Part shown: piece after piece, positions 1 through 64,000 of the stretch
Layout of the letters: each line of letters opens with the position of its first letter
Position numbering within the stretch: the first letter of the stretch is position 1
IMG/VR virus record: IMGVR_UViG_3300006339_000005
Span: 62,001 to 126,000 of that record
DNA from: a virus
DNA length: 64,000 nucleotides
Strand: one strand, 5' to 3'
Position numbers and translations under genes: made by a program
Notes under the pieces: generated by a model
What the model was told of the DNA's origin: nothing
What the model saw: the letters and a program-made list of their open reading frames with translations, nothing else
Database searches by the model: none

Positions 1-140
1 ACTGCTAAATTGGCGGCTCCGCCTAAATTAAATTTTTGATGCTTTTCATTTAAAACTAAAACATCTGCTTCCGGCGATACTCTTTCAGCAGTCCCAATAA
101 TCCATCGATCAAGCATAATATCGCCATATACTTTAATCAT
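1..140 (-). CDS. HldE/RfaE-like sugar kinase, N-terminal fragment cut by window edge
   Basis: Only the first 46 codons lie in the window. They read as the start of a ribokinase-fold sugar kinase of the HldE (RfaE domain I) type: GDIMLDRW near residue 7, a VSPEADVLVL stretch, and GGAANLA at the edge, matching the family pattern GDVMLDRY / ISPEAPVPV / GGAANVA. Family members phosphorylate heptose-7-phosphate for LPS inner-core precursors. The start ATG overlaps the end of the Nudix gene by 8 bases, so the two are probably coupled. A cytidylyltransferase resembling the other HldE half is found separately at 21533, which suggests a split pathway in this phage. Substrate is inferred only. Confidence 0.75.
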   Translation of the reverse strand, partial: MIKVYGDIMLDRWIIGTAERVSPEADVLVLNEKHQKFNLGGAANLA

Positions 141-576
141 TTTTTTCCATCAACGATACTAATTTAAATACTGTTTCTAATTTTGTTAAATTTGCTTTAT
201 TTTGTAATGTATTACGTAGCCCTTGATGTAATGGTTTGGGCCAATTATTAAAACTTACCCAAGCATATCCATTATGCTCTTCATTTAATTTTGGAATAAA
301 TTCATTTTTTACAACACAAAGATAGGTATGGAAATTAAATTTATCATCTCTACTAACAAATGTTTCTAAAGGAATAGACTTTACGAGTTCAGGAAGAGAC
401 CCGAGTTCTTCTTTTATTTCTCTTTGTAATGCTTGAAATGGAATTTCTTCACTTTCATTAGTACCACCAACAAGACCCCAAACGTTATTTTGTTTACTTT
501 GGACTCTATGTAAAAATAAAAATCTTTGTGTATCTAATGTGTAAAAGAGAGCACCACTACATATTATATTAGCCAT
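133..576 (-). CDS. Nudix hydrolase
   Basis: A 147-residue protein of normal Nudix length. A full Nudix box is visible at residues 38-59 (G-x5-E-x7-RE-I-K-EE-L-G), with R52, E53, E56 and E57 as the metal and catalytic acidic set. Nudix enzymes hydrolyse nucleoside diphosphates linked to another group (dNTPs, NDP-sugars, mRNA caps). It sits between gp15 and an HldE-like kinase and overlaps the latter, so a role in sugar-nucleotide metabolism (GDP-mannose-type or ADP-sugar hydrolase) is plausible, but the sequence does not fix the substrate. No strong ribosome-binding site precedes the ATG. Confidence 0.9.
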   Translation of the reverse strand: MANIICSGALFYTLDTQRFLFLHRVQSKQNNVWGLVGGTNESEEIPFQALQREIKEELGSLPELVKSIPLETFVSRDDKFNFHTYLCVVKNEFIPKLNEEHNGYAWVSFNNWPKPLHQGLRNTLQNKANLTKLETVFKLVSLMEKND

Positions 577-589
577 ACTAATAATTATG

Positions 590-2044
590 CTAAAGTGCTA
601 GTCGCCAAGTGCCTTCCCGGTATTCACCTTCGAAGCTTAATGTCCATGCTGTACCGTCCCATTTATATTGGATACCGGTATTAAGGTTGGTTGTATATTT
701 GATATCTACAGTTGAATCAGATCCATCATTATCACTAGCATTGAATACAATAGTCCACACATTACCATCCCATTCGATTATATCATTTTCTGATGCAATG
801 AAATCATCACCAGCTGTACTTTTCCAAGCATCTGCACCATCTTGGTTTACCTCAGCACCAATATCACCTAATAATAAGATTCTAATACCACTTACTTTAA
901 CATCTGTAGGATTGGTTCTTGTTGGATCAATTATATAATCAATAGTTCCTTTAGTAATTGCTGGTCCGTCAAATACTGAATTAGTTGGAATAGTATCTGT
1001 ATCCCAGTTTACAATAAGTTGTGTTTCGTCTAATTCATTAAGTGCAAATGTTCCTATAACACTTCCTAAATCTAACCTGCTTAAATAAATTTTACTTAAT
1101 CCTGCTATGTACTCTCCAGGTAATACATCTAAAACTATACGCCAATTTAATTCACCAGCAATACCTTTGTCACCTAATACAACAATATTATTAGTTACTA
1201 TTATATCATAATCTTTAAATGTAGTAATTGCTAATGAAGTTGTATCAGTTCTACTAGCTGTTCCATGTTTCTCAGTATCAACTGTTGTGTCATCATCACC
1301 TTTAACATCTTGTCCTGGTGAGTCATCGTGTTTTACAAGTTCAGGTGTTGCTGAACCTAAATTAATTGTACCTTGGCTTTCATCAAAAATACTCATTACA
1401 ATAGCTGTTATAACACCTAACTTTTTAACCTTAGCAGGAGGTGATAACCAAATAGGAGTACTAAACCCTAGTTGTCCAACATCAATCATACTTTCTGTAC
1501 CTATAGGAATACTTCTAGTTGAGAACTGAATGTTTTCTAAATCTACTACACTTAAACTAGTCCAGTCAATATAATTATCAGTTGTTTGAATTTCTAAACT
1601 TGGGTTAAACAAAGTTAATATTTGTTCTATTATTTGTAATTTTTGTTCTGTATTAGTTGACCAAATATCACAATTTATACCTAACTTAAATGGTGTTGGT
1701 GCTAATCGTTCTACGGTGTAATTTTGTCCTTGCGTATTTAAATATTCATTATTTTCACTATCATATGTACGTTCACGTAAATGAATTTTACCTATATACG
1801 ATGCATCTATAGTTCTTTGTCTATCCATTTCTAAAGTAGTTACATAAACACTTATTCTAGGAGCACTAGGTATTTTATTTTCACTATTATCACGTATGAT
1901 ATGACCAACCTGACGGGTGATGTCGCCATACATTACAGGTATTTGTGTTAAGTTACCCTTGCCATCTTTATAAGAAAAGTTACTAAACAACCTTATAAGC
2001 TGAGTAATGTAACGTCTTATTTGACCATCGTAAAAATGTTGCAT
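590..2044 (-). CDS. 15: Tail sheath stabiliser and completion protein, gp15-like, C-terminally extended
   Basis: The N-terminal half (about residues 1-220) follows T4 gp15: an FYDGQIRRY start, LFSNF, IPVMYGD, PRISVYV, then APTPFKLG and a QKLQIIEQILTLFNPS helix. T4 gp15 has 272 residues and this has 484. The extra 200 residues carry two modules of the form [YW]-x-[WYK]-[ND]-G-x-x-W (EWDGNVW and KWDGTAW), which also occur in the sheath protein and gp14 of this phage. gp15 caps the sheath and joins tail to neck. The start ATG overlaps the gp14 stop (TAATG), so the two are coupled and expressed late. Confidence 0.8.
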   Translation of the reverse strand: MQHFYDGQIRRYITQLIRLFSNFSYKDGKGNLTQIPVMYGDITRQVGHIIRDNSENKIPSAPRISVYVTTLEMDRQRTIDASYIGKIHLRERTYDSENNEYLNTQGQNYTVERLAPTPFKLGINCDIWSTNTEQKLQIIEQILTLFNPSLEIQTTDNYIDWTSLSVVDLENIQFSTRSIPIGTESMIDVGQLGFSTPIWLSPPAKVKKLGVITAIVMSIFDESQGTINLGSATPELVKHDDSPGQDVKGDDDTTVDTEKHGTASRTDTTSLAITTFKDYDIIVTNNIVVLGDKGIAGELNWRIVLDVLPGEYIAGLSKIYLSRLDLGSVIGTFALNELDETQLIVNWDTDTIPTNSVFDGPAITKGTIDYIIDPTRTNPTDVKVSGIRILLLGDIGAEVNQDGADAWKSTAGDDFIASENDIIEWDGNVWTIVFNASDNDGSDSTVDIKYTTNLNTGIQYKWDGTAWTLSFEGEYREGTWRLAL

Positions 2045-3201
2045 TAATTATCTGCCTTCGGTTTAATTGCTTTAGACAATGGTTGACGTTCTTGAACAAC
2101 CTGACCGCCTATCTCTGCTTCTCCAGTATTATTAATAAATCCAGTTTTTAGTGTAGCTCTTGTGTCTGTATTAGTTAATGTCATACGTACTGAGTCTTCC
2201 ATCTTAATCCATCTGCCTCCATCATATCTAAATAATCTATTAGGTAAGAAATCTGTTCTTAAGAAATAATCACCTTTAATTTGTTGTGTTGGAAATCCTA
2301 TACCATGACCAAACGCTTCTCCGTTTGGTGCTATTCCATCACCTAATAAGTAACCATCATAACCATTTCGTTCAGGTGTTTGGTTAACTCTGTCTGCTAA
2401 CAATCCAGCCTGTGAAGCATCTAATGTATCAATGTCTGTTGTAACAAGTTCTGGTTTACCATCTTTATCAACTTGTAATGTATATAAATGTTGTGTTTCA
2501 TATCCTGACTTAGGTGCATCAGCTTCTGCTTGGGAAACTACCGCCTCATTAATTTGCATTTCTTGTTCATAAGTAGACAATACATCACGTAATGTATTAG
2601 CTGATCCTTCTTCTGCTGGTAGGTCAAGTATTTCTTTAAACTCTTGACTATCTACAATTTGTTTCATTTTTACACGATACAAATGTGGATACCAAGTTTG
2701 GCTAAATCCTTCTGCCGCTCTATTAACATCTTCAACAACATAAAAACGTTTTAGTGCAAGACTAAAGTCGTTAAGTGCATGGGGATCTTTTAAGTGAGGT
2801 AATTCTATTACATCACCTGACATAATTTTTCTACCTAATGTTTTAACACTATCATTAATATGCACAGTCATAAACAATGTATCATTTTGTAAAAATAAAC
2901 CAAATTGACTCATATCAAAGTCAATGTCTTGTACATTGTAAATACCTCTAGTATGATAAATGTCAGGATCATACTTTCTATCCCTATTTTCAAGGAATAG
3001 CATATCTTGTATATTTGTTTCTTTTACCGCATCATAGCGAGGTTGGTCAGCTGTAGCATCTGCTTCTTCAGGATTTTGTGGTCCTAAATACTTGTGAATA
3101 AAAACGTCAGTTCCACCGACTTGAAACATCTCCCCAATGTGCTTATCTAGGAAGACATAATCGTCACCGCGTTCGGGCTTATATAGTGTTAGTCTAGGCA
3201 T
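2044..3201 (-). CDS. 14: Neck protein gp14-like
   Basis: A 385-residue protein resembling T4 gp14: LFLENRDRKY, an IDFDMSQFGLF segment, MSGDVIELPHLKD, and the characteristic FYVVEDVNRA...QTWYPHLYRVKMKQIVD region. gp14 with gp13 forms the head-neck connector that joins filled heads to tails. Near residue 331 it contains RYDGGRW, the same aromatic-DG-W module seen in gp15 and gp18 here. The gene reads away from gp13; a late promoter (AATAAATA) ends 8 bases upstream of its ATG and no Shine-Dalgarno sequence fits between. T4 has gp13-14-15 collinear, so this pair is inverted relative to gp13. Confidence 0.8.
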   Translation of the reverse strand: MPRLTLYKPERGDDYVFLDKHIGEMFQVGGTDVFIHKYLGPQNPEEADATADQPRYDAVKETNIQDMLFLENRDRKYDPDIYHTRGIYNVQDIDFDMSQFGLFLQNDTLFMTVHINDSVKTLGRKIMSGDVIELPHLKDPHALNDFSLALKRFYVVEDVNRAAEGFSQTWYPHLYRVKMKQIVDSQEFKEILDLPAEEGSANTLRDVLSTYEQEMQINEAVVSQAEADAPKSGYETQHLYTLQVDKDGKPELVTTDIDTLDASQAGLLADRVNQTPERNGYDGYLLGDGIAPNGEAFGHGIGFPTQQIKGDYFLRTDFLPNRLFRYDGGRWIKMEDSVRMTLTNTDTRATLKTGFINNTGEAEIGGQVVQERQPLSKAIKPKADN

Positions 3202-3209
3202 CGTAACAG

Positions 3210-3217
3210 TATTTATT
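3210..3217 (-). promoter_or_regulatory. Late promoter for gp14-gp15
   Basis: AATAAATA on the minus strand, matching the T4 late -10 element at 7 of 8 positions. It lies 8 bases before the gp14 ATG and back to back with the gp13 late promoter. Confidence 0.65.
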
Positions 3218-3231
3218 CGATGTCGGTATAC

Positions 3232-3239
3232 GATAAATA
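3232..3239 (+). promoter_or_regulatory. Late promoter for gp13
   Basis: GATAAATA, the phage-specific version of the T4 late -10 element that recurs before at least five other virion genes here. It lies inside a longer open frame, which argues that translation of gp13 starts downstream at 3259. Confidence 0.7.
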
Positions 3240-3258
3240 CATATGGAGAGCATACAAT

Positions 3259-4017
3259 ATGAGCGATTTAGCTACACAAAAACAAGAAGTATTTGACTAT
3301 GTAAACCTATCATTAGGTGGGGGTATGGTTGATGTTGAGCTAGACCCAGCTCATTATGAAGAAGCCCTTAAAAAGGCCTTTGCTAAATTTAGACAACGAT
3401 CTGATAATTCTGTTGAAGAATCGTATTTGTTTTTACCAACAGTAGTTGATCAAAATACTTATATTTTACCAGAAGAAGTGGTTGAAGTTAGACGTATACA
3501 TAGACGGTCAATTGGATCACGTACTGGTGGTGGTGATGGCGGCACATTATTTGAACCTTTTAATTTAGCATATACAAATACCTATCTATTAGCAAGTACA
3601 AATATGGGTGGATTAGCTACATATGAATTATTTGCAGGGTATCAAGAACTTGTTGGAAGAATGTTTGGTAGTTTTATTGAATTTAAATGGAACACTACTA
3701 CTAAAGAATTAACAATATTACAACGTCCTCGTGCTGAAGAAGAATTACTATTATATGCTTATAATTTCCGTCCAGATAGCCAATTATTAAAAGACTATCT
3801 AGCTGTACAATGGTTAAAAGATTATACACTTGCTACTTGTAAATATATGCTTGGTGAAGCACGAAGCAAATTTGCCACAGTAGCTGGTCCACAAGGTGGT
3901 ACATCACTTAATGGTGATGCTCTAAAAGCCGAAGCTATTGCTGAAATACAGCAACTTGATGAAGAACTTAAATTACAAGTTGCAGGTGGGCAAGGTTACG
4001 GCTTCTCAATTGGTTAA
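3259..4017 (+). CDS. 13: Neck protein gp13-like
   Basis: A 252-residue head-neck connector protein. It matches T4 gp13 in its VNLSLGGGMVDVELDPAHYE opening, the following amphipathic helix, a beta-rich middle, and a C-terminal QWLKDYTLATCKYMLGEARS helix followed by a helix of alternating acidic residues (ALKAEAIAEIQQLDEELK). I chose the ATG at 3259 because GGAGAG lies 8 bases upstream and a late promoter lies just before that; an in-frame ATG at 3220 would place the promoter inside the gene. It is the first gene of the plus-strand virion region and partner of gp14 on the other strand. Confidence 0.8.
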   Translation: MSDLATQKQEVFDYVNLSLGGGMVDVELDPAHYEEALKKAFAKFRQRSDNSVEESYLFLPTVVDQNTYILPEEVVEVRRIHRRSIGSRTGGGDGGTLFEPFNLAYTNTYLLASTNMGGLATYELFAGYQELVGRMFGSFIEFKWNTTTKELTILQRPRAEEELLLYAYNFRPDSQLLKDYLAVQWLKDYTLATCKYMLGEARSKFATVAGPQGGTSLNGDALKAEAIAEIQQLDEELKLQVAGGQGYGFSIG

Positions 4018-4025
4018 AATTACAC

Positions 4026-4054
4026 TTGACATTTAACTAAATTCCTCGTATAAT
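4026..4054 (+). promoter_or_regulatory. Sigma-70 early promoter before gp1
   Basis: TTGACA, exactly 17 bases, then TATAAT: a perfect consensus promoter. It lies between gp13 (late) and the dNMP kinase gene, fitting early expression of the latter. A GAGGA Shine-Dalgarno sequence follows. Confidence 0.9.
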
Positions 4055-4080
4055 ATAAACATAATATGAGGAATAATCAA

Positions 4081-4674
4081 ATGGTAATTGGAATCTGTGG
4101 GCTTATTAGCTCGGGTAAAGATACAATAGCGGATTATTTAATTAAAGAGCATAACTTCCAAAAAATTTCATTTGCAGATAAGCTAAAAGATAGTGTAGCG
4201 GCTATGTTTAATTGGGACCGTGAATTACTTGACGGCAAAACTGTTGAAAGCAGAGAATGGCGTGAAACAGTCGATACTTACTGGACTAATGAAATAGGAC
4301 GTGAAATCACACCTAGACTAGTATTACAATTATTTGGTACAGAATGTATGCGTAACGGATTTTATGATGGTATATGGGTTAGTTTAACTAAGAAGAAAAT
4401 ACTAGATAATCCAGATACTAACTATGTTATTCCAGATACACGCTTCCCAAATGAAGCTAAAATGTTGTATGAAATCAACGGAGAAGTTTGGCGTGTTAAA
4501 CGTGGAGAAGATCCAGCTTGGTTTAGTGAATATCAAGAATTAGGTGTTGAACCTACCAACCAACACCCTAGTGAATGGGCTTGGGCACAAACTAAATTTA
4601 AACATATTATTGATAATAACGGTACTATTCCTGAACTTAAAAGTCAGGTACTAAATCTCCTTGTTTCCAAGTAA
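4081..4674 (+). CDS. 1: Deoxynucleoside monophosphate kinase, gp1-like
   Basis: A 197-residue P-loop kinase that phosphorylates dNMPs to dNDPs to supply phage DNA synthesis. The P-loop GLISSGKDT is at residues 7-15, followed by an ADKLKD lid-like helix and a late IPDTRFPNEA motif matching VPDTR in T4 gp1; RLVLQLFGTECMR matches the T4 RRLMQALGTD segment. The ATG at 4081 is preferred over 4066 because GAGGA sits 8 bases before it. The gene has its own consensus early promoter although it is embedded among late virion genes. Its 3' end overlaps the convergent HNH gene by 38 bases. Confidence 0.88.
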   Translation: MVIGICGLISSGKDTIADYLIKEHNFQKISFADKLKDSVAAMFNWDRELLDGKTVESREWRETVDTYWTNEIGREITPRLVLQLFGTECMRNGFYDGIWVSLTKKKILDNPDTNYVIPDTRFPNEAKMLYEINGEVWRVKRGEDPAWFSEYQELGVEPTNQHPSEWAWAQTKFKHIIDNNGTIPELKSQVLNLLVSK

Positions 4675-4975
4675 TACCTTCTTTATATAAAATCTTACTA
4701 CAATTTGCACAAACAGTTTTTAAGTTTGATGTGCGAACATTATTAAGATTTCCATCTACATAATAAACATGAAATTGTTCTTTATGTTTACTACGAAACG
4801 CACACTTATCACAAACAGTTTTTTTAATGTAACCAGCTAACGCCCACTTCGATGGTCCACGTTCTTTGCCTCCATGTTTAGCACAGTTCTCACAAAGGCT
4901 CCGATAATAAGGAACTCCTTTCTTATAATAATTAAGTGCTACCGGCTTTTTACCGCATTTGCATAAAGGTCTCAT
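4637..4975 (-). CDS. HNH-type zinc-ribbon endonuclease-like protein
   Basis: A 112-residue protein with four Cys pairs (CKCG, CENC, CDKC, CANC) and a YYVDGNLNNVRTSNLKTVC segment, which resembles the phage HNH pattern H-x-DGN-x-NN-x-x-NL-x-x-LC-x-x-C, although the first His is replaced by Tyr. Such genes are often free-standing homing endonucleases; here it is inserted on the opposite strand between gp1 and gp18, as expected for one. A TATAAATA element ends 5 bases before the ATG. A longer frame from TTG at 5014 exists, but the promoter would then lie inside the gene. The missing His may mean it is catalytically weak. Confidence 0.6.
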   Translation of the reverse strand: MRPLCKCGKKPVALNYYKKGVPYYRSLCENCAKHGGKERGPSKWALAGYIKKTVCDKCAFRSKHKEQFHVYYVDGNLNNVRTSNLKTVCANCSKILYKEGITWKQGDLVPDF

Positions 4976-4980
4976 GATAG

Positions 4981-4988
4981 TATTTATA
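4981..4988 (-). promoter_or_regulatory. Late promoter before the HNH gene
   Basis: Exact T4 late consensus TATAAATA on the minus strand. Only 5 bases separate it from the ATG, so the predicted transcript would start at or within 1-2 bases of the start codon. Confidence 0.6.
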
Positions 4989-5057
4989 CCTCCCCTTTTC
5001 ACTTCCCTTTTCAAGACTATTTTTGCGGTGTATTGAGACCCGTTTTTGGAGAATTGA

Positions 5058-5065
5058 TATAAATA
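5058..5065 (+). promoter_or_regulatory. Late promoter for tail sheath gp18
   Basis: Exact TATAAATA consensus, followed after about 30 bases by a GGGAGA ribosome-binding site and the gp18 ATG. Confidence 0.8.
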
Positions 5066-5104
5066 CTAGCAACGAGATGACTATGTCCAACGGGAGAACA
5101 TACA

Positions 5105-8100
5105 ATGGCTAATTTAGTATCACCAGGCGTACAAGTTCAAGTTATAGACGAAAGTTTCTATACACCAGCTGAACCGGGTACAGTACCTATGATATTCTTT
5201 GTATCTGCACAAGATAAGGCAAATGGTGCAGGAACAGGAACAGCGACAGGTACCACACAAAAACAAGCAGGAACACCTTTCTTGCTAACATCACAAAGAG
5301 AATTAACAGAAACATTTGGAGATCCAAGTTTCTATACAGATACAAATAACAATCCAATTAATGGCAGTGAGCTTAACGAATACGGATTACAAGCGGCTTA
5401 TTCATACCTAGGTGTGAGTAACAGAGCATGGGTAACAAGAGCTGACGTTAACACTACAGAATTACTTGCAACGGCAACTGAGCCGGCGGCAGATCCTGCA
5501 GATGGAACATTTTGGTTTGATACAGGAAATACTTTATGGGGCATTTTTGAATGGAACGCTAACGCGGCTACTGTCACTGGTGGACAGACATTTACTAATA
5601 AAATACCTTATGTAATAACAGACGAAACTAAAGTAACATCAGGCGTACCTAAGACATCCGTTGGTCAAGTAGGAGATTACGCCGTTGTTGCAACAACTAC
5701 ATTAAACAAAATATTTTACAAAAACACAGGAGGTGTTTGGGTACAATTAGGAACAACTAATTGGGTTTCAGCACATCCGACAGTAACAGGAACAGAAAGC
5801 AATCCAACTATTACAAACACAGCTAGTATGAGTGTTAATGCTACAGTTGTAACTTCAGGTGGAACAGCTTTAGCTGATGTTGTAAGTGCTCTTAACGGAG
5901 CAAGTATTGCCGGTGTAACTTCAGCGGTTGTTGATGGTAAATTTGAAATTTACTCAACAGGCGTAGATGTTGTATTAGCAACAAACAGTTCAACATTACT
6001 TTCAGAAATTGGTTTAACAGCTGGAACATTTAAAGCACCAGCATTACAAATTACACCGCATACTGACGTACCAGAATTTAAATTGTCTGATACTGCACCA
6101 AGACCAACAGGGTCTATTTGGATTAAAACTACACAACCTAACTTAGGTGCTCGTTTTAGAGTTAAGAAATTTAACGGAACGACTAATCTTTGGGAAGATG
6201 TTGTAGCACCAATGTACAGTACTAATCATTCAGCATTGTTTAACTTAGACAAAGCTGGTGGCGGAGTTAATCTAGCAGTAGGTACTTTATTTGTTAATTA
6301 CAATAACGCTGAAGTTAGTCCAATTTTAGCAGATTTTAAAATTCATAGACGTATTTCTACAGGAAACACAACTATTACAAGTGATATAATTGCCGCTCAA
6401 CTTACAGCGAACACTTATGCATTTAATATCCAAGAGTCTATTGTTGGACAAGAAGCTCTAGGAGCAGATGTAACAGTTAGTGTTACAACTACAGCGGCAT
6501 CAAGTGATGCTGACGAAATTGCAGGTGCAATTAACTCAGCAGGATTTACTAACGTTGAAGCTTCAGTAGATGCTTCAAATAGAATTGTTATTTCACATAA
6601 TGATGGTGGTGAATTCCGTATTGAAGATACCGGTGGCGTACTTACCTTAGCTGGATATATAGCTTATGTAGATACTACAACAGGTACACCTAACTTGTAT
6701 GCGGCGCCAACAGGCGACAGTACACACAGTTTAGTTGCAAGTAACTGGCAAGTATTAACTTATACAGCAGGATCAGATGCACCAACTGCCTTAACAACAG
6801 ATAACAGATTATGGTACAGTTCAATTGTTGACGAAGTTGACATGATGGTCCACAATGGTACTACTTGGGTAGGATATCAAGATTCGACTAGCCCGTTTTA
6901 TGCGGTTGCGTCAGCTGATAAAACTGACCCAGCTGGTCCGATTGTAGCGGCAACAGAGCCAACTGTACAATCAGATGGTACTGCACTTAAAAATGGTGAC
7001 CTTTGGATTTCAACAGCAGATGTTGAAAACTATCCACAAATTTACAAATATAACGGATCTACTTTAAAGTTTGTTTTAATTGATTCAAGTGATCAAACAA
7101 CTGAAGATGGCGTTTTATTTGCAGATGCACGTTACAATACAGCAGGTGCTAATTCAGATAAAGACGGAACTATTGCGGCACTATTAGTAAGTAACTTTAT
7201 TGATACTGACGCTCCAGATCCAGCACTATATCCAAAAGGTATGTTGCTTTATAATCTACGTAGAAGTGGTTTTAATGTTAAAAAGTTTGTTCGTAACTAT
7301 GTTAACACATCTACAGACAATATTAGATTTGGCGACGAATCACAAGATGCCTACTATGCACACCGTTGGGTTACTGAATCAGCTAACCAACCAAATGGTG
7401 CAGGTAGCTTTGGACGTAAAGCACAACGTAAAGTTGTTGTACAAGGACTTCAAGCACTAGTAAATAGCAACCAGAAAATTAGAGATGATGAATCAAGGTT
7501 GTTTAACTTAATGGCTTGTCCTGGATATCCAGAACTAATTGGTGAAATGGTTACATTAAACTATGATAGAAGCCTAAGTGCATTTATTATAGGTGACTCA
7601 CCGTTTAGGTTAACACCGGATGCAACTTCACTTAACAACTGGGGCAAAAATACAGCTCTAGCAGTTGAAGATAATGACGATGGGCTTGTTACTTTTGATG
7701 AATACTTAGGTGTATTTTATCCAAGTTTATTCACAAGTGACAACGCAGGTAACAACGTAGTTGTTCCACCAAGTCATGCAACATTAAGAACATTTGCATT
7801 AAGCGATCAAGTTTCGTTTCCATGGTTTGCACCAGCAGGAACAAGACGTGGTGGCATTACAAACGCAAGTGCGGCAGGTTACATTGACAACGAAGGTGAA
7901 TTTGTAAGTACTGCACTTAATGAAGGGCAACGTGACACGTTATATAGCAACGCTATTAACCCAATTACGTTCCTAACAGGAGCAGGGTTAGTAATCTTTG
8001 GACAAAAGACAAGAGCCAAGAATGCATCGGCACTTGATAGAATTAACGTAGCACGTCTAGTAATTTACTTACGTGGGCAACTTAAAAAACTTGCTAAACC

Positions 8101-8353
8101 TTATATCTTTGAACCAAATGATAAGATTACGCGAGACGAAATTAAGGCGCAAACTGATACTTTGCTACTTGAACTAGTTGGTCAAAGAGCACTTTATGAC
8201 TTCTTAGTTGTGTGTGATGAATCAAACAACACTCCAGCTAGAATCGATCGTAATGAGCTTTATTTAGATATTGCCATAGAGCCAGTGAAAGCAGTTGAAT
8301 TTATTTACATTCCACTAAGGCTTAAAAATACTGGTGAAATAGCGGGACTGTAA
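5105..8353 (+). CDS. 18: Tail sheath protein gp18 with large surface insertion
   Basis: A 1082-residue contractile sheath subunit; T4 gp18 has 659. The N terminus (LVSPGVQVQVIDESFY) and C terminus (residues about 880-1080, with FPWFAPAGTRRG, the LDRINVARLVIYLRGQLKK helix and DIAIEPVKAVEFIYI) are typical of sheath proteins. Roughly residues 125-660 are an insertion of repeated modules: four copies of a GtlW-x-T...YKYNG-x-x-W unit (near 133-153, 335-363, 567-590, 631-655) alternate with two Ala/Val-rich domains (about 235-310 and 425-515). The insertion is probably exposed on the tail surface. Late promoter and strong ribosome-binding site upstream; gp19 follows. Confidence 0.92.
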   Translation: MANLVSPGVQVQVIDESFYTPAEPGTVPMIFFVSAQDKANGAGTGTATGTTQKQAGTPFLLTSQRELTETFGDPSFYTDTNNNPINGSELNEYGLQAAYSYLGVSNRAWVTRADVNTTELLATATEPAADPADGTFWFDTGNTLWGIFEWNANAATVTGGQTFTNKIPYVITDETKVTSGVPKTSVGQVGDYAVVATTTLNKIFYKNTGGVWVQLGTTNWVSAHPTVTGTESNPTITNTASMSVNATVVTSGGTALADVVSALNGASIAGVTSAVVDGKFEIYSTGVDVVLATNSSTLLSEIGLTAGTFKAPALQITPHTDVPEFKLSDTAPRPTGSIWIKTTQPNLGARFRVKKFNGTTNLWEDVVAPMYSTNHSALFNLDKAGGGVNLAVGTLFVNYNNAEVSPILADFKIHRRISTGNTTITSDIIAAQLTANTYAFNIQESIVGQEALGADVTVSVTTTAASSDADEIAGAINSAGFTNVEASVDASNRIVISHNDGGEFRIEDTGGVLTLAGYIAYVDTTTGTPNLYAAPTGDSTHSLVASNWQVLTYTAGSDAPTALTTDNRLWYSSIVDEVDMMVHNGTTWVGYQDSTSPFYAVASADKTDPAGPIVAATEPTVQSDGTALKNGDLWISTADVENYPQIYKYNGSTLKFVLIDSSDQTTEDGVLFADARYNTAGANSDKDGTIAALLVSNFIDTDAPDPALYPKGMLLYNLRRSGFNVKKFVRNYVNTSTDNIRFGDESQDAYYAHRWVTESANQPNGAGSFGRKAQRKVVVQGLQALVNSNQKIRDDESRLFNLMACPGYPELIGEMVTLNYDRSLSAFIIGDSPFRLTPDATSLNNWGKNTALAVEDNDDGLVTFDEYLGVFYPSLFTSDNAGNNVVVPPSHATLRTFALSDQVSFPWFAPAGTRRGGITNASAAGYIDNEGEFVSTALNEGQRDTLYSNAINPITFLTGAGLVIFGQKTRAKNASALDRINVARLVIYLRGQLKKLAKPYIFEPNDKITRDEIKAQTDTLLLELVGQRALYDFLVVCDESNNTPARIDRNELYLDIAIEPVKAVEFIYIPLRLKNTGEIAGL

Positions 8354-8356
8354 AAT

Positions 8357-8364
8357 GATAAATA
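8357..8364 (+). promoter_or_regulatory. Late promoter for tail tube gp19
   Basis: GATAAATA, between gp18 and gp19, followed by GAGGAG and the gp19 ATG. Confidence 0.75.
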
Positions 8365-8386
8365 CTATTAACGAGGAGATATTATA

Positions 8387-9016
8387 ATGAGCATTTCGAC
8401 ATTATCAAAACTTACAGTACCTTTAGATTCAAGTGCATCAGCGTCGAATCAAGGGCTGTTAATGCCGAAACTCCAATATCGCTTTAGGGTGACATTGGAA
8501 AATTTCGGAGTATCAACGCCAACAACAGAGTTGACTAAACAGGTAGTTGATATAACAAGACCTAACGTGTCTTTTGAACAGATCACCGTAGACGTGTATA
8601 ACTCTAAAGTATTCCTAGCAGGAAAACATACTTGGGAGCCAATTACACTTAATTTACGTGAAGATGTTTCAAATAACGTACAAAAATTAGTTGGTGAACA
8701 ACTACAGAAACAATTTGATTTCTTTGAACAATCAAGTGCGGCTTCAGGAAGCGATTACAAATTCGTAACTAGAATTGAAATTTTAGACGGTGGTAATGGT
8801 GCAAATGCGGCAGGTGTACTTGAAACATTCGAACTTTATGGTTGTTATTGTGAAAGTGCTAACTACAATACATTAGCATACGCAACAAACGATCCAGTAA
8901 CAGTTGCATTATCAATTAGATATGATAACGCAATACAAACACCACAAGGTACAGGTATTGGTACAGCAGTTGGTAGAGCAGTTAATACTGCTATTACTGG
9001 TGGTGGATCTTCATAA
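8387..9016 (+). CDS. 19: Tail tube protein gp19
   Basis: A 209-residue tube subunit (T4 gp19 has 163), polymerised inside the sheath around the DNA channel. Recognisable features are LQYRFRVTLENFG near the start, the VVDITRPNVSFEQITVDVYN strand pair, the HTWEPITLNLREDVSN core, and LETFELYGCYCESANYNTL near the C terminus. A GAGGAG ribosome-binding site and late promoter precede it, and a strong intrinsic terminator follows, so tube protein can be made from a short dedicated transcript. It lies directly after gp18, as in T4. Confidence 0.9.
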   Translation: MSISTLSKLTVPLDSSASASNQGLLMPKLQYRFRVTLENFGVSTPTTELTKQVVDITRPNVSFEQITVDVYNSKVFLAGKHTWEPITLNLREDVSNNVQKLVGEQLQKQFDFFEQSSAASGSDYKFVTRIEILDGGNGANAAGVLETFELYGCYCESANYNTLAYATNDPVTVALSIRYDNAIQTPQGTGIGTAVGRAVNTAITGGGSS

Positions 9017-9045
9017 TATAATACCACAATATAATATTTCCGAGT

Positions 9046-9080
9046 AAAGGGGGGTCTTTTTAGGCCCCTTTTTTCTTTTT
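9046..9080 (+). terminator. Intrinsic terminator after gp19
   Basis: AAAGGGG pairs with CCCCTTT around a 12-base loop, followed by a T-rich tract. A strong Rho-independent terminator. Confidence 0.85.
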
Positions 9081-9101
9081 AAATACCCACTTATTTTCCT
9101 A

Positions 9102-9109
9102 GATAAATA
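9102..9109 (+). promoter_or_regulatory. Late promoter before the 461-residue baseplate-like gene
   Basis: GATAAATA ending 5 bases before the ATG; with T4-like spacing transcription would start at the start codon. Confidence 0.7.
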
Positions 9110-9114
9110 ATAGT

Positions 9115-10500
9115 ATGGCATTCAAATTTAAAGGATTTTTAGATAACTTATTAGGAGGGGCTACAAACCCTAAGGGTAACCTTGCTGACTGGGCCCACGC
9201 ACGAGCATTATATACTAATGACGATCATCGTCTTGCTCCTAAACAGAAGTTTCTATACCATGTAACTTTTAATTTAAGTCCTGTAGCAGTTAAAGTAATT
9301 CCAGAAATACAAACAAGAGAAATTAATATGCTTGTTAAATCTGTAGACTTGCCCAAGTATAATATAACAACTAACTTAAAACACCAATACAATCAAAAAC
9401 GTAATTTACAAACAAGATTAGATTATGATCCTATTAATATAACTTTCCATGATGACAACTTTGGTCAAACAACTGGGATGTGGGAAGCATATTATAAGTA
9501 TTATTTCAAAGACGGAAATTATGGAAGAACTGCTGGTGGGCATCCAGAAGGTCGTGCCGCCGCTTATAATAGAGGGAATACATATCTAGGTGAAACATTA
9601 AACGGTTTTCGTTATGGTATGGACAATGACAGTTACTATAACTTTTTTGAAAGTATTCAAATTTGGCAAATGTCTAGACGAAGATATACTTGTTTTACAT
9701 TAGTTAATCCATTGATTCAAAGTTGGCAACATGATACAATGGAAAACTCTGCAAGTGATCCTGTACAAAGTACAATGCAAGTTTTATACGAAACTGTATG
9801 GTACGGTCGCGGAGCAGTTACAGATAATATAGCACCTAAGGGATTCGGATCAGAATCGGGACACTATGATACAACTCCAAGTCCACTAACAATAGAAGGT
9901 GGAGGTACATCTAGTTTCTTTGGTCAAGGCGGTGTAGCAGAAGGTGGATTAGGTGTACTTGGAGACATTACAAGTGGAAATGCATTTAAAAGTCCAACTT
10001 CTTTTCTTGGTACTGTACTTAAAGGTGCAAACGTTTTTAAAAATGCAAAAAGTTTATCACGTGGTGGCTTACGTGAAGAAGGATTTAATATTTTAAAAGG
10101 AGCAATTGGTGGTGTTGGAAATGTTAATATTGTTGGTGGTGTTGCAAATACTCTTTTCCCGAAAAGTTCAGGAAGTTTTGGTGTTGCAAGTACTCTTACA
10201 AAAGCAATACCCGGAATAGCAATTGCTAGTAAATTATTAGGTTCGGGTCAAACTTCATCAATTGCTGAAATAGGGCTTAACTTGGTTAAAAATCCAGTCA
10301 ATCTAAATGCGTTCACTTTAATTGCAAACCAGGCACAAGGTATGAAGAAACTATTGAACGACGGGGCATCGCCAATAATACAAAATCTTACTGATGTTTT
10401 TAACGCTCAACCAGAAGCAGTTAAAAATACCGCAAATAACGAAACGCTTAACCAACTTGAAACGTTAAGCAGACAACATCCAAACCTAACGTTTACATAA
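9115..10500 (+). CDS. Tail-tube-like baseplate protein (gp54/gp48 class, tentative)
   Basis: A 461-residue protein. Residues about 45-250 have the tube fold signature also seen in gp19 and gp54: KFLYHVTFNL, INMLVKSVDLPKYN, RLDYDPINITFHDD, and MWEAYYKYYF, then FESIQIWQMSRRRYTCFTLVNPLI. The C-terminal 200 residues are Gly/Ser/Asn-rich with no recognised domain. In T4, gp54 and gp48 start and cap the tube on the baseplate, so a tube-initiator or adaptor role fits. The assignment is by fold pattern and position after gp19, not by close similarity. Expressed late, with no visible Shine-Dalgarno sequence. Confidence 0.55.
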   Translation: MAFKFKGFLDNLLGGATNPKGNLADWAHARALYTNDDHRLAPKQKFLYHVTFNLSPVAVKVIPEIQTREINMLVKSVDLPKYNITTNLKHQYNQKRNLQTRLDYDPINITFHDDNFGQTTGMWEAYYKYYFKDGNYGRTAGGHPEGRAAAYNRGNTYLGETLNGFRYGMDNDSYYNFFESIQIWQMSRRRYTCFTLVNPLIQSWQHDTMENSASDPVQSTMQVLYETVWYGRGAVTDNIAPKGFGSESGHYDTTPSPLTIEGGGTSSFFGQGGVAEGGLGVLGDITSGNAFKSPTSFLGTVLKGANVFKNAKSLSRGGLREEGFNILKGAIGGVGNVNIVGGVANTLFPKSSGSFGVASTLTKAIPGIAIASKLLGSGQTSSIAEIGLNLVKNPVNLNAFTLIANQAQGMKKLLNDGASPIIQNLTDVFNAQPEAVKNTANNETLNQLETLSRQHPNLTFT

Positions 10501-10510
10501 GGAAAAAGAT

Positions 10511-10903
10511 ATGCCAATAGTAACACCAAATCCACAACCAACTAACTTACCAAGAATTGATAAGAATGATTCTGCACAAGAAGTAAAAAACTTTTTAGAT
10601 CAATATTTTACTGCTTCTATTAGTTTTCCAACGAACCAAGTTGATGCAGTTATTGGCTTTTTTGAAAATAAAGGATTTGATAAAGTTAGTTCACAAACAA
10701 TCGGTACTATTCTTATGCAACAAGCTAGAATAGACGATATTAATGTATTTGAATTAATAGATACACTTAAAGGTTATGATAATCTTGAATTAAGTGGAAT
10801 TGTGACTGAAGTATTAAATTATAATCGATCAAAAATTAGTACTCTAGGGTATAAAGTAGATACATCTGTTAATAAACTAGAGACAAGAAACGTATTGGTA
10901 TGA
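10511..10903 (+). CDS. Conserved-looking small virion-region protein, unknown
   Basis: A 130-residue protein I do not recognise. It has a Pro-rich start (MPIVTPNPQPTNLP) and is otherwise mainly alpha-helical, with no Cys and no membrane segment. It lies 10 bases after the baseplate-like gene and one base before gp4, with AAGGA before its ATG, so it is likely co-transcribed with them as a late structural or assembly protein. Confidence 0.7.
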   Translation: MPIVTPNPQPTNLPRIDKNDSAQEVKNFLDQYFTASISFPTNQVDAVIGFFENKGFDKVSSQTIGTILMQQARIDDINVFELIDTLKGYDNLELSGIVTEVLNYNRSKISTLGYKVDTSVNKLETRNVLV

Positions 10904-10904
10904 T

Positions 10905-11348
10905 ATGCCTAAGTTCGCCCAAGGACGTTATACGTTAAAAAATGATAACAAGTACCTAGGTAGAAAAACTCCTTTATATAGATCAAGTTGGGAATTTGCT
11001 TTCATGCGTTTTTGTGATGAAAGTCCTTCAGTAGCAAAGTGGGCCAGTGAGTCAATTAGAATTCCTTACAAAGATCCCTTAACAGGAAAACTTACAATTT
11101 ATGTTCCTGATTTTATGATTCAATATACTGATGCTAAAGGCAAAGGTCATGTTGAGGTAGTAGAAGTTAAACCCCAAAATCAAATGACTAAAGAAGGTGC
11201 TGGGCGAGACAAATATAAACAAGCCCAATATGTAAGAAATATGGCCAAATGGGAAGCCGCAAGAGCTTGGTGTAATCAACGTAAAATTTTTTTTCGTGTA
11301 ATTAACGAAAATGACATATTCCATAAGCCAAAAGCGAAGCGTAAATAA
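10905..11348 (+). CDS. 4: Head completion protein gp4
   Basis: A 147-residue protein matching T4 gp4 (gp50): an N-terminal YLGRKTPLYRSSWEFAFMRF, IPYKDPLTGK, then YVPDFMIQY and VEVVEVKPQNQ, and a C-terminal WEAARAWC helix followed by FFRVINE. The PDF...EVK arrangement is the PD-(D/E)xK nuclease core. gp4 finishes DNA-filled heads before the tail joins, probably by trimming DNA. It starts one base after the preceding stop codon and is followed by a late promoter and gp16, so it sits within the packaging cluster. Confidence 0.85.
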   Translation: MPKFAQGRYTLKNDNKYLGRKTPLYRSSWEFAFMRFCDESPSVAKWASESIRIPYKDPLTGKLTIYVPDFMIQYTDAKGKGHVEVVEVKPQNQMTKEGAGRDKYKQAQYVRNMAKWEAARAWCNQRKIFFRVINENDIFHKPKAKRK

Positions 11349-11349
11349 C

Positions 11350-11357
11350 GATAAATA
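11350..11357 (+). promoter_or_regulatory. Late promoter before gp16
   Basis: GATAAATA ending 5 bases before the gp16 ATG, too close to leave room for a ribosome-binding site. Confidence 0.7.
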
Positions 11358-11362
11358 TCAAC

Positions 11363-11851
11363 ATGACACAGAAATTAGAAGAATTATTAAACTTACCTGA
11401 GTCTAAAGAGATTATAGACGAAGCGAAAAAGAAAGCAAAAGCTGAAGCAAAACAGGAACAAAAAGAAACGTTCCGTGAAATAGCTGAATTTGATAAAATT
11501 ACATCCGCTTTACCTCAAGTAAAAGGACTAGGTCAATTAGCAGATACAGAACTTAATGAAGTTGCTGATAAAGCCATGTCAGCTTATGAAGATTTAATGG
11601 ATCTAGGGATGAACGTCGAATCACGCTACTCAGGTCGTGTATTTGAAGTAGCTGGCCAGATGCTTAAAACTAGCCTTGATGCTAAAAATGTTAAGCTAGA
11701 TAAGAAGCTAAAAATGGTTGAATTACAGCTCAGAAAAGAAAAAATGGATCGTGAAAGCACTATAGATGAGGGCAATCTAGTAAATGGTGAGGGATACGTT
11801 GTTACAGATCGCAATAGTCTACTAGAAAAACTAAAGAAGATAGATAAATAA
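11363..11851 (+). CDS. 16: Terminase small subunit gp16-like
   Basis: A 162-residue, highly charged helical protein, close to T4 gp16 in length (164). Position (upstream of gp17), an N-terminal acidic/basic helix, and a central YSGRVFEVAGQMLKTSLDAK segment that resembles the gp16 coiled-coil core ([20 protein letters not shown]) support the call. Small terminase oligomers recognise concatemeric DNA and regulate gp17. Its transcript would be leaderless if the preceding late promoter is used. The stop codon overlaps the next late promoter. Confidence 0.7.
   Translation: MTQKLEELLNLPESKEIIDEAKKKAKAEAKQEQKETFREIAEFDKITSALPQVKGLGQLADTELNEVADKAMSAYEDLMDLGMNVESRYSGRVFEVAGQMLKTSLDAKNVKLDKKLKMVELQLRKEKMDRESTIDEGNLVNGEGYVVTDRNSLLEKLKKIDK
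11843..11850 (+). promoter_or_regulatory. Late promoter at the gp16 stop codon
   Basis: GATAAATA overlapping the last codons of gp16, 23 bases before the next ATG. Confidence 0.6.
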
Positions 11852-11873
11852 CATTATAACGGGAAACAAAGTC

Positions 11874-12446
11874 ATGAGTAAAACATTTGTTGAACATCTA
11901 AATGAAGCAAAAAAGACGTATTCTTTTAAGGTAGGAATTGCGGGTGATTTACCTGCTAATTATCCGGATCAGCTAGAAGAAGCACTACAAAAATTTAAAG
12001 TAGAAAATATGAGCCCAGGTAAGAAAACACCTATCCAAGAACGTCCATTAGATTTTCCACAATTACAAAACACCCATGTTCACTACTATGACGTTGAACT
12101 AGCTTACCCAACAACACCACAAGTACTCCAACAGTACATAGCAATGAACTGTGGAATTCATGAGTCTTATGTTATTGTTAGAGGTGAAGGTGCACCTCAA
12201 GAAGAGTATCAAGATAAAACAAACTATGATAAAGTTTATACTCCTAGCCTAGGTACAGATTTAACAGATGCGGAAGCAGATGCACAAAAGAAAGTAGCAG
12301 GTAATAGGACTATGGACTTATTAAAAGAACTTGAAGGCGTTCGTGCAGAACGTGAAAATAAACAAGTTCCTGATGGTATAAGTGATACAGAACAAAAACA
12401 TGATATGGGCGAGCCAGGGAAAACAAGTCCTGTAGGGAGCAAATAA
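11874..12446 (+). CDS. Virion-region protein, unknown
   Basis: A 190-residue protein not recognised with certainty. The first 135 residues look folded (KTYSFKVGIAGDLPANY, HVHYYDVELAYPTTPQVLQQ, YIAMNCGIHESYVIVRGEG), with alternating strands and helices; the last 55 are acidic and disordered. It lies between gp16 and gp17 and its stop overlaps the next start (TAATG), so a structural or assembly role is likely. Confidence 0.75.
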   Translation: MSKTFVEHLNEAKKTYSFKVGIAGDLPANYPDQLEEALQKFKVENMSPGKKTPIQERPLDFPQLQNTHVHYYDVELAYPTTPQVLQQYIAMNCGIHESYVIVRGEGAPQEEYQDKTNYDKVYTPSLGTDLTDAEADAQKKVAGNRTMDLLKELEGVRAERENKQVPDGISDTEQKHDMGEPGKTSPVGSK

Positions 12447-13447
12447 TGAAACTAGACGATGTTTATAAAAAAATAGATTCACTTAATGATACTCAAACGA
12501 AGGAATTAAATGAGATTGCTTCTATGAATATTTCAATGAGTGGAGATACTGCTGATGACGTAGGCAAACTTATGCAGATGATGAAACTTGCCGGCTTGAA
12601 CGACGCAGGACCAATTGGTCCAGAAATTTCAAGTCCAACAGATTGCGGGAAACCAGTTGGTGGTGATATGCCAGTAAACCCAGTACCCGGTGATGTAGAA
12701 AAATTTAGAGCACATCAAACAGACGATCCAAATATTCCTGGACAAGATGATGTTGCAGGTGATCAAGACTTAAACGCAGGACCAATCGGAGCATTGATTG
12801 GTGCAGGTTTAGGAGCTGGAGCGGCTAAATTAGGTGGGCTTGGAACAGGTGCAACTATCGGATCAGGATTAGCTGGTGCCTATGTTGGCGATAAAGCAAC
12901 TGATGATGAAAGTCTTAATGCATCAACACAAGACGATCCAAGATCGGAACTAGAAAAATTCCGTGATATTATCGACGCAGGTAATAGCGAAGAAACAGAA
13001 GACCACGGATCGAACAGTGATAGTTTCTTAACTAAAATTGCTACTAGCAATGATAGTCATGAATTAATAGATCAAGGCATGAGAGGAAACCATGGTCCTG
13101 AGATTGAACAAGCATTACAAGATATGTACAATAACGTTTCAGCTGAGCATGGTTTACATCCAGATGATGACCATGAAGCAATTTACGATCGAATGGCCGA
13201 CGATATCGAAAGTGGGTATGGTCCTAAAGAAACAGACTATGCTAATCAACCAGACGAAAAGTATGGCGACACAAAACTTATGACTAAAGATTTAGCAGGC
13301 GGACTAAACGGTCCTAAGCAATCTTATCCAAAAGTAGCAGGCGGTGATAACCCAATGTCAATTCGAGCAGAATTAACTCGTTTAGAAAATGACATTAAAG
13401 GTAAACTGTCGGCTGAGTTAAAAGAAAAATTAAGCGGAGATAAGTAA
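12446..13447 (+). CDS. Acidic virion-region protein with glycine-zipper segment
   Basis: A 333-residue, very acidic and mostly low-complexity protein of unknown function. Around residues 110-150 is a Gly/Ala-rich stretch (PIGALIGAGLGAGAAK, then LGTGATIGSGLAGAYVGDKA) with the GxxxG spacing of glycine-zipper membrane segments. The remainder is rich in Asp, Pro and Gly. Start and stop codons overlap both neighbours (TAATG), so the three genes between gp16 and gp17 form a coupled set. A membrane-interacting or internal head protein is possible. Confidence 0.7.
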   Translation: MKLDDVYKKIDSLNDTQTKELNEIASMNISMSGDTADDVGKLMQMMKLAGLNDAGPIGPEISSPTDCGKPVGGDMPVNPVPGDVEKFRAHQTDDPNIPGQDDVAGDQDLNAGPIGALIGAGLGAGAAKLGGLGTGATIGSGLAGAYVGDKATDDESLNASTQDDPRSELEKFRDIIDAGNSEETEDHGSNSDSFLTKIATSNDSHELIDQGMRGNHGPEIEQALQDMYNNVSAEHGLHPDDDHEAIYDRMADDIESGYGPKETDYANQPDEKYGDTKLMTKDLAGGLNGPKQSYPKVAGGDNPMSIRAELTRLENDIKGKLSAELKEKLSGDK

Positions 13448-13800
13448 TGGCAGGCGTAACACGAGTTAACGGACTAGGCGTAACAGTTGGTACTTTATAT
13501 CAACACAACGTTAAAGGTTTTTTAGTAACTGTAAAAAATGTTGGCGGTACAGCAATTGATTTAAGAGCAGAAGATGATGCTGTTGATGAAGCTGGCGAAG
13601 TAGTTATTAAAGAAGTTAATCCTTTAATGTATCAATTAGTTGATGCTAACACTGGAATTATTTACATAGTTACAGATGCGGCACTTACAGCGGCAGATAT
13701 TCAAGCAAGACTACGTGCTTATGAAACAGTTGTAGGACCTAATAACGTTGATATTTCAGGTACTACTGTAGCAGACGTAACCGGCATAACATTAACATAA
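13447..13800 (+). CDS. Small beta-rich virion-region protein
   Basis: A 117-residue protein, probably all-beta (VTVGTLYQHNVKGFLVTVKN, then EVVIKEVNPLMYQLVDANTG), ending in Thr/Val-rich strands. Not recognised; size and composition fit a head-decoration or similar capsid accessory protein, but that is a guess. The last gene before a strong terminator, so it probably accumulates to high levels with its upstream partners. Confidence 0.65.
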   Translation: MAGVTRVNGLGVTVGTLYQHNVKGFLVTVKNVGGTAIDLRAEDDAVDEAGEVVIKEVNPLMYQLVDANTGIIYIVTDAALTAADIQARLRAYETVVGPNNVDISGTTVADVTGITLT

Positions 13801-13836
13801 TAATATAAACAATATTTCCTCCCATATTGTAAAATC

Positions 13837-13863
13837 AAATAGGGCCTTTAGGCCCTATTTTTG
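13837..13863 (+). terminator. Intrinsic terminator before gp17
   Basis: AAATAGGGCC and GGCCCTATTT form a perfect 10-base-pair stem with a 4-base loop followed by T residues. The symmetry means it could work in both directions. Confidence 0.88.
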
Positions 13864-13865
13864 CC

Positions 13866-13873
13866 AATAAATA
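13866..13873 (+). promoter_or_regulatory. Late promoter for gp17
   Basis: AATAAATA ending 7 bases before the terminase ATG. Confidence 0.65.
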
Positions 13874-13880
13874 CGTTATC

Positions 13881-15476
13881 ATGAGTATAAAAAGTCTAGA
13901 CGGTGTTCTTACTAAGAAGGCTCACACACGTGAGTCGTTTAATGAACAACAAATAAAAGATATTAAAAACTGTATGGATGAAGAAACTGGGTTTCTTTAT
14001 TTTTCAGAATACTTCTATAACATTCAACATCCTGTTGAAGGTAAATTATTATTTAAACCATACGACTATCAAATAAAACTCATGCAGGCATATCATGAGC
14101 ATAGGTTTAATGTTAATATGCTACCACGTCAAAGTGGTAAAACAACTTGTGCTTCTGCATACCTTTTATGGTTTGCTATGTTTCATCCTGATCAAACAAT
14201 ATTAATTGCCGCACATAAATTTGCTGGCGCTCAAGAAATTATGCAACGTGTTCGATATGGATATGAATTATGTCCTGATCATATACGTGCAGGTGTAACA
14301 AACTATAATAAAGGTTCAATGGAATTTGAAAACGGTAGTAGATTAGTAAGTGCTACGACGACAGGAAATACAGGACGTGGTATGTCTATATCTTTATTAT
14401 ACTGTGATGAGTTTGCATTTGTTAATCCTAGTATTGCAGACGAGTTTTGGACTTCAATGTCACCTACATTAGCAACAGGTGGTCGTGCAATTATTACTTC
14501 AACACCTAATTCAGATGAAGATACATTTGCAATTATATGGAAAGAATCACAAAACAAATTTGATGAAAATGGACTTGAACAAGCAGTAGGTATTAATGGC
14601 TTTCATGGCTTTACAGCTAATTGGGACGAACATCCTGATAGAGATGAACAATGGGCTAAAGACGAAGTTGGTCGTATTGGTGAAGAAAGATTTAGACGTG
14701 AGTACGGTTGCGAATTTTTAGTTTATGATGAAACATTAATTAATGCAATTAAATTATCTACATTAGAAGGAATGAATCCTGTACTTAATATGGGTCAAAC
14801 CCGTTGGTACGGTAAACCAACTGGAGATAAAACGTATGTAGTTTCTTTAGATCCTGCTATGGGTACTGGTGGCGATTTCGCGGCTATTCAAGTAATTGAA
14901 TTACCTACATATAATCAAATTGCAGAATGGCGACATAATACAACACCTATACCTACACAAATTAGAATTATGAAAGATATTTGTAATTATATTAAAGAAA
15001 CGTGTAATACTGATGGGCAAAATATTTACTGGAGTGTAGAAAACAACGCTATTGGTGAAGCCGCACTTATTGTTATTAATGACTTTGGTGAAGAGAATAT
15101 ACCAGGAATGTTTGTTAATGAACCTATTAAAAAAGGACATATACGTAAATTCCGCAAAGGATTTAATACTACTCATATTAGTAAAGTAAGTGCTTGTGCT
15201 AAACTAAAAACTATGATAGAAAACGATCGTATGAAGGTAAACAGCAAATTACTAATTACTGAGCTTAAAGGCTTTGTTGCGGCTGGTTCTAGTTATAAGG
15301 CAAAACCTGGTGAAACTGACGATTTAGTTATGTCCGCTTTATTAAGTATGCGTATGATTAGCGTGATGAAAATGTGGGATCCAAGAGTATACGATACATT
15401 TAATCAAGCTGATGAGGATCCTGATGAAGATTTTGTACCGCCTATGCCAATCATGGTTAGTACTCAATACAGATAA
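13881..15476 (+). CDS. 17: Terminase large subunit gp17
   Basis: A 531-residue packaging motor. The ATPase domain has an adenine-binding YDYQIKLM, Walker A PRQSGKTT (82-89), Walker B LLYCDE (172-177) and a coupling motif in the SATTTGNTGRG / TSTPNS segments. The RNase-H-like nuclease domain begins near residue 310 (VVSLDPAMGTGGDFAA) and has a second acidic motif in YWSVENNAIGEA and a third near GETDDLVMS. It pumps DNA into proheads and cuts headful ends. It has its own late promoter, and a second late promoter overlaps its stop codon. Confidence 0.95.
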   Translation: MSIKSLDGVLTKKAHTRESFNEQQIKDIKNCMDEETGFLYFSEYFYNIQHPVEGKLLFKPYDYQIKLMQAYHEHRFNVNMLPRQSGKTTCASAYLLWFAMFHPDQTILIAAHKFAGAQEIMQRVRYGYELCPDHIRAGVTNYNKGSMEFENGSRLVSATTTGNTGRGMSISLLYCDEFAFVNPSIADEFWTSMSPTLATGGRAIITSTPNSDEDTFAIIWKESQNKFDENGLEQAVGINGFHGFTANWDEHPDRDEQWAKDEVGRIGEERFRREYGCEFLVYDETLINAIKLSTLEGMNPVLNMGQTRWYGKPTGDKTYVVSLDPAMGTGGDFAAIQVIELPTYNQIAEWRHNTTPIPTQIRIMKDICNYIKETCNTDGQNIYWSVENNAIGEAALIVINDFGEENIPGMFVNEPIKKGHIRKFRKGFNTTHISKVSACAKLKTMIENDRMKVNSKLLITELKGFVAAGSSYKAKPGETDDLVMSALLSMRMISVMKMWDPRVYDTFNQADEDPDEDFVPPMPIMVSTQYR

Positions 15477-15479
15477 ATA
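15472..15479 (+). promoter_or_regulatory. Late promoter at the gp17 stop codon
   Basis: GATAAATA overlapping the gp17 stop and ending 5 bases before the next ATG. Confidence 0.7.
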
Positions 15480-15484
15480 ATAAC

Positions 15485-17932
15485 ATGAGCACAATGGATA
15501 AAATATCAGAGAATTTGTTTGCTAAAATTAGGGGTCGATTCCCCTCAATTACATTGGGTGATGCTACTGGCGTAGTAACAGATGACCCCAAATTAGCTAG
15601 ATATTTTGATTTTGATTTCAAAGATGGTGAAGAAATATTAGGAAAAGTAAGTATAACACTTAATGAAGAAGCTGGCGTAGTAATAACGTATAATAACGAT
15701 TTTATAACTAACGAAGCAGATGATGTTAAAGATAACTGGTACAATTTTTTAAGAGAAATAAGAGTGTTTGCTAAGAAAAATATGCTAAATTTTGATACAC
15801 GTGATATTACAAAATCAAATCTCGATAAACGAGACTATGCCCACTTAACTAAAACTAGCTCCGGAGACAACACAATGAGTGAATCTACAATGTACGGGAC
15901 GAGTCGAACAAGCTATGAAGATGTCGATAAAGCTCGTTTAGTACTGAAACACAATCAACCAGTTAATTTAGAAATACCTGGGTCAAGAACACAACACGTT
16001 CATAGCATTTATATTGAAAGCGACAACGGTGAAAGATATCGATACCCATATAGACACTTAAATGGTGCAAGAGCATTAGCACGTCACGTCTCCGAAGGTG
16101 GTAATCTCTATGACGATTTTGGTAAACATATTGTTGGGTTAAGTGAAGAATTAGCAAAATTACGTCAGTTTAAAATTTATATGAATCGTTCAGCAGTAAT
16201 GGCAGAAGGACTTAAAGGTTACCTTGATGTTGTTAACGAACGCTTAGAAACAGTCAAAAAAGAATGTTTAAAATTGCAACGTGAAAATTATTATAAAGAC
16301 GCAATTGCAAACTATAAACAAGAAATACTAGAAGATGTTCCAGAAGACGTTAGTAACAGTTGGATTGATGAATTAACTATTAGATCATTTAATGAAGAAT
16401 TAAAAAGTGTATTCCCATACATTTATAAACTTATTAATGATTCTAAAAAAGTTGAGGAGATTGGTCCAGAAAATATAAACAATATTCAAGTAAATGAGTG
16501 GGTACCAGCAGTAATGTGGGGAATTACTACTCTAAGAAACTTGTCTTTGGCAAAGAAAGCATGGCAAGGAATAAAACTAATAGCTAAAGTTTCTGCTAAA
16601 AATCCAGTCAAAGCTACAGTGGCAGGTACAGCGGCGATGAACCCAGGAGCAACAATGGATATTGCAAAGGGAACAGTTGACGTTGCAAAAGGGGCAGGCG
16701 ATCTAGTAGCAAAAGGCGGAGACCTTGCAAATAAGGCAGATGATACTTTAGACATGATTCAAAAAAATGTTGCTCAAGCAGGCAATACAATAGTTACAAA
16801 TGCTAACGACTTAAAAGATATGGCATCAGGTGCCCTTGATAATTTACCAACACTTGATAATATTGCCGACATTGCCAAACAATATGCGGTACCAGCCGCG
16901 GCTGTTATGGCTGTAATTTTTGGTGGATATAAGGTAATACAATGGATATTTGGTGAATCTAATGAATCAATAAAAACTTTTGAAGGATTTGATCCAGAAG
17001 AGTTTGACGATGAAGTAGATGTTGAATGGACTGGAGATGATGGTGAAGTAACAGGTGGAATGTTATATTACCATGCTACAGTTGATAGCGAAAATAATAC
17101 AGTAACAGTTGATCCTAAGTCACTAAGAGGTTCAGTTGATCAAGAACAAAATGCGGCTAAAGTAGATCAAGACTTAATTGATATGCAATTAAAAGATGAT
17201 TGGAAACACTTTCTTGAAATAGCTCAAGACCATGCAGATGACACGTGGAGCCAAAGAGATAACAAATATGCACAAGGTGAAGAAATGAATTTCGATCCAG
17301 TTGCAAGTTATGAAAAAGCTCTTTCTTATATTGTTGGTGAACAAGAAAATGCATTAACAGATGGTTCAGATGAAGATAAAGCACAAGCAGTTGAAAGACT
17401 TAATGGTTTAATGCGAGAGCATTTTCCAGCAGGTGTTAATGGTACAAACGCAATTGAAAGTTTAGCAGGAATAATTGACGATCCAAAATTACAAGAAATG
17501 TTCCGTAAAGTTGGACAAAAAAATTCCGATATTTGTGTAAGACCACTTGTAATGAAATGGATTAAAGCACACGCACCAGATGTACATTCACAAGTTGACG
17601 TAGGTGATATGGAGGCAAAAGAAGCACGACCTTTAGGGCATCCAAAAGACGGCTATTATGATCCAAAAATAATTAAAACAATGCTTAAGAAAAAAGGCGA
17701 CGACGAAGGTAAAAAAGATAATAAAAAACCATCGGAAAAATTAGAAGAGCTAATCAAAAGTTATTATGATTACACAACTAATAGATTTCCAAAAGGCGAA
17801 ACAGCGGTAATGACGGCTGTTGAAAAAGAATTTGGTGAGAGAAGTTTACCATATGCTGAAAGCATGATACAAAAACTATTTCATGGTCAAGATCGTGAAA
17901 TGGAACGTGTAAAACAATTAGCTGGCGTTTAA
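15485..17932 (+). CDS. Large virion-region protein with internal hydrophobic segments
   Basis: An 815-residue protein I recognise only as typical of the terminase-adjacent region of marine T4-like phages. Residues 1-330 are a charged alpha/beta region. Residues about 340-480 are hydrophobic and Ala/Gly-rich with repeated short units (AKGTVDVAKGAGDLVAKGGD) and end in a likely membrane helix (YAVPAAAVMAVIFGGYKVIQ). The C-terminal half is acidic and helical. The layout, a long coiled stretch with a membrane-active patch, resembles internal or tape-like proteins, but no function is claimed. It has a late promoter and no Shine-Dalgarno sequence. Confidence 0.7.
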   Translation: MSTMDKISENLFAKIRGRFPSITLGDATGVVTDDPKLARYFDFDFKDGEEILGKVSITLNEEAGVVITYNNDFITNEADDVKDNWYNFLREIRVFAKKNMLNFDTRDITKSNLDKRDYAHLTKTSSGDNTMSESTMYGTSRTSYEDVDKARLVLKHNQPVNLEIPGSRTQHVHSIYIESDNGERYRYPYRHLNGARALARHVSEGGNLYDDFGKHIVGLSEELAKLRQFKIYMNRSAVMAEGLKGYLDVVNERLETVKKECLKLQRENYYKDAIANYKQEILEDVPEDVSNSWIDELTIRSFNEELKSVFPYIYKLINDSKKVEEIGPENINNIQVNEWVPAVMWGITTLRNLSLAKKAWQGIKLIAKVSAKNPVKATVAGTAAMNPGATMDIAKGTVDVAKGAGDLVAKGGDLANKADDTLDMIQKNVAQAGNTIVTNANDLKDMASGALDNLPTLDNIADIAKQYAVPAAAVMAVIFGGYKVIQWIFGESNESIKTFEGFDPEEFDDEVDVEWTGDDGEVTGGMLYYHATVDSENNTVTVDPKSLRGSVDQEQNAAKVDQDLIDMQLKDDWKHFLEIAQDHADDTWSQRDNKYAQGEEMNFDPVASYEKALSYIVGEQENALTDGSDEDKAQAVERLNGLMREHFPAGVNGTNAIESLAGIIDDPKLQEMFRKVGQKNSDICVRPLVMKWIKAHAPDVHSQVDVGDMEAKEARPLGHPKDGYYDPKIIKTMLKKKGDDEGKKDNKKPSEKLEELIKSYYDYTTNRFPKGETAVMTAVEKEFGERSLPYAESMIQKLFHGQDREMERVKQLAGV

Positions 17933-17957
17933 AACCACTATTTCGGCAACATAGAAC

Positions 17958-17986
17958 TTGACTTACTAAATAAAAGATAGTAGTAT
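17958..17986 (+). promoter_or_regulatory. Probable early promoter for gp32
   Basis: TTGACT, 17 bases, TAGTAT. The -10 box is weaker (4 of 6) than those of the other early promoters in the window, but -35 box and spacing are the same. About 70 bases of leader follow. Confidence 0.6.
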
Positions 17987-17995
17987 ATGTAATAT

Positions 17996-18021
17996 GTGCT
18001 ACTGCTTAAAGGCACAAAGCG
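17996..18021 (+). promoter_or_regulatory. Possible H-type pseudoknot in the gp32 leader
   Basis: GTGCT can pair with GGCAC and, in the loop between them, TGCTT can pair with AAGCG (two G-U type pairs), giving two interleaved 5-pair stems. An A/T-rich unstructured stretch and a GGAGG site follow before the ATG. T4 gene 32 has a leader pseudoknot plus unstructured RNA, on which gp32 nucleates to repress its own translation. The third loop is only 1 base, so the geometry is tight. Confidence 0.45.
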
Positions 18022-18053
18022 AAAAAGGCTTAAAATATAAGGAGGCTTAAATT

Positions 18054-19010
18054 ATGGCTACATTAGCAGAAATTCGTGCAAAACTCAAAGAACAAGAGAA
18101 TCGCTCTTCTGGCGGTTCAGGCGGTGACAACGCCATTTACCCATTTTGGAACTTAAAAGAAGGAGAATCGGCAACGATTCGTTTCTTACCAGACGGAGAT
18201 GAAAACAACACTTTCTTCTGGCAGGAACGTTTGATGATCAAACTTCCTTTTGCAGGCGTTAAGAATGAATCCGATTCACGACCTATACAAGTACAAGTTC
18301 CATGTATGGAAATGTATGGCGAAACTTGTCCTGTATTGAGTGAAGTACGTGGTTGGTTCAAGGATAAAAATTTGGAAGACATGGGACGTAAGTATTGGAA
18401 AAAACGTTCTTATGTATTTCAAGGTTTTGTAACTGACAATCCTCTTAAGGAGGACACAACACCAGAAAACCCAGTTCGTAGGTTTATTATTGGTCCGCAA
18501 ATTTTTCAAATCATAAAGGGTGCATTAATGGATCCTGACATGAATGAATTGCCAACAGACTATACCGCAGGTGTAGACTTTAGAATTTCCAAAACTTCTA
18601 AAGGTGGCTATGCAGACTATTCAACTTCAACATGGTCACGTAAAGATCGACCATTAAATGAAGATGAGTATAAAGCAATCGAAGATAATGGATTGTTTAC
18701 TCTAAGCGACTACTTACCTAAGAAACCTGGCGACGTAGAAGTTGAAGCTATCAAAGAGATGTTTGGAAAATCTGTTGATGGTGAGGCTTACGACATGGAC
18801 AAATTCGGAAGTTATTATCGTCCAGCCGGGATGTCAGCTCGTACAGGAGATCCTGTAAAAGCTGTAACTCCTACACCAAGTGTAACACCAACTCCAGAAG
18901 TTGCAAAAACAACTACTGAAGCTGTTACTACTGAAACAGCAGAAGCACCAAAACCTGGCGGCAAAGCGGAAGACATTCTTGCAATGATTCGCAATCGCCA
19001 GAACGGCTAA
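18054..19010 (+). CDS. 32: Single-stranded DNA-binding protein gp32
   Basis: A 318-residue ssDNA-binding protein that coats replication and recombination intermediates. It shows the T4 gp32 layout: a short basic N-terminal region for cooperativity (AEIRAKLKEQENR), an OB-fold core (NAIYPFWNLKEGESATIRFLP onward), and an acidic/Thr-Pro-rich tail from about residue 265 that would bind partner proteins. Of the T4 zinc ligands only a Cys pair is clear (C84, C92); a full four-ligand site is not obvious. A GGAGG ribosome-binding site precedes the ATG and a strong terminator follows. The leader may form a pseudoknot. Confidence 0.93.
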   Translation: MATLAEIRAKLKEQENRSSGGSGGDNAIYPFWNLKEGESATIRFLPDGDENNTFFWQERLMIKLPFAGVKNESDSRPIQVQVPCMEMYGETCPVLSEVRGWFKDKNLEDMGRKYWKKRSYVFQGFVTDNPLKEDTTPENPVRRFIIGPQIFQIIKGALMDPDMNELPTDYTAGVDFRISKTSKGGYADYSTSTWSRKDRPLNEDEYKAIEDNGLFTLSDYLPKKPGDVEVEAIKEMFGKSVDGEAYDMDKFGSYYRPAGMSARTGDPVKAVTPTPSVTPTPEVAKTTTEAVTTETAEAPKPGGKAEDILAMIRNRQNG

Positions 19011-19020
19011 ACAGTAACAC

Positions 19021-19046
19021 ATAAGGGGGGCTTCGGTCCCCCTTAT
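19021..19046 (+). terminator. Intrinsic terminator after gp32
   Basis: An ATAAGGGGG / CCCCCTTAT stem around a CTTCGG-type loop, a very stable hairpin, between gp32 and uvsX. The T-tract is short, so termination may be partial. Confidence 0.75.
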
Positions 19047-19068
19047 TAACTTGGATTAAGGAGATCTA

Positions 19069-20121
19069 ATGACAAATAAAGTATTCGACGTTTCTAAGTT
19101 TCGTAAAAACTTAACAAAATCAATTACAGGTATGAGCTCTGGGTTTCATGATCCAACCGATTGGATCAGCACAGGAAACTTTGCACTCAATTATCTTATT
19201 AGTGGTGACTTCCATAAAGGTGTACCTCTAGGTAAAGTAACAGTCTTTGCTGGCGAACCAGCTTCAGGTAAATCATATTTTTGTTCAGCTAACATTGTAA
19301 AAGCGGCACAAGAACAAAATATCTTTGTTATTCTAATAGATTCAGAAAATGCATTAGATGAAAATTGGCTACAAGCATTAGGTGTAGATACTGACGAAAA
19401 GAAATTACTCAAATTAAGTATGAGTATGGTTGATGATGTTGCAAAAACAGTATCAACATTTATGGCAGACTACAGAGAAACACCAGAAGAAGAACGCCCA
19501 AAAGTATTATTTGTAATGGATAGTTTGGGTATGTTGCTAACACCTACTGACGTTGATCAATTTACAAAGGGTGATATGAAAGGTGATATGGGTCGTAAAC
19601 CTAAAGCCTTAACAGCTCTTGTAAGAAATTGTGTTAATATGTTTGGTAGTCATAATGTTGGACTAGTAGCAACCAATCACACTTATGCATCACAAGATAT
19701 GTTTAACCCAGATGATAAAATTAGTGGTGGACAAGGGTTTATCTACGCAAGTTCAATTGTTGTAGCAATGAAAAAATTAAAATTAAAAGAAGATGAAGAC
19801 GGTAAAAAGGTTACCGATGTACGTGGTATTAGAGCCGCTTGTAAGGTAATGAAAACACGTTACGCAAAACCTTTTGAATCTGTACAAGTTAAAATTCCAT
19901 ATGAAACTGGCATGGATCCATACTCAGGATTAGTTGACTTATTTGAAAAGAAAGGCCTACTAAAACAACAAGGCAATCGACTTAAATACGTTGATTCTTC
20001 AAAAAGAGAACATCTAGAATATCGAAAAGACTGGAGTGGTGAGAAGTTAGAGATAATTATGCATGACTTCGATAACCTCGAACAGAAAGATGTTGTTGGA
20101 GATGACGATACTGAGGAGTAA
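19069..20121 (+). CDS. uvsX: RecA-like recombinase UvsX
   Basis: A 350-residue strand-exchange protein for recombination-dependent replication and repair. Walker A GEPASGKS (62-69), an LIDSEN segment equivalent to the RecA catalytic Glu region, Walker B VLFVMDSLG, and loop L2 region AGLVATNHTY-like (VGLVATNHTYASQ) are visible, with an ISGGQGF motif after it. The tail is acidic, as expected for binding gp32 and UvsY partners. GGAGATCT before the ATG provides a ribosome-binding site. uvsY lies one small gene downstream. Confidence 0.95.
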   Translation: MTNKVFDVSKFRKNLTKSITGMSSGFHDPTDWISTGNFALNYLISGDFHKGVPLGKVTVFAGEPASGKSYFCSANIVKAAQEQNIFVILIDSENALDENWLQALGVDTDEKKLLKLSMSMVDDVAKTVSTFMADYRETPEEERPKVLFVMDSLGMLLTPTDVDQFTKGDMKGDMGRKPKALTALVRNCVNMFGSHNVGLVATNHTYASQDMFNPDDKISGGQGFIYASSIVVAMKKLKLKEDEDGKKVTDVRGIRAACKVMKTRYAKPFESVQVKIPYETGMDPYSGLVDLFEKKGLLKQQGNRLKYVDSSKREHLEYRKDWSGEKLEIIMHDFDNLEQKDVVGDDDTEE

Positions 20122-20128
20122 ACAACAT

Positions 20129-20362
20129 ATGGAAAGTGGATCACAGATTAGCGAAATCTGGACTTGCTTCAAAGAATACATAGACAAAAAACATATTGAA
20201 ACAGTTGCAGAACGTTTTGTTGATTTATGTGCAGACTATGGCACACCAGATGAAGCATTTAGAGATGCATTAGGCATGGATAATGAACTAGATAAGGCAA
20301 TAACTTATTACTTAGATGAAGAAATGGAAGAAGATGATTGGGTTGAAGAAGAGGATTATTAA
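20129..20362 (+). CDS. Small acidic protein between uvsX and uvsY
   Basis: A 77-residue acidic helical protein with a C-terminal run of Glu/Asp (EEMEEDDWVEEEDY). Unknown family. The ATG at 20129 is chosen because GAGGAG lies upstream within the uvsX stop region. The stop overlaps the UvsY start (TAATG). Its position between recombinase and mediator suggests a recombination accessory role. Confidence 0.75.
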   Translation: MESGSQISEIWTCFKEYIDKKHIETVAERFVDLCADYGTPDEAFRDALGMDNELDKAITYYLDEEMEEDDWVEEEDY

Positions 20363-20817
20363 TGGGATGGTATTCTGATATTGCTAAAGACGTTAGCAAA
20401 ATACCCGCGGCAATTGGTTATTTTGAACATGAATTAGACGAAGCAAAAGCCGAGGTTAGGATTAGAGGAAATGTAGAAAGGTCTGCGGCAGAGATGCCGG
20501 GGATAGTTGAACATCGATTTAATCAGCTTCAAGAACTAGAGGCAATACTAGAATACTTAAATATCGAATTACGAAGACTACGAAGTACATTTTTTAGAAA
20601 ATATTTGGAAAATTATCAACGAGCATTAAGCAGTCGTGATGTAGAAAAATATGTTGATGGCGAAGCAGATGTTGTTGATTATGAAAAAATTATAAATGAA
20701 TTTGCATTAATGCGGAACAAATGGTTAGGAGTCACAAAGGCACTCGATCAAAAGCAATGGCAACTAACTAATATTGTAAAGCTTCGTGTAGCCGGAATGG
20801 AAGATGCTAGACTTTAG
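20362..20817 (+). CDS. uvsY: Recombination mediator UvsY-like
   Basis: A 151-residue helical protein (T4 UvsY has 137). It has the expected long-helix pattern with YFEHELDEAKAEVRIRGNVE, a basic LRRLRSTFFRKYL segment, and a C-terminal NKWLGVTKALDQKQWQLTNI helix. UvsY loads UvsX on gp32-coated ssDNA. The identity rests on length, helical pattern and location two genes after uvsX. No conserved catalytic residues are expected. Confidence 0.72.
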   Translation: MGWYSDIAKDVSKIPAAIGYFEHELDEAKAEVRIRGNVERSAAEMPGIVEHRFNQLQELEAILEYLNIELRRLRSTFFRKYLENYQRALSSRDVEKYVDGEADVVDYEKIINEFALMRNKWLGVTKALDQKQWQLTNIVKLRVAGMEDARL

Positions 20818-20824
20818 GAACTAA

Positions 20825-21514
20825 ATGAAACTAACAGATACAGACATTGGTAAACAATATGGTGGAACTCATCGTGGAACTGACCATGTTGAGAAAACAG
20901 CAGAACGACCGCCAACACCGGACGAATATGCAAAAGCATATAAAGAAAAATATGAACGGACAGGACATCCTGCTCTTCCTGGATCAATACAAAAAATAGA
21001 AAGATTCGATCGTATTCCGTCAGCTCGATTTGTTAATAGAAACGGAATTCGCGGTGACTTTGATCTTATTGATTCACAATCTTTATTCAAAGATCAAAGA
21101 ATTGTATTGTTTAGTTTACCAGGAGCATTTACTCCTACTTGTTCAGAAAAACAATTACCTGCGTATGACGAAGCATACGATAGATTTAAAGGTTTAGGTA
21201 TTAACGAAGTATATTGTGTTTCAGTTAACGACGGCTTTGTAATGAATGCCTGGGCTGAAGATATACAAATTAAAAATGTAAAATTACTTGCTGATGGTAA
21301 TGGTGATTTTACACAAGCGATGGGTATGCTTGTAAGAAAACGTCATGTTGGGTTTGCCAACCGTTCTTGGCGCTATGCAATATATGTAATTAACGGCATA
21401 GTTGATCAAGCATTTATTGAACCTGGATTTAATCATGACGGTGCTGACACCGACCCTTATACTGTTTCGGACCCTGAAACGGTACTCAGTTACATACAAA
21501 CTACATTACGTTAA
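20825..21514 (+). CDS. Peroxiredoxin (Prx5-type) with N-terminal extension
   Basis: A 229-residue protein. From about residue 70 it is a peroxiredoxin: LFSLPGAFTPTCSEKQLP carries the peroxidatic Cys at 106 in the Prx5 motif PGAFTPxC, followed by GINEVYCVSVND and MNAWAE, and later RSWRYAIYVINGIVDQAFIEP. It would reduce peroxides using a thiol partner in the host cytoplasm. The first 60 residues are a charged, probably flexible extension not usual for the family. It lies right after uvsY and may protect the cell or phage DNA from oxidative damage during infection; that role is inferred. Confidence 0.9.
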   Translation: MKLTDTDIGKQYGGTHRGTDHVEKTAERPPTPDEYAKAYKEKYERTGHPALPGSIQKIERFDRIPSARFVNRNGIRGDFDLIDSQSLFKDQRIVLFSLPGAFTPTCSEKQLPAYDEAYDRFKGLGINEVYCVSVNDGFVMNAWAEDIQIKNVKLLADGNGDFTQAMGMLVRKRHVGFANRSWRYAIYVINGIVDQAFIEPGFNHDGADTDPYTVSDPETVLSYIQTTLR

Positions 21515-21532
21515 TTATTAAATACAGTTGTA

Positions 21533-22318
21533 ATGACAATTGTATTAGTAACAGGTGGATTCGATCCACTTCACTCTGGCCATATAGCCTATTTCAAGGC
21601 GGCTAAAATAAAAGGTGCCCAACTATGGGTTGGTGTTAATTCTGACGCATGGCTAATACGTAAAAAAGGTAGAGCGTTTATGCCTATGAAAGAACGCTGT
21701 GAAATAATTAAAAATCTTAAAATGGTAGATAAAGTTATTGATGTTGTTAACGATCATAAAGTTGACGACTCAGGAGGCGCAATTTTTAAAGCATTTGCCA
21801 TAGGTGCAGACAAAATTATTTTTGCAAACGGGGGTGATAGAACTAAAGAAAATATTCCAGAAATGGAACAATGGGGCAACAATCCTAATGTAGAATTCAT
21901 ATTTGGTGTTGGAGGTAATACTAAACAAAATTCTAGTAGTTGGATATTAGATGAATGGAAAAATCCAAAAACAATACGAAACTGGGGTTGGTATAGAGTA
22001 CTAGATGAGAAGCCTGGCTATAAAGTTAAAGAATTAGTAATAAAACCTGGTAAACATTTAAGTATGCAACGCCATGAACATAGAGCTGAACATTGGTATA
22101 TTCTTAAAGGAAAATGTACACTTAATACAATAAATGTTTCATCTGATTTTGAACAACTAGGACAATATAACGAACATCAAACAATTACGATTCATAAAGG
22201 ACAATGGCATCAAGGGGGCAATAATACAAAAGAACCTTGTCATATATTAGAAGTACAGTACGGTGACCAGTGTATAGAAGAAGACATTGAACGACTAAAA
22301 CTTAAGGTACTAGAATGA
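21533..22318 (+). CDS. HldE-type nucleotidyltransferase fused to a cupin
   Basis: A 261-residue two-domain protein. Residues 1-145 form a cytidylyltransferase-like domain with GGFDPLHSGH (HxGH at 14-17), as in HldE domain II and glycerol-3-phosphate cytidylyltransferase. Residues about 160-255 form a cupin of the mannose-6-phosphate isomerase type II class: KPGKHLSMQRHEHRAEHW supplies the metal His/Glu set, with HKGQWHQ later. The fusion suggests activation of a sugar and an isomerase or epimerase step in one protein. It opens the surface-glycan cluster. An HldE-like kinase at the left edge of the window may be its partner. Confidence 0.8.
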   Translation: MTIVLVTGGFDPLHSGHIAYFKAAKIKGAQLWVGVNSDAWLIRKKGRAFMPMKERCEIIKNLKMVDKVIDVVNDHKVDDSGGAIFKAFAIGADKIIFANGGDRTKENIPEMEQWGNNPNVEFIFGVGGNTKQNSSSWILDEWKNPKTIRNWGWYRVLDEKPGYKVKELVIKPGKHLSMQRHEHRAEHWYILKGKCTLNTINVSSDFEQLGQYNEHQTITIHKGQWHQGGNNTKEPCHILEVQYGDQCIEEDIERLKLKVLE

Positions 22319-23034
22319 AAACAAAAAAAGAACTAGCCTGGGAACGAAAGTTAGAAAAAGATATTGATCATTCACACTTAACTGATGACGAATGGTATAT
22401 GGTTGGTGTTTGTAAACCATATACCATGACAAGTGGAAAAAGACTTTTACATACATTTAATACTGTTAAAGAACTAGATAAAAATAATATTAAAGGTGAC
22501 ATAGTAGAATGTGGAGTATGGCGTGGTGGACAAATAATTAGTGCCTGGTTAGCAAATAAAACAACAGATAGAGACTTTTGGTTATTTGATACGTTCCAAG
22601 GAATGACACCGCCAACAATAGATGATTACAAACTTAATCCAGATGGTTCAAAAGGATATGCTCATGAAAGTGGAAAAGCAAAAGCAGGTTATGATAACTG
22701 GTGTAGAGCAGAATTACAAGAAGTTGTAAACAATATAAACCCGTTTATTCCACAAAGACAAACACATTACGTTGTAGGTGACATACGCGAAACACTTAAA
22801 AATCCAAAAAATATTCCTCAACAAATTGCATTACTTCGACTAGATACTGACTGGTATGAAAGTACATTATCCGAGTTAACTCATTTATGGCCAATGGTAA
22901 CGCCAGGAGGAATATGTGTATTAGACGACTATAATAGTTGGCAAGGAAGTAAAAAAGCCTTTCATGATGCTCTAGGAAACTCAATAAAGATACATACTAT
23001 TGACCAGGTTGCCGTCTGGTTCCGGAAAGAATAA
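22315..23034 (+). CDS. TylF/macrocin-type O-methyltransferase
   Basis: A 239-residue SAM-dependent methyltransferase. Motif I is GDIVECGVWRGG, followed by WLFDTFQGM, later ALLRLDTDWYEST and CVLDDYNSWQG with the metal-binding acidic residues typical of TylF-family sugar O-methyltransferases. The start overlaps the preceding stop (ATGA). In this cluster it probably methylates a glycan; host lipopolysaccharide or phage structural glycans are possible targets. Confidence 0.85.
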   Translation: MKTKKELAWERKLEKDIDHSHLTDDEWYMVGVCKPYTMTSGKRLLHTFNTVKELDKNNIKGDIVECGVWRGGQIISAWLANKTTDRDFWLFDTFQGMTPPTIDDYKLNPDGSKGYAHESGKAKAGYDNWCRAELQEVVNNINPFIPQRQTHYVVGDIRETLKNPKNIPQQIALLRLDTDWYESTLSELTHLWPMVTPGGICVLDDYNSWQGSKKAFHDALGNSIKIHTIDQVAVWFRKE

Positions 23035-23036
23035 GA

Positions 23037-23744
23037 ATGAGATTGAAAGTATTTGTAGGATATGACACACGAGAGGATATTTCTTTTCAAGTATGTGAAC
23101 ATAGCATACTAAGGCATAATATTGGCATAGATACTGTGGAAATTAAACCATTAATTCAAGATGACTTACGTAAAAGAAATCTTTACTGGCGTGATGTTGA
23201 TAAACTAGGTTCAACTGAATTTACATTTACAAGATTTTTAATACCAGCATTAATGAATTATAAAGGTTGGGCATTATTTTGTGATAGTGATATTGTATTT
23301 CTAGAAAATGTTTCTAATTTATTTCAACTTGTTAATGACAAGTATGCTGTAATGTGTGTTAAACACGTTCATAATCCACAAGTAGGATTAAAAATGGATG
23401 GGCGTCAACAATTACAATACCCAAGAAAAAACTGGAGTTCAGTAGTATTATGGAACTGCGGACATCCAAGTAATCAAAACTTAACAGTTGATGTAATTAA
23501 TGCTGAAGATACAACAGGAAAATATTTACATAGATTTGCTTGGTTAGAAGATGAAGAAATAGGATCACTTCCACATGAGTGGAACTGGTTAGTGGGCTGG
23601 TATAGAGAACCAAAAGATGGTAAACCTAAAGCATTACATTATACAGAAGGTGGACCTTGGTTTAAAAATTATCGTGAGTGTGAATATAATAAAGAATGGA
23701 AAACTGCATTACTAGAAATGATGAAGGGAGGAGGGTTCGACTAA
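23037..23744 (+). CDS. Glycosyltransferase (GT8-like, DxD motif)
   Basis: A 235-residue protein with a Rossmann-type start (LKVFVGYDTRED), a TEFTFTRFLIPALMNYKGWALFCDSD segment in which DSD is the metal/nucleotide-sugar DxD motif, and a downstream VVLWNCG and LPHEWNWLVGW. This is the common pattern of small GT-A transferases of the GT8 type. No membrane segment, so cytoplasmic. It starts 2 bases after the methyltransferase stop. Donor and acceptor are unknown. Confidence 0.8.
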   Translation: MRLKVFVGYDTREDISFQVCEHSILRHNIGIDTVEIKPLIQDDLRKRNLYWRDVDKLGSTEFTFTRFLIPALMNYKGWALFCDSDIVFLENVSNLFQLVNDKYAVMCVKHVHNPQVGLKMDGRQQLQYPRKNWSSVVLWNCGHPSNQNLTVDVINAEDTTGKYLHRFAWLEDEEIGSLPHEWNWLVGWYREPKDGKPKALHYTEGGPWFKNYRECEYNKEWKTALLEMMKGGGFD

Positions 23745-23745
23745 A

Positions 23746-24798
23746 ATGGAATGGGACCCCAGAAACTTGAAACCAGATTTAAAAGATTTAGTTAATCATA
23801 TACTTGCCGCAGTAGCAACAGGTAAAGCTAAAGATGCCGTTAATGCTGTGACTGAAGCATTTGAAAATGTTAAATCTCCCCAACTAATTTGTGTTGATAG
23901 TGGAATTAAAAAAGTAGAGAAAAAAGAAAAAGCACCATTTGGGTTAGTTGATTCTTTTGTTATGGCTATGGCATTAGGATCAAATGGAAAATATATTAGG
24001 GCTGATGATTTAGACTGGAATGACAAAACACCAATACTAGTAAGAGGGTTAGGCAAAACTAAAATTATTAAAAGATGTATTGAAGAAAAAAGAGATTTTT
24101 ATTTTATGGATACAGGATATTTAGGAAATAATCCTAGTCCTATGAATCCAAATGGTAAAAAAACATATCATAGAATTGTAAAAAATGCTTTACAAAATCT
24201 TCATATGCCTGCAAGGGATAGAATTGAAGATAAAGGAAAAGATCCAAGAGACGATGATGACCTTGCACAACGAAAACTTGATGCTAACTTATTAATAAAA
24301 GCACCACAGCATTATAGTGGTGAAAGATGGAAAAGGCTTGGTATACAATTTAAAGATGTGACGCCAGGTAAGAAAGTTCTTTTAGTACCACCTAGTGAAA
24401 AAGTTATGAAATACTTTGAACTAAACTTAGACGAATGGATTGAAGCAACTATTTTAAAACTAAGACAACATACACAACGGCCAATCGAACTTAGAAGAAA
24501 ACCTAGTAGAGAAGCTAGGGTTTCTACACAAACTATGGAACAAGCATTAGCTGACGACATACATTGTTTAGTAACATTTAATAGTATTGCGGCTTTAGAA
24601 GCAATGGTTTATGGTAAGCCTTCTATAGTGTTAGGACCAAATTGTGCCCAAGACATCTGTGGAACAAGAATAGATAGACTTGAATTTACAACACATCCTG
24701 GACGTAAACAACTTACATGGCTTTGTCGTTACCTAGCTAATAATCAATTTACATATGACGAAATGTTAAATGGTCATGCTTGGAGTATAGTAAAATGA
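23746..24798 (+). CDS. Capsule/Kdo-type glycosyltransferase-like protein A
   Basis: A 350-residue protein whose C-terminal half resembles capsule polysaccharide transferases of the KpsC/KpsS kind: LLVPPSEKVMKYF, RPIELRRKP, and VTFNSIAALEAMVYGKPSIVLGP. It is one of three related proteins in this cluster. Unlike the other two it lacks the RPHP motif (RRKP instead), so its activity may differ. The first 100 residues have no recognised domain. Its stop overlaps the next start (ATGA). Confidence 0.7.
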   Translation: MEWDPRNLKPDLKDLVNHILAAVATGKAKDAVNAVTEAFENVKSPQLICVDSGIKKVEKKEKAPFGLVDSFVMAMALGSNGKYIRADDLDWNDKTPILVRGLGKTKIIKRCIEEKRDFYFMDTGYLGNNPSPMNPNGKKTYHRIVKNALQNLHMPARDRIEDKGKDPRDDDDLAQRKLDANLLIKAPQHYSGERWKRLGIQFKDVTPGKKVLLVPPSEKVMKYFELNLDEWIEATILKLRQHTQRPIELRRKPSREARVSTQTMEQALADDIHCLVTFNSIAALEAMVYGKPSIVLGPNCAQDICGTRIDRLEFTTHPGRKQLTWLCRYLANNQFTYDEMLNGHAWSIVK

Positions 24799-25721
24799 GA
24801 GTAGTCGGATATACTAAAGTCATTCCACCTGGAACTAGAACTAGACCTTTAAAGCATAATCATAAAGAACAAATTATACGTAACTATGTTGAAGGTGTTA
24901 GAAAAGCTGGTGACACAGGACTTGTTTATGATGGCTTTAATTTATTAGATTGTGATGTTGCAGTTATGCAAGGCTTTATACATGAAGGTAGTGCTCATGT
25001 ACCACACATTCAACTTAGACGAGGTATTGCAGAGAACAAAAAAAATAAAGCATTTATAACAGCAGACAGTAATTTATTTTTGTATAAAGCAGTAACTAAC
25101 GAACCACATCATTATTTACGATATAGTATTAATGGTGTGTTTAATGATACTGGCAATTACTGTAATAAAAATTCAGACGACACACAATGGAAAAAGATAC
25201 AAAGAGATTTACACGTTCGTTTACAACCATGGACATTATACGAACGAGAAAATATTTTATTATGTTTGCAACGCAATGGTGGTTGGTCAATGAAAGGTAA
25301 AGATGTTGTTCAATGGGCTAATCAAAAAATAGCAGAAATTAGAACATTCTCTGATAGACCTATTGTAGTTAGACCACACCCAGGTGATAAAAAAGCACCA
25401 CAGTATACAAAAAATATTCATGGTCCTAATGTGCGTATAAGTTTTCAACCACACATAGAACATGATTTAGCAAAAACTATGTGTACAATAGTTTACAATA
25501 GTAGTCCAGCAGTAGCTAGTGTAATAGAAGGAGTACCAGTAATAGTTGAAGATCCTAGCTCAAGTCAGGTAGCTGAGGTATGCCATACTAATTTATCAGA
25601 CATAAATGATTTAAAGAAAAAAGAACGTGAACAATGGATTAGAAATATAGCACAATGTCATTGGAGTTTTGTAGACTTACAATCAGGAGAAGCATGGTCC
25701 CATATGCGAAAGTATTTGTAA
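24795..25721 (+). CDS. Capsule/Kdo-type glycosyltransferase-like protein B
   Basis: A 308-residue paralogue of the preceding protein. Key segments are RPIVVRPHPGDKK (RPHP motif), ISFQPHIEHDLAK, and TIVYNSSPAVASVIEGVPVIVED, the nucleotide-binding pattern of KpsC/KpsS-type transferases. The start is the ATG at 24795, overlapping the upstream stop; a TTG further upstream is not needed. Likely adds sugar to a surface or virion glycan. Confidence 0.72.
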   Translation: MRVVGYTKVIPPGTRTRPLKHNHKEQIIRNYVEGVRKAGDTGLVYDGFNLLDCDVAVMQGFIHEGSAHVPHIQLRRGIAENKKNKAFITADSNLFLYKAVTNEPHHYLRYSINGVFNDTGNYCNKNSDDTQWKKIQRDLHVRLQPWTLYERENILLCLQRNGGWSMKGKDVVQWANQKIAEIRTFSDRPIVVRPHPGDKKAPQYTKNIHGPNVRISFQPHIEHDLAKTMCTIVYNSSPAVASVIEGVPVIVEDPSSSQVAEVCHTNLSDINDLKKKEREQWIRNIAQCHWSFVDLQSGEAWSHMRKYL

Positions 25722-25868
25722 ATGCCAGCGATATGCGATCGCGACCTTGCAAACAGAATATGGTGGATGGTCAAGGGCAAAGCAATACCTGACCACTACA
25801 CTGATGAAGATTGTGAAGAAATTATAAAACGTTACTGGCACAGAGCAATGGAACAAGGAGGCGGATAA
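25722..25868 (+). CDS. 48-residue protein, unknown
   Basis: A short helical protein (MPAICDRDLANRIWWMV start, EEIIKRYWHRAMEQGGG end) fitting exactly between two genes: it starts right after the previous stop and its stop is directly followed by the next ATG. The AAGGAGGCGG at its 3' end doubles as the ribosome-binding site of the next gene. Function unknown. Confidence 0.6.
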   Translation: MPAICDRDLANRIWWMVKGKAIPDHYTDEDCEEIIKRYWHRAMEQGGG

Positions 25869-26126
25869 ATGAAAATATTAAAAATTATAATGTGGCCATT
25901 TATAATGTTAAAGAATATATTAGATGGTAATTACTGGGCAGAAAAAATTGGTAATAAAACTGGTGCATATGATAAAGCACATAACAGTAAACTTGCACAA
26001 TGGTCGCGTAGCCTTACAGGATGGAAATGGTGGGCATATCAAATAGGTGTTGGTTTAGTATTTGTTGTTGTAGCAGAATTTGTATTAAACTTAATAGGCC
26101 TTAGTATGTTGCCTTGGAAATGGTAA
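25869..26126 (+). CDS. Small inner-membrane protein
   Basis: An 85-residue protein with one clear membrane helix at about 57-78 (YQIGVGLVFVVVAEFVLNLI) and a hydrophobic N terminus (ILKIIMWPFIML). It sits among glycosyltransferases, so it may anchor or assist them at the membrane. No family recognised. An AAGGAGG ribosome-binding site is upstream. Confidence 0.7.
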   Translation: MKILKIIMWPFIMLKNILDGNYWAEKIGNKTGAYDKAHNSKLAQWSRSLTGWKWWAYQIGVGLVFVVVAEFVLNLIGLSMLPWKW

Positions 26127-26969
26127 ATGTCAGACATTAAATTTGTAACTACATTTCATCAACCAGGTATGGTTGAATACGGGCAACGCTTTATTAATAG
26201 CTTTGCTGAACACGTTGATAAAGATATACATCTAATTGTATATGCTGAAGATTGTCAACCAACTAATCCAGATCCTTTACAAATTATTATTAAAGATCAA
26301 AAAGAAATAACAAAACTTATAGCATTTAAAGAGAAATGGAAGGACGTTCCAAAAGCAAATGGTAAATGTCCTTGGCCTGAAAGACGCCCTCGTGATCATC
26401 ATAAAGAGTTTAAATGGCACGCCATAAGATTTGCTAATAAAGTTTATGCTGTATTTAAAGAAACCCTAGACCCAGTTATTAATTGGTTAGTATGGATTGA
26501 CGCAGATACCTTTGTGCATAGTGATTGGAGTTATGAGCAAATTAAAAATTTACTGCCAAGAGATAAATGGATAACGTTTGTAGGTAGGGGCGTTGGAACT
26601 CAAACATGGCCTGAGTGTGGATTTTATGGATTAAATATTAAAGATAAAATGTGCAAACAATTTTTAGCAGAGTTTGAACGATATTATGAAGAAGCAGAAA
26701 AAGGAATTTTTACATTAGAAGAATGGCACGACTCATTTGTATTTGGTCACATACTAAATCAAATGAAAGTAAAATATCCTAATGTATTAGATTATAGTGA
26801 AAACATTTATAATCGAACAGCAAAAACTGGGGGTGGTGGACATCCTCTAATCAATTCTGTTTTAGGAACATGGCTTGATCATATGAAGGGTGTTCGTAAA
26901 TCAGAAGGTAGTAGTAGAAAGAAAGATCTTCTAGTACCTAGAAATGAGAAGTACTGGAATGAAGTTTAG
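26127..26969 (+). CDS. Glycosyltransferase-like protein with DAD motif
   Basis: A 280-residue protein with FVTTFHQPGM at the start, a NWLVWIDADTFVHSDW segment containing the DxD-type motif DAD, and ECGFYGLNIKD plus EEWHDSFVFGHIL later, matching GT-A transferases that act on nucleotide sugars. It immediately follows the small membrane protein and overlaps the next gene. Acceptor unknown; part of the surface-glycan cluster. Confidence 0.75.
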   Translation: MSDIKFVTTFHQPGMVEYGQRFINSFAEHVDKDIHLIVYAEDCQPTNPDPLQIIIKDQKEITKLIAFKEKWKDVPKANGKCPWPERRPRDHHKEFKWHAIRFANKVYAVFKETLDPVINWLVWIDADTFVHSDWSYEQIKNLLPRDKWITFVGRGVGTQTWPECGFYGLNIKDKMCKQFLAEFERYYEEAEKGIFTLEEWHDSFVFGHILNQMKVKYPNVLDYSENIYNRTAKTGGGGHPLINSVLGTWLDHMKGVRKSEGSSRKKDLLVPRNEKYWNEV

Positions 26970-27813
26970 TTTATGGACTGATTATGGAGCACAAAATAGT
27001 AAACCTGTTTTTGATAGCTTTGCTCACGGTGTTAGTATTACCGGCGGCTCTGTTGTTTATAATGACCTTGACAGTGACGTTGGTGTTATATGGAGCGTTC
27101 TGTGGAATGGTCGAATGGCTAACAACAGGAAAATATGGGAACACTACCGTTCGCAGAATAAACCGTTGGTAGTACTCGAAGTTGGCGGAATTAAACGGGG
27201 CACTACTTGGAAAGTTGGAATTAATGGAATTAATAGGGAAGCCGACTTTGGTCCTAAAGGAAATGGGCCCGAACGTGCAAACTTATTAAATTTAAAACTA
27301 GAGCCTTGGCGTCCTAATGGTAGAGATATAATTATATGTGGACAACATGATAAGAGTCATCAATGGCGTCATATGCCAGGTATGGCTGATTGGATTGTTT
27401 CTAACATTAAAGCTATAAGAAAACATACAGCAAGACCTATAATCTTTCGTCCTCATCCTAGATGTAGATTACCATTACTTGAACTTGAATTTAATCATTT
27501 TAAAAACGTAACACGAGAACACCCGCGACAACTTCCACATACATATGATGACTTTGATTTTAATTTCCATAATGCTTGGGCAGTAGTAAATTGGTCTAGT
27601 AATCCTGCTACACAGGCAGTTATTGGAGGCGTACCTGTTTTTGTAGGTCCAGAAAGTTTAGCGTGGGATGTTGGAAATGATACATTAGAAACTATTAATA
27701 AGCCAGCTATGCCTGACAGACAACAATGGCTAAATGATTTAGCATATACTGAGTGGACAACGGAAGAAATTTCTCAAGGATTACCCCTTAAACGATTGAC
27801 ATTTGCTCTATAA
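26959..27813 (+). CDS. Capsule/Kdo-type glycosyltransferase-like protein C
   Basis: A 284-residue protein, the third member of the KpsC/KpsS-like set: RPIIFRPHPRCRLP carries the RPHP motif and NAWAVVNWSSNPATQAVIGGVPVFVG the C-terminal nucleotide-binding pattern. I chose the ATG at 26959 rather than 26944 because GAGAAG lies upstream at a usable distance; both overlap the previous gene. An early promoter for the following genes overlaps its 3' end. Confidence 0.72.
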   Translation: MKFSLWTDYGAQNSKPVFDSFAHGVSITGGSVVYNDLDSDVGVIWSVLWNGRMANNRKIWEHYRSQNKPLVVLEVGGIKRGTTWKVGINGINREADFGPKGNGPERANLLNLKLEPWRPNGRDIIICGQHDKSHQWRHMPGMADWIVSNIKAIRKHTARPIIFRPHPRCRLPLLELEFNHFKNVTREHPRQLPHTYDDFDFNFHNAWAVVNWSSNPATQAVIGGVPVFVGPESLAWDVGNDTLETINKPAMPDRQQWLNDLAYTEWTTEEISQGLPLKRLTFAL

Positions 27814-27824
27814 TCTAGTATAAT
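27796..27824 (+). promoter_or_regulatory. Sigma-70 early promoter, 6 bases before an ATG
   Basis: TTGACA, 17 bases, TATAAT: a perfect consensus. The -10 box ends 6 bases before the next start codon, so the predicted transcript is leaderless. The extended -10 sequence AATCTAGTATA is repeated in the promoter at 36528. Confidence 0.9.
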
Positions 27825-27830
27825 AGTTGT

Positions 27831-29111
27831 ATGATTCAGAGATCGTTAACTATTGAAGACTGTTTAGAATTGGTTGCCGGCATAAGCAACTACAAATTTC
27901 ATAACGACCCTTCCTACTCAAAACTTCAAAATTTTAAACTACACGCAGATAATCATAAAATCATGTTTAGTATTGCTAAACAGGTTATGAAGGGTACTGC
28001 TTTAACCAAAAAACAATACGACCTTGTATCAAAACTATTGCTAGAATACTACAAGCCTCAATTTGATGAACACGATATTAACCTTAAAAAGTGTATAGGA
28101 AACTTACGAATTCCTTTACGTAAAATTAATTCCGACCATTGGATTAAACTTTTGGAATGGAAAGGTGGTATTGGTGCAGAAAAAAGACCAATGCTTTGTA
28201 TTCGATTTCCTTTTAATAAAAAGGTTATAAAATATATTGAGGAATTAAAAAATAGTGTTGATAAAGAATACTTCTACGATAGTCATAAACACTTTTTTCC
28301 GTACGAAGAAAAATACGTATGGCGGCTTGTTACTATAGCTAAAAAATTTAAAACAAAGTTTGATATTGAAGATAAAATCCAAGTTATCTATGACAAATTA
28401 GTAGACTTTGAAAAGAATAAAGATGACTATATTCCTGGCGTATATAATTATGAACTACGTAATATACCAAAGTCTGCTATAGAACATTGTCATAATAACA
28501 TAGGAAAACCTAATAGAAATAATCTTTACAAGTACTATGATAGACGTTTTTTATATGGATTCAATCATATAAAACTAGATGCTAGTTTACAAAATATTTC
28601 TGTACTTTCTTGTAAAATTATTAATAGAAAAAGCACATCTTTAATAATTGATAAGAAAAAATGGACATTAGATCAAGTTCTAACTAGCATTGAAGAACTG
28701 TCTCGCTATCCATTACTCATTGTACTAGATAAAAAAGAAGCTCATGACGAACTAGTAGAATTGCATAATCGTTTTAAAAATTATATTCCAGTAGAGCAAA
28801 TGTCTGTTCTTTTTAGGTTAGATTCTAATCCAAAAGGAAACTTATTTAACCATTTCGTCAGAGAGCAGAGATTAAATAATAAAGTTGACAAAGGCACAAA
28901 GATAGTGTATATTAGTACTACTAAGGTACCTAAGCCTTTAATTAGAACTAATTGGCACCCTCTTAGTACTTTTACATTAGGCAGTAAAAAGAACTACTCT
29001 AAAGTAGATAACTTTATAACAAGTACCGACCTGTACATACAGTACGATGAAGATGTATCACCGTTCATGAAGCATAGTAGGTATGTTACTGACAAGATAG
29101 AAAAAATATAA
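27831..29111 (+). CDS. Protein of unknown function upstream of UvsW
   Basis: A 426-residue, Lys-rich and mostly helical protein, with no domain I recognise. The middle contains EWKGGIGAEKRPMLCIRFPF and the C-terminal third has an alpha/beta pattern (YPLLIVLDKKEAHDELVEL, TKIVYISTTKVPKPL) that could be a nucleotide-binding or degenerate helicase-like fold. It is the first gene of the uvsW transcript and ends directly before the UvsW ATG, suggesting a DNA-repair or replication partner. Translated from a predicted leaderless mRNA. Confidence 0.75.
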   Translation: MIQRSLTIEDCLELVAGISNYKFHNDPSYSKLQNFKLHADNHKIMFSIAKQVMKGTALTKKQYDLVSKLLLEYYKPQFDEHDINLKKCIGNLRIPLRKINSDHWIKLLEWKGGIGAEKRPMLCIRFPFNKKVIKYIEELKNSVDKEYFYDSHKHFFPYEEKYVWRLVTIAKKFKTKFDIEDKIQVIYDKLVDFEKNKDDYIPGVYNYELRNIPKSAIEHCHNNIGKPNRNNLYKYYDRRFLYGFNHIKLDASLQNISVLSCKIINRKSTSLIIDKKKWTLDQVLTSIEELSRYPLLIVLDKKEAHDELVELHNRFKNYIPVEQMSVLFRLDSNPKGNLFNHFVREQRLNNKVDKGTKIVYISTTKVPKPLIRTNWHPLSTFTLGSKKNYSKVDNFITSTDLYIQYDEDVSPFMKHSRYVTDKIEKI

Positions 29112-30569
29112 ATGGTAAGTTGCAGAATAGTAATACAAGACGAAGTCAACGTAAAGGTTGAAAATTTGCCTGTTGAGTATCGACGCAAAATTGCAAATAA
29201 ATTAAAATTTGCAGTTCCGTATGCTCGTTACTTACCTAAATATAAACTTGGCCGTTGGGACGGTAAAATTAACTTTTTTGGTATTGGAGGCACAGGATAT
29301 GTTAACCATCTTGATGTTATTGTTAATACTTTAGTAGATGCAGGAGTTGAAATTGCAGAAATAGATGATAAAAGAGTTAAGCACGATCTTACATTTAAAC
29401 AAATTAATAAAAACTATTGGGATCATATAACATGGCCAAAAGGACATATTGCCACCGGGCAAAAAATTATATTACGTGATTACCAAGTTGAAGTTGTTAA
29501 TAACTTTTTAAAGAATCCACAATCATTACAAGAAGTTGCCACAGGTGCAGGTAAAACAATTATTACCGCAACATTATCACATCTTTGTGAAAAGTATGGG
29601 CGTACACTTGTTATTGTTCCTAATAAAAATTTAGTTACACAAACAGAAGAAGACTATATTAATTGTGGATTAGACGTTGGTGTATACTTTGGTGACAGAA
29701 AAGAACTTGGTAAAACGCATACTATTTGTACTTGGCAAAGTTTGAATATACTTGATAAGAAAAGTAAGTATGGTGATGACGTTTTAACATTAGCAGAATT
29801 TTTAGATGGTGTTGAAACATTAATTGTTGACGAAGTACATCAGGCTAAAGCTGAAGTATTAAAAAAATTATTAACACAAAATTTAAAACACGCACCTATT
29901 AGATGGGGACTAACTGGAACAATACCAAAAGAAGATTTTGAGTTTCAGGCTATACTCGCTAGTCTAGGACAAGTAATAGGAAAAATAAGTGCTAAAGAAT
30001 TACAAGATAAAGGTGTGTTATCTAACTGTCATGTTAATGTTGTACAATTAATTGATACACAAGTACATAAAAATTATCAAGAAGAATTAAAATATCTTGT
30101 TACAAATAAAGATAGAGTAAAATATATAGGCACAATGATTAAATCAATTAAAGAGGCAGGCAATACGCTTGTCCTTATTGATAGAATTGCTTCAGGCGAA
30201 AAATTACAAGAGGAAATACCAGGTTCAGTTTTTATTAAAGGTGATGTAAAATTAGCTGATAGAAAGGAACAGTATGACGAAATTAAAGAAGCTACTAATA
30301 AGTGTCTTATTGCTACTTACGGTGTTGCTAGTGTCGGTATTAATATTCCCAGAATATTTAATCTTGTACTTATTGAGCCGGGCAAGTCTTTCGTAAGGGT
30401 AATACAATCAATAGGCAGAGGTGTACGTAAGGCAGACGATAAAGACTTTGTACAAATATGGGATATAACTTCGACGTGTAAATTTGCAAAGCGACATTTA
30501 ACACAACGTAAAAAGTTTTACAAGGAGGCACAATATCCCTTTAGTATTGAAAAAATAGACTGGACTTAA
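29112..30569 (+). CDS. uvsW: UvsW-type recombination helicase
   Basis: A 485-residue superfamily 2 helicase. An N-terminal DNA-binding domain (about 1-100, with LPKYKLGRWDGKINFF) precedes the Q-type motif ILRDYQ, Walker A ATGAGKT (143-149), DEVH box (240-243), the GLTGT motif, and the C-terminal motifs GVASVGINIPR and QSIGRGVRKAD. UvsW unwinds branched DNA and R-loops and drives fork regression, moving T4 from origin- to recombination-dependent replication. T4 UvsW is late, whereas here the gene follows an early promoter. Confidence 0.93.
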   Translation: MVSCRIVIQDEVNVKVENLPVEYRRKIANKLKFAVPYARYLPKYKLGRWDGKINFFGIGGTGYVNHLDVIVNTLVDAGVEIAEIDDKRVKHDLTFKQINKNYWDHITWPKGHIATGQKIILRDYQVEVVNNFLKNPQSLQEVATGAGKTIITATLSHLCEKYGRTLVIVPNKNLVTQTEEDYINCGLDVGVYFGDRKELGKTHTICTWQSLNILDKKSKYGDDVLTLAEFLDGVETLIVDEVHQAKAEVLKKLLTQNLKHAPIRWGLTGTIPKEDFEFQAILASLGQVIGKISAKELQDKGVLSNCHVNVVQLIDTQVHKNYQEELKYLVTNKDRVKYIGTMIKSIKEAGNTLVLIDRIASGEKLQEEIPGSVFIKGDVKLADRKEQYDEIKEATNKCLIATYGVASVGINIPRIFNLVLIEPGKSFVRVIQSIGRGVRKADDKDFVQIWDITSTCKFAKRHLTQRKKFYKEAQYPFSIEKIDWT

Positions 30570-30571
30570 TT

Positions 30572-30802
30572 ATGAAAAAATTTATAGTAGAGATAAAAGT
30601 CGGTGATGAAATTGAAGTAGGACGGTTCCGAAACGTTTCAACAAAAATTAAAGATATTGAATTTGACGAATACGGACAACCTGTTGTTGTAACTAGTAAA
30701 GGTCCTAAAAAACTTTTTAGTTGCAGACTGTCAAAACTTAATCCAGGTAATAAAACACCAATAGAAATCCTAGCGAATGCTAGAAGGAAAAAGACTAAAT
30801 GA
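30572..30802 (+). CDS. Small basic beta-rich protein after UvsW
   Basis: A 76-residue protein with an SH3-like, strand-rich pattern (FIVEIKVGDEIEVGRFRNV) and a basic tail (NARRKKTK). The position suggests a nucleic-acid-binding accessory of UvsW. No family recognised. Stop and next start overlap (ATGA). Confidence 0.7.
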   Translation: MKKFIVEIKVGDEIEVGRFRNVSTKIKDIEFDEYGQPVVVTSKGPKKLFSCRLSKLNPGNKTPIEILANARRKKTK

Positions 30803-31305
30803 AGATATTAACCTTGGAAAACGAGTGTTTTCTACTGAACAACCTACCAGAAGAATTAACAGATGATGTTCGATTTGCAGTATTAGACAACTCTAATCCT
30901 AAAGAACCTGATTTCTTTTTTATACCACTAATCTTTTTAGAAAGTTTTAGTGCGCCTGCAATGGTATTAGAAATAGGTGGCAAAGAAATAACAATGCCTG
31001 TAGACTGGAGTTTAGCAGTAGGGGATAGTAATGGTGCAGGAGATATTGAAATACTACCATTAACAAGTTTAAATGATAGAGGATTTGATGCGTTTTTGTT
31101 TAACCCACTAACCAGCTACACGTTAAATTGGGGACCAGTGAAGATAACTAATTTTTATAACGATGTTAAATGGTATTTTCCTAAAATGAAAAATGGACAA
31201 CTTTTAGCAACACCAATAACAGAAGGTAAAGACCCGTTATGTGCATACTTTGTTAAAGATATTAGTAGACAAAGTGAAATGATAGATTACGGATTATTAA
31301 TATAA
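30799..31305 (+). CDS. Unknown 168-residue protein
   Basis: An alpha/beta protein with many hydrophobic strands (FFFIPLIFLESF, MVLEIGGKEITMPVDWSLAVGD) and a C-terminal CAYFVKDISRQSEMIDYGLLI. No recognised motif, Cys cluster or signal peptide. It opens the second oxygenase and methyltransferase cluster and overlaps its upstream neighbour by 4 bases. Confidence 0.65.
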   Translation: MKILTLENECFLLNNLPEELTDDVRFAVLDNSNPKEPDFFFIPLIFLESFSAPAMVLEIGGKEITMPVDWSLAVGDSNGAGDIEILPLTSLNDRGFDAFLFNPLTSYTLNWGPVKITNFYNDVKWYFPKMKNGQLLATPITEGKDPLCAYFVKDISRQSEMIDYGLLI

Positions 31306-31306
31306 A

Positions 31307-32038
31307 ATGTTTTGGAAAAAGAATAATACAATTTGTTTAGACGTCTATACTGATAGAAAAGAGATGTTTGAGGGTTATCAGCCTATGTTGGCTAGAAAGT
31401 TTATTCCAGACTGGTGGAAAAATTTACCACAGCATAGAGAACAAGATATGCCAGGATATCCTAAAATGCCAGTTGCAACTCTAAAAGGATGTCCAGCAAT
31501 TAATGATATTCTTAAAACAGGAATTATATTTCCATCTTGGTGTGAACTTCATGCAAAAGTAGATGTAGGCGGTAATAAAGATGTTCATCTTGTTCCAAAC
31601 TATGTCCAAATAGCTGAACACGACGAGCGTGATTTTACACAACATAAACCTGAGATGGCACACATAAAAGTTACATCTCCTTGGGCAATTGTAGAAAAAA
31701 CAGGTGTTAAATTTATTTGGATGAAACCAGATTGGCATCAAGATAAACCTTTATCATATTGGACAGTTCCAGGAATTGTTGATTTCAAATATCAACACGC
31801 TAGTTTACTTAATATGTTTGTCCCATATAATACTAAACTACAAATTAATACTGGAACTCCGTGGTTACAATTAATACCTTTATCTGAAAAGCCTGTAGAA
31901 GTAAAATGTCATTTAGTTTCTACACAAGACCTAGATCAAATAATGAGTGCAAATACATTTATATCAATAACAGGCGGTTACTTAAAAAAGATAAGACATA
32001 TTAGAAAACAGCAGGAGCGACTAGATGAAAACGATTAG
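31307..32038 (+). CDS. Phage paralogue family protein, copy 1 (PDWWK...KGCP type)
   Basis: A 243-residue protein homologous to the one at 39162. Shared signposts in order: F-x-P-[DE]-W-[WF]-K near the start, T-[LV]-K-[GS]-CP-[AG]-I-x-D-[IV], SPWAIVEKTG / NPWMVKTPKG, then a VPGIVDFKYQHASLLNMF-type strand pair and PLVQIIPY / PWLQLIPL. The fold is probably all-beta, cupin-like, but no metal-binding set is clear. Function unknown. Both copies lie next to 2OG-oxygenase-like genes and overlap a neighbour. Confidence 0.7.
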   Translation: MFWKKNNTICLDVYTDRKEMFEGYQPMLARKFIPDWWKNLPQHREQDMPGYPKMPVATLKGCPAINDILKTGIIFPSWCELHAKVDVGGNKDVHLVPNYVQIAEHDERDFTQHKPEMAHIKVTSPWAIVEKTGVKFIWMKPDWHQDKPLSYWTVPGIVDFKYQHASLLNMFVPYNTKLQINTGTPWLQLIPLSEKPVEVKCHLVSTQDLDQIMSANTFISITGGYLKKIRHIRKQQERLDEND

Positions 32039-32588
32039 TGAAGAATACATATTACAACTATCAAGATTACACGATCAAAAAGCTTCATTTGGTGATGCTA
32101 AAGGATTAAAGAAAACAGAAAAATATATTAGAAAATATAATCCTAAAAGCATTCTTGACTATGGCTGTGGTAAGGGCGGAGTAACTTTAGCACTACAAGA
32201 AACATATCCAGATTTAAGAGTTCAAGGATATGATCCTGGTAATCCTAACTTTAATACTAGGCCTGAAGGGACGTTTGATATGCTTGTGTCAACAGATGTG
32301 TTAGAACATATTGAACCTGTATTTTTAGAAAATGTTTTACGACATATGAATGAGTTGTGTACCAAAGTTGCATTTTTTATTATTGCAACTAGTCCTGCTA
32401 AAAAGTTTTTACCTGATGGACGTAATGCTCATCTTATTGTTGAAAACCCAGGATGGTGGAAACCTTTACTAGAAAAACATATTGAAGGTAACATTGTGCA
32501 TCATGAATTTGTAGAAAAAACTAGAACAGATAAACGAGGTACTGTTCATCCTAATAACAAATATCTCGTAGTAATGGAAAAAACATGA
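32025..32588 (+). CDS. SAM-dependent methyltransferase
   Basis: A 187-residue class I methyltransferase: motif I ILDYGCGKGG (about 43-52), the acidic end of strand 2 in VQGYDPGNP, DMLVSTDVLEHIEP as motif II/post-II, and VAFFIIATSP. Similar to SAM enzymes of the Methyltransf_11/23 type. The substrate is unknown; neighbours suggest modification of a small metabolite or glycan. Overlaps both neighbours. Confidence 0.85.
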   Translation: MKTISEEYILQLSRLHDQKASFGDAKGLKKTEKYIRKYNPKSILDYGCGKGGVTLALQETYPDLRVQGYDPGNPNFNTRPEGTFDMLVSTDVLEHIEPVFLENVLRHMNELCTKVAFFIIATSPAKKFLPDGRNAHLIVENPGWWKPLLEKHIEGNIVHHEFVEKTRTDKRGTVHPNNKYLVVMEKT

Positions 32589-33061
32589 AATATCAAATTA
32601 AAGAGAATTTTTTAGATGAAGGCGCATTTAAGTTTATGGCAATGCAATTTATGGGTCATCAGTTACCTTGGTATTACCAAGCAGGTGTTAGTAAATATAA
32701 TGATAATGATATGTATTTTACACATCTCTTCTATTCTGAACACGAGTGGGAAGGTGCCAAGCAACTAGTTCAACCTTTATTAGATGCATTAGAGCCAAAA
32801 GGTTTAATAAGAGTAAAAGCAAATTTGTATCCGCGATCACAAAAACTCATAACACATAAATTCCATGCTGACAAAGAGTATACACATACCTCAGCATTGT
32901 TGTATATTAACACTAATAATGGATTTACTATCTTAGAAGATGGAACAAAAATTGAAAGTGTAGCAAATCGTTTAGTATTAATTGACGGAAGTCAAAAACA
33001 TTGTAGTACTAATTGTACTGATGAGACTGTTAGAGTAAACGTAGGAGTTAATTTCTTTTAA
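32585..33061 (+). CDS. 2-oxoglutarate/Fe(II) oxygenase-like protein
   Basis: A 158-residue protein with the dioxygenase metal triad: H94 and D96 in HKFHADKEYTHTSALLY, H139 in DGSQKHCSTN, and R150 as the likely 2-oxoglutarate salt-bridge residue (ETVRVNVGVNF). It is small but complete for the double-stranded beta-helix core. Such enzymes hydroxylate proteins, nucleobases or small molecules. One of six or seven in the window. Start and stop overlap neighbours (ATGA, TAATG). Confidence 0.78.
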   Translation: MKYQIKENFLDEGAFKFMAMQFMGHQLPWYYQAGVSKYNDNDMYFTHLFYSEHEWEGAKQLVQPLLDALEPKGLIRVKANLYPRSQKLITHKFHADKEYTHTSALLYINTNNGFTILEDGTKIESVANRLVLIDGSQKHCSTNCTDETVRVNVGVNFF

Positions 33062-33792
33062 TGTCTTTTACAAACTTAATGACTATAGCTCTTGATTCCA
33101 TTTTAGATGAAGTTACTTGTAATGGAAAATGTACTCCAACTGTAGTTGAATTGGGCAACCAAAGGTTGAAAAATAATAAGTCCCGTGCTAAAATGTATAA
33201 TAAATTACAAACTACTGGCACGCCAGGACTTTCTACAACTAAAGAGTTTTTTTTAGATATTGGATTTAGAAAATATCTAGCTATTGATGTAAACACAGAA
33301 ATGGATGCAGTTGCTTTAGATCTTAATATGGATTTAGAAAAACACTATGGATTTAAAGATAAGTTTGATTTAGTAACTAACAACGGTACTGGTGAACACG
33401 TTTTTAATCAGTATATGGTATTTAGAAATGTTCATAACTTATGCCAAGTTAAAGGTTTTATGATTCATATATTACCTTTTTATAGATGGGTAGATCACGG
33501 CTTTTATAATTTTCAACCTAATTTATTTCCGTGTTTAGCATTACAAAACAATTATAAATTACATGGATTATGGATAGGAACAAGTGACGGACAAAAAATA
33601 GAAAAGCTATCTGGAAAATTATCTCGTGATAAAGGATACAGAAATAATTATAATTTAGATAGTTGGGAACGTGATCCAATGGTAGTTGCTATTATGCAAA
33701 AACAAGACGATAAAGAATTTAGTTCACCACAACAGCATTTATATAACAATGAAAATATTGCTAGTGCTGAAATATCTGATAGGTATAAATGA
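33061..33792 (+). CDS. Methyltransferase-like protein
   Basis: A 243-residue protein. A divergent SAM-binding pattern is visible: PTVVELGNQRL as motif I-like, YLAIDVNTEMDAVALDLN as strand 2, then FDLVTNNGTGEHVFNQY where LEH-type methyltransferases have their post-II motif, and GFMIHILPFYRWVDHGFYNF as the hydrophobic strand before the substrate cap. The glycine motif is poor, so it may be inactive or unusual. It lies between two oxygenase-like genes. Confidence 0.65.
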   Translation: MSFTNLMTIALDSILDEVTCNGKCTPTVVELGNQRLKNNKSRAKMYNKLQTTGTPGLSTTKEFFLDIGFRKYLAIDVNTEMDAVALDLNMDLEKHYGFKDKFDLVTNNGTGEHVFNQYMVFRNVHNLCQVKGFMIHILPFYRWVDHGFYNFQPNLFPCLALQNNYKLHGLWIGTSDGQKIEKLSGKLSRDKGYRNNYNLDSWERDPMVVAIMQKQDDKEFSSPQQHLYNNENIASAEISDRYK

Positions 33793-34538
33793 ATTTAAGC
33801 GTACTACAAAACTTTAAACCAGAACATTTTAAAATGGATCCGTTCCCCCATATCCATATACCACAGGTATTACCTTGGAGTTTATACAAGGAATTAGAAG
33901 AACAGTATCCTGAAGAACTTATGCTTAATGGAAGAACTGAAGGTTTTGGCGATATGCGTTACCAACAAAAAGACTTTGATTATTCTCGTATTACACCTTT
34001 ATGGAATGCATTTGCTGAATATCATACTAGTAAGTACTTTAAAGATGAAGTAATTACTGCATTTAACGAAGCAATAAACAAACATTATAAACCTTATTAT
34101 ATTAAGTATGCTAGGGCAGATGTAAAAGGTAGATACGATCAGGGTCCAGAACCAATGAAAATGGAAATGCAATTTGTTATTAATGCTATTGATAGCAAAT
34201 ATATTAGAACTCCACACGTTGATCAAGCACGTGAATTATTTGCATTTTTATTTTATTTTAAAAAATTTGATGATAAAGGCGACGACGGTGGATTAAATCT
34301 GTACCAAAAAACAACAGATAAACAATGGCGTAGACAAGGTAGTGGGCGTGAAGCATTACCTGAAGATATTAAGGCTGTAGGACATATTCAATATTCAATG
34401 AACACAATGGTAGGCTTCTTAAATACAGTAAACAGTATACACGGCGTTACTCCAAGAAAAAATCCAAATACTGTTAGACGGTATGTAAATATTGATTGCC
34501 ATGTGCAGGAAAAATTATTTAAATTTGGAGAAGAATAA
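33789..34538 (+). CDS. 2-oxoglutarate/Fe(II) oxygenase-like protein (prolyl-hydroxylase type)
   Basis: A 249-residue protein. DPFPHIHIPQVLPWSLYKEL is the usual N-terminal entry of phage and bacterial P4H-type oxygenases. The metal triad is H143/D145 (RTPHVDQARELF) and H218 (NTVNSIHGVTP), with R231 as 2-oxoglutarate anchor. GDDGGLNLYQK lies between them at the typical position. The substrate is unknown. Overlaps its upstream neighbour (ATGA). Confidence 0.82.
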   Translation: MNLSVLQNFKPEHFKMDPFPHIHIPQVLPWSLYKELEEQYPEELMLNGRTEGFGDMRYQQKDFDYSRITPLWNAFAEYHTSKYFKDEVITAFNEAINKHYKPYYIKYARADVKGRYDQGPEPMKMEMQFVINAIDSKYIRTPHVDQARELFAFLFYFKKFDDKGDDGGLNLYQKTTDKQWRRQGSGREALPEDIKAVGHIQYSMNTMVGFLNTVNSIHGVTPRKNPNTVRRYVNIDCHVQEKLFKFGEE

Positions 34539-34543
34539 GATAA

Positions 34544-35227
34544 ATGGACTGGACTTATAGTGGAAAAAAACTAGAAAGTAAAAACAACTTGCATAGGTAT
34601 CTTAAACTACCATTTGATATTAAGAAACATCCTATGTGTGAAACTGTTCCGGATAGCTATGCTCATTATGATCTTGATCCTTACAGGGATAATTTATTCG
34701 AAGAATGGAACCGCAGTTTAGGTTTAACTACTATGCACGTGGAAATGTTTTATACTCCACCTAACGGCGGTGAGTTACCAATACACGCAGACGATGTAGT
34801 TATAAACGATCGAGCAAAAATTAATATAACTTGGGGACCTGCTGAAGGGACTTTTAGATGGTGGACTTCAGATAAAGTTAAAATTATTAACTCAGCAAAA
34901 GAGGCTAGAGAAATGCTAGGTTCTGAGTTACTTATAGATGATTCGGCAACAAGCATAGGTAAAGGCGACCAATGGTCTGATAAGAAAGAAGGAGAACACA
35001 TCAATTTAATGGCTAGGAAAGAAGACTGCACATTAGTATACGAGTGCAATACTAATATACCTAGTTTAGTAAATGTAGGACAATTACATTCAACTTGGAA
35101 TCCTTCAACTGAACCACGATGGACATTATGCTTTATGTCAGGAAGTGCCGCAATTCGTGACGGTGCCTACCTTACATTTGAAGAGGCTTGTGAGGCATAT
35201 CAAGACTTTATTATAGGAGAATATTAA
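34544..35227 (+). CDS. Aspartyl-hydroxylase-like 2OG/Fe(II) protein
   Basis: A 227-residue protein with LPIHADDVVINDRAKINITW, giving H81 and D83 as the first two metal ligands, and LHSTWNPSTEPRWTLCF, giving H182 and R192. The layout resembles aspartyl/asparaginyl hydroxylase-type or cupin-fold oxygenases. The spacing between H/D and the second H is long because of an inserted acidic region. The stop overlaps the next start (TAATG). Confidence 0.7.
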   Translation: MDWTYSGKKLESKNNLHRYLKLPFDIKKHPMCETVPDSYAHYDLDPYRDNLFEEWNRSLGLTTMHVEMFYTPPNGGELPIHADDVVINDRAKINITWGPAEGTFRWWTSDKVKIINSAKEAREMLGSELLIDDSATSIGKGDQWSDKKEGEHINLMARKEDCTLVYECNTNIPSLVNVGQLHSTWNPSTEPRWTLCFMSGSAAIRDGAYLTFEEACEAYQDFIIGEY

Positions 35228-35589
35228 TGACAGTTAAGGCAGGAAAAGTATGGGGACAAACTGAACTAATTCATGCTAATGGTGTATTAGAATTTCACCG
35301 TATTGAATTTAACGCAGGCTTTAAATGTTCAGAACACGAACACGAATATAAGTGGAACGGATTTTTTGTTGAACGCGGCAAGATGCTTGTCCGAGTTTGG
35401 CAAACTGAAGACCAAGATGGATTAGTAGATGAAACTATTCTTGGCCCAGGTGACTTTACTGTAGTAAAACCTGGAATGGTTCATCAATTCGAAGGCGTGG
35501 AAAATGGTGTCGCTTTTGAACTTTACTGGGCTGAATTTGATCATAACGATATCGTTCGTAGAACAGTCGGCTCAAAAATTAACTCTTAA
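35227..35589 (+). CDS. Cupin-domain protein
   Basis: A 120-residue single-domain cupin. KCSEHEHEYKWNGFFVERGKM holds the first cupin motif (H-x-H-x5-E) and PGDFTVVKPGMVHQFEG the second, with the third His. Such proteins bind a metal and act as isomerases, dioxygenases or sugar epimerases. It closes the methyltransferase/oxygenase cluster and is coupled to it by overlapping codons. Confidence 0.82.
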   Translation: MTVKAGKVWGQTELIHANGVLEFHRIEFNAGFKCSEHEHEYKWNGFFVERGKMLVRVWQTEDQDGLVDETILGPGDFTVVKPGMVHQFEGVENGVAFELYWAEFDHNDIVRRTVGSKINS

Positions 35590-35600
35590 TGGAGAGAAAC

Positions 35601-35897
35601 ATGAGATACGCAATATTAGTTTTATTCAGTTTTATGTTTATGGGATGTGTAGGATTATATGCTGATTCAGAGATAAAGACTGGAAGTTGGACAGCTAATA
35701 GTCACAAACATACATGGCGATCTCAGTCATGGGGATTTATGGAATATCCTGCAGATGAGAAGAAACTTACAAAATTTTTAGCTGAGCAACCATTGTATAA
35801 AGATTGTGTAGCTAAAAATGGTCACATAACCCAAATATACCAAGATGGTATGATTGGCGACCTAACTCTTATTTGCCAAGAGAAGGTAAAGATGTAA
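35601..35897 (+). CDS. Small lipoprotein
   Basis: A 98-residue protein with a signal peptide and lipobox (MRYAILVLFSFMFMGC), so it should be lipidated at Cys 16 and anchored in the host envelope. The ATG at 35601 follows GGAGAG at a good distance. The mature part is short with one further Cys pair (C and C near 68 and 92). Phage lipoproteins of this kind are often superinfection-exclusion or lysis accessories; that is only a possibility here. Confidence 0.75.
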   Translation: MRYAILVLFSFMFMGCVGLYADSEIKTGSWTANSHKHTWRSQSWGFMEYPADEKKLTKFLAEQPLYKDCVAKNGHITQIYQDGMIGDLTLICQEKVKM

Positions 35898-36089
35898 ATG
35901 GTTTTATATCTTTACCAGTGCTGGCGTTGTTGCTGGACTGAAACACTTGATATAAAAGTAGCAACTAGAGATGAAAAACAATGGTGTCAAGCCTGTCGTG
36001 AGAACTCGTTATCTAGAAAAGGCTGGGCCTTACGACCTGAAGGATGGCACAAGAACAAAGATGGTGTAGTAACTATTAGAAAGGTATGA
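35898..36089 (+). CDS. Zinc-ribbon microprotein
   Basis: A 63-residue protein with two Cys pairs (CWRCC and CQAC), forming a probable zinc ribbon, and a basic C-terminal half. It could bind nucleic acid or host RNA polymerase. Directly adjoins both neighbours. No family name assigned. Confidence 0.65.
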   Translation: MVLYLYQCWRCCWTETLDIKVATRDEKQWCQACRENSLSRKGWALRPEGWHKNKDGVVTIRKV

Positions 36090-36242
36090 ATGTTTGGAGT
36101 ATGTAAAGCAATAAAACGTTGGTGGATGTGGACAACGCAAGAACCGTTGTTATTAACAAAGGAGGTGAAGCCAAAGAAGAAAAAGAAAAAGTATAAACGT
36201 AAATCTAATCCTTATGGTGGAAAATGGAAAGGAAACTTATAA
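36090..36242 (+). CDS. Basic 50-residue microprotein
   Basis: A very basic protein (a KPKKKKKKYKRKSNP stretch) that may bind nucleic acid. It starts directly after the previous stop and its own stop overlaps the next start (TAATG). Unknown family. Confidence 0.55.
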   Translation: MFGVCKAIKRWWMWTTQEPLLLTKEVKPKKKKKKYKRKSNPYGGKWKGNL

Positions 36243-36412
36243 TGACAAAAGAAGAAACACGCCCTAAAATATATGAGCGTAACCCTGATACAGGTGTAAT
36301 TCGTTGGAGGTATCTTGGTGAAGATCCAGAAAAGTATGGGTGGCCACATTATGGAAATATTCTATCTGAAGAAGAAGCTAAAAATATAGAAGGACCAATA
36401 CATGAGAAATAA
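36242..36412 (+). CDS. 56-residue microprotein
   Basis: A hydrophilic short protein (IRWRYLGEDPEKYGWPHYG in the middle). The ATG at 36242 is chosen because AAGGA lies 9 bases upstream. The tail overlaps the next small gene by 11 bases. Function unknown. Confidence 0.55.
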   Translation: MTKEETRPKIYERNPDTGVIRWRYLGEDPEKYGWPHYGNILSEEEAKNIEGPIHEK

Positions 36413-36545
36413 AGATGAATATCAAGAATTAGCTGACTGTATTAGATCTGATCAATTATCTGCAAGACAAGTTGTTGTAGAGTTTGAAGAAGATCCTGAA
36501 TTTGCAAAATGGTACAAAAAGAAGTACTTGACAAATAGCGAATAA
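36402..36545 (+). CDS. 47-residue acidic microprotein
   Basis: Begins MRNKDEYQELADCIRSDQLS and ends in a helix EDPEFAKWYKKKYL. No recognised domain. The early promoter of the gp62 operon lies inside its last codons, so it is probably the end of the preceding transcript. Confidence 0.5.
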   Translation: MRNKDEYQELADCIRSDQLSARQVVVEFEEDPEFAKWYKKKYLTNSE

Positions 36546-36556
36546 TCTAGTATACT
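36528..36556 (+). promoter_or_regulatory. Sigma-70 early promoter for the gp62 operon
   Basis: TTGACA, 17 bases, TATACT, with the AATCTAGTATA extended -10 also found at 27812. It ends 7 bases before the gp62 ATG (leaderless). Confidence 0.87.
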
Positions 36557-36563
36557 ATTACTA

Positions 36564-37028
36564 ATGAGTAGACTATCCAACAAAGAAATCTTTTATGCGA
36601 TCGATACTGATAGTAAATCCGTATGGAACGAATATACTGATGAAGAACGCACACAGATTATTAAAGAAAAGTTTTGGTTATTAAACCGATACAATAGTCT
36701 TGTTAATGGCAATGTTGATGATCAAGAATATGCTATCTACTCTACTAATGAACTTTATAATAAAAATTGGGCTGTGGTTAGTAAACATCCAAAACTACTT
36801 TGGCAACTATTGTGTTGCACACACAACTCAAAAAGAAAAGCAAAATCACATGGTTGGATAGCGTTAAAGAAAAAGGGTGGTAAAAATAAAGCATCTAATT
36901 TTTTATTAGACCTTTATCCAAACATGAAAGAAGATGAGGCAGAACTCCTTGCTGAAATATCTACAAAAGCAGAACTTCAACAACTTGCACAAGACTTGGG
37001 CTACGAGAAACGAGATGTTAAGTTCTAA
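36564..37028 (+). CDS. 62: Clamp-loader small subunit gp62-like
   Basis: A 154-residue helical protein (T4 gp62 has 187). It has the expected N-terminal IFYAIDTDSKSVWNEYTDEER helix, a middle LLWQLLCCTH segment, and a C-terminal NFLLDLYPNMKEDEAELLAE pattern. gp62 with gp44 loads the sliding clamp gp45; gp44, gp45 and the gp43 polymerase are not in this window. The call is by pattern and context (replication operon with own early promoter), so moderate. Confidence 0.55.
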   Translation: MSRLSNKEIFYAIDTDSKSVWNEYTDEERTQIIKEKFWLLNRYNSLVNGNVDDQEYAIYSTNELYNKNWAVVSKHPKLLWQLLCCTHNSKRKAKSHGWIALKKKGGKNKASNFLLDLYPNMKEDEAELLAEISTKAELQQLAQDLGYEKRDVKF

Positions 37029-37701
37029 ACCATTTACTTGTAAATACTGTGGTACAGGATACACAAGAGAAAAAACTCTTGCTGTCCATATGTGCGAAAA
37101 GAAAAGACGCCATATGCAAAAAGAAGAAAAAAGAGTACAACTAGGATTCTTAACTTTTAATAGGTTCTATCAATTGTGCCAAAAGTTTGAAGGAAATAAA
37201 ACCTATGAAGAGTTTTGTGATAGTCCTTATTATAATGCTTTTGTTAAGTTTGGTAGTTTTGTCAGCAACGTACGACCTTTATATCCTGACAAATATGTAG
37301 ACTACGTTGTAACTAGTGGAGTTAAACTAGACCATTGGTGTAGAGAAGAATTATATGAAAAGTATGCATTAGATTTAATACTTAAAGAAAGTGTTGAAAC
37401 TGCACTTGAAAGAAGTATTAAAACAATGATGGATTGGGGAGAAGAAAAAGAAGCACCGTGGCAACATTACTTTTCTTATGCTAGTTTAAATCGTGCTTGC
37501 CAAGATATTAAAGATGGAAAAATAAGTCCGTGGTTAATACTTAATACTAAAAGCGGAAAAGAAATGTTAAGTAAGTTTACTGATGAACAATTACAAATTG
37601 TATATCATGTTATGGATCCAAAACATTGGTCTATGCGTTTTAAAAGACATATAGCCGATGTAGAATTAGTTAAAGAAATAGCAAAGGAAAGTAGTTTATG
37701 A
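37015..37701 (+). CDS. Zinc-finger protein linked to gp62
   Basis: A 228-residue protein starting with a C2H2/C2HC-type finger (FTCKYCGTGYTREKTLAVHM, then C, at residues about 7-28) followed by a helical domain (QLGFLTFNRFYQLCQKFEG...). This could bind DNA or RNA, or act as a translational regulator in the place where T4 has regA. The start ATG at 37015 overlaps the gp62 end and follows GAGAAACGAG. The stop overlaps the next start (ATGA). Confidence 0.7.
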   Translation: MLSSKPFTCKYCGTGYTREKTLAVHMCEKKRRHMQKEEKRVQLGFLTFNRFYQLCQKFEGNKTYEEFCDSPYYNAFVKFGSFVSNVRPLYPDKYVDYVVTSGVKLDHWCREELYEKYALDLILKESVETALERSIKTMMDWGEEKEAPWQHYFSYASLNRACQDIKDGKISPWLILNTKSGKEMLSKFTDEQLQIVYHVMDPKHWSMRFKRHIADVELVKEIAKESSL

Positions 37702-37871
37702 GCAAGGGTAGTAGACAGCGACCCATTAAAGATAAAAAACAGTACGATAAAAACTGGGAACAAATTTTTAGTAAAGATACTAATAACTCTGCTGATGATG
37801 AATTTGGCTTTATATACGGCGACTACCCAGGACACGTTAAGAAGAAAAAACCAAAAAAGGAAACAAAATGA
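37698..37871 (+). CDS. 57-residue basic microprotein
   Basis: MSKGSRQRPIKDKKQYDKNW start, acidic middle, Lys-rich end (HVKKKKPKKETK). Overlaps both neighbours by ATGA, so it is well supported as a translated frame. Function unknown. Confidence 0.65.
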   Translation: MSKGSRQRPIKDKKQYDKNWEQIFSKDTNNSADDEFGFIYGDYPGHVKKKKPKKETK

Positions 37872-38110
37872 GCAATGATAAATTTGATAAACTTAAAGCC
37901 CATGGACTTGTAATAGAAGATATCAAAGCCCAAGTTAGTATTGAAGACGATGATTCAGTTACACTTAAATTTACTGGATTTAAATCTAATATATCAGCAC
38001 AAGAATATGCAAATAGAATTCTTGCTAATTTAAGTTTTATGTTAGAAATGATAGAAGAAAATGCACCAAACGATCCAAGATCAATTGACAAAAAGAGAAC
38101 GGTTCACTAA
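37868..38110 (+). CDS. 80-residue protein, unknown
   Basis: A small alpha/beta protein (AHGLVIEDIKAQVSIEDDDS, TLKFTGFKSNISAQEYANRI, then a helix). Coupled to both neighbours by overlapping codons. Possibly an accessory of the DnaE-like protein that follows. Confidence 0.65.
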   Translation: MSNDKFDKLKAHGLVIEDIKAQVSIEDDDSVTLKFTGFKSNISAQEYANRILANLSFMLEMIEENAPNDPRSIDKKRTVH

Positions 38111-38673
38111 TGCCAGATATTGATATAGATTTTGCTGACAGAAATATTATACTTGAAAAGTTAAAACATCGTGTGGCTAAATTAGATACAGAAAAGAAAC
38201 ACAACACCGGAGTTTACTTTACTGAAGTACCTTGTAATCCTGTTAATAATGTATCAACAATTGATTATAAAACTGCTGATAAAAGAGGGTACTTTAAATT
38301 AGATTTTTTGAATGTAAGCCTTTATAAAGATATCAAAGATGAAGATCATCTAAATAAGTTAATACAAAAGGAGCCACTGTGGACACTTCTAGAACACAAA
38401 GATTTCGTAGAACAACTCTTTCACATCGGAGAACATGGCACCATTTTAGAATCAATGAAGCCGCAAAGCGTCGAAGAATTAGCAATGATCCTGGCAATAA
38501 TCCGTCCAGGAAAACGTCACCTACTAGGGAAGACGTGGAAAGAAGTGAGCGAGACGATTTGGAAGAAACCGACTACTAACGAATACTACTTTAAAAAAGC
38601 TCATGCAATTGCTTATGCAATGGCCATTGTTGTACAAATGAATTTAATATGTGAAGGATTAGTAAATGCCTAA
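38110..38673 (+). CDS. Miniature DnaE-like (C-family polymerase) catalytic core
   Basis: A 187-residue protein whose segments match the bacterial replicative polymerase DnaE in order. MPDIDIDF (D3, D5) corresponds to the PDFDVDF active-site motif; YFKLDFLNVSL (D65) to KFDFLGLRTL with the third catalytic Asp; GTILESMKPQSVEELAMILAI followed by IRPG to the fingers motif GM..L.RL.P..FEDMIALVALFRPG; and YYFKKAHAIAYAMAIVVQM to the FNKSHAAAYALVSYQT motif. DnaE is about 1,160 residues, so PHP, OB and most linker regions are missing. It may be a minimal nucleotidyltransferase or a decoy of the host polymerase. It lies in the gp62-gp61-gp41 replication region. Confidence 0.75.
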   Translation: MPDIDIDFADRNIILEKLKHRVAKLDTEKKHNTGVYFTEVPCNPVNNVSTIDYKTADKRGYFKLDFLNVSLYKDIKDEDHLNKLIQKEPLWTLLEHKDFVEQLFHIGEHGTILESMKPQSVEELAMILAIIRPGKRHLLGKTWKEVSETIWKKPTTNEYYFKKAHAIAYAMAIVVQMNLICEGLVNA

Positions 38674-39178
38674 TGGCCCTATAAAAATAATTGATAATTG
38701 GTTAGATACCGAGTTAATAAATCATCTGTCAGAAAGATTTTTATATCATTATCCACATCATTTTGTTGAAAAGTCTCTTAATACTAAACCAATTATGTAT
38801 TCATATGACTTTAATCCTGGTGATACATTAGTAGATTTTTTATCTGCTAAAGTGCAAAACCAAGTAACAAGTAATCACAATATTACTTTTACTAGAATAT
38901 ATTTTAATGTTGCACACCCCGGCATGAACGGAATGTTTCATGTAGATTCTAAAGATCCTAGTGCTGGCCCGTCTATAATGTTAATGGTTACACCCAAAGG
39001 CGAAGGTGGAGAATTTTATTATAAACCTGATCCAGATGATAATCTTAGTACAGAAAAAGTCGAGTATGAACAAAATAGATTATTAATTTTTGACGCACAC
39101 ATAGAACATTATGGTGCATCATTTAAAGACAAACCGCGAATAACTTTGGTATTTAAAACTTATGTCGAAGCCAACTGA
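38666..39178 (+). CDS. 2-oxoglutarate/Fe(II) oxygenase-like protein
   Basis: A 170-residue dioxygenase-fold protein: H92/D94 in GMFHVDSKDPSAGPSIMLMV, an EGGEFYYKPD segment, H145 or H148 in IFDAHIEHYGASF, and R158 as probable 2-oxoglutarate ligand. Similar in layout to the P4H-like enzymes used by phages. Overlaps both neighbours. Substrate unknown. Confidence 0.8.
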   Translation: MPNGPIKIIDNWLDTELINHLSERFLYHYPHHFVEKSLNTKPIMYSYDFNPGDTLVDFLSAKVQNQVTSNHNITFTRIYFNVAHPGMNGMFHVDSKDPSAGPSIMLMVTPKGEGGEFYYKPDPDDNLSTEKVEYEQNRLLIFDAHIEHYGASFKDKPRITLVFKTYVEAN

Positions 39179-39917
39179 TGTAACATTCTTTACACTATTT
39201 CCTGAATTAATGGAAACCATGCCACCAGTACCAGCTAGTGAGTTTTGGCCAGAGTGGTTTAAAAAAAGTCCTGCTTCCAGAGACCAGGCTGAAGGAAATG
39301 CCGGCTCTGAGTTCTTTACTAAAGCACATAGAGATTTTAGAACTGTAAAGAGCTGTCCTGGTATTCTTGATGTTATTAATATGGGATATATTATTCCACT
39401 GTGGAGTGATTACCAACTTACTAAACAGACGGATGGACAATTAGGCTGGCAACTACCTTCATCAGGCCCCTTAGGTGATAGTAATTTATATGGTGCCGCA
39501 ATTCATCCACATGATCAAATATCAGGTTATCCATTTGGAGAGGATACGTGGAAAGGATCATTTAAATTTCAAAACCCTTGGATGGTAAAAACACCTAAAG
39601 GATATAGTTGTCTTATGATCCACCCTTTTTACAATAAACATCCTAACTTACAAGTGTTACCTGGAAGTATTGATACTGATGTTTACCATGAACTTCATGT
39701 AAATACTTTCTTTACTGCAAAAGTAAATGACACAATTTTATTTAACTATGGTATGCCACTAGTGCAAATTATTCCTTATAAAAGAGAGGAATATAAAATG
39801 GAAGTATTAGTTGGGGATCATAGAACTAAATCAAATATATTAACACAATTTATACATAATTCTATTTTTTCAAAAGAACATTATAGAGCAAAACTCTCGC
39901 CGAAGCGATACAAATAG
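39162..39917 (+). CDS. Phage paralogue family protein, copy 2
   Basis: A 251-residue homologue of the protein at 31307 (shared FP-E-WFKKSP / IPDWWKNLP, TVKSCPGILDVINMGYIIPLW / TLKGCPAINDILKTGIIFPSW and LVQIIPYKRE / LQLIPLSEK signposts). Function unknown. Its start lies 17 bases inside the upstream oxygenase gene, the same kind of overlap as in copy 1. Confidence 0.7.
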   Translation: MSKPTDVTFFTLFPELMETMPPVPASEFWPEWFKKSPASRDQAEGNAGSEFFTKAHRDFRTVKSCPGILDVINMGYIIPLWSDYQLTKQTDGQLGWQLPSSGPLGDSNLYGAAIHPHDQISGYPFGEDTWKGSFKFQNPWMVKTPKGYSCLMIHPFYNKHPNLQVLPGSIDTDVYHELHVNTFFTAKVNDTILFNYGMPLVQIIPYKREEYKMEVLVGDHRTKSNILTQFIHNSIFSKEHYRAKLSPKRYK

Positions 39918-39927
39918 GAGAAGAAGA

Positions 39928-40089
39928 ATGAAGAAAATTTTAACGGTAACTGCATTAACACCATTCATATTAGGCAATTCAGCAGGAACTCTTGGCGCAT
40001 TACTACCATTGGCAATAGGAGCAATTATTGGTCTTGTTGTAATTATTGGTATAGTATGGGGTGCTTGTAAATTCTTTAAGAACTCTTAG
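39928..40089 (+). CDS. Small hydrophobic membrane protein
   Basis: A 53-residue protein with one long hydrophobic segment (ALLPLAIGAIIGLVVIIGIV) after a signal-like N terminus (MKKILTVTALTPFILG), and a short basic tail. AGGAGAAGAAG precedes the ATG. Size and topology would suit a holin-like or membrane-perturbing peptide, but no lysin gene is adjacent. The last bases overlap the convergent gene. Confidence 0.65.
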   Translation: MKKILTVTALTPFILGNSAGTLGALLPLAIGAIIGLVVIIGIVWGACKFFKNS

Positions 40090-40450
40090 GCTTTCTCATG
40101 AGTTGAACGCTTTTTCTTTTGACTCTTTTAACTGATAAATTACCTAAATTTACTACAGGACCTACTGTTACCTTAACATCTTTAGTATTCATAGTTATTA
40201 AAGCGTGTTTAAATTTAGAAAATTCTTTAGGTAAGAAGATACTTATAGGTATGGTCCTATTACTTTCAAACCACCACGTCTCGCCCATATGTATAAAATG
40301 CTCTTTTTCTTCAGATTCTCTAAGCATAGTGTAAATGTACATTGATGTGACGTGCTGATCTTGATTAGCAATTATACCTATATACTCCTGCCCGCCGTAC
40401 TGTACAACGCTTAGGAAGGGGAATTTAGTTTCTATGTCTTTTAATAGCAT
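40076..40450 (-). CDS. 124-residue protein on opposite strand, unknown
   Basis: An isolated minus-strand gene. It has a strand-rich start (FPFLSVVQYGGQEYIGIIAN), a GETWWFESNR segment, PISIFLPKEFSKF, and a basic C terminus (VKRVKRKSVQLMRKPKSS). It resembles a small phage regulatory or RNA-binding protein but no family is recognised. GAAAG sits before the ATG. Confidence 0.65.
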   Translation of the reverse strand: MLLKDIETKFPFLSVVQYGGQEYIGIIANQDQHVTSMYIYTMLRESEEKEHFIHMGETWWFESNRTIPISIFLPKEFSKFKHALITMNTKDVKVTVGPVVNLGNLSVKRVKRKSVQLMRKPKSS

Positions 40451-40456
40451 CTTTCA

Positions 40457-40464
40457 AATAAATA
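40457..40464 (+). promoter_or_regulatory. Late promoter for the 262-residue virion-like gene
   Basis: AATAAATA, 25 bases before the ATG, with GTGAGAACC between them. Confidence 0.65.
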
Positions 40465-40489
40465 CAATGTATAATATAGTGAGAACCGA

Positions 40490-41278
40490 ATGCAGTTAAC
40501 ACCTAGATATTTATCAACCAACAAAGCCATTATCATAGCAGATTTGGCTAATAACATAACGGAGTATAAACCAGTGTACCAGAGAAATTTACAAGTCTAC
40601 AAAGGCATAGACAATCTATTAACCTTTGAAATTAAAAACCCTGATCAGAAACCTTTAAGTATATTAAACACTTACACTCCCAAGTTTGTTGCGTTTGATG
40701 AAAACAATAACCTCGTGATCGAGCACGACGGAAATGTCCTTGAAACTTCTACTCCTAGTAGAAAAGGACAGTTTGAAATAAATGTTACAGAAAACGACTT
40801 ATTAGATTTAAAGTCACAATATTTAACCTACAATATTTACCTTATAAAAACTGCAGATTTAACTAAGGTACTCACTTATGCAAACACTCATTATAATGCA
40901 AAAGGTAATATCTTTGTAAGTGCTGAAGCATTTCCAGGACCATCAACAACATATACTATAAAAACATTTACAGAAACTGATTACGATTCTGATGTATTTG
41001 TAAGTGAATCAATTACAGCAGACCCAGCCAAAAACGGAAATGAAGCATTACATAGTGCGGCATTTTATACAACTGACTTCGAAGGCGAAGTGTTTATTGA
41101 AGCTACATTAGAGAATCAAGTTTCGGGTGCTACTAGATGGGGACAAGTTGCTACACTTAATTTAGATAACCCAACAGAACCTCAATATGTAAACTTTAAT
41201 GGTGTGTTCTCTCATTTAAGAGCTAGATACCAAAATCAAATTTCCGGAACAATTGATCAAGTATTGATAAAAAACTAG
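40490..41278 (+). CDS. Probable late virion protein (beta-rich)
   Basis: A 262-residue protein, nearly all beta: an N-terminal half resembling baseplate or neck-fibre adaptor domains (NLQVYKGIDNLLTFEIKN, QKPLSILNTYTPKFVAFDENN) and a C-terminal carbohydrate-binding-like sandwich (FYTTDFEGEVFIEATLENQ). The late promoter sets it apart from the early genes on both sides. No close family recognised. Confidence 0.65.
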   Translation: MQLTPRYLSTNKAIIIADLANNITEYKPVYQRNLQVYKGIDNLLTFEIKNPDQKPLSILNTYTPKFVAFDENNNLVIEHDGNVLETSTPSRKGQFEINVTENDLLDLKSQYLTYNIYLIKTADLTKVLTYANTHYNAKGNIFVSAEAFPGPSTTYTIKTFTETDYDSDVFVSESITADPAKNGNEALHSAAFYTTDFEGEVFIEATLENQVSGATRWGQVATLNLDNPTEPQYVNFNGVFSHLRARYQNQISGTIDQVLIKN

Positions 41279-41307
41279 TTGACTTTTCCATAGATTTCTC
41301 ATATAAT
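41279..41307 (+). promoter_or_regulatory. Sigma-70 early promoter for primase
   Basis: TTGACT, 17 bases, TATAAT, beginning in the last codon region of the preceding late gene and ending 9 bases before the gp61 ATG. No Shine-Dalgarno sequence fits. Confidence 0.87.
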
Positions 41308-41316
41308 AGTATTATT

Positions 41317-42315
41317 ATGAGTGAACTAGTTCAGAATACATTATTTGCACATATACCAGCAAAACGAAAAACAACTCCAAGCGGATGGACTAGTTTCAAT
41401 GCACCATGTTGTCATCATAATGGTACAAGTCAAGATAAAAGACAACGTGGCGGATTAATATCAAATGCTGATGGTAGTGTAAGTTACCATTGTTTCAATT
41501 GTGGATTTAAAGCAAGTTGGCAAAGAGGACGCAGACTTTCTAGAAAGATGCGTAGTCTTTTAGAATGGTTAGGCGCATCTGATGATTCTATTAATCAACT
41601 TGCTCTTGGTGTTTTACAATTCAATGAAGAAAGTGGATTTATTCAACCACTTGTTGAACTTCCAAAATTTAAAGATATAGAACTACCAAAAGGTGCTAAA
41701 CTTATTACAGAATATAGTGATAATAATCTTCTTTTAAAAGTTCTAGATTATATGAAAGGGCGACAACTAAATGTTGAAGATTATGATTTTTATTGGAGTC
41801 CTGAACTTGGTTATCGTGACAAATTAATTATTCCATTTTATTATTTAACACCTGGATCTGACACTAAAAGATTAGTTGGGTGGACCGCACGTAGAATTAC
41901 AAAAGGCAATCCAAAATACTTAACTGATGTACAACCAGGATATGTTTTTAATTTAGATGCTCAAGATTATAGAAGGATTTTTGTGATACTTGTAGAAGGT
42001 CCTATTGATGCTATAGGCATCGATGCGTGTGCATTAATGGGTAGCGAAGTCAGAGATCAACAAGCACTCTTGCTGAATAGTTTAAATAAGCAAGTAATAG
42101 TTTTACCAGATAGAGATAAAGCCGGTATTAAATTAGTTGACGATGCTATGGAATTAGGTTGGTCAATTAGTATGCCAGACTGGGAGGACGATGTAAGAGA
42201 TGTTAATGACGCAATTAAAAAATACGGGCGAATGTTTACACTTCACACTATTGTTTCATCTTCTGAGGATAATGAATTGAAAATTAAATTAAGGATGAAA
42301 AAATGGTTTGTTTAA
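41317..42315 (+). CDS. 61: DNA primase gp61
   Basis: A 332-residue primase. An N-terminal zinc-binding domain (CCHHNG at 31-36 and YHCFNCGF with C59 and C62) precedes the RNA-polymerase basic region and a TOPRIM domain with VEGPIDAIG and LPDRDKAG, the metal-binding Glu and Asp-x-Asp. gp61 makes RNA primers on the lagging strand with helicase gp41, encoded 3 kb downstream. Expressed from its own early promoter, predicted leaderless. Confidence 0.92.
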   Translation: MSELVQNTLFAHIPAKRKTTPSGWTSFNAPCCHHNGTSQDKRQRGGLISNADGSVSYHCFNCGFKASWQRGRRLSRKMRSLLEWLGASDDSINQLALGVLQFNEESGFIQPLVELPKFKDIELPKGAKLITEYSDNNLLLKVLDYMKGRQLNVEDYDFYWSPELGYRDKLIIPFYYLTPGSDTKRLVGWTARRITKGNPKYLTDVQPGYVFNLDAQDYRRIFVILVEGPIDAIGIDACALMGSEVRDQQALLLNSLNKQVIVLPDRDKAGIKLVDDAMELGWSISMPDWEDDVRDVNDAIKKYGRMFTLHTIVSSSEDNELKIKLRMKKWFV

Positions 42316-42425
42316 AAAAGTTATTGGCAAAAATTTGTACTCCATTTAAAAAGTGGATTGAGGATCGTCGTTTTAAAAAAAGACTTAAAGAGCTCCAGAA
42401 AAAAGATCCGTTTATATACAAATAG
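42303..42425 (+). CDS. 40-residue basic microprotein
   Basis: A Lys/Arg-rich helix (FKKWIEDRRFKKRLKELQKK). It begins inside the last codons of gp61. Function unknown; may bind nucleic acid. Confidence 0.45.
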   Translation: MVCLKKLLAKICTPFKKWIEDRRFKKRLKELQKKDPFIYK

Positions 42426-42437
42426 AAAGGAGAAATT

Positions 42438-42587
42438 ATGGCTAAAGGTGGATATAGAAAACCAGCAGGATTTAAACATAAGGAACCGTCACCCTGGAAA
42501 CCCGCAAAACCTAAGAAGACGTATACGGAAAATCCTAAAGGGAAGGTTTGGAGGAAGCCTCCTAAACCAGAAAGCACAACAGATTGA
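42438..42587 (+). CDS. 49-residue Lys/Pro-rich microprotein
   Basis: A low-complexity basic protein (SPWKPAKPKKTYTENPKGK in the middle) with an AAAGGAG ribosome-binding site. Likely disordered and nucleic-acid or protein binding. Function unknown. Confidence 0.55.
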   Translation: MAKGGYRKPAGFKHKEPSPWKPAKPKKTYTENPKGKVWRKPPKPESTTD

Positions 42588-42598
42588 AAGGTAGTACA

Positions 42599-42829
42599 AT
42601 GTTAAATGATGGAAATGTGGAGGTTGCATACAGACGTATTGAAAAGATAGTAGCAACCTTATGTGAAGATGGCAAGCATACGCCACTAGAAGTTGCAGGA
42701 GTTATGATGGCTCAAGCTATGCGTATATATAAAACTGCACTCGGGGAAGAAGAGTTTGACAACATGGTTGAAACAATTTTAGAGACAAGAAAAGATGTTA
42801 CACCATTTCAAAAACCAACAATAAACTAA
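42599..42829 (+). CDS. 76-residue helical protein, unknown
   Basis: A helical protein (VAYRRIEKIVATLCEDGKHT, PLEVAGVMMAQAMRIYKTAL). The ATG at 42599 is preferred over an upstream TTG. The stop overlaps the next gene (TAATG). No domain recognised. Confidence 0.7.
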   Translation: MLNDGNVEVAYRRIEKIVATLCEDGKHTPLEVAGVMMAQAMRIYKTALGEEEFDNMVETILETRKDVTPFQKPTIN

Positions 42830-43479
42830 TGTCATACGAAATATTAAGACCATTCGGCCCGTCAATATATCATTCAACAATGAATGAAGAGATGATGGAA
42901 ACATTAAGAGACATTGTAAAAACAAGTCGCGGTGACGGTTTGGATATGCGTCGACGGTTAGCTGGAAATATTGCTTTGGAAAAACAATGGGCGGCTAGTA
43001 TTGAAATAAAAGAAACATTTTATCATCAATTACTTCCGCATATAAGAGATTTTTTACAATCAGAAACTACTCGATATCAAAGTTTTTTAATTAAGAAATT
43101 TGAAACTACACCTGAGTATGATAAATTGAATTACAGATTTCTTACTGATCCGTGGATTAATTATCAACGAGCAAATGAGTTTAATCCAATCCATGCTCAC
43201 TATGGTCACTATAGTTCTGTACTATATATAGATGTACCGGAGGAGATTGCAAAAGAAAACGAAGAGAATGAAAGTAGTACTAATATGACTTGCAAGGGCC
43301 AAATAGAATTTATTTTTGGTACAGACCAATTAGGGTCAAATGGAACACATAAAATTATTCCCAAGACAGGGGATATTTTATTGTTTGATGCACTATTAAA
43401 ACATTGTGTATATCCATTTACAAGTGATGTAGAACGAATTAGTATGAGTTTTAATGTAGGTGATATAAACTTTGATTAA
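42829..43479 (+). CDS. 2OG/Fe(II) oxygenase-like protein, TIGR02466-type
   Basis: A 216-residue protein. NPIHAHYGHYSSVLYIDVPE (H122 and H124), PKTGDILLFDALLKH (H192) and VERISMSFNVGD (R203) match the TIGR02466 family of putative 2OG/Fe(II) oxygenases, common in marine phages and bacteria; here the second ligand of the usual HxD is His. Cytoplasmic; substrate unknown. It starts at the stop of the preceding small gene. Confidence 0.75.
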   Translation: MSYEILRPFGPSIYHSTMNEEMMETLRDIVKTSRGDGLDMRRRLAGNIALEKQWAASIEIKETFYHQLLPHIRDFLQSETTRYQSFLIKKFETTPEYDKLNYRFLTDPWINYQRANEFNPIHAHYGHYSSVLYIDVPEEIAKENEENESSTNMTCKGQIEFIFGTDQLGSNGTHKIIPKTGDILLFDALLKHCVYPFTSDVERISMSFNVGDINFD

Positions 43480-43488
43480 GGAGACGTT

Positions 43489-43842
43489 ATGTTAGAAGGA
43501 CACTTTATAGATCCAGCAGATATGTATGACCGTCAGCAGAACAAACGAATAAATGATTTTGTTATGGTGTATTGTCCAAAGTGTAGTCAACGGGTGGAGT
43601 TCCCGATTAAGCATGATAAGTCTGATGGATCATATTTTCAAGCAGTTAACATTCCAACAGAGATTGCTTTAAAGATGAAATGGAAAGATCCTATTATGTG
43701 TGAAAGCTGTGACGCTAAATTAGATCTTGAAGCTGTATATGAGAAGCCACAGCGTGTTGAGTTAAAAGTAAAATTAGATTGTTCAGAGATGCCAAAGGGA
43801 ATGGATTCATGGTATGATGAACACGGAAGAGGATATGATTAA
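43489..43842 (+). CDS. Zinc-ribbon protein
   Basis: A 117-residue protein with two Cys pairs (YCPKC near 26 and CESC near 66) forming a probable zinc ribbon. The rest is acidic with no catalytic motif. AAGGAGACG precedes the ATG, and ClpP follows after 9 bases. A regulatory or adaptor role is possible. Confidence 0.7.
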   Translation: MLEGHFIDPADMYDRQQNKRINDFVMVYCPKCSQRVEFPIKHDKSDGSYFQAVNIPTEIALKMKWKDPIMCESCDAKLDLEAVYEKPQRVELKVKLDCSEMPKGMDSWYDEHGRGYD

Positions 43843-43851
43843 GGAGAACTT

Positions 43852-44439
43852 ATGCCAAATTTAATACCTATGGTTGTTGAGTCAACCAACAAGGGCGAAC
43901 GTGCTTATGACATTTATAGTAGGCTACTAAAAGATAGAATTATCTTTTTAACAGGACCAATTGACGAAGATAGTGCCGCTTCAGTTTGTGCTCAATTACT
44001 ATTTTTAGAATCAGTTAGTAAGGATAAAGATATTTCTATGTACATACAATCGCCAGGTGGATATGTTCATTCAGGATTAGCAATTTATGATACAATGCAA
44101 TATGTTAAACCTGATGTATCAACTGCTTGTATTGGCATGGCCGCATCAGCTGGTTCATTGTTATTAATGGCGGGAGCAAACGGAAAACGTATTGCTTTAC
44201 CTAATAGTAAAATAATGATTCACCAACCATCGGGTGGATTTAGAGGACAAGCAACTGACATGGAAATTCATGTTAAGGATATACTTGAAACAAAAGAACG
44301 TTTGAATAGATTGTATGCTAAACACACAAAGCAAGACCTAAAGGTTGTTACAGAAGCAATGGAACGTGATAAGTTTATGACACCCGAGGAGGCTATTAGT
44401 TTTGGTTTGATTGACAAAATTGAGGAGCACCGTAAGTGA
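43852..44439 (+). CDS. clpP: ClpP-type serine protease
   Basis: A 195-residue, full-length ClpP. The catalytic triad is visible: S99 (GMAASAG), H124 (IMIHQPSGG) and D173 (ERDKFM). [16 protein letters not shown] is the oxyanion-region signature. ClpP forms a barrel with a Clp/Hsp100 ATPase; no ATPase is in this window, so it would depend on host ClpA/ClpX or act without one. It may alter host proteolysis during infection. It overlaps the NodU-like gene (GTGA). Confidence 0.93.
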
Positions 44440-45422
44440 TAACCTGGGGTATCGTAGGTAATAGTCATGATGCCAGTATAGCAGTTTTTGACGGTGAAAA
44501 ACTTTTATGGGCCGCTTTGGCTAAAGACTTTTCGAAAGTAGACAACGATCCTCATTTAAATCCTGAACTTGTTAACGCCGCTAAAGAAGCCGGTGGTTGG
44601 CGAATGCCAGACAAAGTTGTATGGTATGAAACTCCCTTTCTAAAAACTCTTAGACAATGGTGGGCTGGCCAAGGCTGGTTACAAAAAGAAAATAATATTC
44701 ACAAATATTTAAGACAATGGGATATTAAGTGTCCTATTAAATTTGCTATTCATCATAATAGTCATGCCGCATATGGTTATTATACTAGTGGACTTCCTAA
44801 TGCAACTGTAATAGTTTTAGACAGCATTGGTGAGTGGGAATGTTTTACTATATGGGCGTGTTATGATGATAAGATGAAAAAAATTTATTCACAAAAGTAT
44901 CCACATAGTATAGGACTATTTTATTCAGCATTGACACAACGTCTTGGGTTTAAAGCAAACCGAGACGAATATAAAGTTGATCCTTTGGGCACACCTATTA
45001 AAGTAGAAGAAAATATAAACTTACTAAATGATCTATTAAGTACTTTCGTAGAAGGTCCATTAAATGGAGACTTACCTGGAGTTAAGTTTAAAGTTAATAT
45101 GCATAAAGGATGTGATTGGTATAAACCAGAATTAAAATCAGATATGGATATGGCAAGACTTGCAAGTGCAACTCAATGTGCATTTGAGTTAATGCTTAAA
45201 TCAAACACTAAATGGTGTTGGAATCATTTACCAAGTCGCAATCTTATTATAACAGGAGGGTGTGCATTAAATAAGACAGCAGTCAACATGGTTAAGAAAG
45301 GTTGGCATAATGTTTGGGTACCACCAAACCCAGGAGATCCAGGTTCATGTATTGGCGGTGTATTGGCATCGACAAAACAACATATTGACTTTGATTCTAA
45401 AATATGGTATAATAACAACTAA
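44436..45422 (+). CDS. NodU/TobZ-type carbamoyltransferase, N-terminal domain only
   Basis: A 328-residue protein that corresponds to the Kae1-like N-terminal domain of NodU-type O-carbamoyltransferases: [35 protein letters not shown] with the metal-binding His pair, [14 protein letters not shown], and [11 protein letters not shown] near the end. Full-length members are about 570 residues; the C-terminal YrdC-like part is absent, so the two-step reaction may be incomplete or shared. The GTG start overlaps the ClpP stop. Confidence 0.8.
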
Positions 45423-46840
45423 TGACTAAACAAAATATAGATTACAGTTACAATATACAAAAAACTTATTTGGAAATAATGTTAAGTGATGCACAAACTT
45501 TTGTGCGTTGCCAAGGTATATTTGACCCAACTTTATTTGATCGTAAGTTACAAACTACTGCACAATTCTTACAAGACTTTGTTGCTGAACATAATGTACT
45601 TCCAACACAAGACATTATAAACAGTTCGTGTGATGTAAAATTAGAACCTTCTAAGGACTTAAACGAACAGCATTATGATTGGTTATTAAAGGACTTTGAA
45701 ACTTTTTGTAGACATAAAAGTTTAGAAAAAGCTATTCTTGAAAGTGCTGACTTATTAGAAAAAGGCGAGTATGGACCTGTAGAAGATCTAGTAAAAAAAG
45801 CAGTACAAATTGGTTTGCAAAAAGATCTTGGAACTGATTATTTTAAAGAACCTAAGCAAAGGTTGTTAGCTTTAAAAAATAACAACGGACAAGTAAGTAC
45901 GGGTTGGGAAACATTAGATAGAAAGTTATTTGGTGGTTTTAATAGTGGTGAACTTAATATATTTGCAGGTGGATCAGGTGCAGGTAAATCTTTATTTCTA
46001 GCTAACATGGGCGTTAATTGGGTATTGAAAGGACTTAATGTTGTATTAATAACATTAGAACTTTCTGAACAATTAGTTGCTATGCGTTTAGATAGTATGT
46101 TAACTGAAGTGCCAACTAGAGAAATATTTAAAGATCTTGATGGTATTGAAATGAAAGTTAGATTAGTTGGTAGAAAAGCCGGAGCATTTCAAATTAAGTA
46201 TATGTCAAGTGGTAAAAATACAAATGATATTAGAAGCTTCGTTAAAGAATATGAAATTAAAACAGGACTTAAAATTGATGTACTATTAGTAGATTATTTA
46301 GACTTGTTAATGCCATTAAGTAAAAAAGTATCACCTAGTGATTTATATGTTAAAGATAAATTTGTATCAGAAGAACTAAGAAATTTAGCAATGGAATTAG
46401 GAATTATATTTGTAACAGCATCACAGTTAAACAGACAAAGTGTTGAAGAAATAGAATTTGATCATTCACATATTGCAGGTGGATTAAGTAAAATCCAAAC
46501 AGCAGATAATGTTATAGGTATCTTTACAAGTAGGGCTATGCGTGAGCGTGGACGTTATCAAATACAATTAATGAAGACTAGATCATCAAGTGGTATAGGA
46601 AGCAAAATTGATTTAATGTTTGATGTTGATAGCTTACGTATTACAGATCTAGATGAAGAAGAATCATATAGTGGTGCTACTAGTAACTCGCCTATACTAG
46701 CAGGGTTAAAGAAAACAAGTACAGTAGAAGAAGATGAACCAATAAAAGAACCTAATGAAGGTATGGCAGTACCAAAGGTTCATGCAGAAACAGATTCAAC
46801 AAAATTAAGACAGTTTTTAAACAACCTTAATACAGATTAG
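45422..46840 (+). CDS. 41: Replicative DNA helicase gp41
   Basis: A 472-residue DnaB-type hexameric helicase. An N-terminal primase-interacting domain (1-140) is followed by the RecA core: TGWETLDRKLFGGFNSGELN, Walker A GGSGAGKS (183-190), LITLELSEQ, Walker B VLLVDYLDLL, and VTASQLNRQ. It unwinds the fork 5'-to-3' and works with gp61. The C-terminal 60 residues are flexible and acidic. The start overlaps the upstream stop (TAATG). Confidence 0.93.
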   Translation: MTKQNIDYSYNIQKTYLEIMLSDAQTFVRCQGIFDPTLFDRKLQTTAQFLQDFVAEHNVLPTQDIINSSCDVKLEPSKDLNEQHYDWLLKDFETFCRHKSLEKAILESADLLEKGEYGPVEDLVKKAVQIGLQKDLGTDYFKEPKQRLLALKNNNGQVSTGWETLDRKLFGGFNSGELNIFAGGSGAGKSLFLANMGVNWVLKGLNVVLITLELSEQLVAMRLDSMLTEVPTREIFKDLDGIEMKVRLVGRKAGAFQIKYMSSGKNTNDIRSFVKEYEIKTGLKIDVLLVDYLDLLMPLSKKVSPSDLYVKDKFVSEELRNLAMELGIIFVTASQLNRQSVEEIEFDHSHIAGGLSKIQTADNVIGIFTSRAMRERGRYQIQLMKTRSSSGIGSKIDLMFDVDSLRITDLDEEESYSGATSNSPILAGLKKTSTVEEDEPIKEPNEGMAVPKVHAETDSTKLRQFLNNLNTD

Positions 46841-46848
46841 GAGGTCAC

Positions 46849-46959
46849 ATGAAAAGACCGTGGCGGGATCAGATTAGAGATTTACTAATGAGGTTAGCTT
46901 TTGCTATACCAATATCAGGAGCGTTATTCTGGATAGCGTATAATCTACCGGACAAGTAA
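46849..46959 (+). CDS. 36-residue membrane microprotein
   Basis: A basic start (MKRPWRDQIRDLL) then one membrane helix (LAFAIPISGALFWIAYNL). A perfect TAGGAGGT ribosome-binding site strongly supports translation. Function unknown. Confidence 0.65.
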   Translation: MKRPWRDQIRDLLMRLAFAIPISGALFWIAYNLPDK

Positions 46960-46960
46960 T

Positions 46961-47767
46961 ATGAGAACTTTACACATCTTTGGAGATAGTTTTTCACAGC
47001 CATTTAAAGAAGACTGGGTATGGCCTAACCAGATAGGTAAGAAGTTAAAAGTTAATGCTTTAAGTAATAATTCTCATATAGGTGTTAGTAACGATTGGAT
47101 ATTTTCTAACATCCGTGAGGCGATACTGGGCAAACAAAAAGTTCCTTTAATAAAAAATGATGTTGTTATAGTTGTATTAACATCACCTCATCGCTATTGG
47201 TTCTTTAAAGATAAACCGCAATTCTCAAATTATATGATTAGTAATTGGGATGAATTTGTGCCAAAGAACAAAATAGATGCTATAAAGGGTTATACTAATC
47301 ATATACAAAGAGACGAACTAGACCTGATTAGAATGGAATTTCAAGTAGGTTGGCTTAAACAAATGCATAATCAAATTGGGTTTGACTTATTAATAATTCC
47401 GGGATTTTCTTTAACTGTTGACTTTAGTGGCATACCTGAAGTGCTAGGAGACTTAACAGGATCAGTATCAAACGCAGAATTTGTAACTCCTGGAGAAGAT
47501 ACTAATTGGTATAGGCAAGGTATTGATACTCGCTATAATCATTTATGTAAAGACAATCACGACATACTAGCTGACAAGTGTGTAAGCAGTTTAATGACTG
47601 GAAGAACTTTAGATTTATGTGTAGGATTTAAACGACATTTTTTAAGAGCTGATGAAAGATATACAAGCAAACAAGTTGGTCCTAGTTTAATTCCACACGC
47701 TAAAGAATTAACAGAAAGCTCGGTTAGGAATAGTACATCTCCACACTGGCTTACTGATGATAAGTAG
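46961..47767 (+). CDS. SGNH/GDSL hydrolase-like protein
   Basis: A 268-residue protein with the catalytic Ser motif in HIFGDSFSQP (S10) and a late NHLCKDNHDILADK giving the Asp-x-x-His type pair. Such enzymes are esterases or sugar O-acetyl hydrolases. Near glycan-modifying genes, it might remove acetyl groups from host surface polysaccharide, but no signal peptide is present. It starts one base after the preceding microprotein. Confidence 0.7.
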   Translation: MRTLHIFGDSFSQPFKEDWVWPNQIGKKLKVNALSNNSHIGVSNDWIFSNIREAILGKQKVPLIKNDVVIVVLTSPHRYWFFKDKPQFSNYMISNWDEFVPKNKIDAIKGYTNHIQRDELDLIRMEFQVGWLKQMHNQIGFDLLIIPGFSLTVDFSGIPEVLGDLTGSVSNAEFVTPGEDTNWYRQGIDTRYNHLCKDNHDILADKCVSSLMTGRTLDLCVGFKRHFLRADERYTSKQVGPSLIPHAKELTESSVRNSTSPHWLTDDK

Positions 47768-47785
47768 TTTTAAGGATTAGTAAAA

Positions 47786-48250
47786 ATGGAATTAGTTAAT
47801 AATTACGAAAAATGGATTAGTGATGAATGGCTTGATTACATTTCCAAGAATGAAGGTTTAAAACAAAACGGTAGTTATAATAAAACACCCGGCGAGCATT
47901 ATCCGTTTGAAGGATTCAGTTGGGAATTATTTGATCGACATAACACTGATTTTAAAATATCTCCACCGCCTATGTTTAACACGCATATATGGCAATGGTG
48001 GATTAAGAAGTTACTACCCGGTGACGGATTTCCTGTAGTAAGACTAACCGAAACAACAAGGCGTTTATGGATGCCTTTAACTGATTATCAATTAGGTCAT
48101 GTCTTTATATGGGAGGACAGAATGATTGCTCCTTTTAATAAAGGTGACTTGTTTGAGTTTGAACAAAACTCTCCTTACGCCGCAGTTAATTTAGGTACAG
48201 GTCCATTTTATATGATGATGTTCTCACTAGCTAGAGAACCTCAATGGTAG
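47786..48250 (+). CDS. Unknown 154-residue protein
   Basis: A Trp-rich protein (THIWQWWIKKLLPGDGFPVV, RLWMPLTDYQLGHVFIWED) with a strand pattern that recalls beta-helix oxygenase folds, but the His/Asp metal ligands are not convincingly present. Left unassigned. Late AGGATT precedes the ATG. Confidence 0.65.
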   Translation: MELVNNYEKWISDEWLDYISKNEGLKQNGSYNKTPGEHYPFEGFSWELFDRHNTDFKISPPPMFNTHIWQWWIKKLLPGDGFPVVRLTETTRRLWMPLTDYQLGHVFIWEDRMIAPFNKGDLFEFEQNSPYAAVNLGTGPFYMMMFSLAREPQW

Positions 48251-48333
48251 CCTGACCTAAATAAATCTAGCTAAATATAGCTACGTAGTACAAATTTCTT
48301 ACATCTATTTTCATAACTATAAAGGAATAATAA

Positions 48334-48744
48334 GTGTTACGAAAGTATCTTATTATAGGCATATTTCTATTGCTTGGAGGGTGCGGTTTTATTCCTTGGC
48401 AATTGAGTGTTGCATTAAATGGCGCTGATCTTATTTCTGCCGGAACAACTAATAAAACTTTAGGCGAACACGCTGTAAGTGGTGCCACTGGTAAAGACTG
48501 TCAGTGGTATAGATTAATAGACGGTGAAAAAGCGTGTATGACTAAGGAAGAAGAACTGGAATATCTATTAAACAAAAACTGTGATGTTTATGCTTTTAAT
48601 GTTATGAATATTCCATTAGTTAAGACTGCACGTGAAGAACTACTCCCAGAATGCGAAGAAATACTTACACCTGTTGACGAACCTGTTGACGAAACAGCCT
48701 GTTGCGATCCTATGGGAGTGCGAGACTGTCCAAAGGAATGTTGA
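48334..48744 (+). CDS. Lipoprotein
   Basis: A 136-residue protein starting at GTG after AAAGGA. The signal peptide ends in a lipobox (IIGIFLLLGGC), so it should be lipidated and exported. It has a SAGTTNKTLGEHAVSGATGKDCQW segment seen in small bacterial outer-membrane lipoproteins and a Cys-rich tail (CCDPMGVRDCPKEC). Possibly alters the host envelope or blocks superinfection. Confidence 0.75.
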   Translation: MLRKYLIIGIFLLLGGCGFIPWQLSVALNGADLISAGTTNKTLGEHAVSGATGKDCQWYRLIDGEKACMTKEEELEYLLNKNCDVYAFNVMNIPLVKTAREELLPECEEILTPVDEPVDETACCDPMGVRDCPKEC

Positions 48745-48758
48745 ACCCAAAATAATGG

Positions 48759-48787
48759 TTGACTTTATACATTAAAAGTTGTATACT
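48759..48787 (+). promoter_or_regulatory. Sigma-70 early promoter, leaderless
   Basis: TTGACT, 17 bases, TATACT, ending 6 bases before the ATG of a 43-residue membrane protein. Confidence 0.85.
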
Positions 48788-48793
48788 ATTGTT

Positions 48794-48925
48794 ATGTTAG
48801 AGAATAAAACAAATTTAGAAAAGAAGCTCGATAACATTAACCATACTATGGAACTTGTTAGAACTATTGTTCCTTTAATAATATTAGTCTTGCAAGTAGT
48901 AATTTTGGTTAAGTTGTTCGCGTAG
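48794..48925 (+). CDS. 43-residue membrane microprotein
   Basis: A charged N-terminal helix (LENKTNLEKKLDNINHTMEL) followed by one membrane helix (TIVPLIILVLQVVILVKLF). It directly follows a consensus early promoter, which supports its being real. Function unknown. Confidence 0.65.
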   Translation: MLENKTNLEKKLDNINHTMELVRTIVPLIILVLQVVILVKLFA

Positions 48926-49021
48926 AAAGAAGAACAAGATACGTTTCGAACAACGTCGAAAAAAGCACTTTCAACCACTAAGATACCGCTTTTGCAGAAC
49001 TTTGCTAAATACTACTTTAGT

Positions 49022-49294
49022 ATGCCGAGCGAACTCTTAAATACTAAAAACACTTCCAAAACAACTCATACCATTACCAATTCAAATTTTAAAGACGTAG
49101 AACTAGTCAAACTCATGACCGACGCCTTACGTAATTACACTCGTTATAGAGTTCGTGTGGAGGGCTGGTCTAAAGAGTACAGCAGGCATTTTGAATCAGA
49201 TATCAAAACTATTGAACATTGGAACACATTAGACTTTAACTATGATCCACTGTACAATACATTTGTTTTTACGCACAGGAGGAAAAAACAATGA
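49022..49294 (+). CDS. 90-residue protein upstream of the synthetase
   Basis: A basic protein (RNYTRYRVRVEGWSKEYSRH). No domain recognised. I took the ATG at 49022; a GCTAAATA late-promoter-like element sits 10 bases before it. The 3' end has AGGAGG, which is the ribosome-binding site of the synthetase gene, and overlaps it by ATGA. Coupling suggests joint function. Confidence 0.6.
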   Translation: MPSELLNTKNTSKTTHTITNSNFKDVELVKLMTDALRNYTRYRVRVEGWSKEYSRHFESDIKTIEHWNTLDFNYDPLYNTFVFTHRRKKQ

Positions 49295-50142
49295 CCCAAC
49301 TTATCAATCCGGAGCACTTTACCGAAACTGTCGGCCTATTAAGGTCGTTTTTTTTGGATAGGGGATTTCAAGAAGTACACACACAAAACAGATTAAGCAT
49401 ACTGGCGGCTTGTGAAGATCCAACCACAGTAAGCACTTATAATTACGCCGGCAATGTTTGGCCGTTACCACAGACAGGCCAAATGTGGCTAGAATACGAA
49501 CTACTTACACGCCCCTCTTCGAAGGGGTTTTTTTGTGTCTCCACTTCCTACAGACAGGAACCAAACCCAATTGAAGGACGACACGATCTAATATTTCCGA
49601 TGTTTGAGTTTGAGTTTCCTGGTACAATCACGGAGCTGGAGAATATGGAAAAGGAGCTTATAGCACACATGGGTTATGGAACTCAAGATGAAGTAATTGC
49701 TAAAGACTATAGCAAATGGGCAGAAGAATTTGGAGTAGAAGAACTAACTCATACTGAAGAAGAGCTTATGCATAAACAGTGGCAAGGCAGAGTATGTATG
49801 ATTAAAAACTTTCCAAACCACACTAGTCCATTTTGGAATATGAAACAAAACGGAGACGGAACTGCCGCTAAGATAGATGTTATTATATCAGGACAAGAAA
49901 CAATAGGATCAGCTGAACGAAGTAGTGATCCGGATGAAATGTGGCATCAGTTTCATACAATAAGTGAAGGAATGTATGCAGAATTATTGTTTGGACAGTT
50001 TGGTAAAGAACGTGTAGAAAAAGAATTAAAAGACTTTTTAGCCCATGACTTTATACCTAGAGTAGGCGGAGGTATTGGTTTAACTAGATTAATTCGTGCA
50101 AACGAAGATTATAAAGCTAGGGGATTACACGCTCATATGTAA
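49291..50142 (+). CDS. Stand-alone class II aminoacyl-tRNA synthetase core (Asp/Asn/Lys type)
   Basis: A 283-residue catalytic domain of the class IIb group. Motif 1 region: LLRSFFLDRGFQEVHTQNRL; motif 2: SYRQE (R88, E90) followed by RHDLIFPMFEFEF; motif 3: GGGIGLTRL with R266. The GQETIGSAERSSDPDEM segment matches the Asp/Asn/Lys subgroup. The N-terminal OB anticodon-binding domain is missing, as in EpmA (GenX) or archaeal AsnA, so it either charges tRNA without reading the anticodon or acts on another substrate. A tRNA gene begins 5 bases after its stop. Two terminator-like hairpins lie inside its 5' third. Confidence 0.85.
   Translation: MTQLINPEHFTETVGLLRSFFLDRGFQEVHTQNRLSILAACEDPTTVSTYNYAGNVWPLPQTGQMWLEYELLTRPSSKGFFCVSTSYRQEPNPIEGRHDLIFPMFEFEFPGTITELENMEKELIAHMGYGTQDEVIAKDYSKWAEEFGVEELTHTEEELMHKQWQGRVCMIKNFPNHTSPFWNMKQNGDGTAAKIDVIISGQETIGSAERSSDPDEMWHQFHTISEGMYAELLFGQFGKERVEKELKDFLAHDFIPRVGGGIGLTRLIRANEDYKARGLHAHM
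49332..49355 (+). terminator. Terminator-like hairpin inside the synthetase gene, first
   Basis: CGGCC pairs with GGTCG (one G-T pair) around a 6-base loop, followed by eight T residues. It lies in codons 14-22 of the coding sequence. Confidence 0.5.
49512..49534 (+). terminator. Terminator-like hairpin inside the synthetase gene, second
   Basis: CCCCT pairs with AGGGG around a 6-base CTTCGA loop, followed by seven T residues: a standard intrinsic terminator placed within codons 74-82 of an open reading frame. Confidence 0.65.
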
Positions 50143-50147
50143 GACGA

Positions 50148-50234
50148 TCCGGGGTGGTGGAAACGGTAGACACGATAGCCTGTTTAGCTATTGCTTGGGA
50201 GAGCGTGGAGGTTCGAATCCTCCCCCCGGAGCCA
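50148..50234 (+). tRNA. Class II (long variable arm) tRNA with GUU anticodon; Asn by anticodon
   Basis: All arms pair: acceptor TCCGGGG/CCCCGGA, D stem GTG/CAC, anticodon stem ATAGC/GCTAT, variable arm of 15 bases with a 4-pair stem (TGCT/AGCG), T stem GGAGG/CCTCC with loop TTCGAAT, and encoded GCCA. The anticodon loop CTGTTTA gives anticodon GTT at 50182-50184, which reads Asn codons. The discriminator is G, as in bacterial tRNA-Asn. The D arm (GGTGGAA...GGTAGACAC) and long variable arm are instead typical of tRNA-Leu. So it is a chimera: Leu-type body with Asn anticodon and discriminator. Confidence 0.88.
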
Positions 50235-50385
50235 ACTTTGGATTAGTAAGATGATCTAACGTAATTATTTGATCAAGAGGAATCATTTTAGGATTAACTT
50301 TTTTAGGCTTTACAAATTGATGTCTAAGTTGTTTGTCTAACTTTTTTTGTTGCCTCATTATATGTCTGTCTGAATGTTTAGCCAT
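50188..50385 (-). CDS. 65-residue basic protein ending inside the tRNA gene
   Basis: A basic protein (RQQKKLDKQLRHQFVKPKK). Its ATG overlaps the upstream gene stop by 8 bases and follows GAGGA, supporting translation. The last 16 codons are antisense to the tRNA 3' half and give the GGGFEPP sequence typical of tRNA antisense frames. The gene may have lost its own stop when the tRNA was inserted or was always this way. Function unknown. Confidence 0.5.
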   Translation of the reverse strand: MAKHSDRHIMRQQKKLDKQLRHQFVKPKKVNPKMIPLDQIITLDHLTNPKLAPGGGFEPPRSPKQ

Positions 50386-51091
50386 TATCCTCGCTTGAGA
50401 TATAAAGCCATATCTTCTTAAGTAGTTTTCTTAATACAGGGTGTCTAGTATCAAAATCAAAAGCCGCGAAGTAACCAAATAAGTTAGGTGACAATAAATG
50501 ATCTATTTCATCTCTAAATTGTGCAGTCTTGCCAGCCATACGTAATAATGTAAGGGCAGTTTCTTTATCTGATTTACGTATTAATTCACTAGCAATATTT
50601 TTAGCATACGCTTCTATTTCATCATCGTTTCCTAAATATTCTCTAGTCTTTTTTATTTTAGTAGTTAACCCTTTTTTTGGTTTAAACTCGCGTTGTTTTT
50701 TAAAACCGCGTCCACGATATTGACTCAAATGAATCATTTCGTGTTCTAATAAATCTATTAATCTACTTTTAATATTCTCTAATCCTTTAGGACTAAAAGC
50801 AATAGTTTTATCTTCTTTAGAAAAAATTAATTCAATTTCAAAATGATTAAAACCTTCCTCATCGTCAATAGGATCATAAGCGGCATTCATATTCATGTCA
50901 CCTACTTCTACATTTTTAGATCGTACAATTGTTACTTCATCAACACCAATTGACTTTAAATCAGCTTGTAATTTATTCTTAATGTCGTTAAGAGGAATCT
51001 CCTCACCTGAGGCAATGAAGGTTAAAAAAGGTGCCAACGCTGACTCGATGTCTTTTCTACTAGCTGGTTCTGTAAATTCCATCATCAACAT
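50378..51091 (-). CDS. Zinc metallopeptidase-like protein (HExxH)
   Basis: A 237-residue protein with LIDLLEHEMIHLSQYRGRGF, a clear HExxH zinc-protease motif, and a downstream EIEAYAKNIASELI that offers the third ligand Glu, as in gluzincins and phage-encoded SprT-like or structural peptidases. An AGGTAGG site precedes the ATG. It is in the minus-strand microprotein block under a late promoter, so it may process a virion protein. The target is unknown. Confidence 0.75.
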   Translation of the reverse strand: MLMMEFTEPASRKDIESALAPFLTFIASGEEIPLNDIKNKLQADLKSIGVDEVTIVRSKNVEVGDMNMNAAYDPIDDEEGFNHFEIELIFSKEDKTIAFSPKGLENIKSRLIDLLEHEMIHLSQYRGRGFKKQREFKPKKGLTTKIKKTREYLGNDDEIEAYAKNIASELIRKSDKETALTLLRMAGKTAQFRDEIDHLLSPNLFGYFAAFDFDTRHPVLRKLLKKIWLYISSEDNG

Positions 51092-51098
51092 TATACAC

Positions 51099-51269
51099 CT
51101 ACCTTAATATCGTTTTCGACCTATTCATTTCTCGTTGTTGCCAATCTGGGTCGCTCATATTGCCAATCCAATGCTCAGGAAAGTTTGATTGCCCACATTG
51201 TTTAAGCCCAAACATTAACCCAAATCCTAAACAAAAAAATACTATAATCCATACCGTTTCTTTAGCCAC
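51099..51269 (-). CDS. 56-residue membrane protein, GTG start
   Basis: GTG start after AGGGGGC. One membrane helix (VWIIVFFCLGFGLMFGL) then a short hydrophilic tail ending NRSKTILR. Stop lies 7 bases before the peptidase ATG. Function unknown. Confidence 0.6.
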   Translation of the reverse strand: MAKETVWIIVFFCLGFGLMFGLKQCGQSNFPEHWIGNMSDPDWQQREMNRSKTILR

Positions 51270-51347
51270 GATGCCCCCTGTTTAACTCTGTAGCTTACTA
51301 GCCATATAAAGTTGTATATTCTACACTTAATAATGTATAGCTTCATA

Positions 51348-51355
51348 TATTTATT
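51348..51355 (-). promoter_or_regulatory. Late promoter for the peptidase operon
   Basis: AATAAATA on the minus strand, directly after the stop codon of the preceding gene. Confidence 0.6.
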
Positions 51356-51592
51356 CTAGCCAATGGTCCCAGCTTCAACATCACCATCTCCGTCTTGTTT
51401 ATCAAGCTGTTCTGATATTAAGTCGTATGATATTGTTTTATGTGCTGAAGCCTCCATTAGCTTTTTAATTAGAACATCTTTCCTAGAAATCTCTGAACGT
51501 AAATGCCCTAACATTTTATCACGTACTTCTACTTGAGATTCTAAAATCGCAAGTTGTGTAGTCAACATACTTTCCCTCTCTGCGTCATGCAT
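51356..51592 (-). CDS. 78-residue coiled-coil protein
   Basis: A probable coiled coil (MLTTQLAILESQVEVRDKML, then HLRSEISRKDVLIKKLMEA). The ATG at 51592 has AGAGGAG upstream. Acidic C terminus. No family recognised. Confidence 0.65.
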   Translation of the reverse strand: MHDAERESMLTTQLAILESQVEVRDKMLGHLRSEISRKDVLIKKLMEASAHKTISYDLISEQLDKQDGDGDVEAGTIG

Positions 51593-51596
51593 TGTA

Positions 51597-51701
51597 CTAC
51601 TCCTCTTTAGTGGCCCATTTATCAACCCAGGCCATAATAGGGTTATTTGTAAACAATATTAACACGTATAATGGCGCCAATATAAAAAGTAGCACCTCCA
51701 T
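51597..51701 (-). CDS. 34-residue membrane microprotein
   Basis: One hydrophobic helix (VLLFILAPLYVLILF) and a short charged tail. Its ATG overlaps the upstream stop (TAATG). Its stop region provides the GAGGAG site of the next gene. Confidence 0.55.
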   Translation of the reverse strand: MEVLLFILAPLYVLILFTNNPIMAWVDKWATKEE

Positions 51702-52003
51702 TATTCGGACAACATTATTGATGAATAGTATTCGCACCCTCGTAGAACACCATCTACAAATTCTAGTTCAGTATCATACTTGTGATGACAAGTATTAAAA
51801 CTAACTTTTAATGATACTCCATTATGAACATACCAATGATTTTTTGAAAGTTCTGTTCTACCTATTTCCATATTTTCCGTTTCACATTCTATTACAGAGT
51901 CAGTCCAGTCGCGTAGTTGATCTGAAATCAAGATTGCATGAATCATGGGCATTTTGAGAATATAAGTTTTAACTAACGGATTACCCGTTAACGAACATTC
52001 CAT
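51701..52003 (-). CDS. 100-residue protein, unknown
   Basis: A strand-rich small protein (KTYILKMPMIHAILISDQLR, then WYVHNGVSLKVSFNTCHHKY). Two Cys-His clusters but no recognised motif. AGGT precedes the ATG; stop overlaps the next start. Function unknown. Confidence 0.6.
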   Translation of the reverse strand: MECSLTGNPLVKTYILKMPMIHAILISDQLRDWTDSVIECETENMEIGRTELSKNHWYVHNGVSLKVSFNTCHHKYDTELEFVDGVLRGCEYYSSIMLSE

Positions 52004-52004
52004 A

Positions 52005-52064
52005 TTACATACCTACTATTAACCACGAGCTAATAATAATACCAGCTATAACCATAGAAATCAT
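52005..52064 (-). CDS. 19-residue hydrophobic peptide
   Basis: MISMVIAGIIISSWLIVGM, a single membrane-spanning peptide. Its support is a strong ribosome-binding site, AAGGAGAAG, at ideal distance from the ATG. It fills the space between two genes. Confidence 0.45.
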   Translation of the reverse strand: MISMVIAGIIISSWLIVGM

Positions 52065-52093
52065 AACTTCTCCTTATTTTTATTTTAATGAAA

Positions 52094-52705
52094 TTAATTA
52101 TCGCTTGACTTATAGTCTTTATCGACCACACACATAACCATATGAATTCTATCTGCTTCACTGCCGTTAAATTGTGAATGATAAAAACGTGTATCAGTAA
52201 ACCAGCAAGTTCCCGTTTTCATATGATGTACTTCGTCTTCGATAATCATTTTTGATCCAATTAAGGTTCTAACAGGAACGTGTATCCTTGGCTCTGGATC
52301 ACGATGCCAGGATAAAGCCCTTCGTGGCATAGAACGTACTAAACGTACCCGTCCTATTTTCCAGTCCTCAGAAATTGTTTCGTATACTTGTTTAAAATAT
52401 GTATGAGCAAACTCGGGAATAAATTTTGTGTACTCGCTTTCGCATATATCTTGTAAGCGACTTACTTCTTTGCCTTCAGCATCAAACGTATCATAATGCC
52501 CGCCTTCGCCTCCATGATACTCGTGTTCTTCATTTTCTTTTTCTGTTAAGCAAATCTGTGGAGAGTAAATATCATTCTTGCCAAACTTGTTTACATTTCC
52601 TCCGGACATCTTATCGCCCCAAGGACAAATCTGCAATACATCATGTAGCCCTTCTTCTAGCTTTTCGTTATCAAACTCATATGTTAATTTTTTAAAGTAC
52701 TTCAT
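52094..52705 (-). CDS. Aspartyl/asparaginyl-hydroxylase-like 2OG/Fe(II) protein
   Basis: A 203-residue protein. RRALSWHRDPEPRIHVPVRT gives H134 and D136, and TDTRFYHSQFNGSEADRIHM gives H176 and R186: the metal triad and 2-oxoglutarate arginine. The HxD...H layout with RxH-P resembles Asp/Asn beta-hydroxylases. The ATG at 52705 is coupled to the upstream stop (TAATG) and has GAGGAGGG upstream. Substrate unknown, perhaps a host or phage protein. Confidence 0.78.
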   Translation of the reverse strand: MKYFKKLTYEFDNEKLEEGLHDVLQICPWGDKMSGGNVNKFGKNDIYSPQICLTEKENEEHEYHGGEGGHYDTFDAEGKEVSRLQDICESEYTKFIPEFAHTYFKQVYETISEDWKIGRVRLVRSMPRRALSWHRDPEPRIHVPVRTLIGSKMIIEDEVHHMKTGTCWFTDTRFYHSQFNGSEADRIHMVMCVVDKDYKSSDN

Positions 52706-52866
52706 TACCAACACCCTCCTCGTATTGCACATAGGAATAACATCTTTGCTTTAACATGAAATGGAGCCACTTCAGCACAACCCATGTTTATATTATAGAA
52801 CCATACTCCACCTATAGTTGCACTTACAATAAAGAATCCTATAGTTACTTTCCAAAATGTTGTCAT
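52705..52866 (-). CDS. 53-residue membrane protein
   Basis: One membrane helix (VTIGFFIVSATIGGVWFY) and a Cys-containing tail ending IRGGCW. Its start overlaps the upstream stop (ATGA) and its stop the next start (TAATG). Function unknown. Confidence 0.6.
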   Translation of the reverse strand: MTTFWKVTIGFFIVSATIGGVWFYNINMGCAEVAPFHVKAKMLFLCAIRGGCW

Positions 52867-52973
52867 TGTATTAAACTCAGTATAACGAAAGTACTAATAA
52901 TAAACACTATGTATCCAACTGTTACTAGTATTCTTTCTTTAGTTTTTGACTTAAAAAGATAATGATGTTCCAT
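52863..52973 (-). CDS. 36-residue membrane microprotein
   Basis: A basic N terminus (KSKTKER) and a membrane helix (ILVTVGYIVFIISTFVILSL). Starts directly after the stop of the dehydrogenase gene and overlaps the next start. Confidence 0.55.
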   Translation of the reverse strand: MEHHYLFKSKTKERILVTVGYIVFIISTFVILSLIQ

Positions 52974-54104
52974 CTATCTATTCATTATAAACATACTTCC
53001 AAACTTTGTATTAACCGCGTCACTTAGATTAACGTCCTCTTGTTTATAATACCCTTCTTTGTTAAGTTTATCTTGTAAAAATAATTCAACCATTGTTAAC
53101 ATTCCTGATGCAGTAGTTAATTCTATTGCTGTATAATATCTATCATTATATGTTTCTGGATAAAATACTTTCTTGTATATACGTTCCTTATGCTTACCAT
53201 TTATCCTACCACCAGCTGTAATAAACAAAATTACAACATCACGTCTTGTAGTTGACACACCTCTTTTAATAATTTCAATTAACTCTTTATTAGGAATTCT
53301 TAAATCATTTATTAAGAAATCTATAAGGTTATGATGTCCTTTACGGCGTATAGTTTTATAATTTATATTTGAATGCGTAAAGCGTTCATCATCTAAGTCA
53401 GCTATAGTTCTTGCAAACGTACCTAAGCCTCCACTCGTATTAAATGCTTCATACGTATCACCGCCAATCATTAATGTTTCATATCCTGTAAGAGTAGGCA
53501 CTTCATAATATTTGCCATCTCTAATAATTGCACAATCGCCACAATACTCATTTACTAAACCATCAGCACTCCATGACAAATGATACTTTAACTTATTAGT
53601 TGCATCTTGTGATAATGCTCCAACACGTATCTTAATATGATCAACTGGATCCATATCATGCATTAAGTTGTTTGCAATAACTGTACTCATACCAGGAGCA
53701 AGTCCACAATGCGGCATTGTAAATTGGATGCCTGTTCTAGTTTCAGAAACATACTTACGATCTCTTATCCAATTATCTAATTCAGCATCTTCTGAGAAAT
53801 CAAAGTACGGAATATTACATTCCATACAAGCATTATGAATAACCATATTTTCTGTATATGGTAGAGCATTAATTATAAGTGTAAAGTCACAAACGAAATC
53901 CTGTAGTATTGAGTTGTTTGCTCCAGGATGTCTAGTATCTATTTGCTTGTAATCTTCTTCAGCAAATGCTCCCGAACGAGTAGCATTATATGGCGTCATA
54001 TCCGCTACTGTAACGCTGTAGTTTGTACGATCTTTTAAAAGATGATATACTGCACTACCTATTGCTCCTGCTCCGAATATTCCTATTTTAACTTGATCAG
54101 ACAT
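52974..54104 (-). CDS. Saccharopine/lysine-6-dehydrogenase-like oxidoreductase
   Basis: A 376-residue NAD(P)-dependent enzyme of the saccharopine dehydrogenase family. Rossmann motif GIFGAGAIGSAVYHLL at 8-23 with VTVADMT as strand 2; the catalytic domain has MPHCGLAPGMSTVIANNL and LSWSADGLVNEYCGD. Length suits lysine 6-dehydrogenase or saccharopine reductase, which act on lysine or its 2-aminoadipate semialdehyde adduct. Carboxynorspermidine dehydrogenase is a further possibility. It ends the metabolic part of the minus-strand block, and an aldehyde dehydrogenase suitable for the next lysine step is encoded upstream. Confidence 0.8.
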   Translation of the reverse strand: MSDQVKIGIFGAGAIGSAVYHLLKDRTNYSVTVADMTPYNATRSGAFAEEDYKQIDTRHPGANNSILQDFVCDFTLIINALPYTENMVIHNACMECNIPYFDFSEDAELDNWIRDRKYVSETRTGIQFTMPHCGLAPGMSTVIANNLMHDMDPVDHIKIRVGALSQDATNKLKYHLSWSADGLVNEYCGDCAIIRDGKYYEVPTLTGYETLMIGGDTYEAFNTSGGLGTFARTIADLDDERFTHSNINYKTIRRKGHHNLIDFLINDLRIPNKELIEIIKRGVSTTRRDVVILFITAGGRINGKHKERIYKKVFYPETYNDRYYTAIELTTASGMLTMVELFLQDKLNKEGYYKQEDVNLSDAVNTKFGSMFIMNR

Positions 54105-54115
54105 AATGCTTGTAC

Positions 54116-54967
54116 TTATCTAACTTTGGATAAGAACTCCTTCACTGTATTAACAACAACAAATCTTAGATTTTTAAATTCCATTAGCCGCCTAATTACA
54201 TAAGGCATCCAGTCTGCTCCATATGGTGCATACGTTCTAACATTATAACCTTCACCTATTAAGCGTTTAGCTAAATCACGCCTAATGCCAAACAACATTT
54301 CAAAATAAAACTTCCTTTTACAACTGTATTGTTTTGCTAATTCTTTAATTCTATGTATTAAATATTCATCATGAGTTGCTAGTGATATTAATTCTTGCTT
54401 ATAACTCTTATCATAAAAGTATCCGCTTTTAAAAAGCTCTTCTACTAATTCTAAATATGAGCTTCGTACCTTATGTTTATTATGGATATCTCCTTTGTAT
54501 GCACCTTTACAAATTCTTACTCTACGTTTACTTTCAATTACATCTGCTAAATCAGTATATGAACGTTCCATATTAGCTTGTAATACAATACCGATATCCT
54601 TAAAGCATCGTGAAAATTTTAATGTATCATCAATTGACTCTGCTTTCTCCATATCAAATTTAATTTTAATAAACGGTATATCTTTTACTACATTAACAAT
54701 TCGTTCTACAGGTTCTTTCCAATCACTAGGTAGCTGACCGAATTGACTTAACTTAATAGATACTTCGTATTCTCTATGTGGAAGGTCAAATAACTTACTA
54801 ATTAAATCTAAATATTCTTTTAAGTTTGCTTTAATTTCACAAGGTGCATAAGCACTTTCGCCTACATAATTAATAGTCACTAGATCATATTGTCTGATAT
54901 TGTATAACATTGATGCAATATCATCACCAGCAATAAATCTCTTAGCTAACGGAAATAATAATTTCAT
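54116..54967 (-). CDS. Proline dehydrogenase (PutA-type catalytic domain)
   Basis: A 283-residue FAD enzyme converting proline to pyrroline-5-carboxylate and passing electrons to quinone. Family motifs in order: NYVGESAY, VSIKLSQFG, RICKGAYKG, SLATHDEYLI, FYFEMLFGIRRDLAK, and YAPYGADWMPYVIRRLMEF (the RRLxE substrate motif, with M in place of the usual residue). It is a monofunctional barrel domain with no fused P5C dehydrogenase. The start overlaps the upstream lyase stop (ATGA). Proline oxidation by a phage enzyme would feed the respiratory chain. Confidence 0.9.
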   Translation of the reverse strand: MKLLFPLAKRFIAGDDIASMLYNIRQYDLVTINYVGESAYAPCEIKANLKEYLDLISKLFDLPHREYEVSIKLSQFGQLPSDWKEPVERIVNVVKDIPFIKIKFDMEKAESIDDTLKFSRCFKDIGIVLQANMERSYTDLADVIESKRRVRICKGAYKGDIHNKHKVRSSYLELVEELFKSGYFYDKSYKQELISLATHDEYLIHRIKELAKQYSCKRKFYFEMLFGIRRDLAKRLIGEGYNVRTYAPYGADWMPYVIRRLMEFKNLRFVVVNTVKEFLSKVR

Positions 54968-56325
54968 AACGGGCTTCTTATAAACCTAGCTTGGAAAAAT
55001 CGTAATTCTTTTGGCTCGTATGTCATTGTTAAGCCTTTTATTTTATCTGCATTTTTATATAACTGACTAATAGAATTAGCGGTATATTCTAAATGCTCTG
55101 ACGTATATACCCTGCGTGGAATTGTTAAACGTATTAATTCCATATCATCGTAAGGTTCGTCACCGTGTTGTCCTGATACAATTCCACGCTCCATTGTTCT
55201 AACACCAGACTCTTCATATATTGAAGCGGCTACTGTTTGTGCTGGATATCTGTCTTGTGGAATATGTGGAACAAATCTTTTTGCATCAATAAAAACTGCA
55301 TGGCCTCCAATTGGTACTACAATAGGTACCCCTCCTTCTTGTAACTGTTCTCCAAAATGTCTTACTTGTCCTACTCTATGTGCAATATGATCATCGTCAA
55401 CGCTTTCATAAAGACCTCTTGCTAACGCTTCCATATCACGTCCTGACAGCCCACCGTAGGTATGAAGTCCTTCATATATTACTACCATGCCTCGCATTCT
55501 TTCAAATAGTTCTTCGTCATTAAGGGCAATGAAGCCGCCCATATTTACAAGTCCATCCTTTTTAGCTGAGCAAGTTATACCATCTGCATACGCACAAATT
55601 TGTAAAACAATTTCTGCAACTGATTCATGAAAACCGTTTGCAATGACTGGGCCATCTAACTGTTGAATAAAATAAGCATTCTCTACTAATCGTGTTGCAT
55701 CTATCCACAATGGTATATTGTGTTCTTTACAAATTGAACTTACCTCTGACAGATTTTGCATACTAAATGGTTCACCACCAGCCATATTAACACAAGCCTC
55801 CATGCTAACAAATGGCACGTGATTATTATTAATGCAATCTTTCAATTTATCTAAATCAATATTTCCTTTATATGGAAAATCATTTTCAGGTTGATGTGCT
55901 TCATCTACTGATACGTCTTCCCAAATTCCTTTTGCTATTTCTTGATGGGCTCGTCTAGTAGTAAAATAAAGATTGTTAGGAATTACATCACCTTCTTTAA
56001 TCATTAACTGAGATTGAATATGTTCTGCTCCACGCCCTTGATGTGTAGGAACAACATACTTAAATCCGTATATGTCTTGAATTGCTTTTTCTAAATTATA
56101 AAAGTTTCTTGACCCAGCGTATGCTTCATCACCTAACATCATGCCTGCCCATTGATTATCGGACATGGCTGTCGTGCCTGAGTCTGTTAATAAATCAATA
56201 TAAACATCTTCTGACCTTAAAAGAAACGTATTATAATGAGCTTCTTTCATTGCTACTAATCTGTCTTTATATGGAATAAGCCTAATAGGCTCAACTGCTT
56301 TTATTTTATACGGTGGTAAATGCAT
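54964..56325 (-). CDS. tpl: Tyrosine phenol-lyase
   Basis: A 453-residue PLP enzyme of the tryptophanase/tyrosine phenol-lyase family, complete in length. YNTFLLRSEDVYIDLLTDSG, AMSDNQWAGMMLGDEAYAGS and PTHQGRGAE are near-identical to the lyase family. The PLP lysine is K256 in TCSAKKDGLVNMGG. R380 in GVRTMERG corresponds to Arg381 of Citrobacter tyrosine phenol-lyase, where tryptophanase has a non-basic residue, so tyrosine is the predicted substrate: tyrosine to phenol, pyruvate and ammonia. An AAGGA site precedes the ATG. The pyruvate could feed the oxidoreductase encoded upstream. Confidence 0.9.
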   Translation of the reverse strand: MHLPPYKIKAVEPIRLIPYKDRLVAMKEAHYNTFLLRSEDVYIDLLTDSGTTAMSDNQWAGMMLGDEAYAGSRNFYNLEKAIQDIYGFKYVVPTHQGRGAEHIQSQLMIKEGDVIPNNLYFTTRRAHQEIAKGIWEDVSVDEAHQPENDFPYKGNIDLDKLKDCINNNHVPFVSMEACVNMAGGEPFSMQNLSEVSSICKEHNIPLWIDATRLVENAYFIQQLDGPVIANGFHESVAEIVLQICAYADGITCSAKKDGLVNMGGFIALNDEELFERMRGMVVIYEGLHTYGGLSGRDMEALARGLYESVDDDHIAHRVGQVRHFGEQLQEGGVPIVVPIGGHAVFIDAKRFVPHIPQDRYPAQTVAASIYEESGVRTMERGIVSGQHGDEPYDDMELIRLTIPRRVYTSEHLEYTANSISQLYKNADKIKGLTMTYEPKELRFFQARFIRSPL

Positions 56326-56797
56326 ACTTGGTATCCTTATAGAAAGATAATTCGTTATCCATTATGCCGAACTTTAATTGCATTTCGTTTAAAGAACTAT
56401 CCCAATCTTCTTTCGTCCAGTTTACCTCGCCTATACGCTTAATATTTCTCGTACGCCCGTAGGTAAAGCCACGTTCAAAAATGTTTATTTGTTCTTTACT
56501 AAATTTATTTTTTTTAGGATATAGGAAGCGTGAAATAAATTTGAATAATTTAACTTCCCACGTTTTGGTTCGATCATCATTGCCCATTGTAAAGCCAATT
56601 ACAAAAGCCTCTGAGTCATTTGATTGATCACATTCTAGTAAGACATGAATAGCATCATGATCTCGTAATGCCGCTGATCCATGAAGACAAAAAGGCGACA
56701 TTGGGTTCTCCACAAACCATATTATAAAAGATATCTCAGTCGGTTCGACTGTTTCATACCCACGTATGAACTCCTCGTATACTTCCCGAAAAGTCAT
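56306..56797 (-). CDS. Unknown protein with HDxxH motif (Coq4-like, tentative)
   Basis: A 163-residue protein. CLHGSAALRDHDAIHVLLE contains HDAIH, as in the HDxxH metal site of Coq4-type proteins, with AFVIGFTMGND after it and a C-terminal FERGFTYGRTR. Coq4 helps assemble the ubiquinone pathway; a quinone link would suit the neighbouring proline dehydrogenase, but the similarity is only by short motif. The 3' end overlaps the lyase gene by 20 bases. Confidence 0.6.
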   Translation of the reverse strand: MTFREVYEEFIRGYETVEPTEISFIIWFVENPMSPFCLHGSAALRDHDAIHVLLECDQSNDSEAFVIGFTMGNDDRTKTWEVKLFKFISRFLYPKKNKFSKEQINIFERGFTYGRTRNIKRIGEVNWTKEDWDSSLNEMQLKFGIMDNELSFYKDTKYAFTTV

Positions 56798-56809
56798 TAC
56801 CTTGCCCCC

Positions 56810-57088
56810 TTAAAACACAAACATTTTAAATATTCCTGATAGCGTAATTGCTACTACAATTATATTTAACACTAGTAAGTTAATACTTTGTCGTAAGTAA
56901 GCATTAATTGTATGTAGTAACGCACCGGATAAAGTGAATAGGAAAACTAGAGAAACAGGAGCATCGTCGCCGTGCCATGCTAGTATAACATACACACTTA
57001 TAAAGCACAATGCTCCTGTAGTTTCAACAACTAACCTAAACCTGTTCTGTTCCCAATCTTCTATTAACCACGACTTAAAACTTTTCAA
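56810..57088 (-). CDS. Small integral membrane protein, TTG start
   Basis: A 92-residue protein with two or three membrane helices (VVETTGALCFISVYVILAW, SLVFLFTLSGALLHTI, LLVLNIIVVAITLSGIF). The TTG start overlaps the upstream stop (TTGA) and has AAGGA at a normal distance. Function unknown. Confidence 0.6.
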   Translation of the reverse strand: MKSFKSWLIEDWEQNRFRLVVETTGALCFISVYVILAWHGDDAPVSLVFLFTLSGALLHTINAYLRQSINLLVLNIIVVAITLSGIFKMFVF

Positions 57089-57477
57089 ATTCCAGGTCCT
57101 TCTTCCCCAGGTGTAAAGAGTTCAGCTTTATTACCACCTACTATACAAGCCTTATCTTGACCTTTAAACATAAAAGAAATTGCCCATTGGTCGTTATCTG
57201 GATTCATCCACATCTCTACAGAAACTAGCTCTTTGTAAAAATGATTATGAACTAATCCTTTCATAGCTCTATGCATACGATAATCCTTTTTAGCCATAGC
57301 TAATATCTTTTCCTTTGTATCACAATACGTCATTATTACATTTAGGTTCTTCAGCTCTGGACCTTTTACATCTGGTAATGTACCGTTTGACAGAGCATCA
57401 TTCATTAAGAATAATGTTGTTAAACAAAGAATAGCAAAATATAAAGCTAGTTTTATCTGTACTGATAGGTGTCTCAT
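57085..57477 (-). CDS. Secreted protein, unknown
   Basis: A 130-residue protein with an N-terminal signal or anchor (LALYFAILCLTTLFLMNDAL). The mature part has an MTYCDTKEKILAMAKKDYRM helix and a strand-rich end with one more Cys (DKACIVGG), so an exported disulfide is possible. Coupled to its upstream thioredoxin-like neighbour (ATGA), which could act on it. Confidence 0.65.
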   Translation of the reverse strand: MRHLSVQIKLALYFAILCLTTLFLMNDALSNGTLPDVKGPELKNLNVIMTYCDTKEKILAMAKKDYRMHRAMKGLVHNHFYKELVSVEMWMNPDNDQWAISFMFKGQDKACIVGGNKAELFTPGEEGPGI

Positions 57478-58190
57478 CTACCCTCCTTCATCAAAGTATC
57501 CGTTCCCGGACTAATTGCCATTGAACACGGCATCCAAACATTCTCTTTAGCATGGTAATGAACATTAGATCCACAGTCTAAATAATCTGCGGCCGCTAGT
57601 GCTTTTTGCGGAGTATCATATGTATGATCAAATATATTATCAGAGTCTTTTACACCGTCAGGAACTGCTCGTTTTAATTCAAGATGTTGACTATGTGACC
57701 CTTCATCATGTCGTTTAAAAGGTTTGTTGTGACTAGAATTTGGATCATCTCTAGGATCTTTCTGAGGTGCCCACTGGTCTTCGTTCTGCTTTCCTAAAAA
57801 TGGTGGAGCATTCTCTTCTGCTTCTATTAAATGCTTGTTGTTTGCTATAAATTGATTAATATTTTTATAAAAATCATCTTTTCCATTATAGCCAACCCAC
57901 CTAGTAATTTCTCTATCCGTCCATATCATGAACGTAGGTGTGCCTGCAATTCTACCTACACGCTTTGATTTGAATGCTTCAATATACCAATCAGGCACAG
58001 GACCATCCATATCAATAATATGTAACGGTAATACTTTGCCTGCTTCAGACTCAGCATACGTTGGTTTAACTTCTTCTAAAAATCGCACACAAAAATTACA
58101 ATTTGGATTGCTGAACATTAATAGTTCAATTGCGTGACTTGGTGTAACAAATAGCACGATGAATGCTAGAGCTAATAATAGCTTTTTCAT
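57474..58190 (-). CDS. Exported thioredoxin-like protein with Cys-rich C-terminal domain
   Basis: A 238-residue protein with a cleavable signal peptide (ALAFIVLFVTPSHA). The mature N-terminal domain is thioredoxin-like: SNPNCNFC (C31, C34) and GTPTFMIWTD with the cis-Pro. A long polar linker leads to a C-terminal DTPQKALAAADYLDCGSNVHY ... VWMPC region resembling the short DUF3721 pattern of cyanobacteria. Probably a periplasmic thiol reductase or oxidase. A GGAGAGAGGG site precedes the ATG. The next gene product is its likely partner. Confidence 0.75.
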   Translation of the reverse strand: MKKLLLALAFIVLFVTPSHAIELLMFSNPNCNFCVRFLEEVKPTYAESEAGKVLPLHIIDMDGPVPDWYIEAFKSKRVGRIAGTPTFMIWTDREITRWVGYNGKDDFYKNINQFIANNKHLIEAEENAPPFLGKQNEDQWAPQKDPRDDPNSSHNKPFKRHDEGSHSQHLELKRAVPDGVKDSDNIFDHTYDTPQKALAAADYLDCGSNVHYHAKENVWMPCSMAISPGTDTLMKEGR

Positions 58191-58213
58191 ACCCTCTCTC
58201 CTTTATGTGAAAT

Positions 58214-59737
58214 TTACTCTTCTATCTGAGCTTTTTGTAATGTACCACTATAATCAACAAAGACAGATTTCCACTCAGTACAATTATCAATCATACTGTG
58301 TCCTGCTTCACGATGCCCATTACCGGTTCCTTTAGTACCACCAAAGGGTAACTGTATTTCTGCACCAATAGTTGACGAATTAATGTAAGTAATGCCTGTG
58401 TCTATTTCATTAAACGCTTTAAAGGCAAAATTTACATTCGCCGTATAAACTGCGGCCGATAATCCATACTTAGAATTATTAACCATGTCTATAACTTCAT
58501 CAGTATCACTAAACGATACTAATGCTACTACAGGACCAAACACTTCTTCCTGTGCAATCATATCGTCTTGCTTTACGTTTGTAATAACAGTTGGCATATA
58601 AAACCAACCGTATGTTTCTTTAAACGTGCCATACTTCTCTGGAACATCATTAGTAGGCTGTTGGTTAATAGCACCTCCACACAATACAGTATTAGTAACC
58701 TTAGCTTCTGTTACCATCATGTGTATTTTATTTAACGCTTTTTCATTAATAACAGGCCCCATATCAACCTTATCGTCTGAACCGTCACCTACAAATAATG
58801 CTTCGGCTCGCTTAACAAGTTTATCTGTAAACTCGTCTTTAATGCTATCTTGAACAAATACTCTTGAACACGCTGTACAACGTTGTCCTGTTGTGCCAAA
58901 TGCACCCCACACAACACCGTCAACAGCAAGATCCATATCAGCATCTTCCATAACAACTATTGCATTCTTGCCACCCATCTCTAATGAATAAGGCTTCATT
59001 TGATCTGCACATCTAGTTGCTACTTTCCAACCTGTAACTGTTGAGCCAGTAAATGATATAAACTTAACTGTAGTGTTTGCTACTAATGGTTGTCCCGCCG
59101 ATTCTCCATAACCTGTAACTACATTAAACACTCCTGGTGGTAATCCTGCTTCTTCAAATACCATTGCTAGTCTACATACACTCAGTGGTGTATCTTCCGC
59201 TGGCTTAATAACCATTGTGTTACCGGCTACAAGGGCAGGGAAGGCCTTCCATGACGGAATAGCTATTGGAAAATTCCAAGGAGTGATTGCTCCGATAACG
59301 CCTATTGGCATTCGCATGGACATACAGAACTTATCATTCAGTTCTGATGGAACTGTCATTCCTCCCAATCTCCGACCCTCACCTGCCGCATAGTAGCCCA
59401 TATCAATTGCTTCTTGAACATCGCCACGTGTTTCAGATAATGGCTTACCCATTTCCTGAGTCATTATCTTTGCTATATCTTCTTTATCTCGTATTAAAAT
59501 TTCGGACGCTTTAAATAATATCTCACCGCGTTTTGGTGCTGGAACCTTACGCCACGTTTTAAATGCTTCGTGTGCCACAGCTACAGCTTTATCGATATCT
59601 TCTTTATTACTGTCTTGGACAGTAGCTATAACTTGTTTACAATGAGCAGGGTTCGTGACTTCAATCTTTTTACCTGAAGCTGAGTCTACCCATTGGCCAC
59701 CTATATAATTTTTATAGTCAGTTTTCATTAGAATCAT
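58214..59737 (-). CDS. NAD(P)-dependent aldehyde dehydrogenase
   Basis: A 507-residue full-length aldehyde dehydrogenase. Visible: [38 protein letters not shown] (general-base Glu), [12 protein letters not shown] (nucleophile Cys), [13 protein letters not shown], and a C-terminal [17 protein letters not shown] followed by TEWK and VDYSG. The C-terminal pattern matches the semialdehyde dehydrogenases of sugar-acid and amino-acid catabolism rather than the proline-specific ALDH4 type. Candidates are aminoadipate or glutamate semialdehyde. AAGGAG precedes the ATG. Confidence 0.9.
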
Positions 59738-59776
59738 GGTAACTCCTTCGTTTAATTATATGCGTATTTAACTCTA

Positions 59777-61371
<1,595 letters not shown>

Positions 61372-61479
61372 TTAATTTTCCTCTTTCTTAATACCCAATA
61401 GTTTTTTAATCAATTCAAGCATATATTTTATCTTACTCATAGTACAGGCACAACAAGATTCTTTAACGGTAGTTGTCAT
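61372..61479 (-). CDS. 35-residue Cys-rich microprotein between porB and porA
   Basis: MTTTVKESCCACTMSKIKYM start and a basic helical tail ending KKEEN. Three Cys in a CCxC arrangement. It overlaps the upstream gene (ATGA) and ends directly before the porA ATG. Its first five codons and the bases before them repeat the start region of porA, so it may have arisen by a local duplication. Confidence 0.6.
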   Translation of the reverse strand: MTTTVKESCCACTMSKIKYMLELIKKLLGIKKEEN

Positions 61480-62330
61480 TTAATTTTTTCCCCTTGTTCT
61501 CGCAAATAATCTTTTGCTCTGTCAGATATTTCTTCTTCAAAACCGTAACGGTCTTTCTCTACATCAAATGCATCTTTCATAACTTCTGGAGTTGGTATTG
61601 AATACTCAATGTTGCATGATGTATATGCTTGAATGTATGTAGACCCAAACTCTCTTGCAACTAGTATTGCTCGTCTAACAGAGCGAGCCACCCTTGCAGG
61701 ATTTGTAGGTGCTATACGACATACATAATCAAGTTTTGCAACTCTTGCCAATCCCAACATATCCATCTTCTCATCTACTTTACCACGGGGTGACATCTTT
61801 GCAACTAGACCCTTTTGAGTCATTCCACTTTCTTGTCCACCTGTGTTACCGTAGATTTCATTGTCCAACATAATGGTTGTAAACTTCTCATGCCTAAACC
61901 AACTATGCATGAGTCCTTGAAATCCTATATCAACTAGTCCACCATCACCACACATTACTATTACATCTTTATCTTGTTCTGGAAATCGTAATTCTAATCC
62001 TCGTTTCAATCCAGATGCAACAGCATTTGTATCGCCATAGTTTCCATAAATGAATGGAACATTACCTTGACTTATTGCTAACCTTCCACAACCAGCCGTA
62101 CCACAAATAATGGTATGCTCTGGTTTTGGTAATGCAAGAAATACAATTCGTATAAAAAGAGTCATAGCACATCCGGCACACATTGGATGTTCTTCAATTA
62201 ACTCTTTGAACTTGCCCATGTCCTTAACTTTTTTAGGCTTGCCATACTGACCATGTTTAACAAGGTCTTGGTACTCAACAGGCAAGTGTTCTAAATAGCC
62301 AGGGCTAGGCCTTACAGTTGCTAATGACAT
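61476..62330 (-). CDS. porB: 2-oxoacid:ferredoxin oxidoreductase beta subunit, copy 2
   Basis: A 284-residue beta subunit. Iron-sulfur ligands C51, C54 (CAGC), C81 (AGC) and C239 (YTSC); thiamine diphosphate motif GDG at 128-130 with N162 (IYGNTGG); HPM before the first Cys pair is family-typical. It binds thiamine diphosphate and one [4Fe-4S] cluster. It starts one base after the other beta gene, from which it differs widely, so the two are old paralogues and not a recent duplication. Confidence 0.93.
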   Translation of the reverse strand: MSLATVRPSPGYLEHLPVEYQDLVKHGQYGKPKKVKDMGKFKELIEEHPMCAGCAMTLFIRIVFLALPKPEHTIICGTAGCGRLAISQGNVPFIYGNYGDTNAVASGLKRGLELRFPEQDKDVIVMCGDGGLVDIGFQGLMHSWFRHEKFTTIMLDNEIYGNTGGQESGMTQKGLVAKMSPRGKVDEKMDMLGLARVAKLDYVCRIAPTNPARVARSVRRAILVAREFGSTYIQAYTSCNIEYSIPTPEVMKDAFDVEKDRYGFEEEISDRAKDYLREQGEKIK

Positions 62331-62331
62331 A

Positions 62332-63303
62332 TTACACAGATTCCAATACTTTAGCGTTACGTTGAGCTTTGGCTTCTTGGTCAGCTTTTAGTTTAGCTTT
62401 GAATTCAAGTTTACGTTCTTTCTCTTCAGCTTTTACTCTGTCTATAACAGCTTGTCCTTCATCAGTAATGTAACAGCGATTAACAAAACGTCCACCGATA
62501 CTTTCTGAGTCTTTCATTTCATCAAGCCCTTCCATACTCTGCTTACCAATTTCTAGTATACACGGAGTATACAATTGGACAAACGTTGGGCCTACTTCAC
62601 GAGCAATATAAATGCCATGACGGATAGCTTCTGCAACTCTATTAGGTTTACTAACAGTTAGGATTGTTGAATAATGACAGCCAGCCTCTCGTGCTATTTC
62701 CACTAGGCGGACTTTTTCAAACTGCTTCCCCTTGGGAGCCATTTTTGCAACAAAGCCTTTTTGCATAAGTCCTGATTCCTGTCCACCCGTATTAGCGTAC
62801 AGCTCGTTATCAAAACATATAGTTAAAAAGCGTTCTTGTCTAAACCATGACTGCATAGTCATATCTAAACCAATATCAACAGTAGCACCATCACCAGCTA
62901 AGACTATTACATCTTTAATCTTATTAGGAAATCGTTTTGCTAAAGCTCTTTGAAGTCCACTAGCAATAGCATTTTGATTACCGAACAAGCTATGGATATT
63001 TTGAACTGCTACGTGGGGCCATACTAATGATGTACAGCCTGTACTTCCAACGAATACCGTATCTTCTGGGTTTGGAATACTTGCTAGGATATAACGAAAC
63101 GCTATGCTCTCTGGACAGCCTGCACATAGTGAATGCTGTTCAATTAATTCTTTACTGCTCCCAATATCTTTCCAGCCTCGATCCGTATTGCCATATGTAG
63201 AGTTCTCAACTAGTTCTTGATACTCTGGGGGCATAATATCTGCTAGTTCTTCACATAGGGCGATCTTGCTAGATTTATTTTTGCTTGGCGTATGCTGTGC
63301 CAT
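62332..63303 (-). CDS. porB: 2-oxoacid:ferredoxin oxidoreductase beta subunit, copy 1
   Basis: A 323-residue beta subunit. It keeps all four cluster ligands (C60, C63, C90, C248) and the thiamine diphosphate motif (GDG at 137-139, N171). Compared with copy 2 it has a 40-residue charged C-terminal tail (VKAEEKERKLEFKAKLKADQ). The start at 63303 has AGGAGAAC upstream, so 11 residues of a longer frame are dropped. Two intact beta subunits with one alpha may mean two enzymes of different substrate range or a mixed complex. Confidence 0.92.
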   Translation of the reverse strand: MAQHTPSKNKSSKIALCEELADIMPPEYQELVENSTYGNTDRGWKDIGSSKELIEQHSLCAGCPESIAFRYILASIPNPEDTVFVGSTGCTSLVWPHVAVQNIHSLFGNQNAIASGLQRALAKRFPNKIKDVIVLAGDGATVDIGLDMTMQSWFRQERFLTICFDNELYANTGGQESGLMQKGFVAKMAPKGKQFEKVRLVEIAREAGCHYSTILTVSKPNRVAEAIRHGIYIAREVGPTFVQLYTPCILEIGKQSMEGLDEMKDSESIGGRFVNRCYITDEGQAVIDRVKAEEKERKLEFKAKLKADQEAKAQRNAKVLESV

Positions 63304-63326
63304 GTTAGTTCTCCTAGAAACATTTA

Positions 63327-63366
63327 AGGGGCACAAGGCCCCCTAAACTTAACAAAGCATTGTTAA
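63327..63366 (-). terminator. Paired hairpins between the membrane protein and porB
   Basis: Two small inverted repeats: TTAACAA/TTGTTAA (63349-63366) and AGGGG/CCCCT (63327-63344). Read on the minus strand they lie just after the 73-residue gene and could terminate part of its transcripts; the T-tract is poor. Confidence 0.4.
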
Positions 63367-63375
63367 AGTTGAATC

Positions 63376-63597
63376 TTACTTACGTGTAAAGATAGCGTAG
63401 ATGACGCCAATGGCCGCTAGTCCTACAACGCCCTGGGCACCAAGTGTACCGATAATACCAGTAATGTTACCTATGATATCGCCACCAATAAATGGAACAG
63501 CTTTACCAAACACAACTTGCATTACGATACCTAGAGCTAGTAAACTCATACCAGCTTCTGTTATCTTGTGTATCCAACCAATTATTTGATCAAACAT
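63376..63597 (-). CDS. 73-residue membrane protein at the head of the island
   Basis: MFDQIIGWIHKITEAGMSLL start, two membrane helices (GMSLLALGIVMQVVFG and GVVGLAAIGVIYAIF) separated by a Gly/Ile-rich stretch (FIGGDIIGNITGIIGTLG). AAGGAGAAG before the ATG. A partial terminator after it would make it the most abundant product of this block. Function unknown; holin-like or channel-like topology. Confidence 0.7.
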   Translation of the reverse strand: MFDQIIGWIHKITEAGMSLLALGIVMQVVFGKAVPFIGGDIIGNITGIIGTLGAQGVVGLAAIGVIYAIFTRK

Positions 63598-63624
63598 ATG
63601 GTTCTTCTCCTTTGAAGATTTAAG

Positions 63625-63693
63625 CCGCGAAGCGGTCCTGCTCCGCATTTAGCCGAGAATCGGTAAGCTAGATTTACACTAGTACGAAGTACT
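63625..63693. repeat. Three evenly spaced hairpins with GAA (or TTC) loops
   Basis: CCGC-GAA-GCGG at 63625-63635, CCGA-GAA-TCGG at 63653-63663 and AGTAC-GAA-GTACT at 63681-63693. Successive starts are exactly 28 bases apart. On the minus strand they lie in the 5' leader of the 73-residue gene with TTC loops. The stems differ in sequence, so it is structure and spacing that are kept. Confidence 0.7.
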
Positions 63694-64000
63694 TGCGGTT
63701 AAGCAAAAAACTGTACCTCCGATTTGGCTTCTTATTGTAATACTCTACTCTTTTTTCAGCCTATGTTTAACGTGCCTTAAATAGTCCTAAAAAGCGTCTT
63801 AATGGCTCTTAAATAACAAATAAGCATCTAAGTAGCACTCTGACACACAAACGCTGTACAAAGACGTCTTATGCGTTCTAAGACACCTTTATATAAGCGT
63901 ATAAGGACTGTCGTCATATACGCATAGCAAACAGGCGGTTAGTAAAGTTTAACTAATCCGAATGTATGTACTAACCAAACTATACAAGGAATTATTAATG
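63694..64000. other. Non-coding region with phased short repeats, right window end
   Basis: About 300 bases with no convincing gene. From 63776 to 63831 a TAA-containing unit recurs with steps of 10, 12, 10, 11 and 8 bases, near one helical turn. Inverted repeats include GTCTTA/TAAGAC around 63865, CCTTTATA/TATAAGG around 63885-63905, and GGTTAGT at 63937 with ACTAACC at 63970. The last bases hold AAGGA followed by ATG at 63998, a likely plus-strand gene start beyond the window. Promoter, operator or origin function is possible. Confidence 0.45.

Follow-up and report, generated by a model that had tools for sequence, protein, structure and literature searches.

The window analyzed here is a 64,000-nucleotide stretch (positions 62,001 to 126,000) of the IMG/VR record IMGVR_UViG_3300006339_000005, a viral contig of 126.6 kb that has T4-like genes. 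At positions 49291-50142 of the plus strand it contains an open reading frame for a 283-residue protein resembling the class IIb catalytic core of asparaginyl-tRNA synthetase (AsnRS). After a spacer of 5 nt, and on the same strand, this frame is followed by an 87-nt tRNA gene with an encoded CCA end (50148-50234). Among the other reading frames of the window (including one at 44436-45419) are metabolic genes unusual for a phage, specifically those for a deoxynucleotide monophosphate kinase, an aldehyde dehydrogenase, a proline dehydrogenase, parts of a pyruvate:ferredoxin oxidoreductase, and a Nol-like carbamoyltransferase; a saccharopine dehydrogenase-like protein is encoded on the minus strand (52977-54104) shortly downstream of the synthetase-like gene and tRNA. 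Two terminator-like hairpins lie within the synthetase-like gene, one at 49332-49347 and one, with a T-run, at 49511-49528, shortly 5' of the segment encoding motif 2.

The protein matched Pfam PF00152 (tRNA-synt_2; E 7e-14) over the catalytic core alone. It begins at the core, and the N-terminal anticodon-binding domain is missing here and in all relatives. Coordinates, Pfam match, and alignment thus agree with the initial annotation, which had described a class IIb core lacking an anticodon-binding domain 5 nt 5' of a tRNA. The protein also matched PHROG 29758, a group with no assigned function. An AlphaFold model of the protein (pLDDT 90.7) had AsnRS as its best structural match (E 4e-17); a phmmer search of the PDB with the single window protein led nowhere.

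The likeness to AsnRS extends to the asparagine-type side chain pocket, GQ(L/M)xLE and E-IGS-xR in the two families. Specifically, GQMWLE (49477-49494) aligns with the asparagine-binding segment GQLxLE of AsnRS and ETIGSAER (49897-49920) with GEIIGGSQRE. The pocket motifs and the arginines of motif 2 (in TSYRQE; 49552-49554) and motif 3 (in GGGIGLTR; 50086-50088) are retained across the enzyme family. Unlike AsnRS, the family has an invariant glutamine (Gln-32; 49384-49386) in place of the motif 1 proline of class II synthetases, and a threonine precedes the motif 3 arginine where known class IIb enzymes have aspartate or glutamate. The window protein scored far below the cut-offs of curated AsnRS models (27 and 20 bits, where the cut-offs are 414 and 343, respectively). 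In a tree with AsnRS, AspRS, LysRS, and an EpmA-like protein, the last assigned by its length and tree position only, the family formed its own clade on a long branch. Judged from its sequence, the enzyme is a member of a separate class IIb clade that is neither AsnRS, AspRS, LysRS, nor EpmA.

The tRNA was recognized by the Rfam tRNA model with 51 bits (E 5e-8). Its D-arm and long variable arm (50192-50206; 15 nt) are those of a tRNA-Leu, and its acceptor end (U1-A72, G73) and GUU anticodon are those of a tRNA-Asn. It differs from tRNA-Leu in having G73 rather than A73 and no leucine anticodon. The anticodon loop, CUGUUUA (50180-50186), has the turn base U33 and places G34, U35, and U36 at 50182-50184, followed at 50185 by a conserved U37 where a purine would be expected, a feature absent from the initial annotation. 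The mixed identity noted in that annotation, a leucine-type body with an asparagine anticodon and discriminator, recurs in 114 distinct tRNAs adjoining the synthetase-like gene. Unlike those of tRNA-Asn, their variable arms are not short but 13-39 nt long; the extreme arms, of up to 39 nt, occur at locus L060 and its relatives, L070, and L204. Covariation was found at 21 of 24 base pairs, with all stems covarying. A chance tRNA-like sequence was ruled out by the 114 covarying relatives, and a shifted anticodon, UUA, was dropped since covariation fixes a 5-bp stem and 7-base loop. tRNA-Leu genes were among the closest other matches of model R1. At locus L016 a normal tRNA-Leu(UAA) with A73 (5858-5944) occupies the usual place of the chimeric tRNA and possibly offers a picture of its ancestor.

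IMG/VR holds at least 590 relatives of the enzyme; the loci analyzed were the best-scoring matches, not a random sample. A long-arm tRNA with G73, as detected by a purpose-written scanner that demanded a standard T-loop, lies 3' of the enzyme gene in 163 of the 231 viral loci whose sequence extends 250 nt or more beyond the gene, usually 4-12 nt away. In the reverse test, tRNAs were sought by DNA patterns independent of the enzyme, and 152 of the 154 clean folds with at least 900 nt upstream had the enzyme gene directly upstream on the same strand. The two chimeric tRNAs with no synthetase upstream are at L398 and L424. The enzyme is found without the tRNA at about 70 cellular loci and in about 30% of viral loci. 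The tRNA therefore depends on the enzyme, which also occurs alone. The initial annotation had taken each gene without the other, in related phages, as a sign against a charging pair; tRNA without synthetase is nearly absent (2/154), but synthetase without tRNA is common. The chimeric tRNA is scattered over about four distinct regions of the enzyme tree, and its chimeric form cannot be strictly required since the cellular and about 30% of the viral orthologues have no special tRNA. Taken together, gene order and sequence strongly support a functional pair of enzyme and tRNA.

The cyanophages P-SSM2, P-SSM5, and P-SSM7 carry the enzyme annotated as "tRNA ligase," and in P-SSM7 enzyme and tRNA lie within a tRNA cluster. 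In the P-SSM2 record (AY939844.2) the deposited annotation puts its tRNA-Asn within a different gene, at 164094-164179, whereas a tRNA-Asn of the chimeric kind (162083-162168) immediately follows the "tRNA ligase" gene. The same protein family was described as T4-GC 194, a sporadic cyanophage gene with no function given (PMC3037559), and a term search of that paper found neither a chimeric tRNA behind the gene nor a link to pyrimidines. A nucleotide search of phage records with the tRNA sequence led nowhere.

The 114 distinct tRNAs show an uneven pattern of conservation. Of these, 111 carry the anticodon GUU and 3 carry GUC (the aspartate variants at L024, L032, and L204); 108 have U37 and 6 have a purine there. 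At position 33, 80 tRNAs have U, 17 have A, 16 have C, and one has G. Parsimony on the enzyme tree required no change at positions 34, 35, and 73, one at position 1, three at position 36, five at position 37, and 18 at position 38, and U33 was lost or changed at least 21 times. The constancy of G73 in this set is by selection, G73 having been used as a filter, but without the filter 171 of the 172 long-arm tRNAs next to the gene still had G73, and the remaining one was a normal tRNA-Leu. Normal decoding requires U33, the turn base. Non-GUU tRNAs of the same loci, used as controls, all keep it (27/27); three control tRNAs scanned as having U37 proved to be short-arm tRNAs of this cassette read in the wrong frame. 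Thus the GUUU of the loop, four bases that are invariant in alignment A5, is kept while the turn base varies. Short-arm GUU tRNAs occur at L180, L189, L210, L239, and L244, and in one distant phage lineage (L187) the synthetase-like gene overlaps at its end with a fully canonical tRNA-Asn (3804-3877) that would decode. As short-arm and canonical versions exist, asparagine identity is shared by tRNAs of different origins.

A genome scan revealed orthologues of 51-62% identity in Patescibacteria, Dependentiae, Midichloriaceae, Pasteurella atlantica, Chitinophagaceae, and others. A search for the chimeric tRNA pattern in 12 cellular genomes found none. We ruled out the cellular orthologue as the housekeeping AsnRS because AsnRS and/or GatCAB are encoded separately: among 24 enzyme-bearing genomes, AsnRS exceeded the cut-off in 8 and GatB was found in 19. 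The commonest neighbors of the cellular gene are PyrF, PyrE, and PyrD. It adjoins pyrF/pyrE at six loci (L109, L113, L114, L116, L119, and L149), pyrD with pyrEF at L137, L151, and L155, and pyrF with an argH-like gene at L115. An ArgH-like lyase precedes the orthologue at L097 (2634-5837), L146 (2503-5846), L115, and L142; at L097 and L146, where these genes take the place of the pyr neighbors, a PRK06886 cytosine-deaminase-like amidohydrolase precedes it as well. The ArgH-like and amidohydrolase genes possibly mark a further branch of the pathway proposed below.

The first enzymes of pyrimidine synthesis often appear to be missing from the same genomes. In 16 enzyme-bearing genomes, aspartate transcarbamoylase (ATCase) gave no match in 12 and exceeded the cut-off in 2, and CarB exceeded it in 2 and fell below it in 14, against 14/14 controls for each. 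These absences rest on HMM searches of genomes that are partly incomplete metagenome assemblies and in many cases reduced (Patescibacteria, Dependentiae). Loss of pyrimidine genes is common in reduced genomes. Three enzyme-bearing genomes (G010, G020, and G021) retain CarB and/or ATCase. Among 150 Chitinophagaceae genomes, ATCase exceeded the cut-off in 141, and the single enzyme-bearing genome was without it.

Pyrimidine genes also accompany the enzyme in viruses. pyrF and/or pyrE adjoin it at about ten loci (L174-L177, L186, L216, L180, L210, L196, and L298); none were present within the fetched flanks of most viral loci, the window included. The phage "pyrE" is a short phosphoribosyltransferase that matched no NCBIfam model and was named by its similarity to a protein encoded among the clustered pyr genes of P. 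atlantica. thyX lies near the enzyme in about ten viral loci and the B12-type ribonucleotide reductase gene nrdJ in several; neither is close to the enzyme in the window. A search of 25 viral records for dihydroorotate dehydrogenase gave just one weak partial family match, so the phage would rely on the PyrD of its host. In the enzyme tree phage and cellular members are interleaved, with the P. atlantica group among marine phages, which suggests that they share their chemistry.

Our tentative preference, held with a little less than even confidence, is that this class IIb family acts outside translation and starts pyrimidines from asparagine and ATP, and that the phage tRNA is a dedicated, poorly decoding carrier of asparagine. 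From sequence and gene context we infer the use of asparagine, the reaction, the charging of the tRNA, and its carrier role. In favor of this reading are the near-exclusive occurrence of the tRNA with the enzyme, the conservation pattern of the tRNA, the pyrimidine neighbors, the apparent lack of ATCase and CarB, and the retained asparagine-type pocket. Weighing against it are the many viral loci with no pyr gene in their flanks, the reduced genomes, the genomes that retain CarB and/or ATCase, the orthologues with no special tRNA, the retention of U33 in 80 of the 114 tRNAs, that of the window included, and the canonical tRNA at L187. The enzyme would bypass CarAB and ATCase, both of them regulated, and its product would feed PyrD, PyrE, and PyrF, often those of the host. 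The reaction could plausibly be Asn + CO2 + ATP -> L-dihydroorotate + AMP + PPi, given that asparagine has five of the six ring atoms, both nitrogens included, and C2 alone is missing. By analogy, the ring closure would resemble that of dethiobiotin synthetase. Inserting CO2 in one ATP-dependent step would take the place of CarAB, PyrB, and PyrC and avoid the feedback control acting on them. The enzyme keeps the same genomic company as the de novo pathway (pyrD, pyrE, and pyrF); unlike that pathway, it would form a one-enzyme bypass from asparagine. Among the papers searched, none described an asparagine-based one-enzyme route to pyrimidines, the enzyme/tRNA pair, or the cellular gene.

A narrower and more doubtful version is that the synthesis is tRNA-dependent, with asparagine held on the viral tRNA while it is converted with CO2 and ATP to dihydroorotate in place of CarAB, PyrB, and PyrC. 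Common to both versions is that the tRNA keeps the marks for loading with asparagine (G34, U35, U/C36, G73, and U1-A72), either by AsnRS or by a non-discriminating AspRS with GatCAB. GatCAB recognizes Asp-tRNAAsn by U1-A72 (PMC9976931, PMC4206432). The viral tRNA shares U1-A72, G34/U35, and G73 with substrates of the latter system (PMC9976931) but differs from them in being a virus gene with a leucine-type body, an altered loop, and a dedicated neighbor enzyme. The GUC variants (3/114) are also compatible with a non-discriminating AspRS. With the loop features for decoding lost, the tRNA would hold asparagine for the enzyme and not for the ribosome, which would matter most where asparagine is made on tRNA only.

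The strongest rival to the pyrimidine reading is an orthogonal AsnRS/tRNA pair, in which the truncated synthetase charges the tRNA through its acceptor end and variable arm so that AAC and AAU are read during infection. We regard this as possible, although not probable. The AsnRS-like fold with its asparagine-binding residues, the nearly invariant G34-U35-U36, the obligate adjacency (152/154), and the placement of the P-SSM7 pair in a tRNA cluster are all consistent with it. Against it stand the 21 or more losses of U33 and the replacement of purine 37 by U. No part of the tRNA is more conserved than the anticodon, yet the enzyme has no domain to bind it, and orthologues without the tRNA are found in pyrimidine clusters of genomes that also encode normal AsnRS or GatCAB. 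The orthogonal charging system put forward in the initial annotation thus stands as far as functional pairing is concerned, but its role in translation is weakened by the variable U33, by U37, and by these orthologues.

An ammonia-dependent asparagine synthetase making free asparagine, whose use the tRNA merely helps, appears unlikely. Asparagine synthetase A and its archaeal relatives are likewise class IIb cores without the anticodon domain that were recruited to metabolism (PMC9437257). However, the window protein reached only 19 bits on the archaeal asparagine synthetase A model (cut-off 389), which places it in another family, and its side chain pocket is of the asparagine and not the aspartate type. 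Furthermore, free asparagine gives no reason for the pyr clusters, and unlike asparagine synthetase A the enzyme has pyrimidine genes and, in phages, a tRNA as its neighbors.

We give a low probability to an anti-defense function, in which the loop changes shield a decoding tRNA-Asn from host anticodon nucleases while the synthetase keeps charging it. Phages are known to carry tRNAs whose altered anticodon loops escape tRNA-targeting defenses (PMC10264068), but here U37 is retained rather than diversified, and the pyrimidine context and cellular orthologues are left unexplained. Recoding is very improbable: a four-base reading of AAAC/AAAU by G34-U35-U36-U37, or insertion of another amino acid at Asn codons, would accommodate U37 in 108 of 114 tRNAs and the four invariant loop bases, but the loop has seven bases. 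Nothing in the analysis pointed to another amino acid at Asn codons, as the initial annotation had suggested might occur. Least plausible is the other alternative of the initial annotation, an EpmA-like protein-modifying ligase beside a host-charged tRNA, which would explain the core-only architecture but conflicts with the tree and motifs, which set the enzyme apart from LysRS and the EpmA-like protein, with the asparagine-like pocket, and with the tight link to a tRNA of asparagine identity.

On either the pyrimidine or the translation reading, a cyanophage gene that has been catalogued since 2010 with no function gains a candidate role. Enzyme and tRNA are carried together by hundreds of ocean viruses, and the patchwork tRNA is found almost nowhere else. 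If the translation reading is true, the pair is a natural and very widespread orthogonal synthetase/tRNA system with a chimeric tRNA, useful for engineering of the genetic code. If the pyrimidine reading is true, it would mean that a pathway ranking among the most conserved in biology can begin in a new way, that a tRNA can serve nucleotide synthesis and not decoding, and that viruses have a widespread route around host control of the pyrimidine supply.

What the first reader, a model, noticed from the sequence alone, without database searches (positions are those of the whole stretch)
52974..63303. Phage-borne amino-acid oxidation island linked to a 2-oxoacid:ferredoxin oxidoreductase
One minus-strand block encodes tyrosine phenol-lyase, proline dehydrogenase, a saccharopine/lysine-dehydrogenase-like enzyme, an aldehyde dehydrogenase, a low-potential ferredoxin, and alpha plus two beta subunits of a 2-oxoacid:ferredoxin oxidoreductase. 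The enzymes chain logically: tyrosine to pyruvate, pyruvate to acetyl-CoA plus reduced ferredoxin, proline electrons to quinone, lysine or proline semialdehydes to acids plus NADH. Catalytic residues are intact in every member I could check. Phage auxiliary genes usually boost photosynthesis, nucleotides or sugar flux; a set that burns host amino acids for reductant is, to my knowledge, not a described module. The neighbouring genes are phage-like in size and overlap.
Basis: partly seen in the sequence, partly recalled or inferred. Interest (0 to 1): 0.92.

Follow-up and report, generated by a model that had tools for sequence, protein, structure and literature searches.

The report
Phage metabolic island for nitrite oxidizers
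A virus of ocean nitrite-oxidizing bacteria carries spare catalytic parts of its host's CO2-fixing enzymes, plus genes that burn amino acids for reducing power; it seems to keep host metabolism running during infection rather than run a pathway of its own.

Summary
The block is real, intact and phage-borne. The window is part of a 126.6-kb viral contig with terminase, portal, capsid and tail-sheath genes. Relatives G035, G085 and G086 carry parts of the block in the same order among the same phage genes, which excludes a chimeric join.

The reading changes. The oxidoreductase genes are closest to Nitrospinota (marine nitrite oxidizers), which fix CO2 by the reductive TCA cycle. [quoted passage not shown] alpha and "beta 2" match pyruvate:ferredoxin oxidoreductase (POR). 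In 26 phage contigs only POR alpha and POR/OGOR beta occur; gamma, delta, epsilon and OGOR alpha occur in none. Trees imply repeated separate captures; selection is purifying. So it is not a self-contained pathway: the phage probably tops up labile catalytic subunits of host carboxylases.

The amino-acid half is partly supported: aldehyde dehydrogenase, proline dehydrogenase and the lysine-dehydrogenase-like gene recur in related phages; tyrosine phenol-lyase is in this phage alone of those examined.

Viral OFOR genes are in print (Lake Baikal Nitrospirota phages; korB lists). Nitrospinota hosts, the catalytic-subunit-only pattern, repeated capture and the amino-acid coupling appear new.

The parts
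62332..63303 (-). beta subunit of pyruvate:ferredoxin oxidoreductase (POR beta, 'betaB'); TPP and [4Fe-4S] subunit; a TTG start at 63336 is possible
   Evidence: TPP_enzyme_C; 75-83% to Nitrospinota betaB at the locus with the 212-aa subunit; tree
61476..62330 (-). [quoted passage not shown]
   Evidence: 73-86% to Nitrospinota betaA; cysteines 51, 54, 81, 239 and GDG 128-130 invariant in 8 of 8 aligned phage copies; tree
60103..61371 (-). alpha subunit of pyruvate:ferredoxin oxidoreductase ('alphaB')
   Evidence: POR_N and PFOR_II; up to 85% over near full length to Nitrospinota alphaB, about 47-52% to their alphaA
59777..60115 (-). low-potential type 2[4Fe-4S] ferredoxin, YfhL family
   Evidence: NF033683 above cut-off; 78-85% to a ferredoxin in 39 of 60 Nitrospinota genomes; 6 of 26 phage contigs
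58214..59737 (-). aldehyde dehydrogenase (substrate not fixed; lysine or proline semialdehyde proposed)
   Evidence: Aldedh 4.7e-168; 50-62% host homologue over most of its length in 40 of 60 genomes; 8 of 26 phage contigs
57474..58190 (-). thioredoxin-like protein (g120); signal peptide judged by eye only
   Evidence: Thioredoxin_2 E 1.5e-4, below the Pfam cut-off; conserved in 4 other contigs
57085..57477 (-). small protein g119, unknown, conserved in the block
   Evidence: 45-54% in G029/G077, G035 and G085, 35-37% in G031 and G076
56810..57088 (-). small membrane-like protein g118, unknown, conserved in the block
   Evidence: 52-73% in G035, G085, G086, G031, G076, G084
56306..56797 (-). 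g117, possibly Coq4-like (quinone biosynthesis), weakly assigned
   Evidence: HDxxHx11E (recalled as the Coq4 motif): H47, D48, H51, E63 invariant in 7 of 7; Pfam Coq4 E 0.12 in one of 7 members, but DUF5694 E 0.017 in two; best PDB profile hit 3msq E 0.15; Foldseek top hit 6e12 Alr8543, prob 0.96 but E 0.24, TM 0.49
54964..56325 (-). tyrosine phenol-lyase
   Evidence: TIGR02618 643 bits, below cut-off; solved tyrosine phenol-lyases score best; only in this phage among the 26 contigs
54116..54967 (-). proline dehydrogenase, single-domain
   Evidence: Pro_dh 6.1e-21; 71-73% in G035, G085, G086, 46-47% in G087, G088, G089
52974..54104 (-). saccharopine/lysine-dehydrogenase-like oxidoreductase
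   Evidence: Sacchrp_dh domains; best PDB sequence hit 3abi, PH1688; 48-71% in 6 other phage contigs
63376..63648 (-). g126, small hydrophobic protein, first gene of the block
   Evidence: 86% and same place in G035
13881..15476 (+). terminase large subunit (phage identity)
   Evidence: phrog_36964 9.9e-123
5105..8353 (+). tail sheath (phage identity)
   Evidence: phrog_10581 1.2e-220

Best explanation
The block is a lineage-specific metabolic island of a large contractile-tailed phage of marine Nitrospinota. Shown: the genes lie in phage genomes; the three oxidoreductase genes are closest to the host's reductive-TCA POR (alpha, beta) and OGOR (beta); and the phages examined hold only these catalytic subunits, captured more than once, never gamma, delta or epsilon. 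Inferred: during infection the phage replaces the TPP and [4Fe-4S] subunits most easily lost to oxygen; they join host-made gamma, delta and epsilon subunits, while phage ferredoxin (and, in other phages but not this one, NifU- and ErpA-like proteins) supplies electrons and clusters. The neighbouring dehydrogenases turn amino acids, perhaps released by the phage ClpP, into quinol and NADH, which a nitrite oxidizer otherwise gains only by costly reverse electron transport.
For: Phage identity. Synteny in relatives. Best 80 of 344 genome relatives of beta 1 are all titled as Nitrospinota or Nitrospirota groups. Two host loci: OFOR-A = 107-aa protein, alphaA, betaA, gammaA, Fd-like, with sucC in 5 of 8 such loci; OFOR-B = 212-aa subunit, alphaB, betaB, gammaB, Fd-like. 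PMC3578206 (passages) says the N. gracilis POR has five subunits and the OGOR lacks delta; the 212-aa gene is in 6 of 6 OFOR-B and 0 of 7 OFOR-A Nitrospinota loci. In 26 phage contigs: betaA 12 (3 cut by contig ends), betaB 13 (3 mostly cut off), alphaB 7 (1 cut); gammaA, gammaB, both Fd-like subunits, 107-aa, 212-aa, SucC, SucD 0; the gamma and Fd-like probes find 14 of 14 host loci. Viral scan for gamma: 575 pattern matches, 0 relatives. Trees: phage betaA 7 label changes, at least 4 forced; betaB 3, alphaB 3. dN/dS betaA 0.04-0.08, betaB 0.07-0.11, against terminase 0.13 and sheath 0.14. A. aeolicus OGOR lost 95% and PFOR all activity in air (PMC10052474 section 17); three cultured Nitrospinae lack catalase and SOD (PMC8026999 passages). 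NifU-like in 7 and ErpA-like in 5 of 26 contigs.
Against: No expression, assembly or turnover data. Five-subunit enzymes of Hydrogenobacter work under oxic conditions (PMC3578206 passage) and those of aerobes are proposed to be more oxygen-tolerant (PMC10052474 passage), which weakens the damage argument. Alpha is also taken. Low dN/dS may only reflect how conserved beta is anyway; host pairs were not measured. The 26 contigs were found with alphaB, betaA, betaB, ProDH and LysDH-like probes, so a gamma-only phage would show only, whose pattern method misses divergent copies. Terminase has no relative in 77 Nitrospinota genomes, so the host call rests on gene kinship. Substrates of the aldehyde dehydrogenase and LysDH-like protein are not fixed; they are neighbours in only 3 of about 30 host genomes with both. 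G085 keeps the dehydrogenases without any oxidoreductase gene, so the two halves are separable.
Confidence: 0.6

Rival explanations
1. The phage subunits enter host complexes but the enzymes run in the oxidative direction, burning pyruvate and 2-oxoglutarate from amino acids and glycogen to give acyl-CoA and reduced ferredoxin for phage needs.
For: OFORs are reversible; PMC8026999 (section 17) says the oxidative TCA genes are all present in the three cultured Nitrospinae; amino-acid dehydrogenases lie beside them.
Against: Host loci are the CO2-fixation enzymes (PMC3578206 passages); SucC and SucD are in 0 of 26 phage contigs.
Confidence: 0.2
2. The phage subunits displace host subunits in order to change or shut down host CO2 fixation (a decoy or dominant-negative role).
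For: Only part of each complex is encoded.
Against: Cluster cysteines and the TPP motif are invariant; strong purifying selection; ferredoxin and Fe-S assembly genes accompany them in several phages, which suits active enzyme.
Confidence: 0.08
3. The first reader's self-contained oxidation chain from tyrosine, proline and lysine through a phage oxidoreductase to acetyl-CoA and reduced ferredoxin.
For: All named genes are present and intact.
Against: No gamma, delta or epsilon subunit in any of 26 phage contigs; tyrosine phenol-lyase only in this phage; beta 1 belongs to another complex.
Confidence: 0.07
4. Assembly chimera or passive host cargo.
For: Block lies at a contig end; several other contigs break inside betaA or betaB.
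Against: Same order on independent contigs across the suspected join; phage-only clades; purifying selection between phage copies.
Confidence: 0.02

Closest known systems
Lake Baikal Nitrospirota phages VP_99 / VP_1723 (PMC7678222, passages read)
   Same: T4-like phages of nitrite oxidizers with a ferredoxin, ferredoxin-oxidoreductase genes (one close to POR beta) and an Fe-S assembly gene, proposed to aid reductive-TCA CO2 fixation.
   Different: Freshwater Nitrospirota hosts; subunits named there as POR-beta-like and OGOR epsilon; 'proline' and 'aldehyde dehydrogenase' do not occur in the text; in the passages read, no survey of which subunits are carried and no count of captures.
Viral korB auxiliary genes in soils and trench sediments (PMC12615777, PMC12448302, passages); korA/C/D in lake sediment (PMC12783922, passages)
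   Same: OFOR subunit genes reported on viral contigs.
   Different: Listed as annotations, other hosts named (for example Elusimicrobiota); in the passages read no Nitrospinota and no paired POR/OGOR catalytic subunits.
Viral nifU and ferredoxin-type genes of the ETNP oxygen minimum zone (PMC8940887, passages)
   Same: Fe-S assembly and ferredoxin domains as viral auxiliary genes.
   Different: Not tied there to OFORs or to Nitrospinota ('Nitrospin' does not occur in the text).
Proline dehydrogenase in isolated phages (Microcystis phage MaAM05, annotated)
   Same: A phage-borne proline dehydrogenase.
   Different: 30.6% identity; neighbourhood not examined.
Cyanophage psbA/psbD (recalled)
   Same: Phage copies of the labile core subunits of a large host complex, without the rest of it.
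   Different: Photosynthesis in cyanobacteria; here dark CO2 fixation and only sequence evidence.
Five-subunit POR and OGOR of Aquificaceae and Nitrospina (PMC10052474 section 17; PMC3578206 passages)
   Same: Related alpha and beta subunits.
   Different: Phage lacks gamma, delta, epsilon and OGOR alpha.

Membership tests
Phage auxiliary metabolic genes | on a contig with phage hallmark genes | tested here: met
   terminase, portal, major head protein, sheath, tube
Phage auxiliary metabolic genes | same genes in the same phage neighbourhood on independent contigs | tested here: met
   G035, G085, G086
Phage auxiliary metabolic genes | host-derived sequence | tested here: met
   betaA, betaB, alphaB nest among or beside Nitrospinota copies; ferredoxin 78-85%. 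For ProDH and LysDH-like (up to 42% and 37%) and TPL the source is open; other phyla were not searched for them
Phage auxiliary metabolic genes | shown to act during infection | not testable with these tools
   needs expression or isotope data
Complete POR or OGOR enzyme | alpha and beta with TPP motif and four cluster cysteines | tested here: met
   POR alpha and beta, OGOR beta
Complete POR or OGOR enzyme | gamma, delta and Fd-like epsilon subunits; OGOR alpha | tested here: not met
   0 of 26 phage contigs; control 14 of 14 host loci for gamma and Fd-like, 7 of 14 for the 212-aa and 6 of 14 for the 107-aa protein; gamma scan
Tyrosine phenol-lyase | TPL rather than tryptophanase sequence and active-site motifs | tested here: met
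   643 bits to TIGR02618 against 440-487 to tryptophanase equivalogs, but below the 720.7 cut-off; motifs, roles recalled
Lysine 6-dehydrogenase | lysine oxidation at the epsilon amine | tested here: inconclusive
   best PDB sequence hit 3abi, annotated PH1688; that it is a lysine dehydrogenase is recalled and one search found no paper; no NCBIfam model at cut-off
Proline dehydrogenase | Pro_dh domain and kinship to solved enzymes | tested here: met
   Pfam, solved ProDHs; NCBIfam equivalogs below cut-off
psbA-like partial-complex replacement | repeated independent capture of the catalytic subunits only | tested here: met
   within the stated limits of the searches
psbA-like partial-complex replacement | fast turnover of the replaced subunit in the host | not testable with these tools
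   only air sensitivity in A. aeolicus seen (PMC10052474 section 17)

The most novel reading that the evidence does not exclude
Phages of the ocean's main nitrite oxidizers have several times independently captured only the catalytic TPP/Fe-S subunits of both reductive-TCA carboxylases, a dark-ocean counterpart of cyanophage psbA/psbD. In one lineage this is joined to an amino-acid-to-quinol/NADH feed that gives an electron-starved host the reductant it can hardly make itself.
Probability: 0.45. Interest if true: 0.85.

Novelty: new variant of a known kind. Interest (0 to 1): 0.68.

Why it matters
Nitrospinae are called the most abundant known nitrite oxidizers of the oceans (PMC8026999, abstract in the listing). 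Heavy phage predation on them has been proposed (PMC8026999 passage), but no paper in the library searched used a phrase naming their phages. If phages sustain or redirect their CO2 fixation, virus infection enters the budget of dark carbon fixation and nitrification. The catalytic-subunit-only pattern also makes a question testable: which part of an oxygen-exposed reductive-TCA carboxylase fails first in an aerobe, since phages appear to have picked the same subunits several times.

Tried and rejected
Chimeric assembly: rejected by shared gene order in G035 (about 44-63.6 kb of the window), G085 (about 44-60 kb) and G086 (about 43.5-57 kb).

A complete phage oxidoreductase: rejected.

Prophage or binned-contig link to the host: terminase 0 of 77 Nitrospinota genomes (the tool warns that an empty answer without a known positive shows nothing); the helicase gave only weak matches, 24-37% identity, in 27 of 77. 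No help.

Isolated phages: beta 1 gave 12 records, all under 60% identity, 11 unannotated, possibly bacterial DNA; alpha 8 records under 60%; proline dehydrogenase 5 records at 28-31%, two annotated as proline dehydrogenase (Microcystis phage MaAM05, Staphylococcus phage UPMK_1); LysDH-like none.

Tyrosine phenol-lyase relatives in viral contigs: none; its donor stays unknown (7 of 60 Nitrospinota genomes, best 58%).

Promoter-like sites were fewer than in shuffles (37 against 55.7) and terminator-like ones near them (9 against 6.4); not used. One Rfam hit, a tRNA, in 40-64 kb. AsnRS-like g107 had no PDB match. The paper search for PH1688 gave nothing. PMC8290583 was opened for 'korB' and proved a false hit.

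Rows dropped before counts: the betaA tree used 68 rows, 12 phage and 56 of 80 hosts (L019-L062, then every third). In one search, 22 of 26 contigs were whole; G082, G087, G032 and G033 were the stretches held. The dN/dS pairs are 28 that I chose. One structure job of two and one Foldseek job of three were used.

Full report
What was checked. The window is bases 62001-126000 of G000, a 126,586-bp virus record classed as linear. I fetched the rest, joined it in a script and called 126 open frames. PHROGs models name portal, major head protein, tail sheath, tail tube, large terminase, UvsX, single-strand-binding protein and a DnaB-type helicase on the same contig.

Is it phage DNA? Yes. A 108.5-kb contig (G035) carries the run g126, POR beta, ferredoxin, aldehyde dehydrogenase, g120-g117, proline dehydrogenase, LysDH-like, g112-g107, helicase, carbamoyltransferase, ClpP in the same order at 39-91% identity; G085 carries the run from aldehyde dehydrogenase to ClpP and G086 from g118 to ClpP. 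G035 has no OGOR beta, POR alpha or tyrosine phenol-lyase; G085 has no oxidoreductase gene at all, though its contig goes on for about 9.6 kb beyond aldehyde dehydrogenase; G086 is cut before that place. So these look like additions or losses within one phage lineage. In G000 the gaps between the genes of the block run from a 20-base overlap to 104 bases.

Whose genes? A scan of the genome collection with beta 1 gave 344 relatives; the best 80 are all titled Nitrospinota/Nitrospinae/Nitrospina, or Nitrospirota and its groups, with best identity 86%. POR alpha matches 27 of 28 such genomes at 67-87% and, at a second locus, about 47-54%. Reading the two loci: OFOR-A holds alphaA, betaA, gammaA and an Fd-like protein; OFOR-B holds a 212-aa protein, alphaB, betaB, gammaB and an Fd-like protein. 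I name OFOR-A the OGOR because sucC lies near it in 5 of 8 loci and the 212-aa subunit is missing in the 7 Nitrospinota loci tested (the one Nitrospirota locus has a 51% relative). This matches the published statement that the Nitrospina gracilis POR has five subunits and the OGOR lacks delta (PMC3578206, passages). The phage carries betaA, betaB and alphaB.

Which subunits do phages take? I gathered 26 phage contigs (932,675 bases) through scans for betaA, betaB, alphaB, proline dehydrogenase and LysDH-like. BetaA is in 12 of 26 (3 cut by contig ends), betaB in 13 of 26 (3 mostly cut off), alphaB in 7 of 26 (1 cut). GammaA, gammaB, the two Fd-like subunits, the 107-aa and 212-aa proteins, SucC and SucD are in 0 of 26; alphaA queries hit only alphaB copies at 46-48%. 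The same probes at the same threshold find gamma and Fd-like genes in 14 of 14 host loci, the 212-aa protein in 7 and the 107-aa protein in 6. At E up to 1 the phage contigs give one gamma hit of E 0.55 and three SucD hits of E 0.075 or worse, which I take for noise. A separate viral scan for gamma found no relative in 575 pattern matches. Limits: many contigs are short and break inside these genes, and pattern scans miss divergent copies.

How often were they taken? On quick maximum-likelihood trees, the phage label needs 7 changes for betaA (at least 4 forced by starred branches; shuffled mean 11.3), 3 for betaB and 3 for alphaB. Phage betaA copies sit in several places within Nitrospinota and once within Nitrospirota (G033, G034). 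Changes count gains or losses. dN/dS between phage copies is 0.04-0.08 (betaA), 0.07-0.11 (betaB), 0.13-0.15 (alphaB), 0.09-0.13 (aldehyde dehydrogenase), 0.10-0.25 (proline dehydrogenase), 0.24-0.27 (LysDH-like), against 0.13 for terminase and 0.14 for sheath (simple Nei-Gojobori counts on pairs I chose; several dS values exceed 1 and one ferredoxin pair was saturated).

How does it work? Shown: phage genes, host kinship of the oxidoreductase parts, partial complexes, purifying selection. Inferred: hybrid complexes with host subunits. The beta subunit holds TPP and a [4Fe-4S] cluster, and the Aquifex enzymes lose 95-100% of activity in air (PMC10052474, section 17); three cultured Nitrospinae lack catalase and superoxide dismutase (PMC8026999, passages). 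Other phages add NifU-like (7 of 26) and ErpA-like (5 of 26) genes, which suits cluster repair; G000 as assembled has neither. This resembles cyanophage psbA (recalled). Against it, the five-subunit enzymes of aerobes are thought more oxygen-tolerant (PMC3578206 and PMC10052474 passages). Whether the enzymes run towards CO2 fixation or oxidation is not settled by sequence.

The amino-acid half. Proline dehydrogenase occurs in 7 of 26 contigs (1 cut), LysDH-like in 7 of 26 and aldehyde dehydrogenase in 8 of 26. Of 60 Nitrospinota genomes, 39 have a proline dehydrogenase relative (best full-length 42%), 37 a LysDH-like one (best 37%) and 40 an aldehyde dehydrogenase at 50-62% over most of its length. 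LysDH-like and aldehyde dehydrogenase are neighbours in two host loci that I read (G021, G003) and, by coordinates, in a third (G074); in the other 27 or so genomes with both they lie on different contigs or over 30 kb apart, G019 among them. So the link to lysine or proline semialdehyde is only suggestive. g117, beside tyrosine phenol-lyase, is weakly Coq4-like by three weak searches, with DUF5694 as a rival hit; it would fit a link to quinone. N. gracilis needs reverse electron transport for reductant (PMC3578206 passage); that electrons from proline and lysine would spare it is my inference. Tyrosine phenol-lyase is the odd one out: 0 of 25 other viral records, 7 of 60 Nitrospinota genomes.

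Novelty. Viral OFOR genes are known (PMC7678222, PMC12615777, PMC12448302, PMC12783922; passages read), as are viral nifU genes (PMC8940887, passages) and annotated proline dehydrogenases in isolated phages. I found no paper on Nitrospina phages with OFOR genes, or on this amino-acid set, in searches of an open-access library that lacks most subscription journals. I rate it a new variant of a known kind. That the samples are marine is recalled from the style of record names and the host group, not shown by a call.

Noticed in passing
window 50148-50234 (+); L163 19061-19147; L180 5231-5317; L179 about 14480-14640: A phage tRNA (Rfam tRNA 51 bits) with an Asn (GTT) anticodon but an 87-base body with extra variable arm and a Leu-like D arm (recalled). 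Its last 27 bases are up to 93% identical to Nitrospinota tRNA-Asn (7 of the 8 best loci are tRNA-Asn, one tRNA-Met; much of the shared tract is T arm). Conserved in 4 related phages with changes that look compensatory in the anticodon and T stems; ARAGORN calls it in 3 of the 4. The lowest-energy fold is not a cloverleaf. A mixed tRNA of unclear identity.
   Followed up: partly
window 49291-50142 (+): Class II aminoacyl-tRNA-synthetase-like core (D/K/N type, PF00152), 283 aa, too short for a usual anticodon domain, directly before that tRNA and conserved in G035, G085 (408-aa frame) and G086. Possible partner of the odd tRNA, or an asparagine-synthetase-like enzyme (recalled kind).
   Followed up: partly
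window 43852-44439 (+): Phage ClpP protease (PF00574, 2e-81), with ClpP-like genes in 12 of the other 25 contigs; could supply amino acids to the island.
   Followed up: no
window 52094-52732 (-): Aspartyl/asparaginyl beta-hydroxylase-like protein (PF05118), 89-90% in G035, next to the block.
   Followed up: no
L196-L204 (G079, 176 kb), L205-L209 (G080), L012 (G033), L210-L213 (G034): Contigs whose betaB or betaA groups with Nitrospirota: G079 and G080 carry POR beta without other OFOR genes, G033 and G034 OGOR beta alone; G079 and G034 have distant terminase, portal and capsid relatives of G000.
   Followed up: partly
hits H42 and H43 (MG065691, MG065686): Two unannotated Campylobacter phage records hold a tyrosine phenol-lyase/tryptophanase relative at 39.8% identity; phage gene or host DNA not examined.
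   Followed up: no
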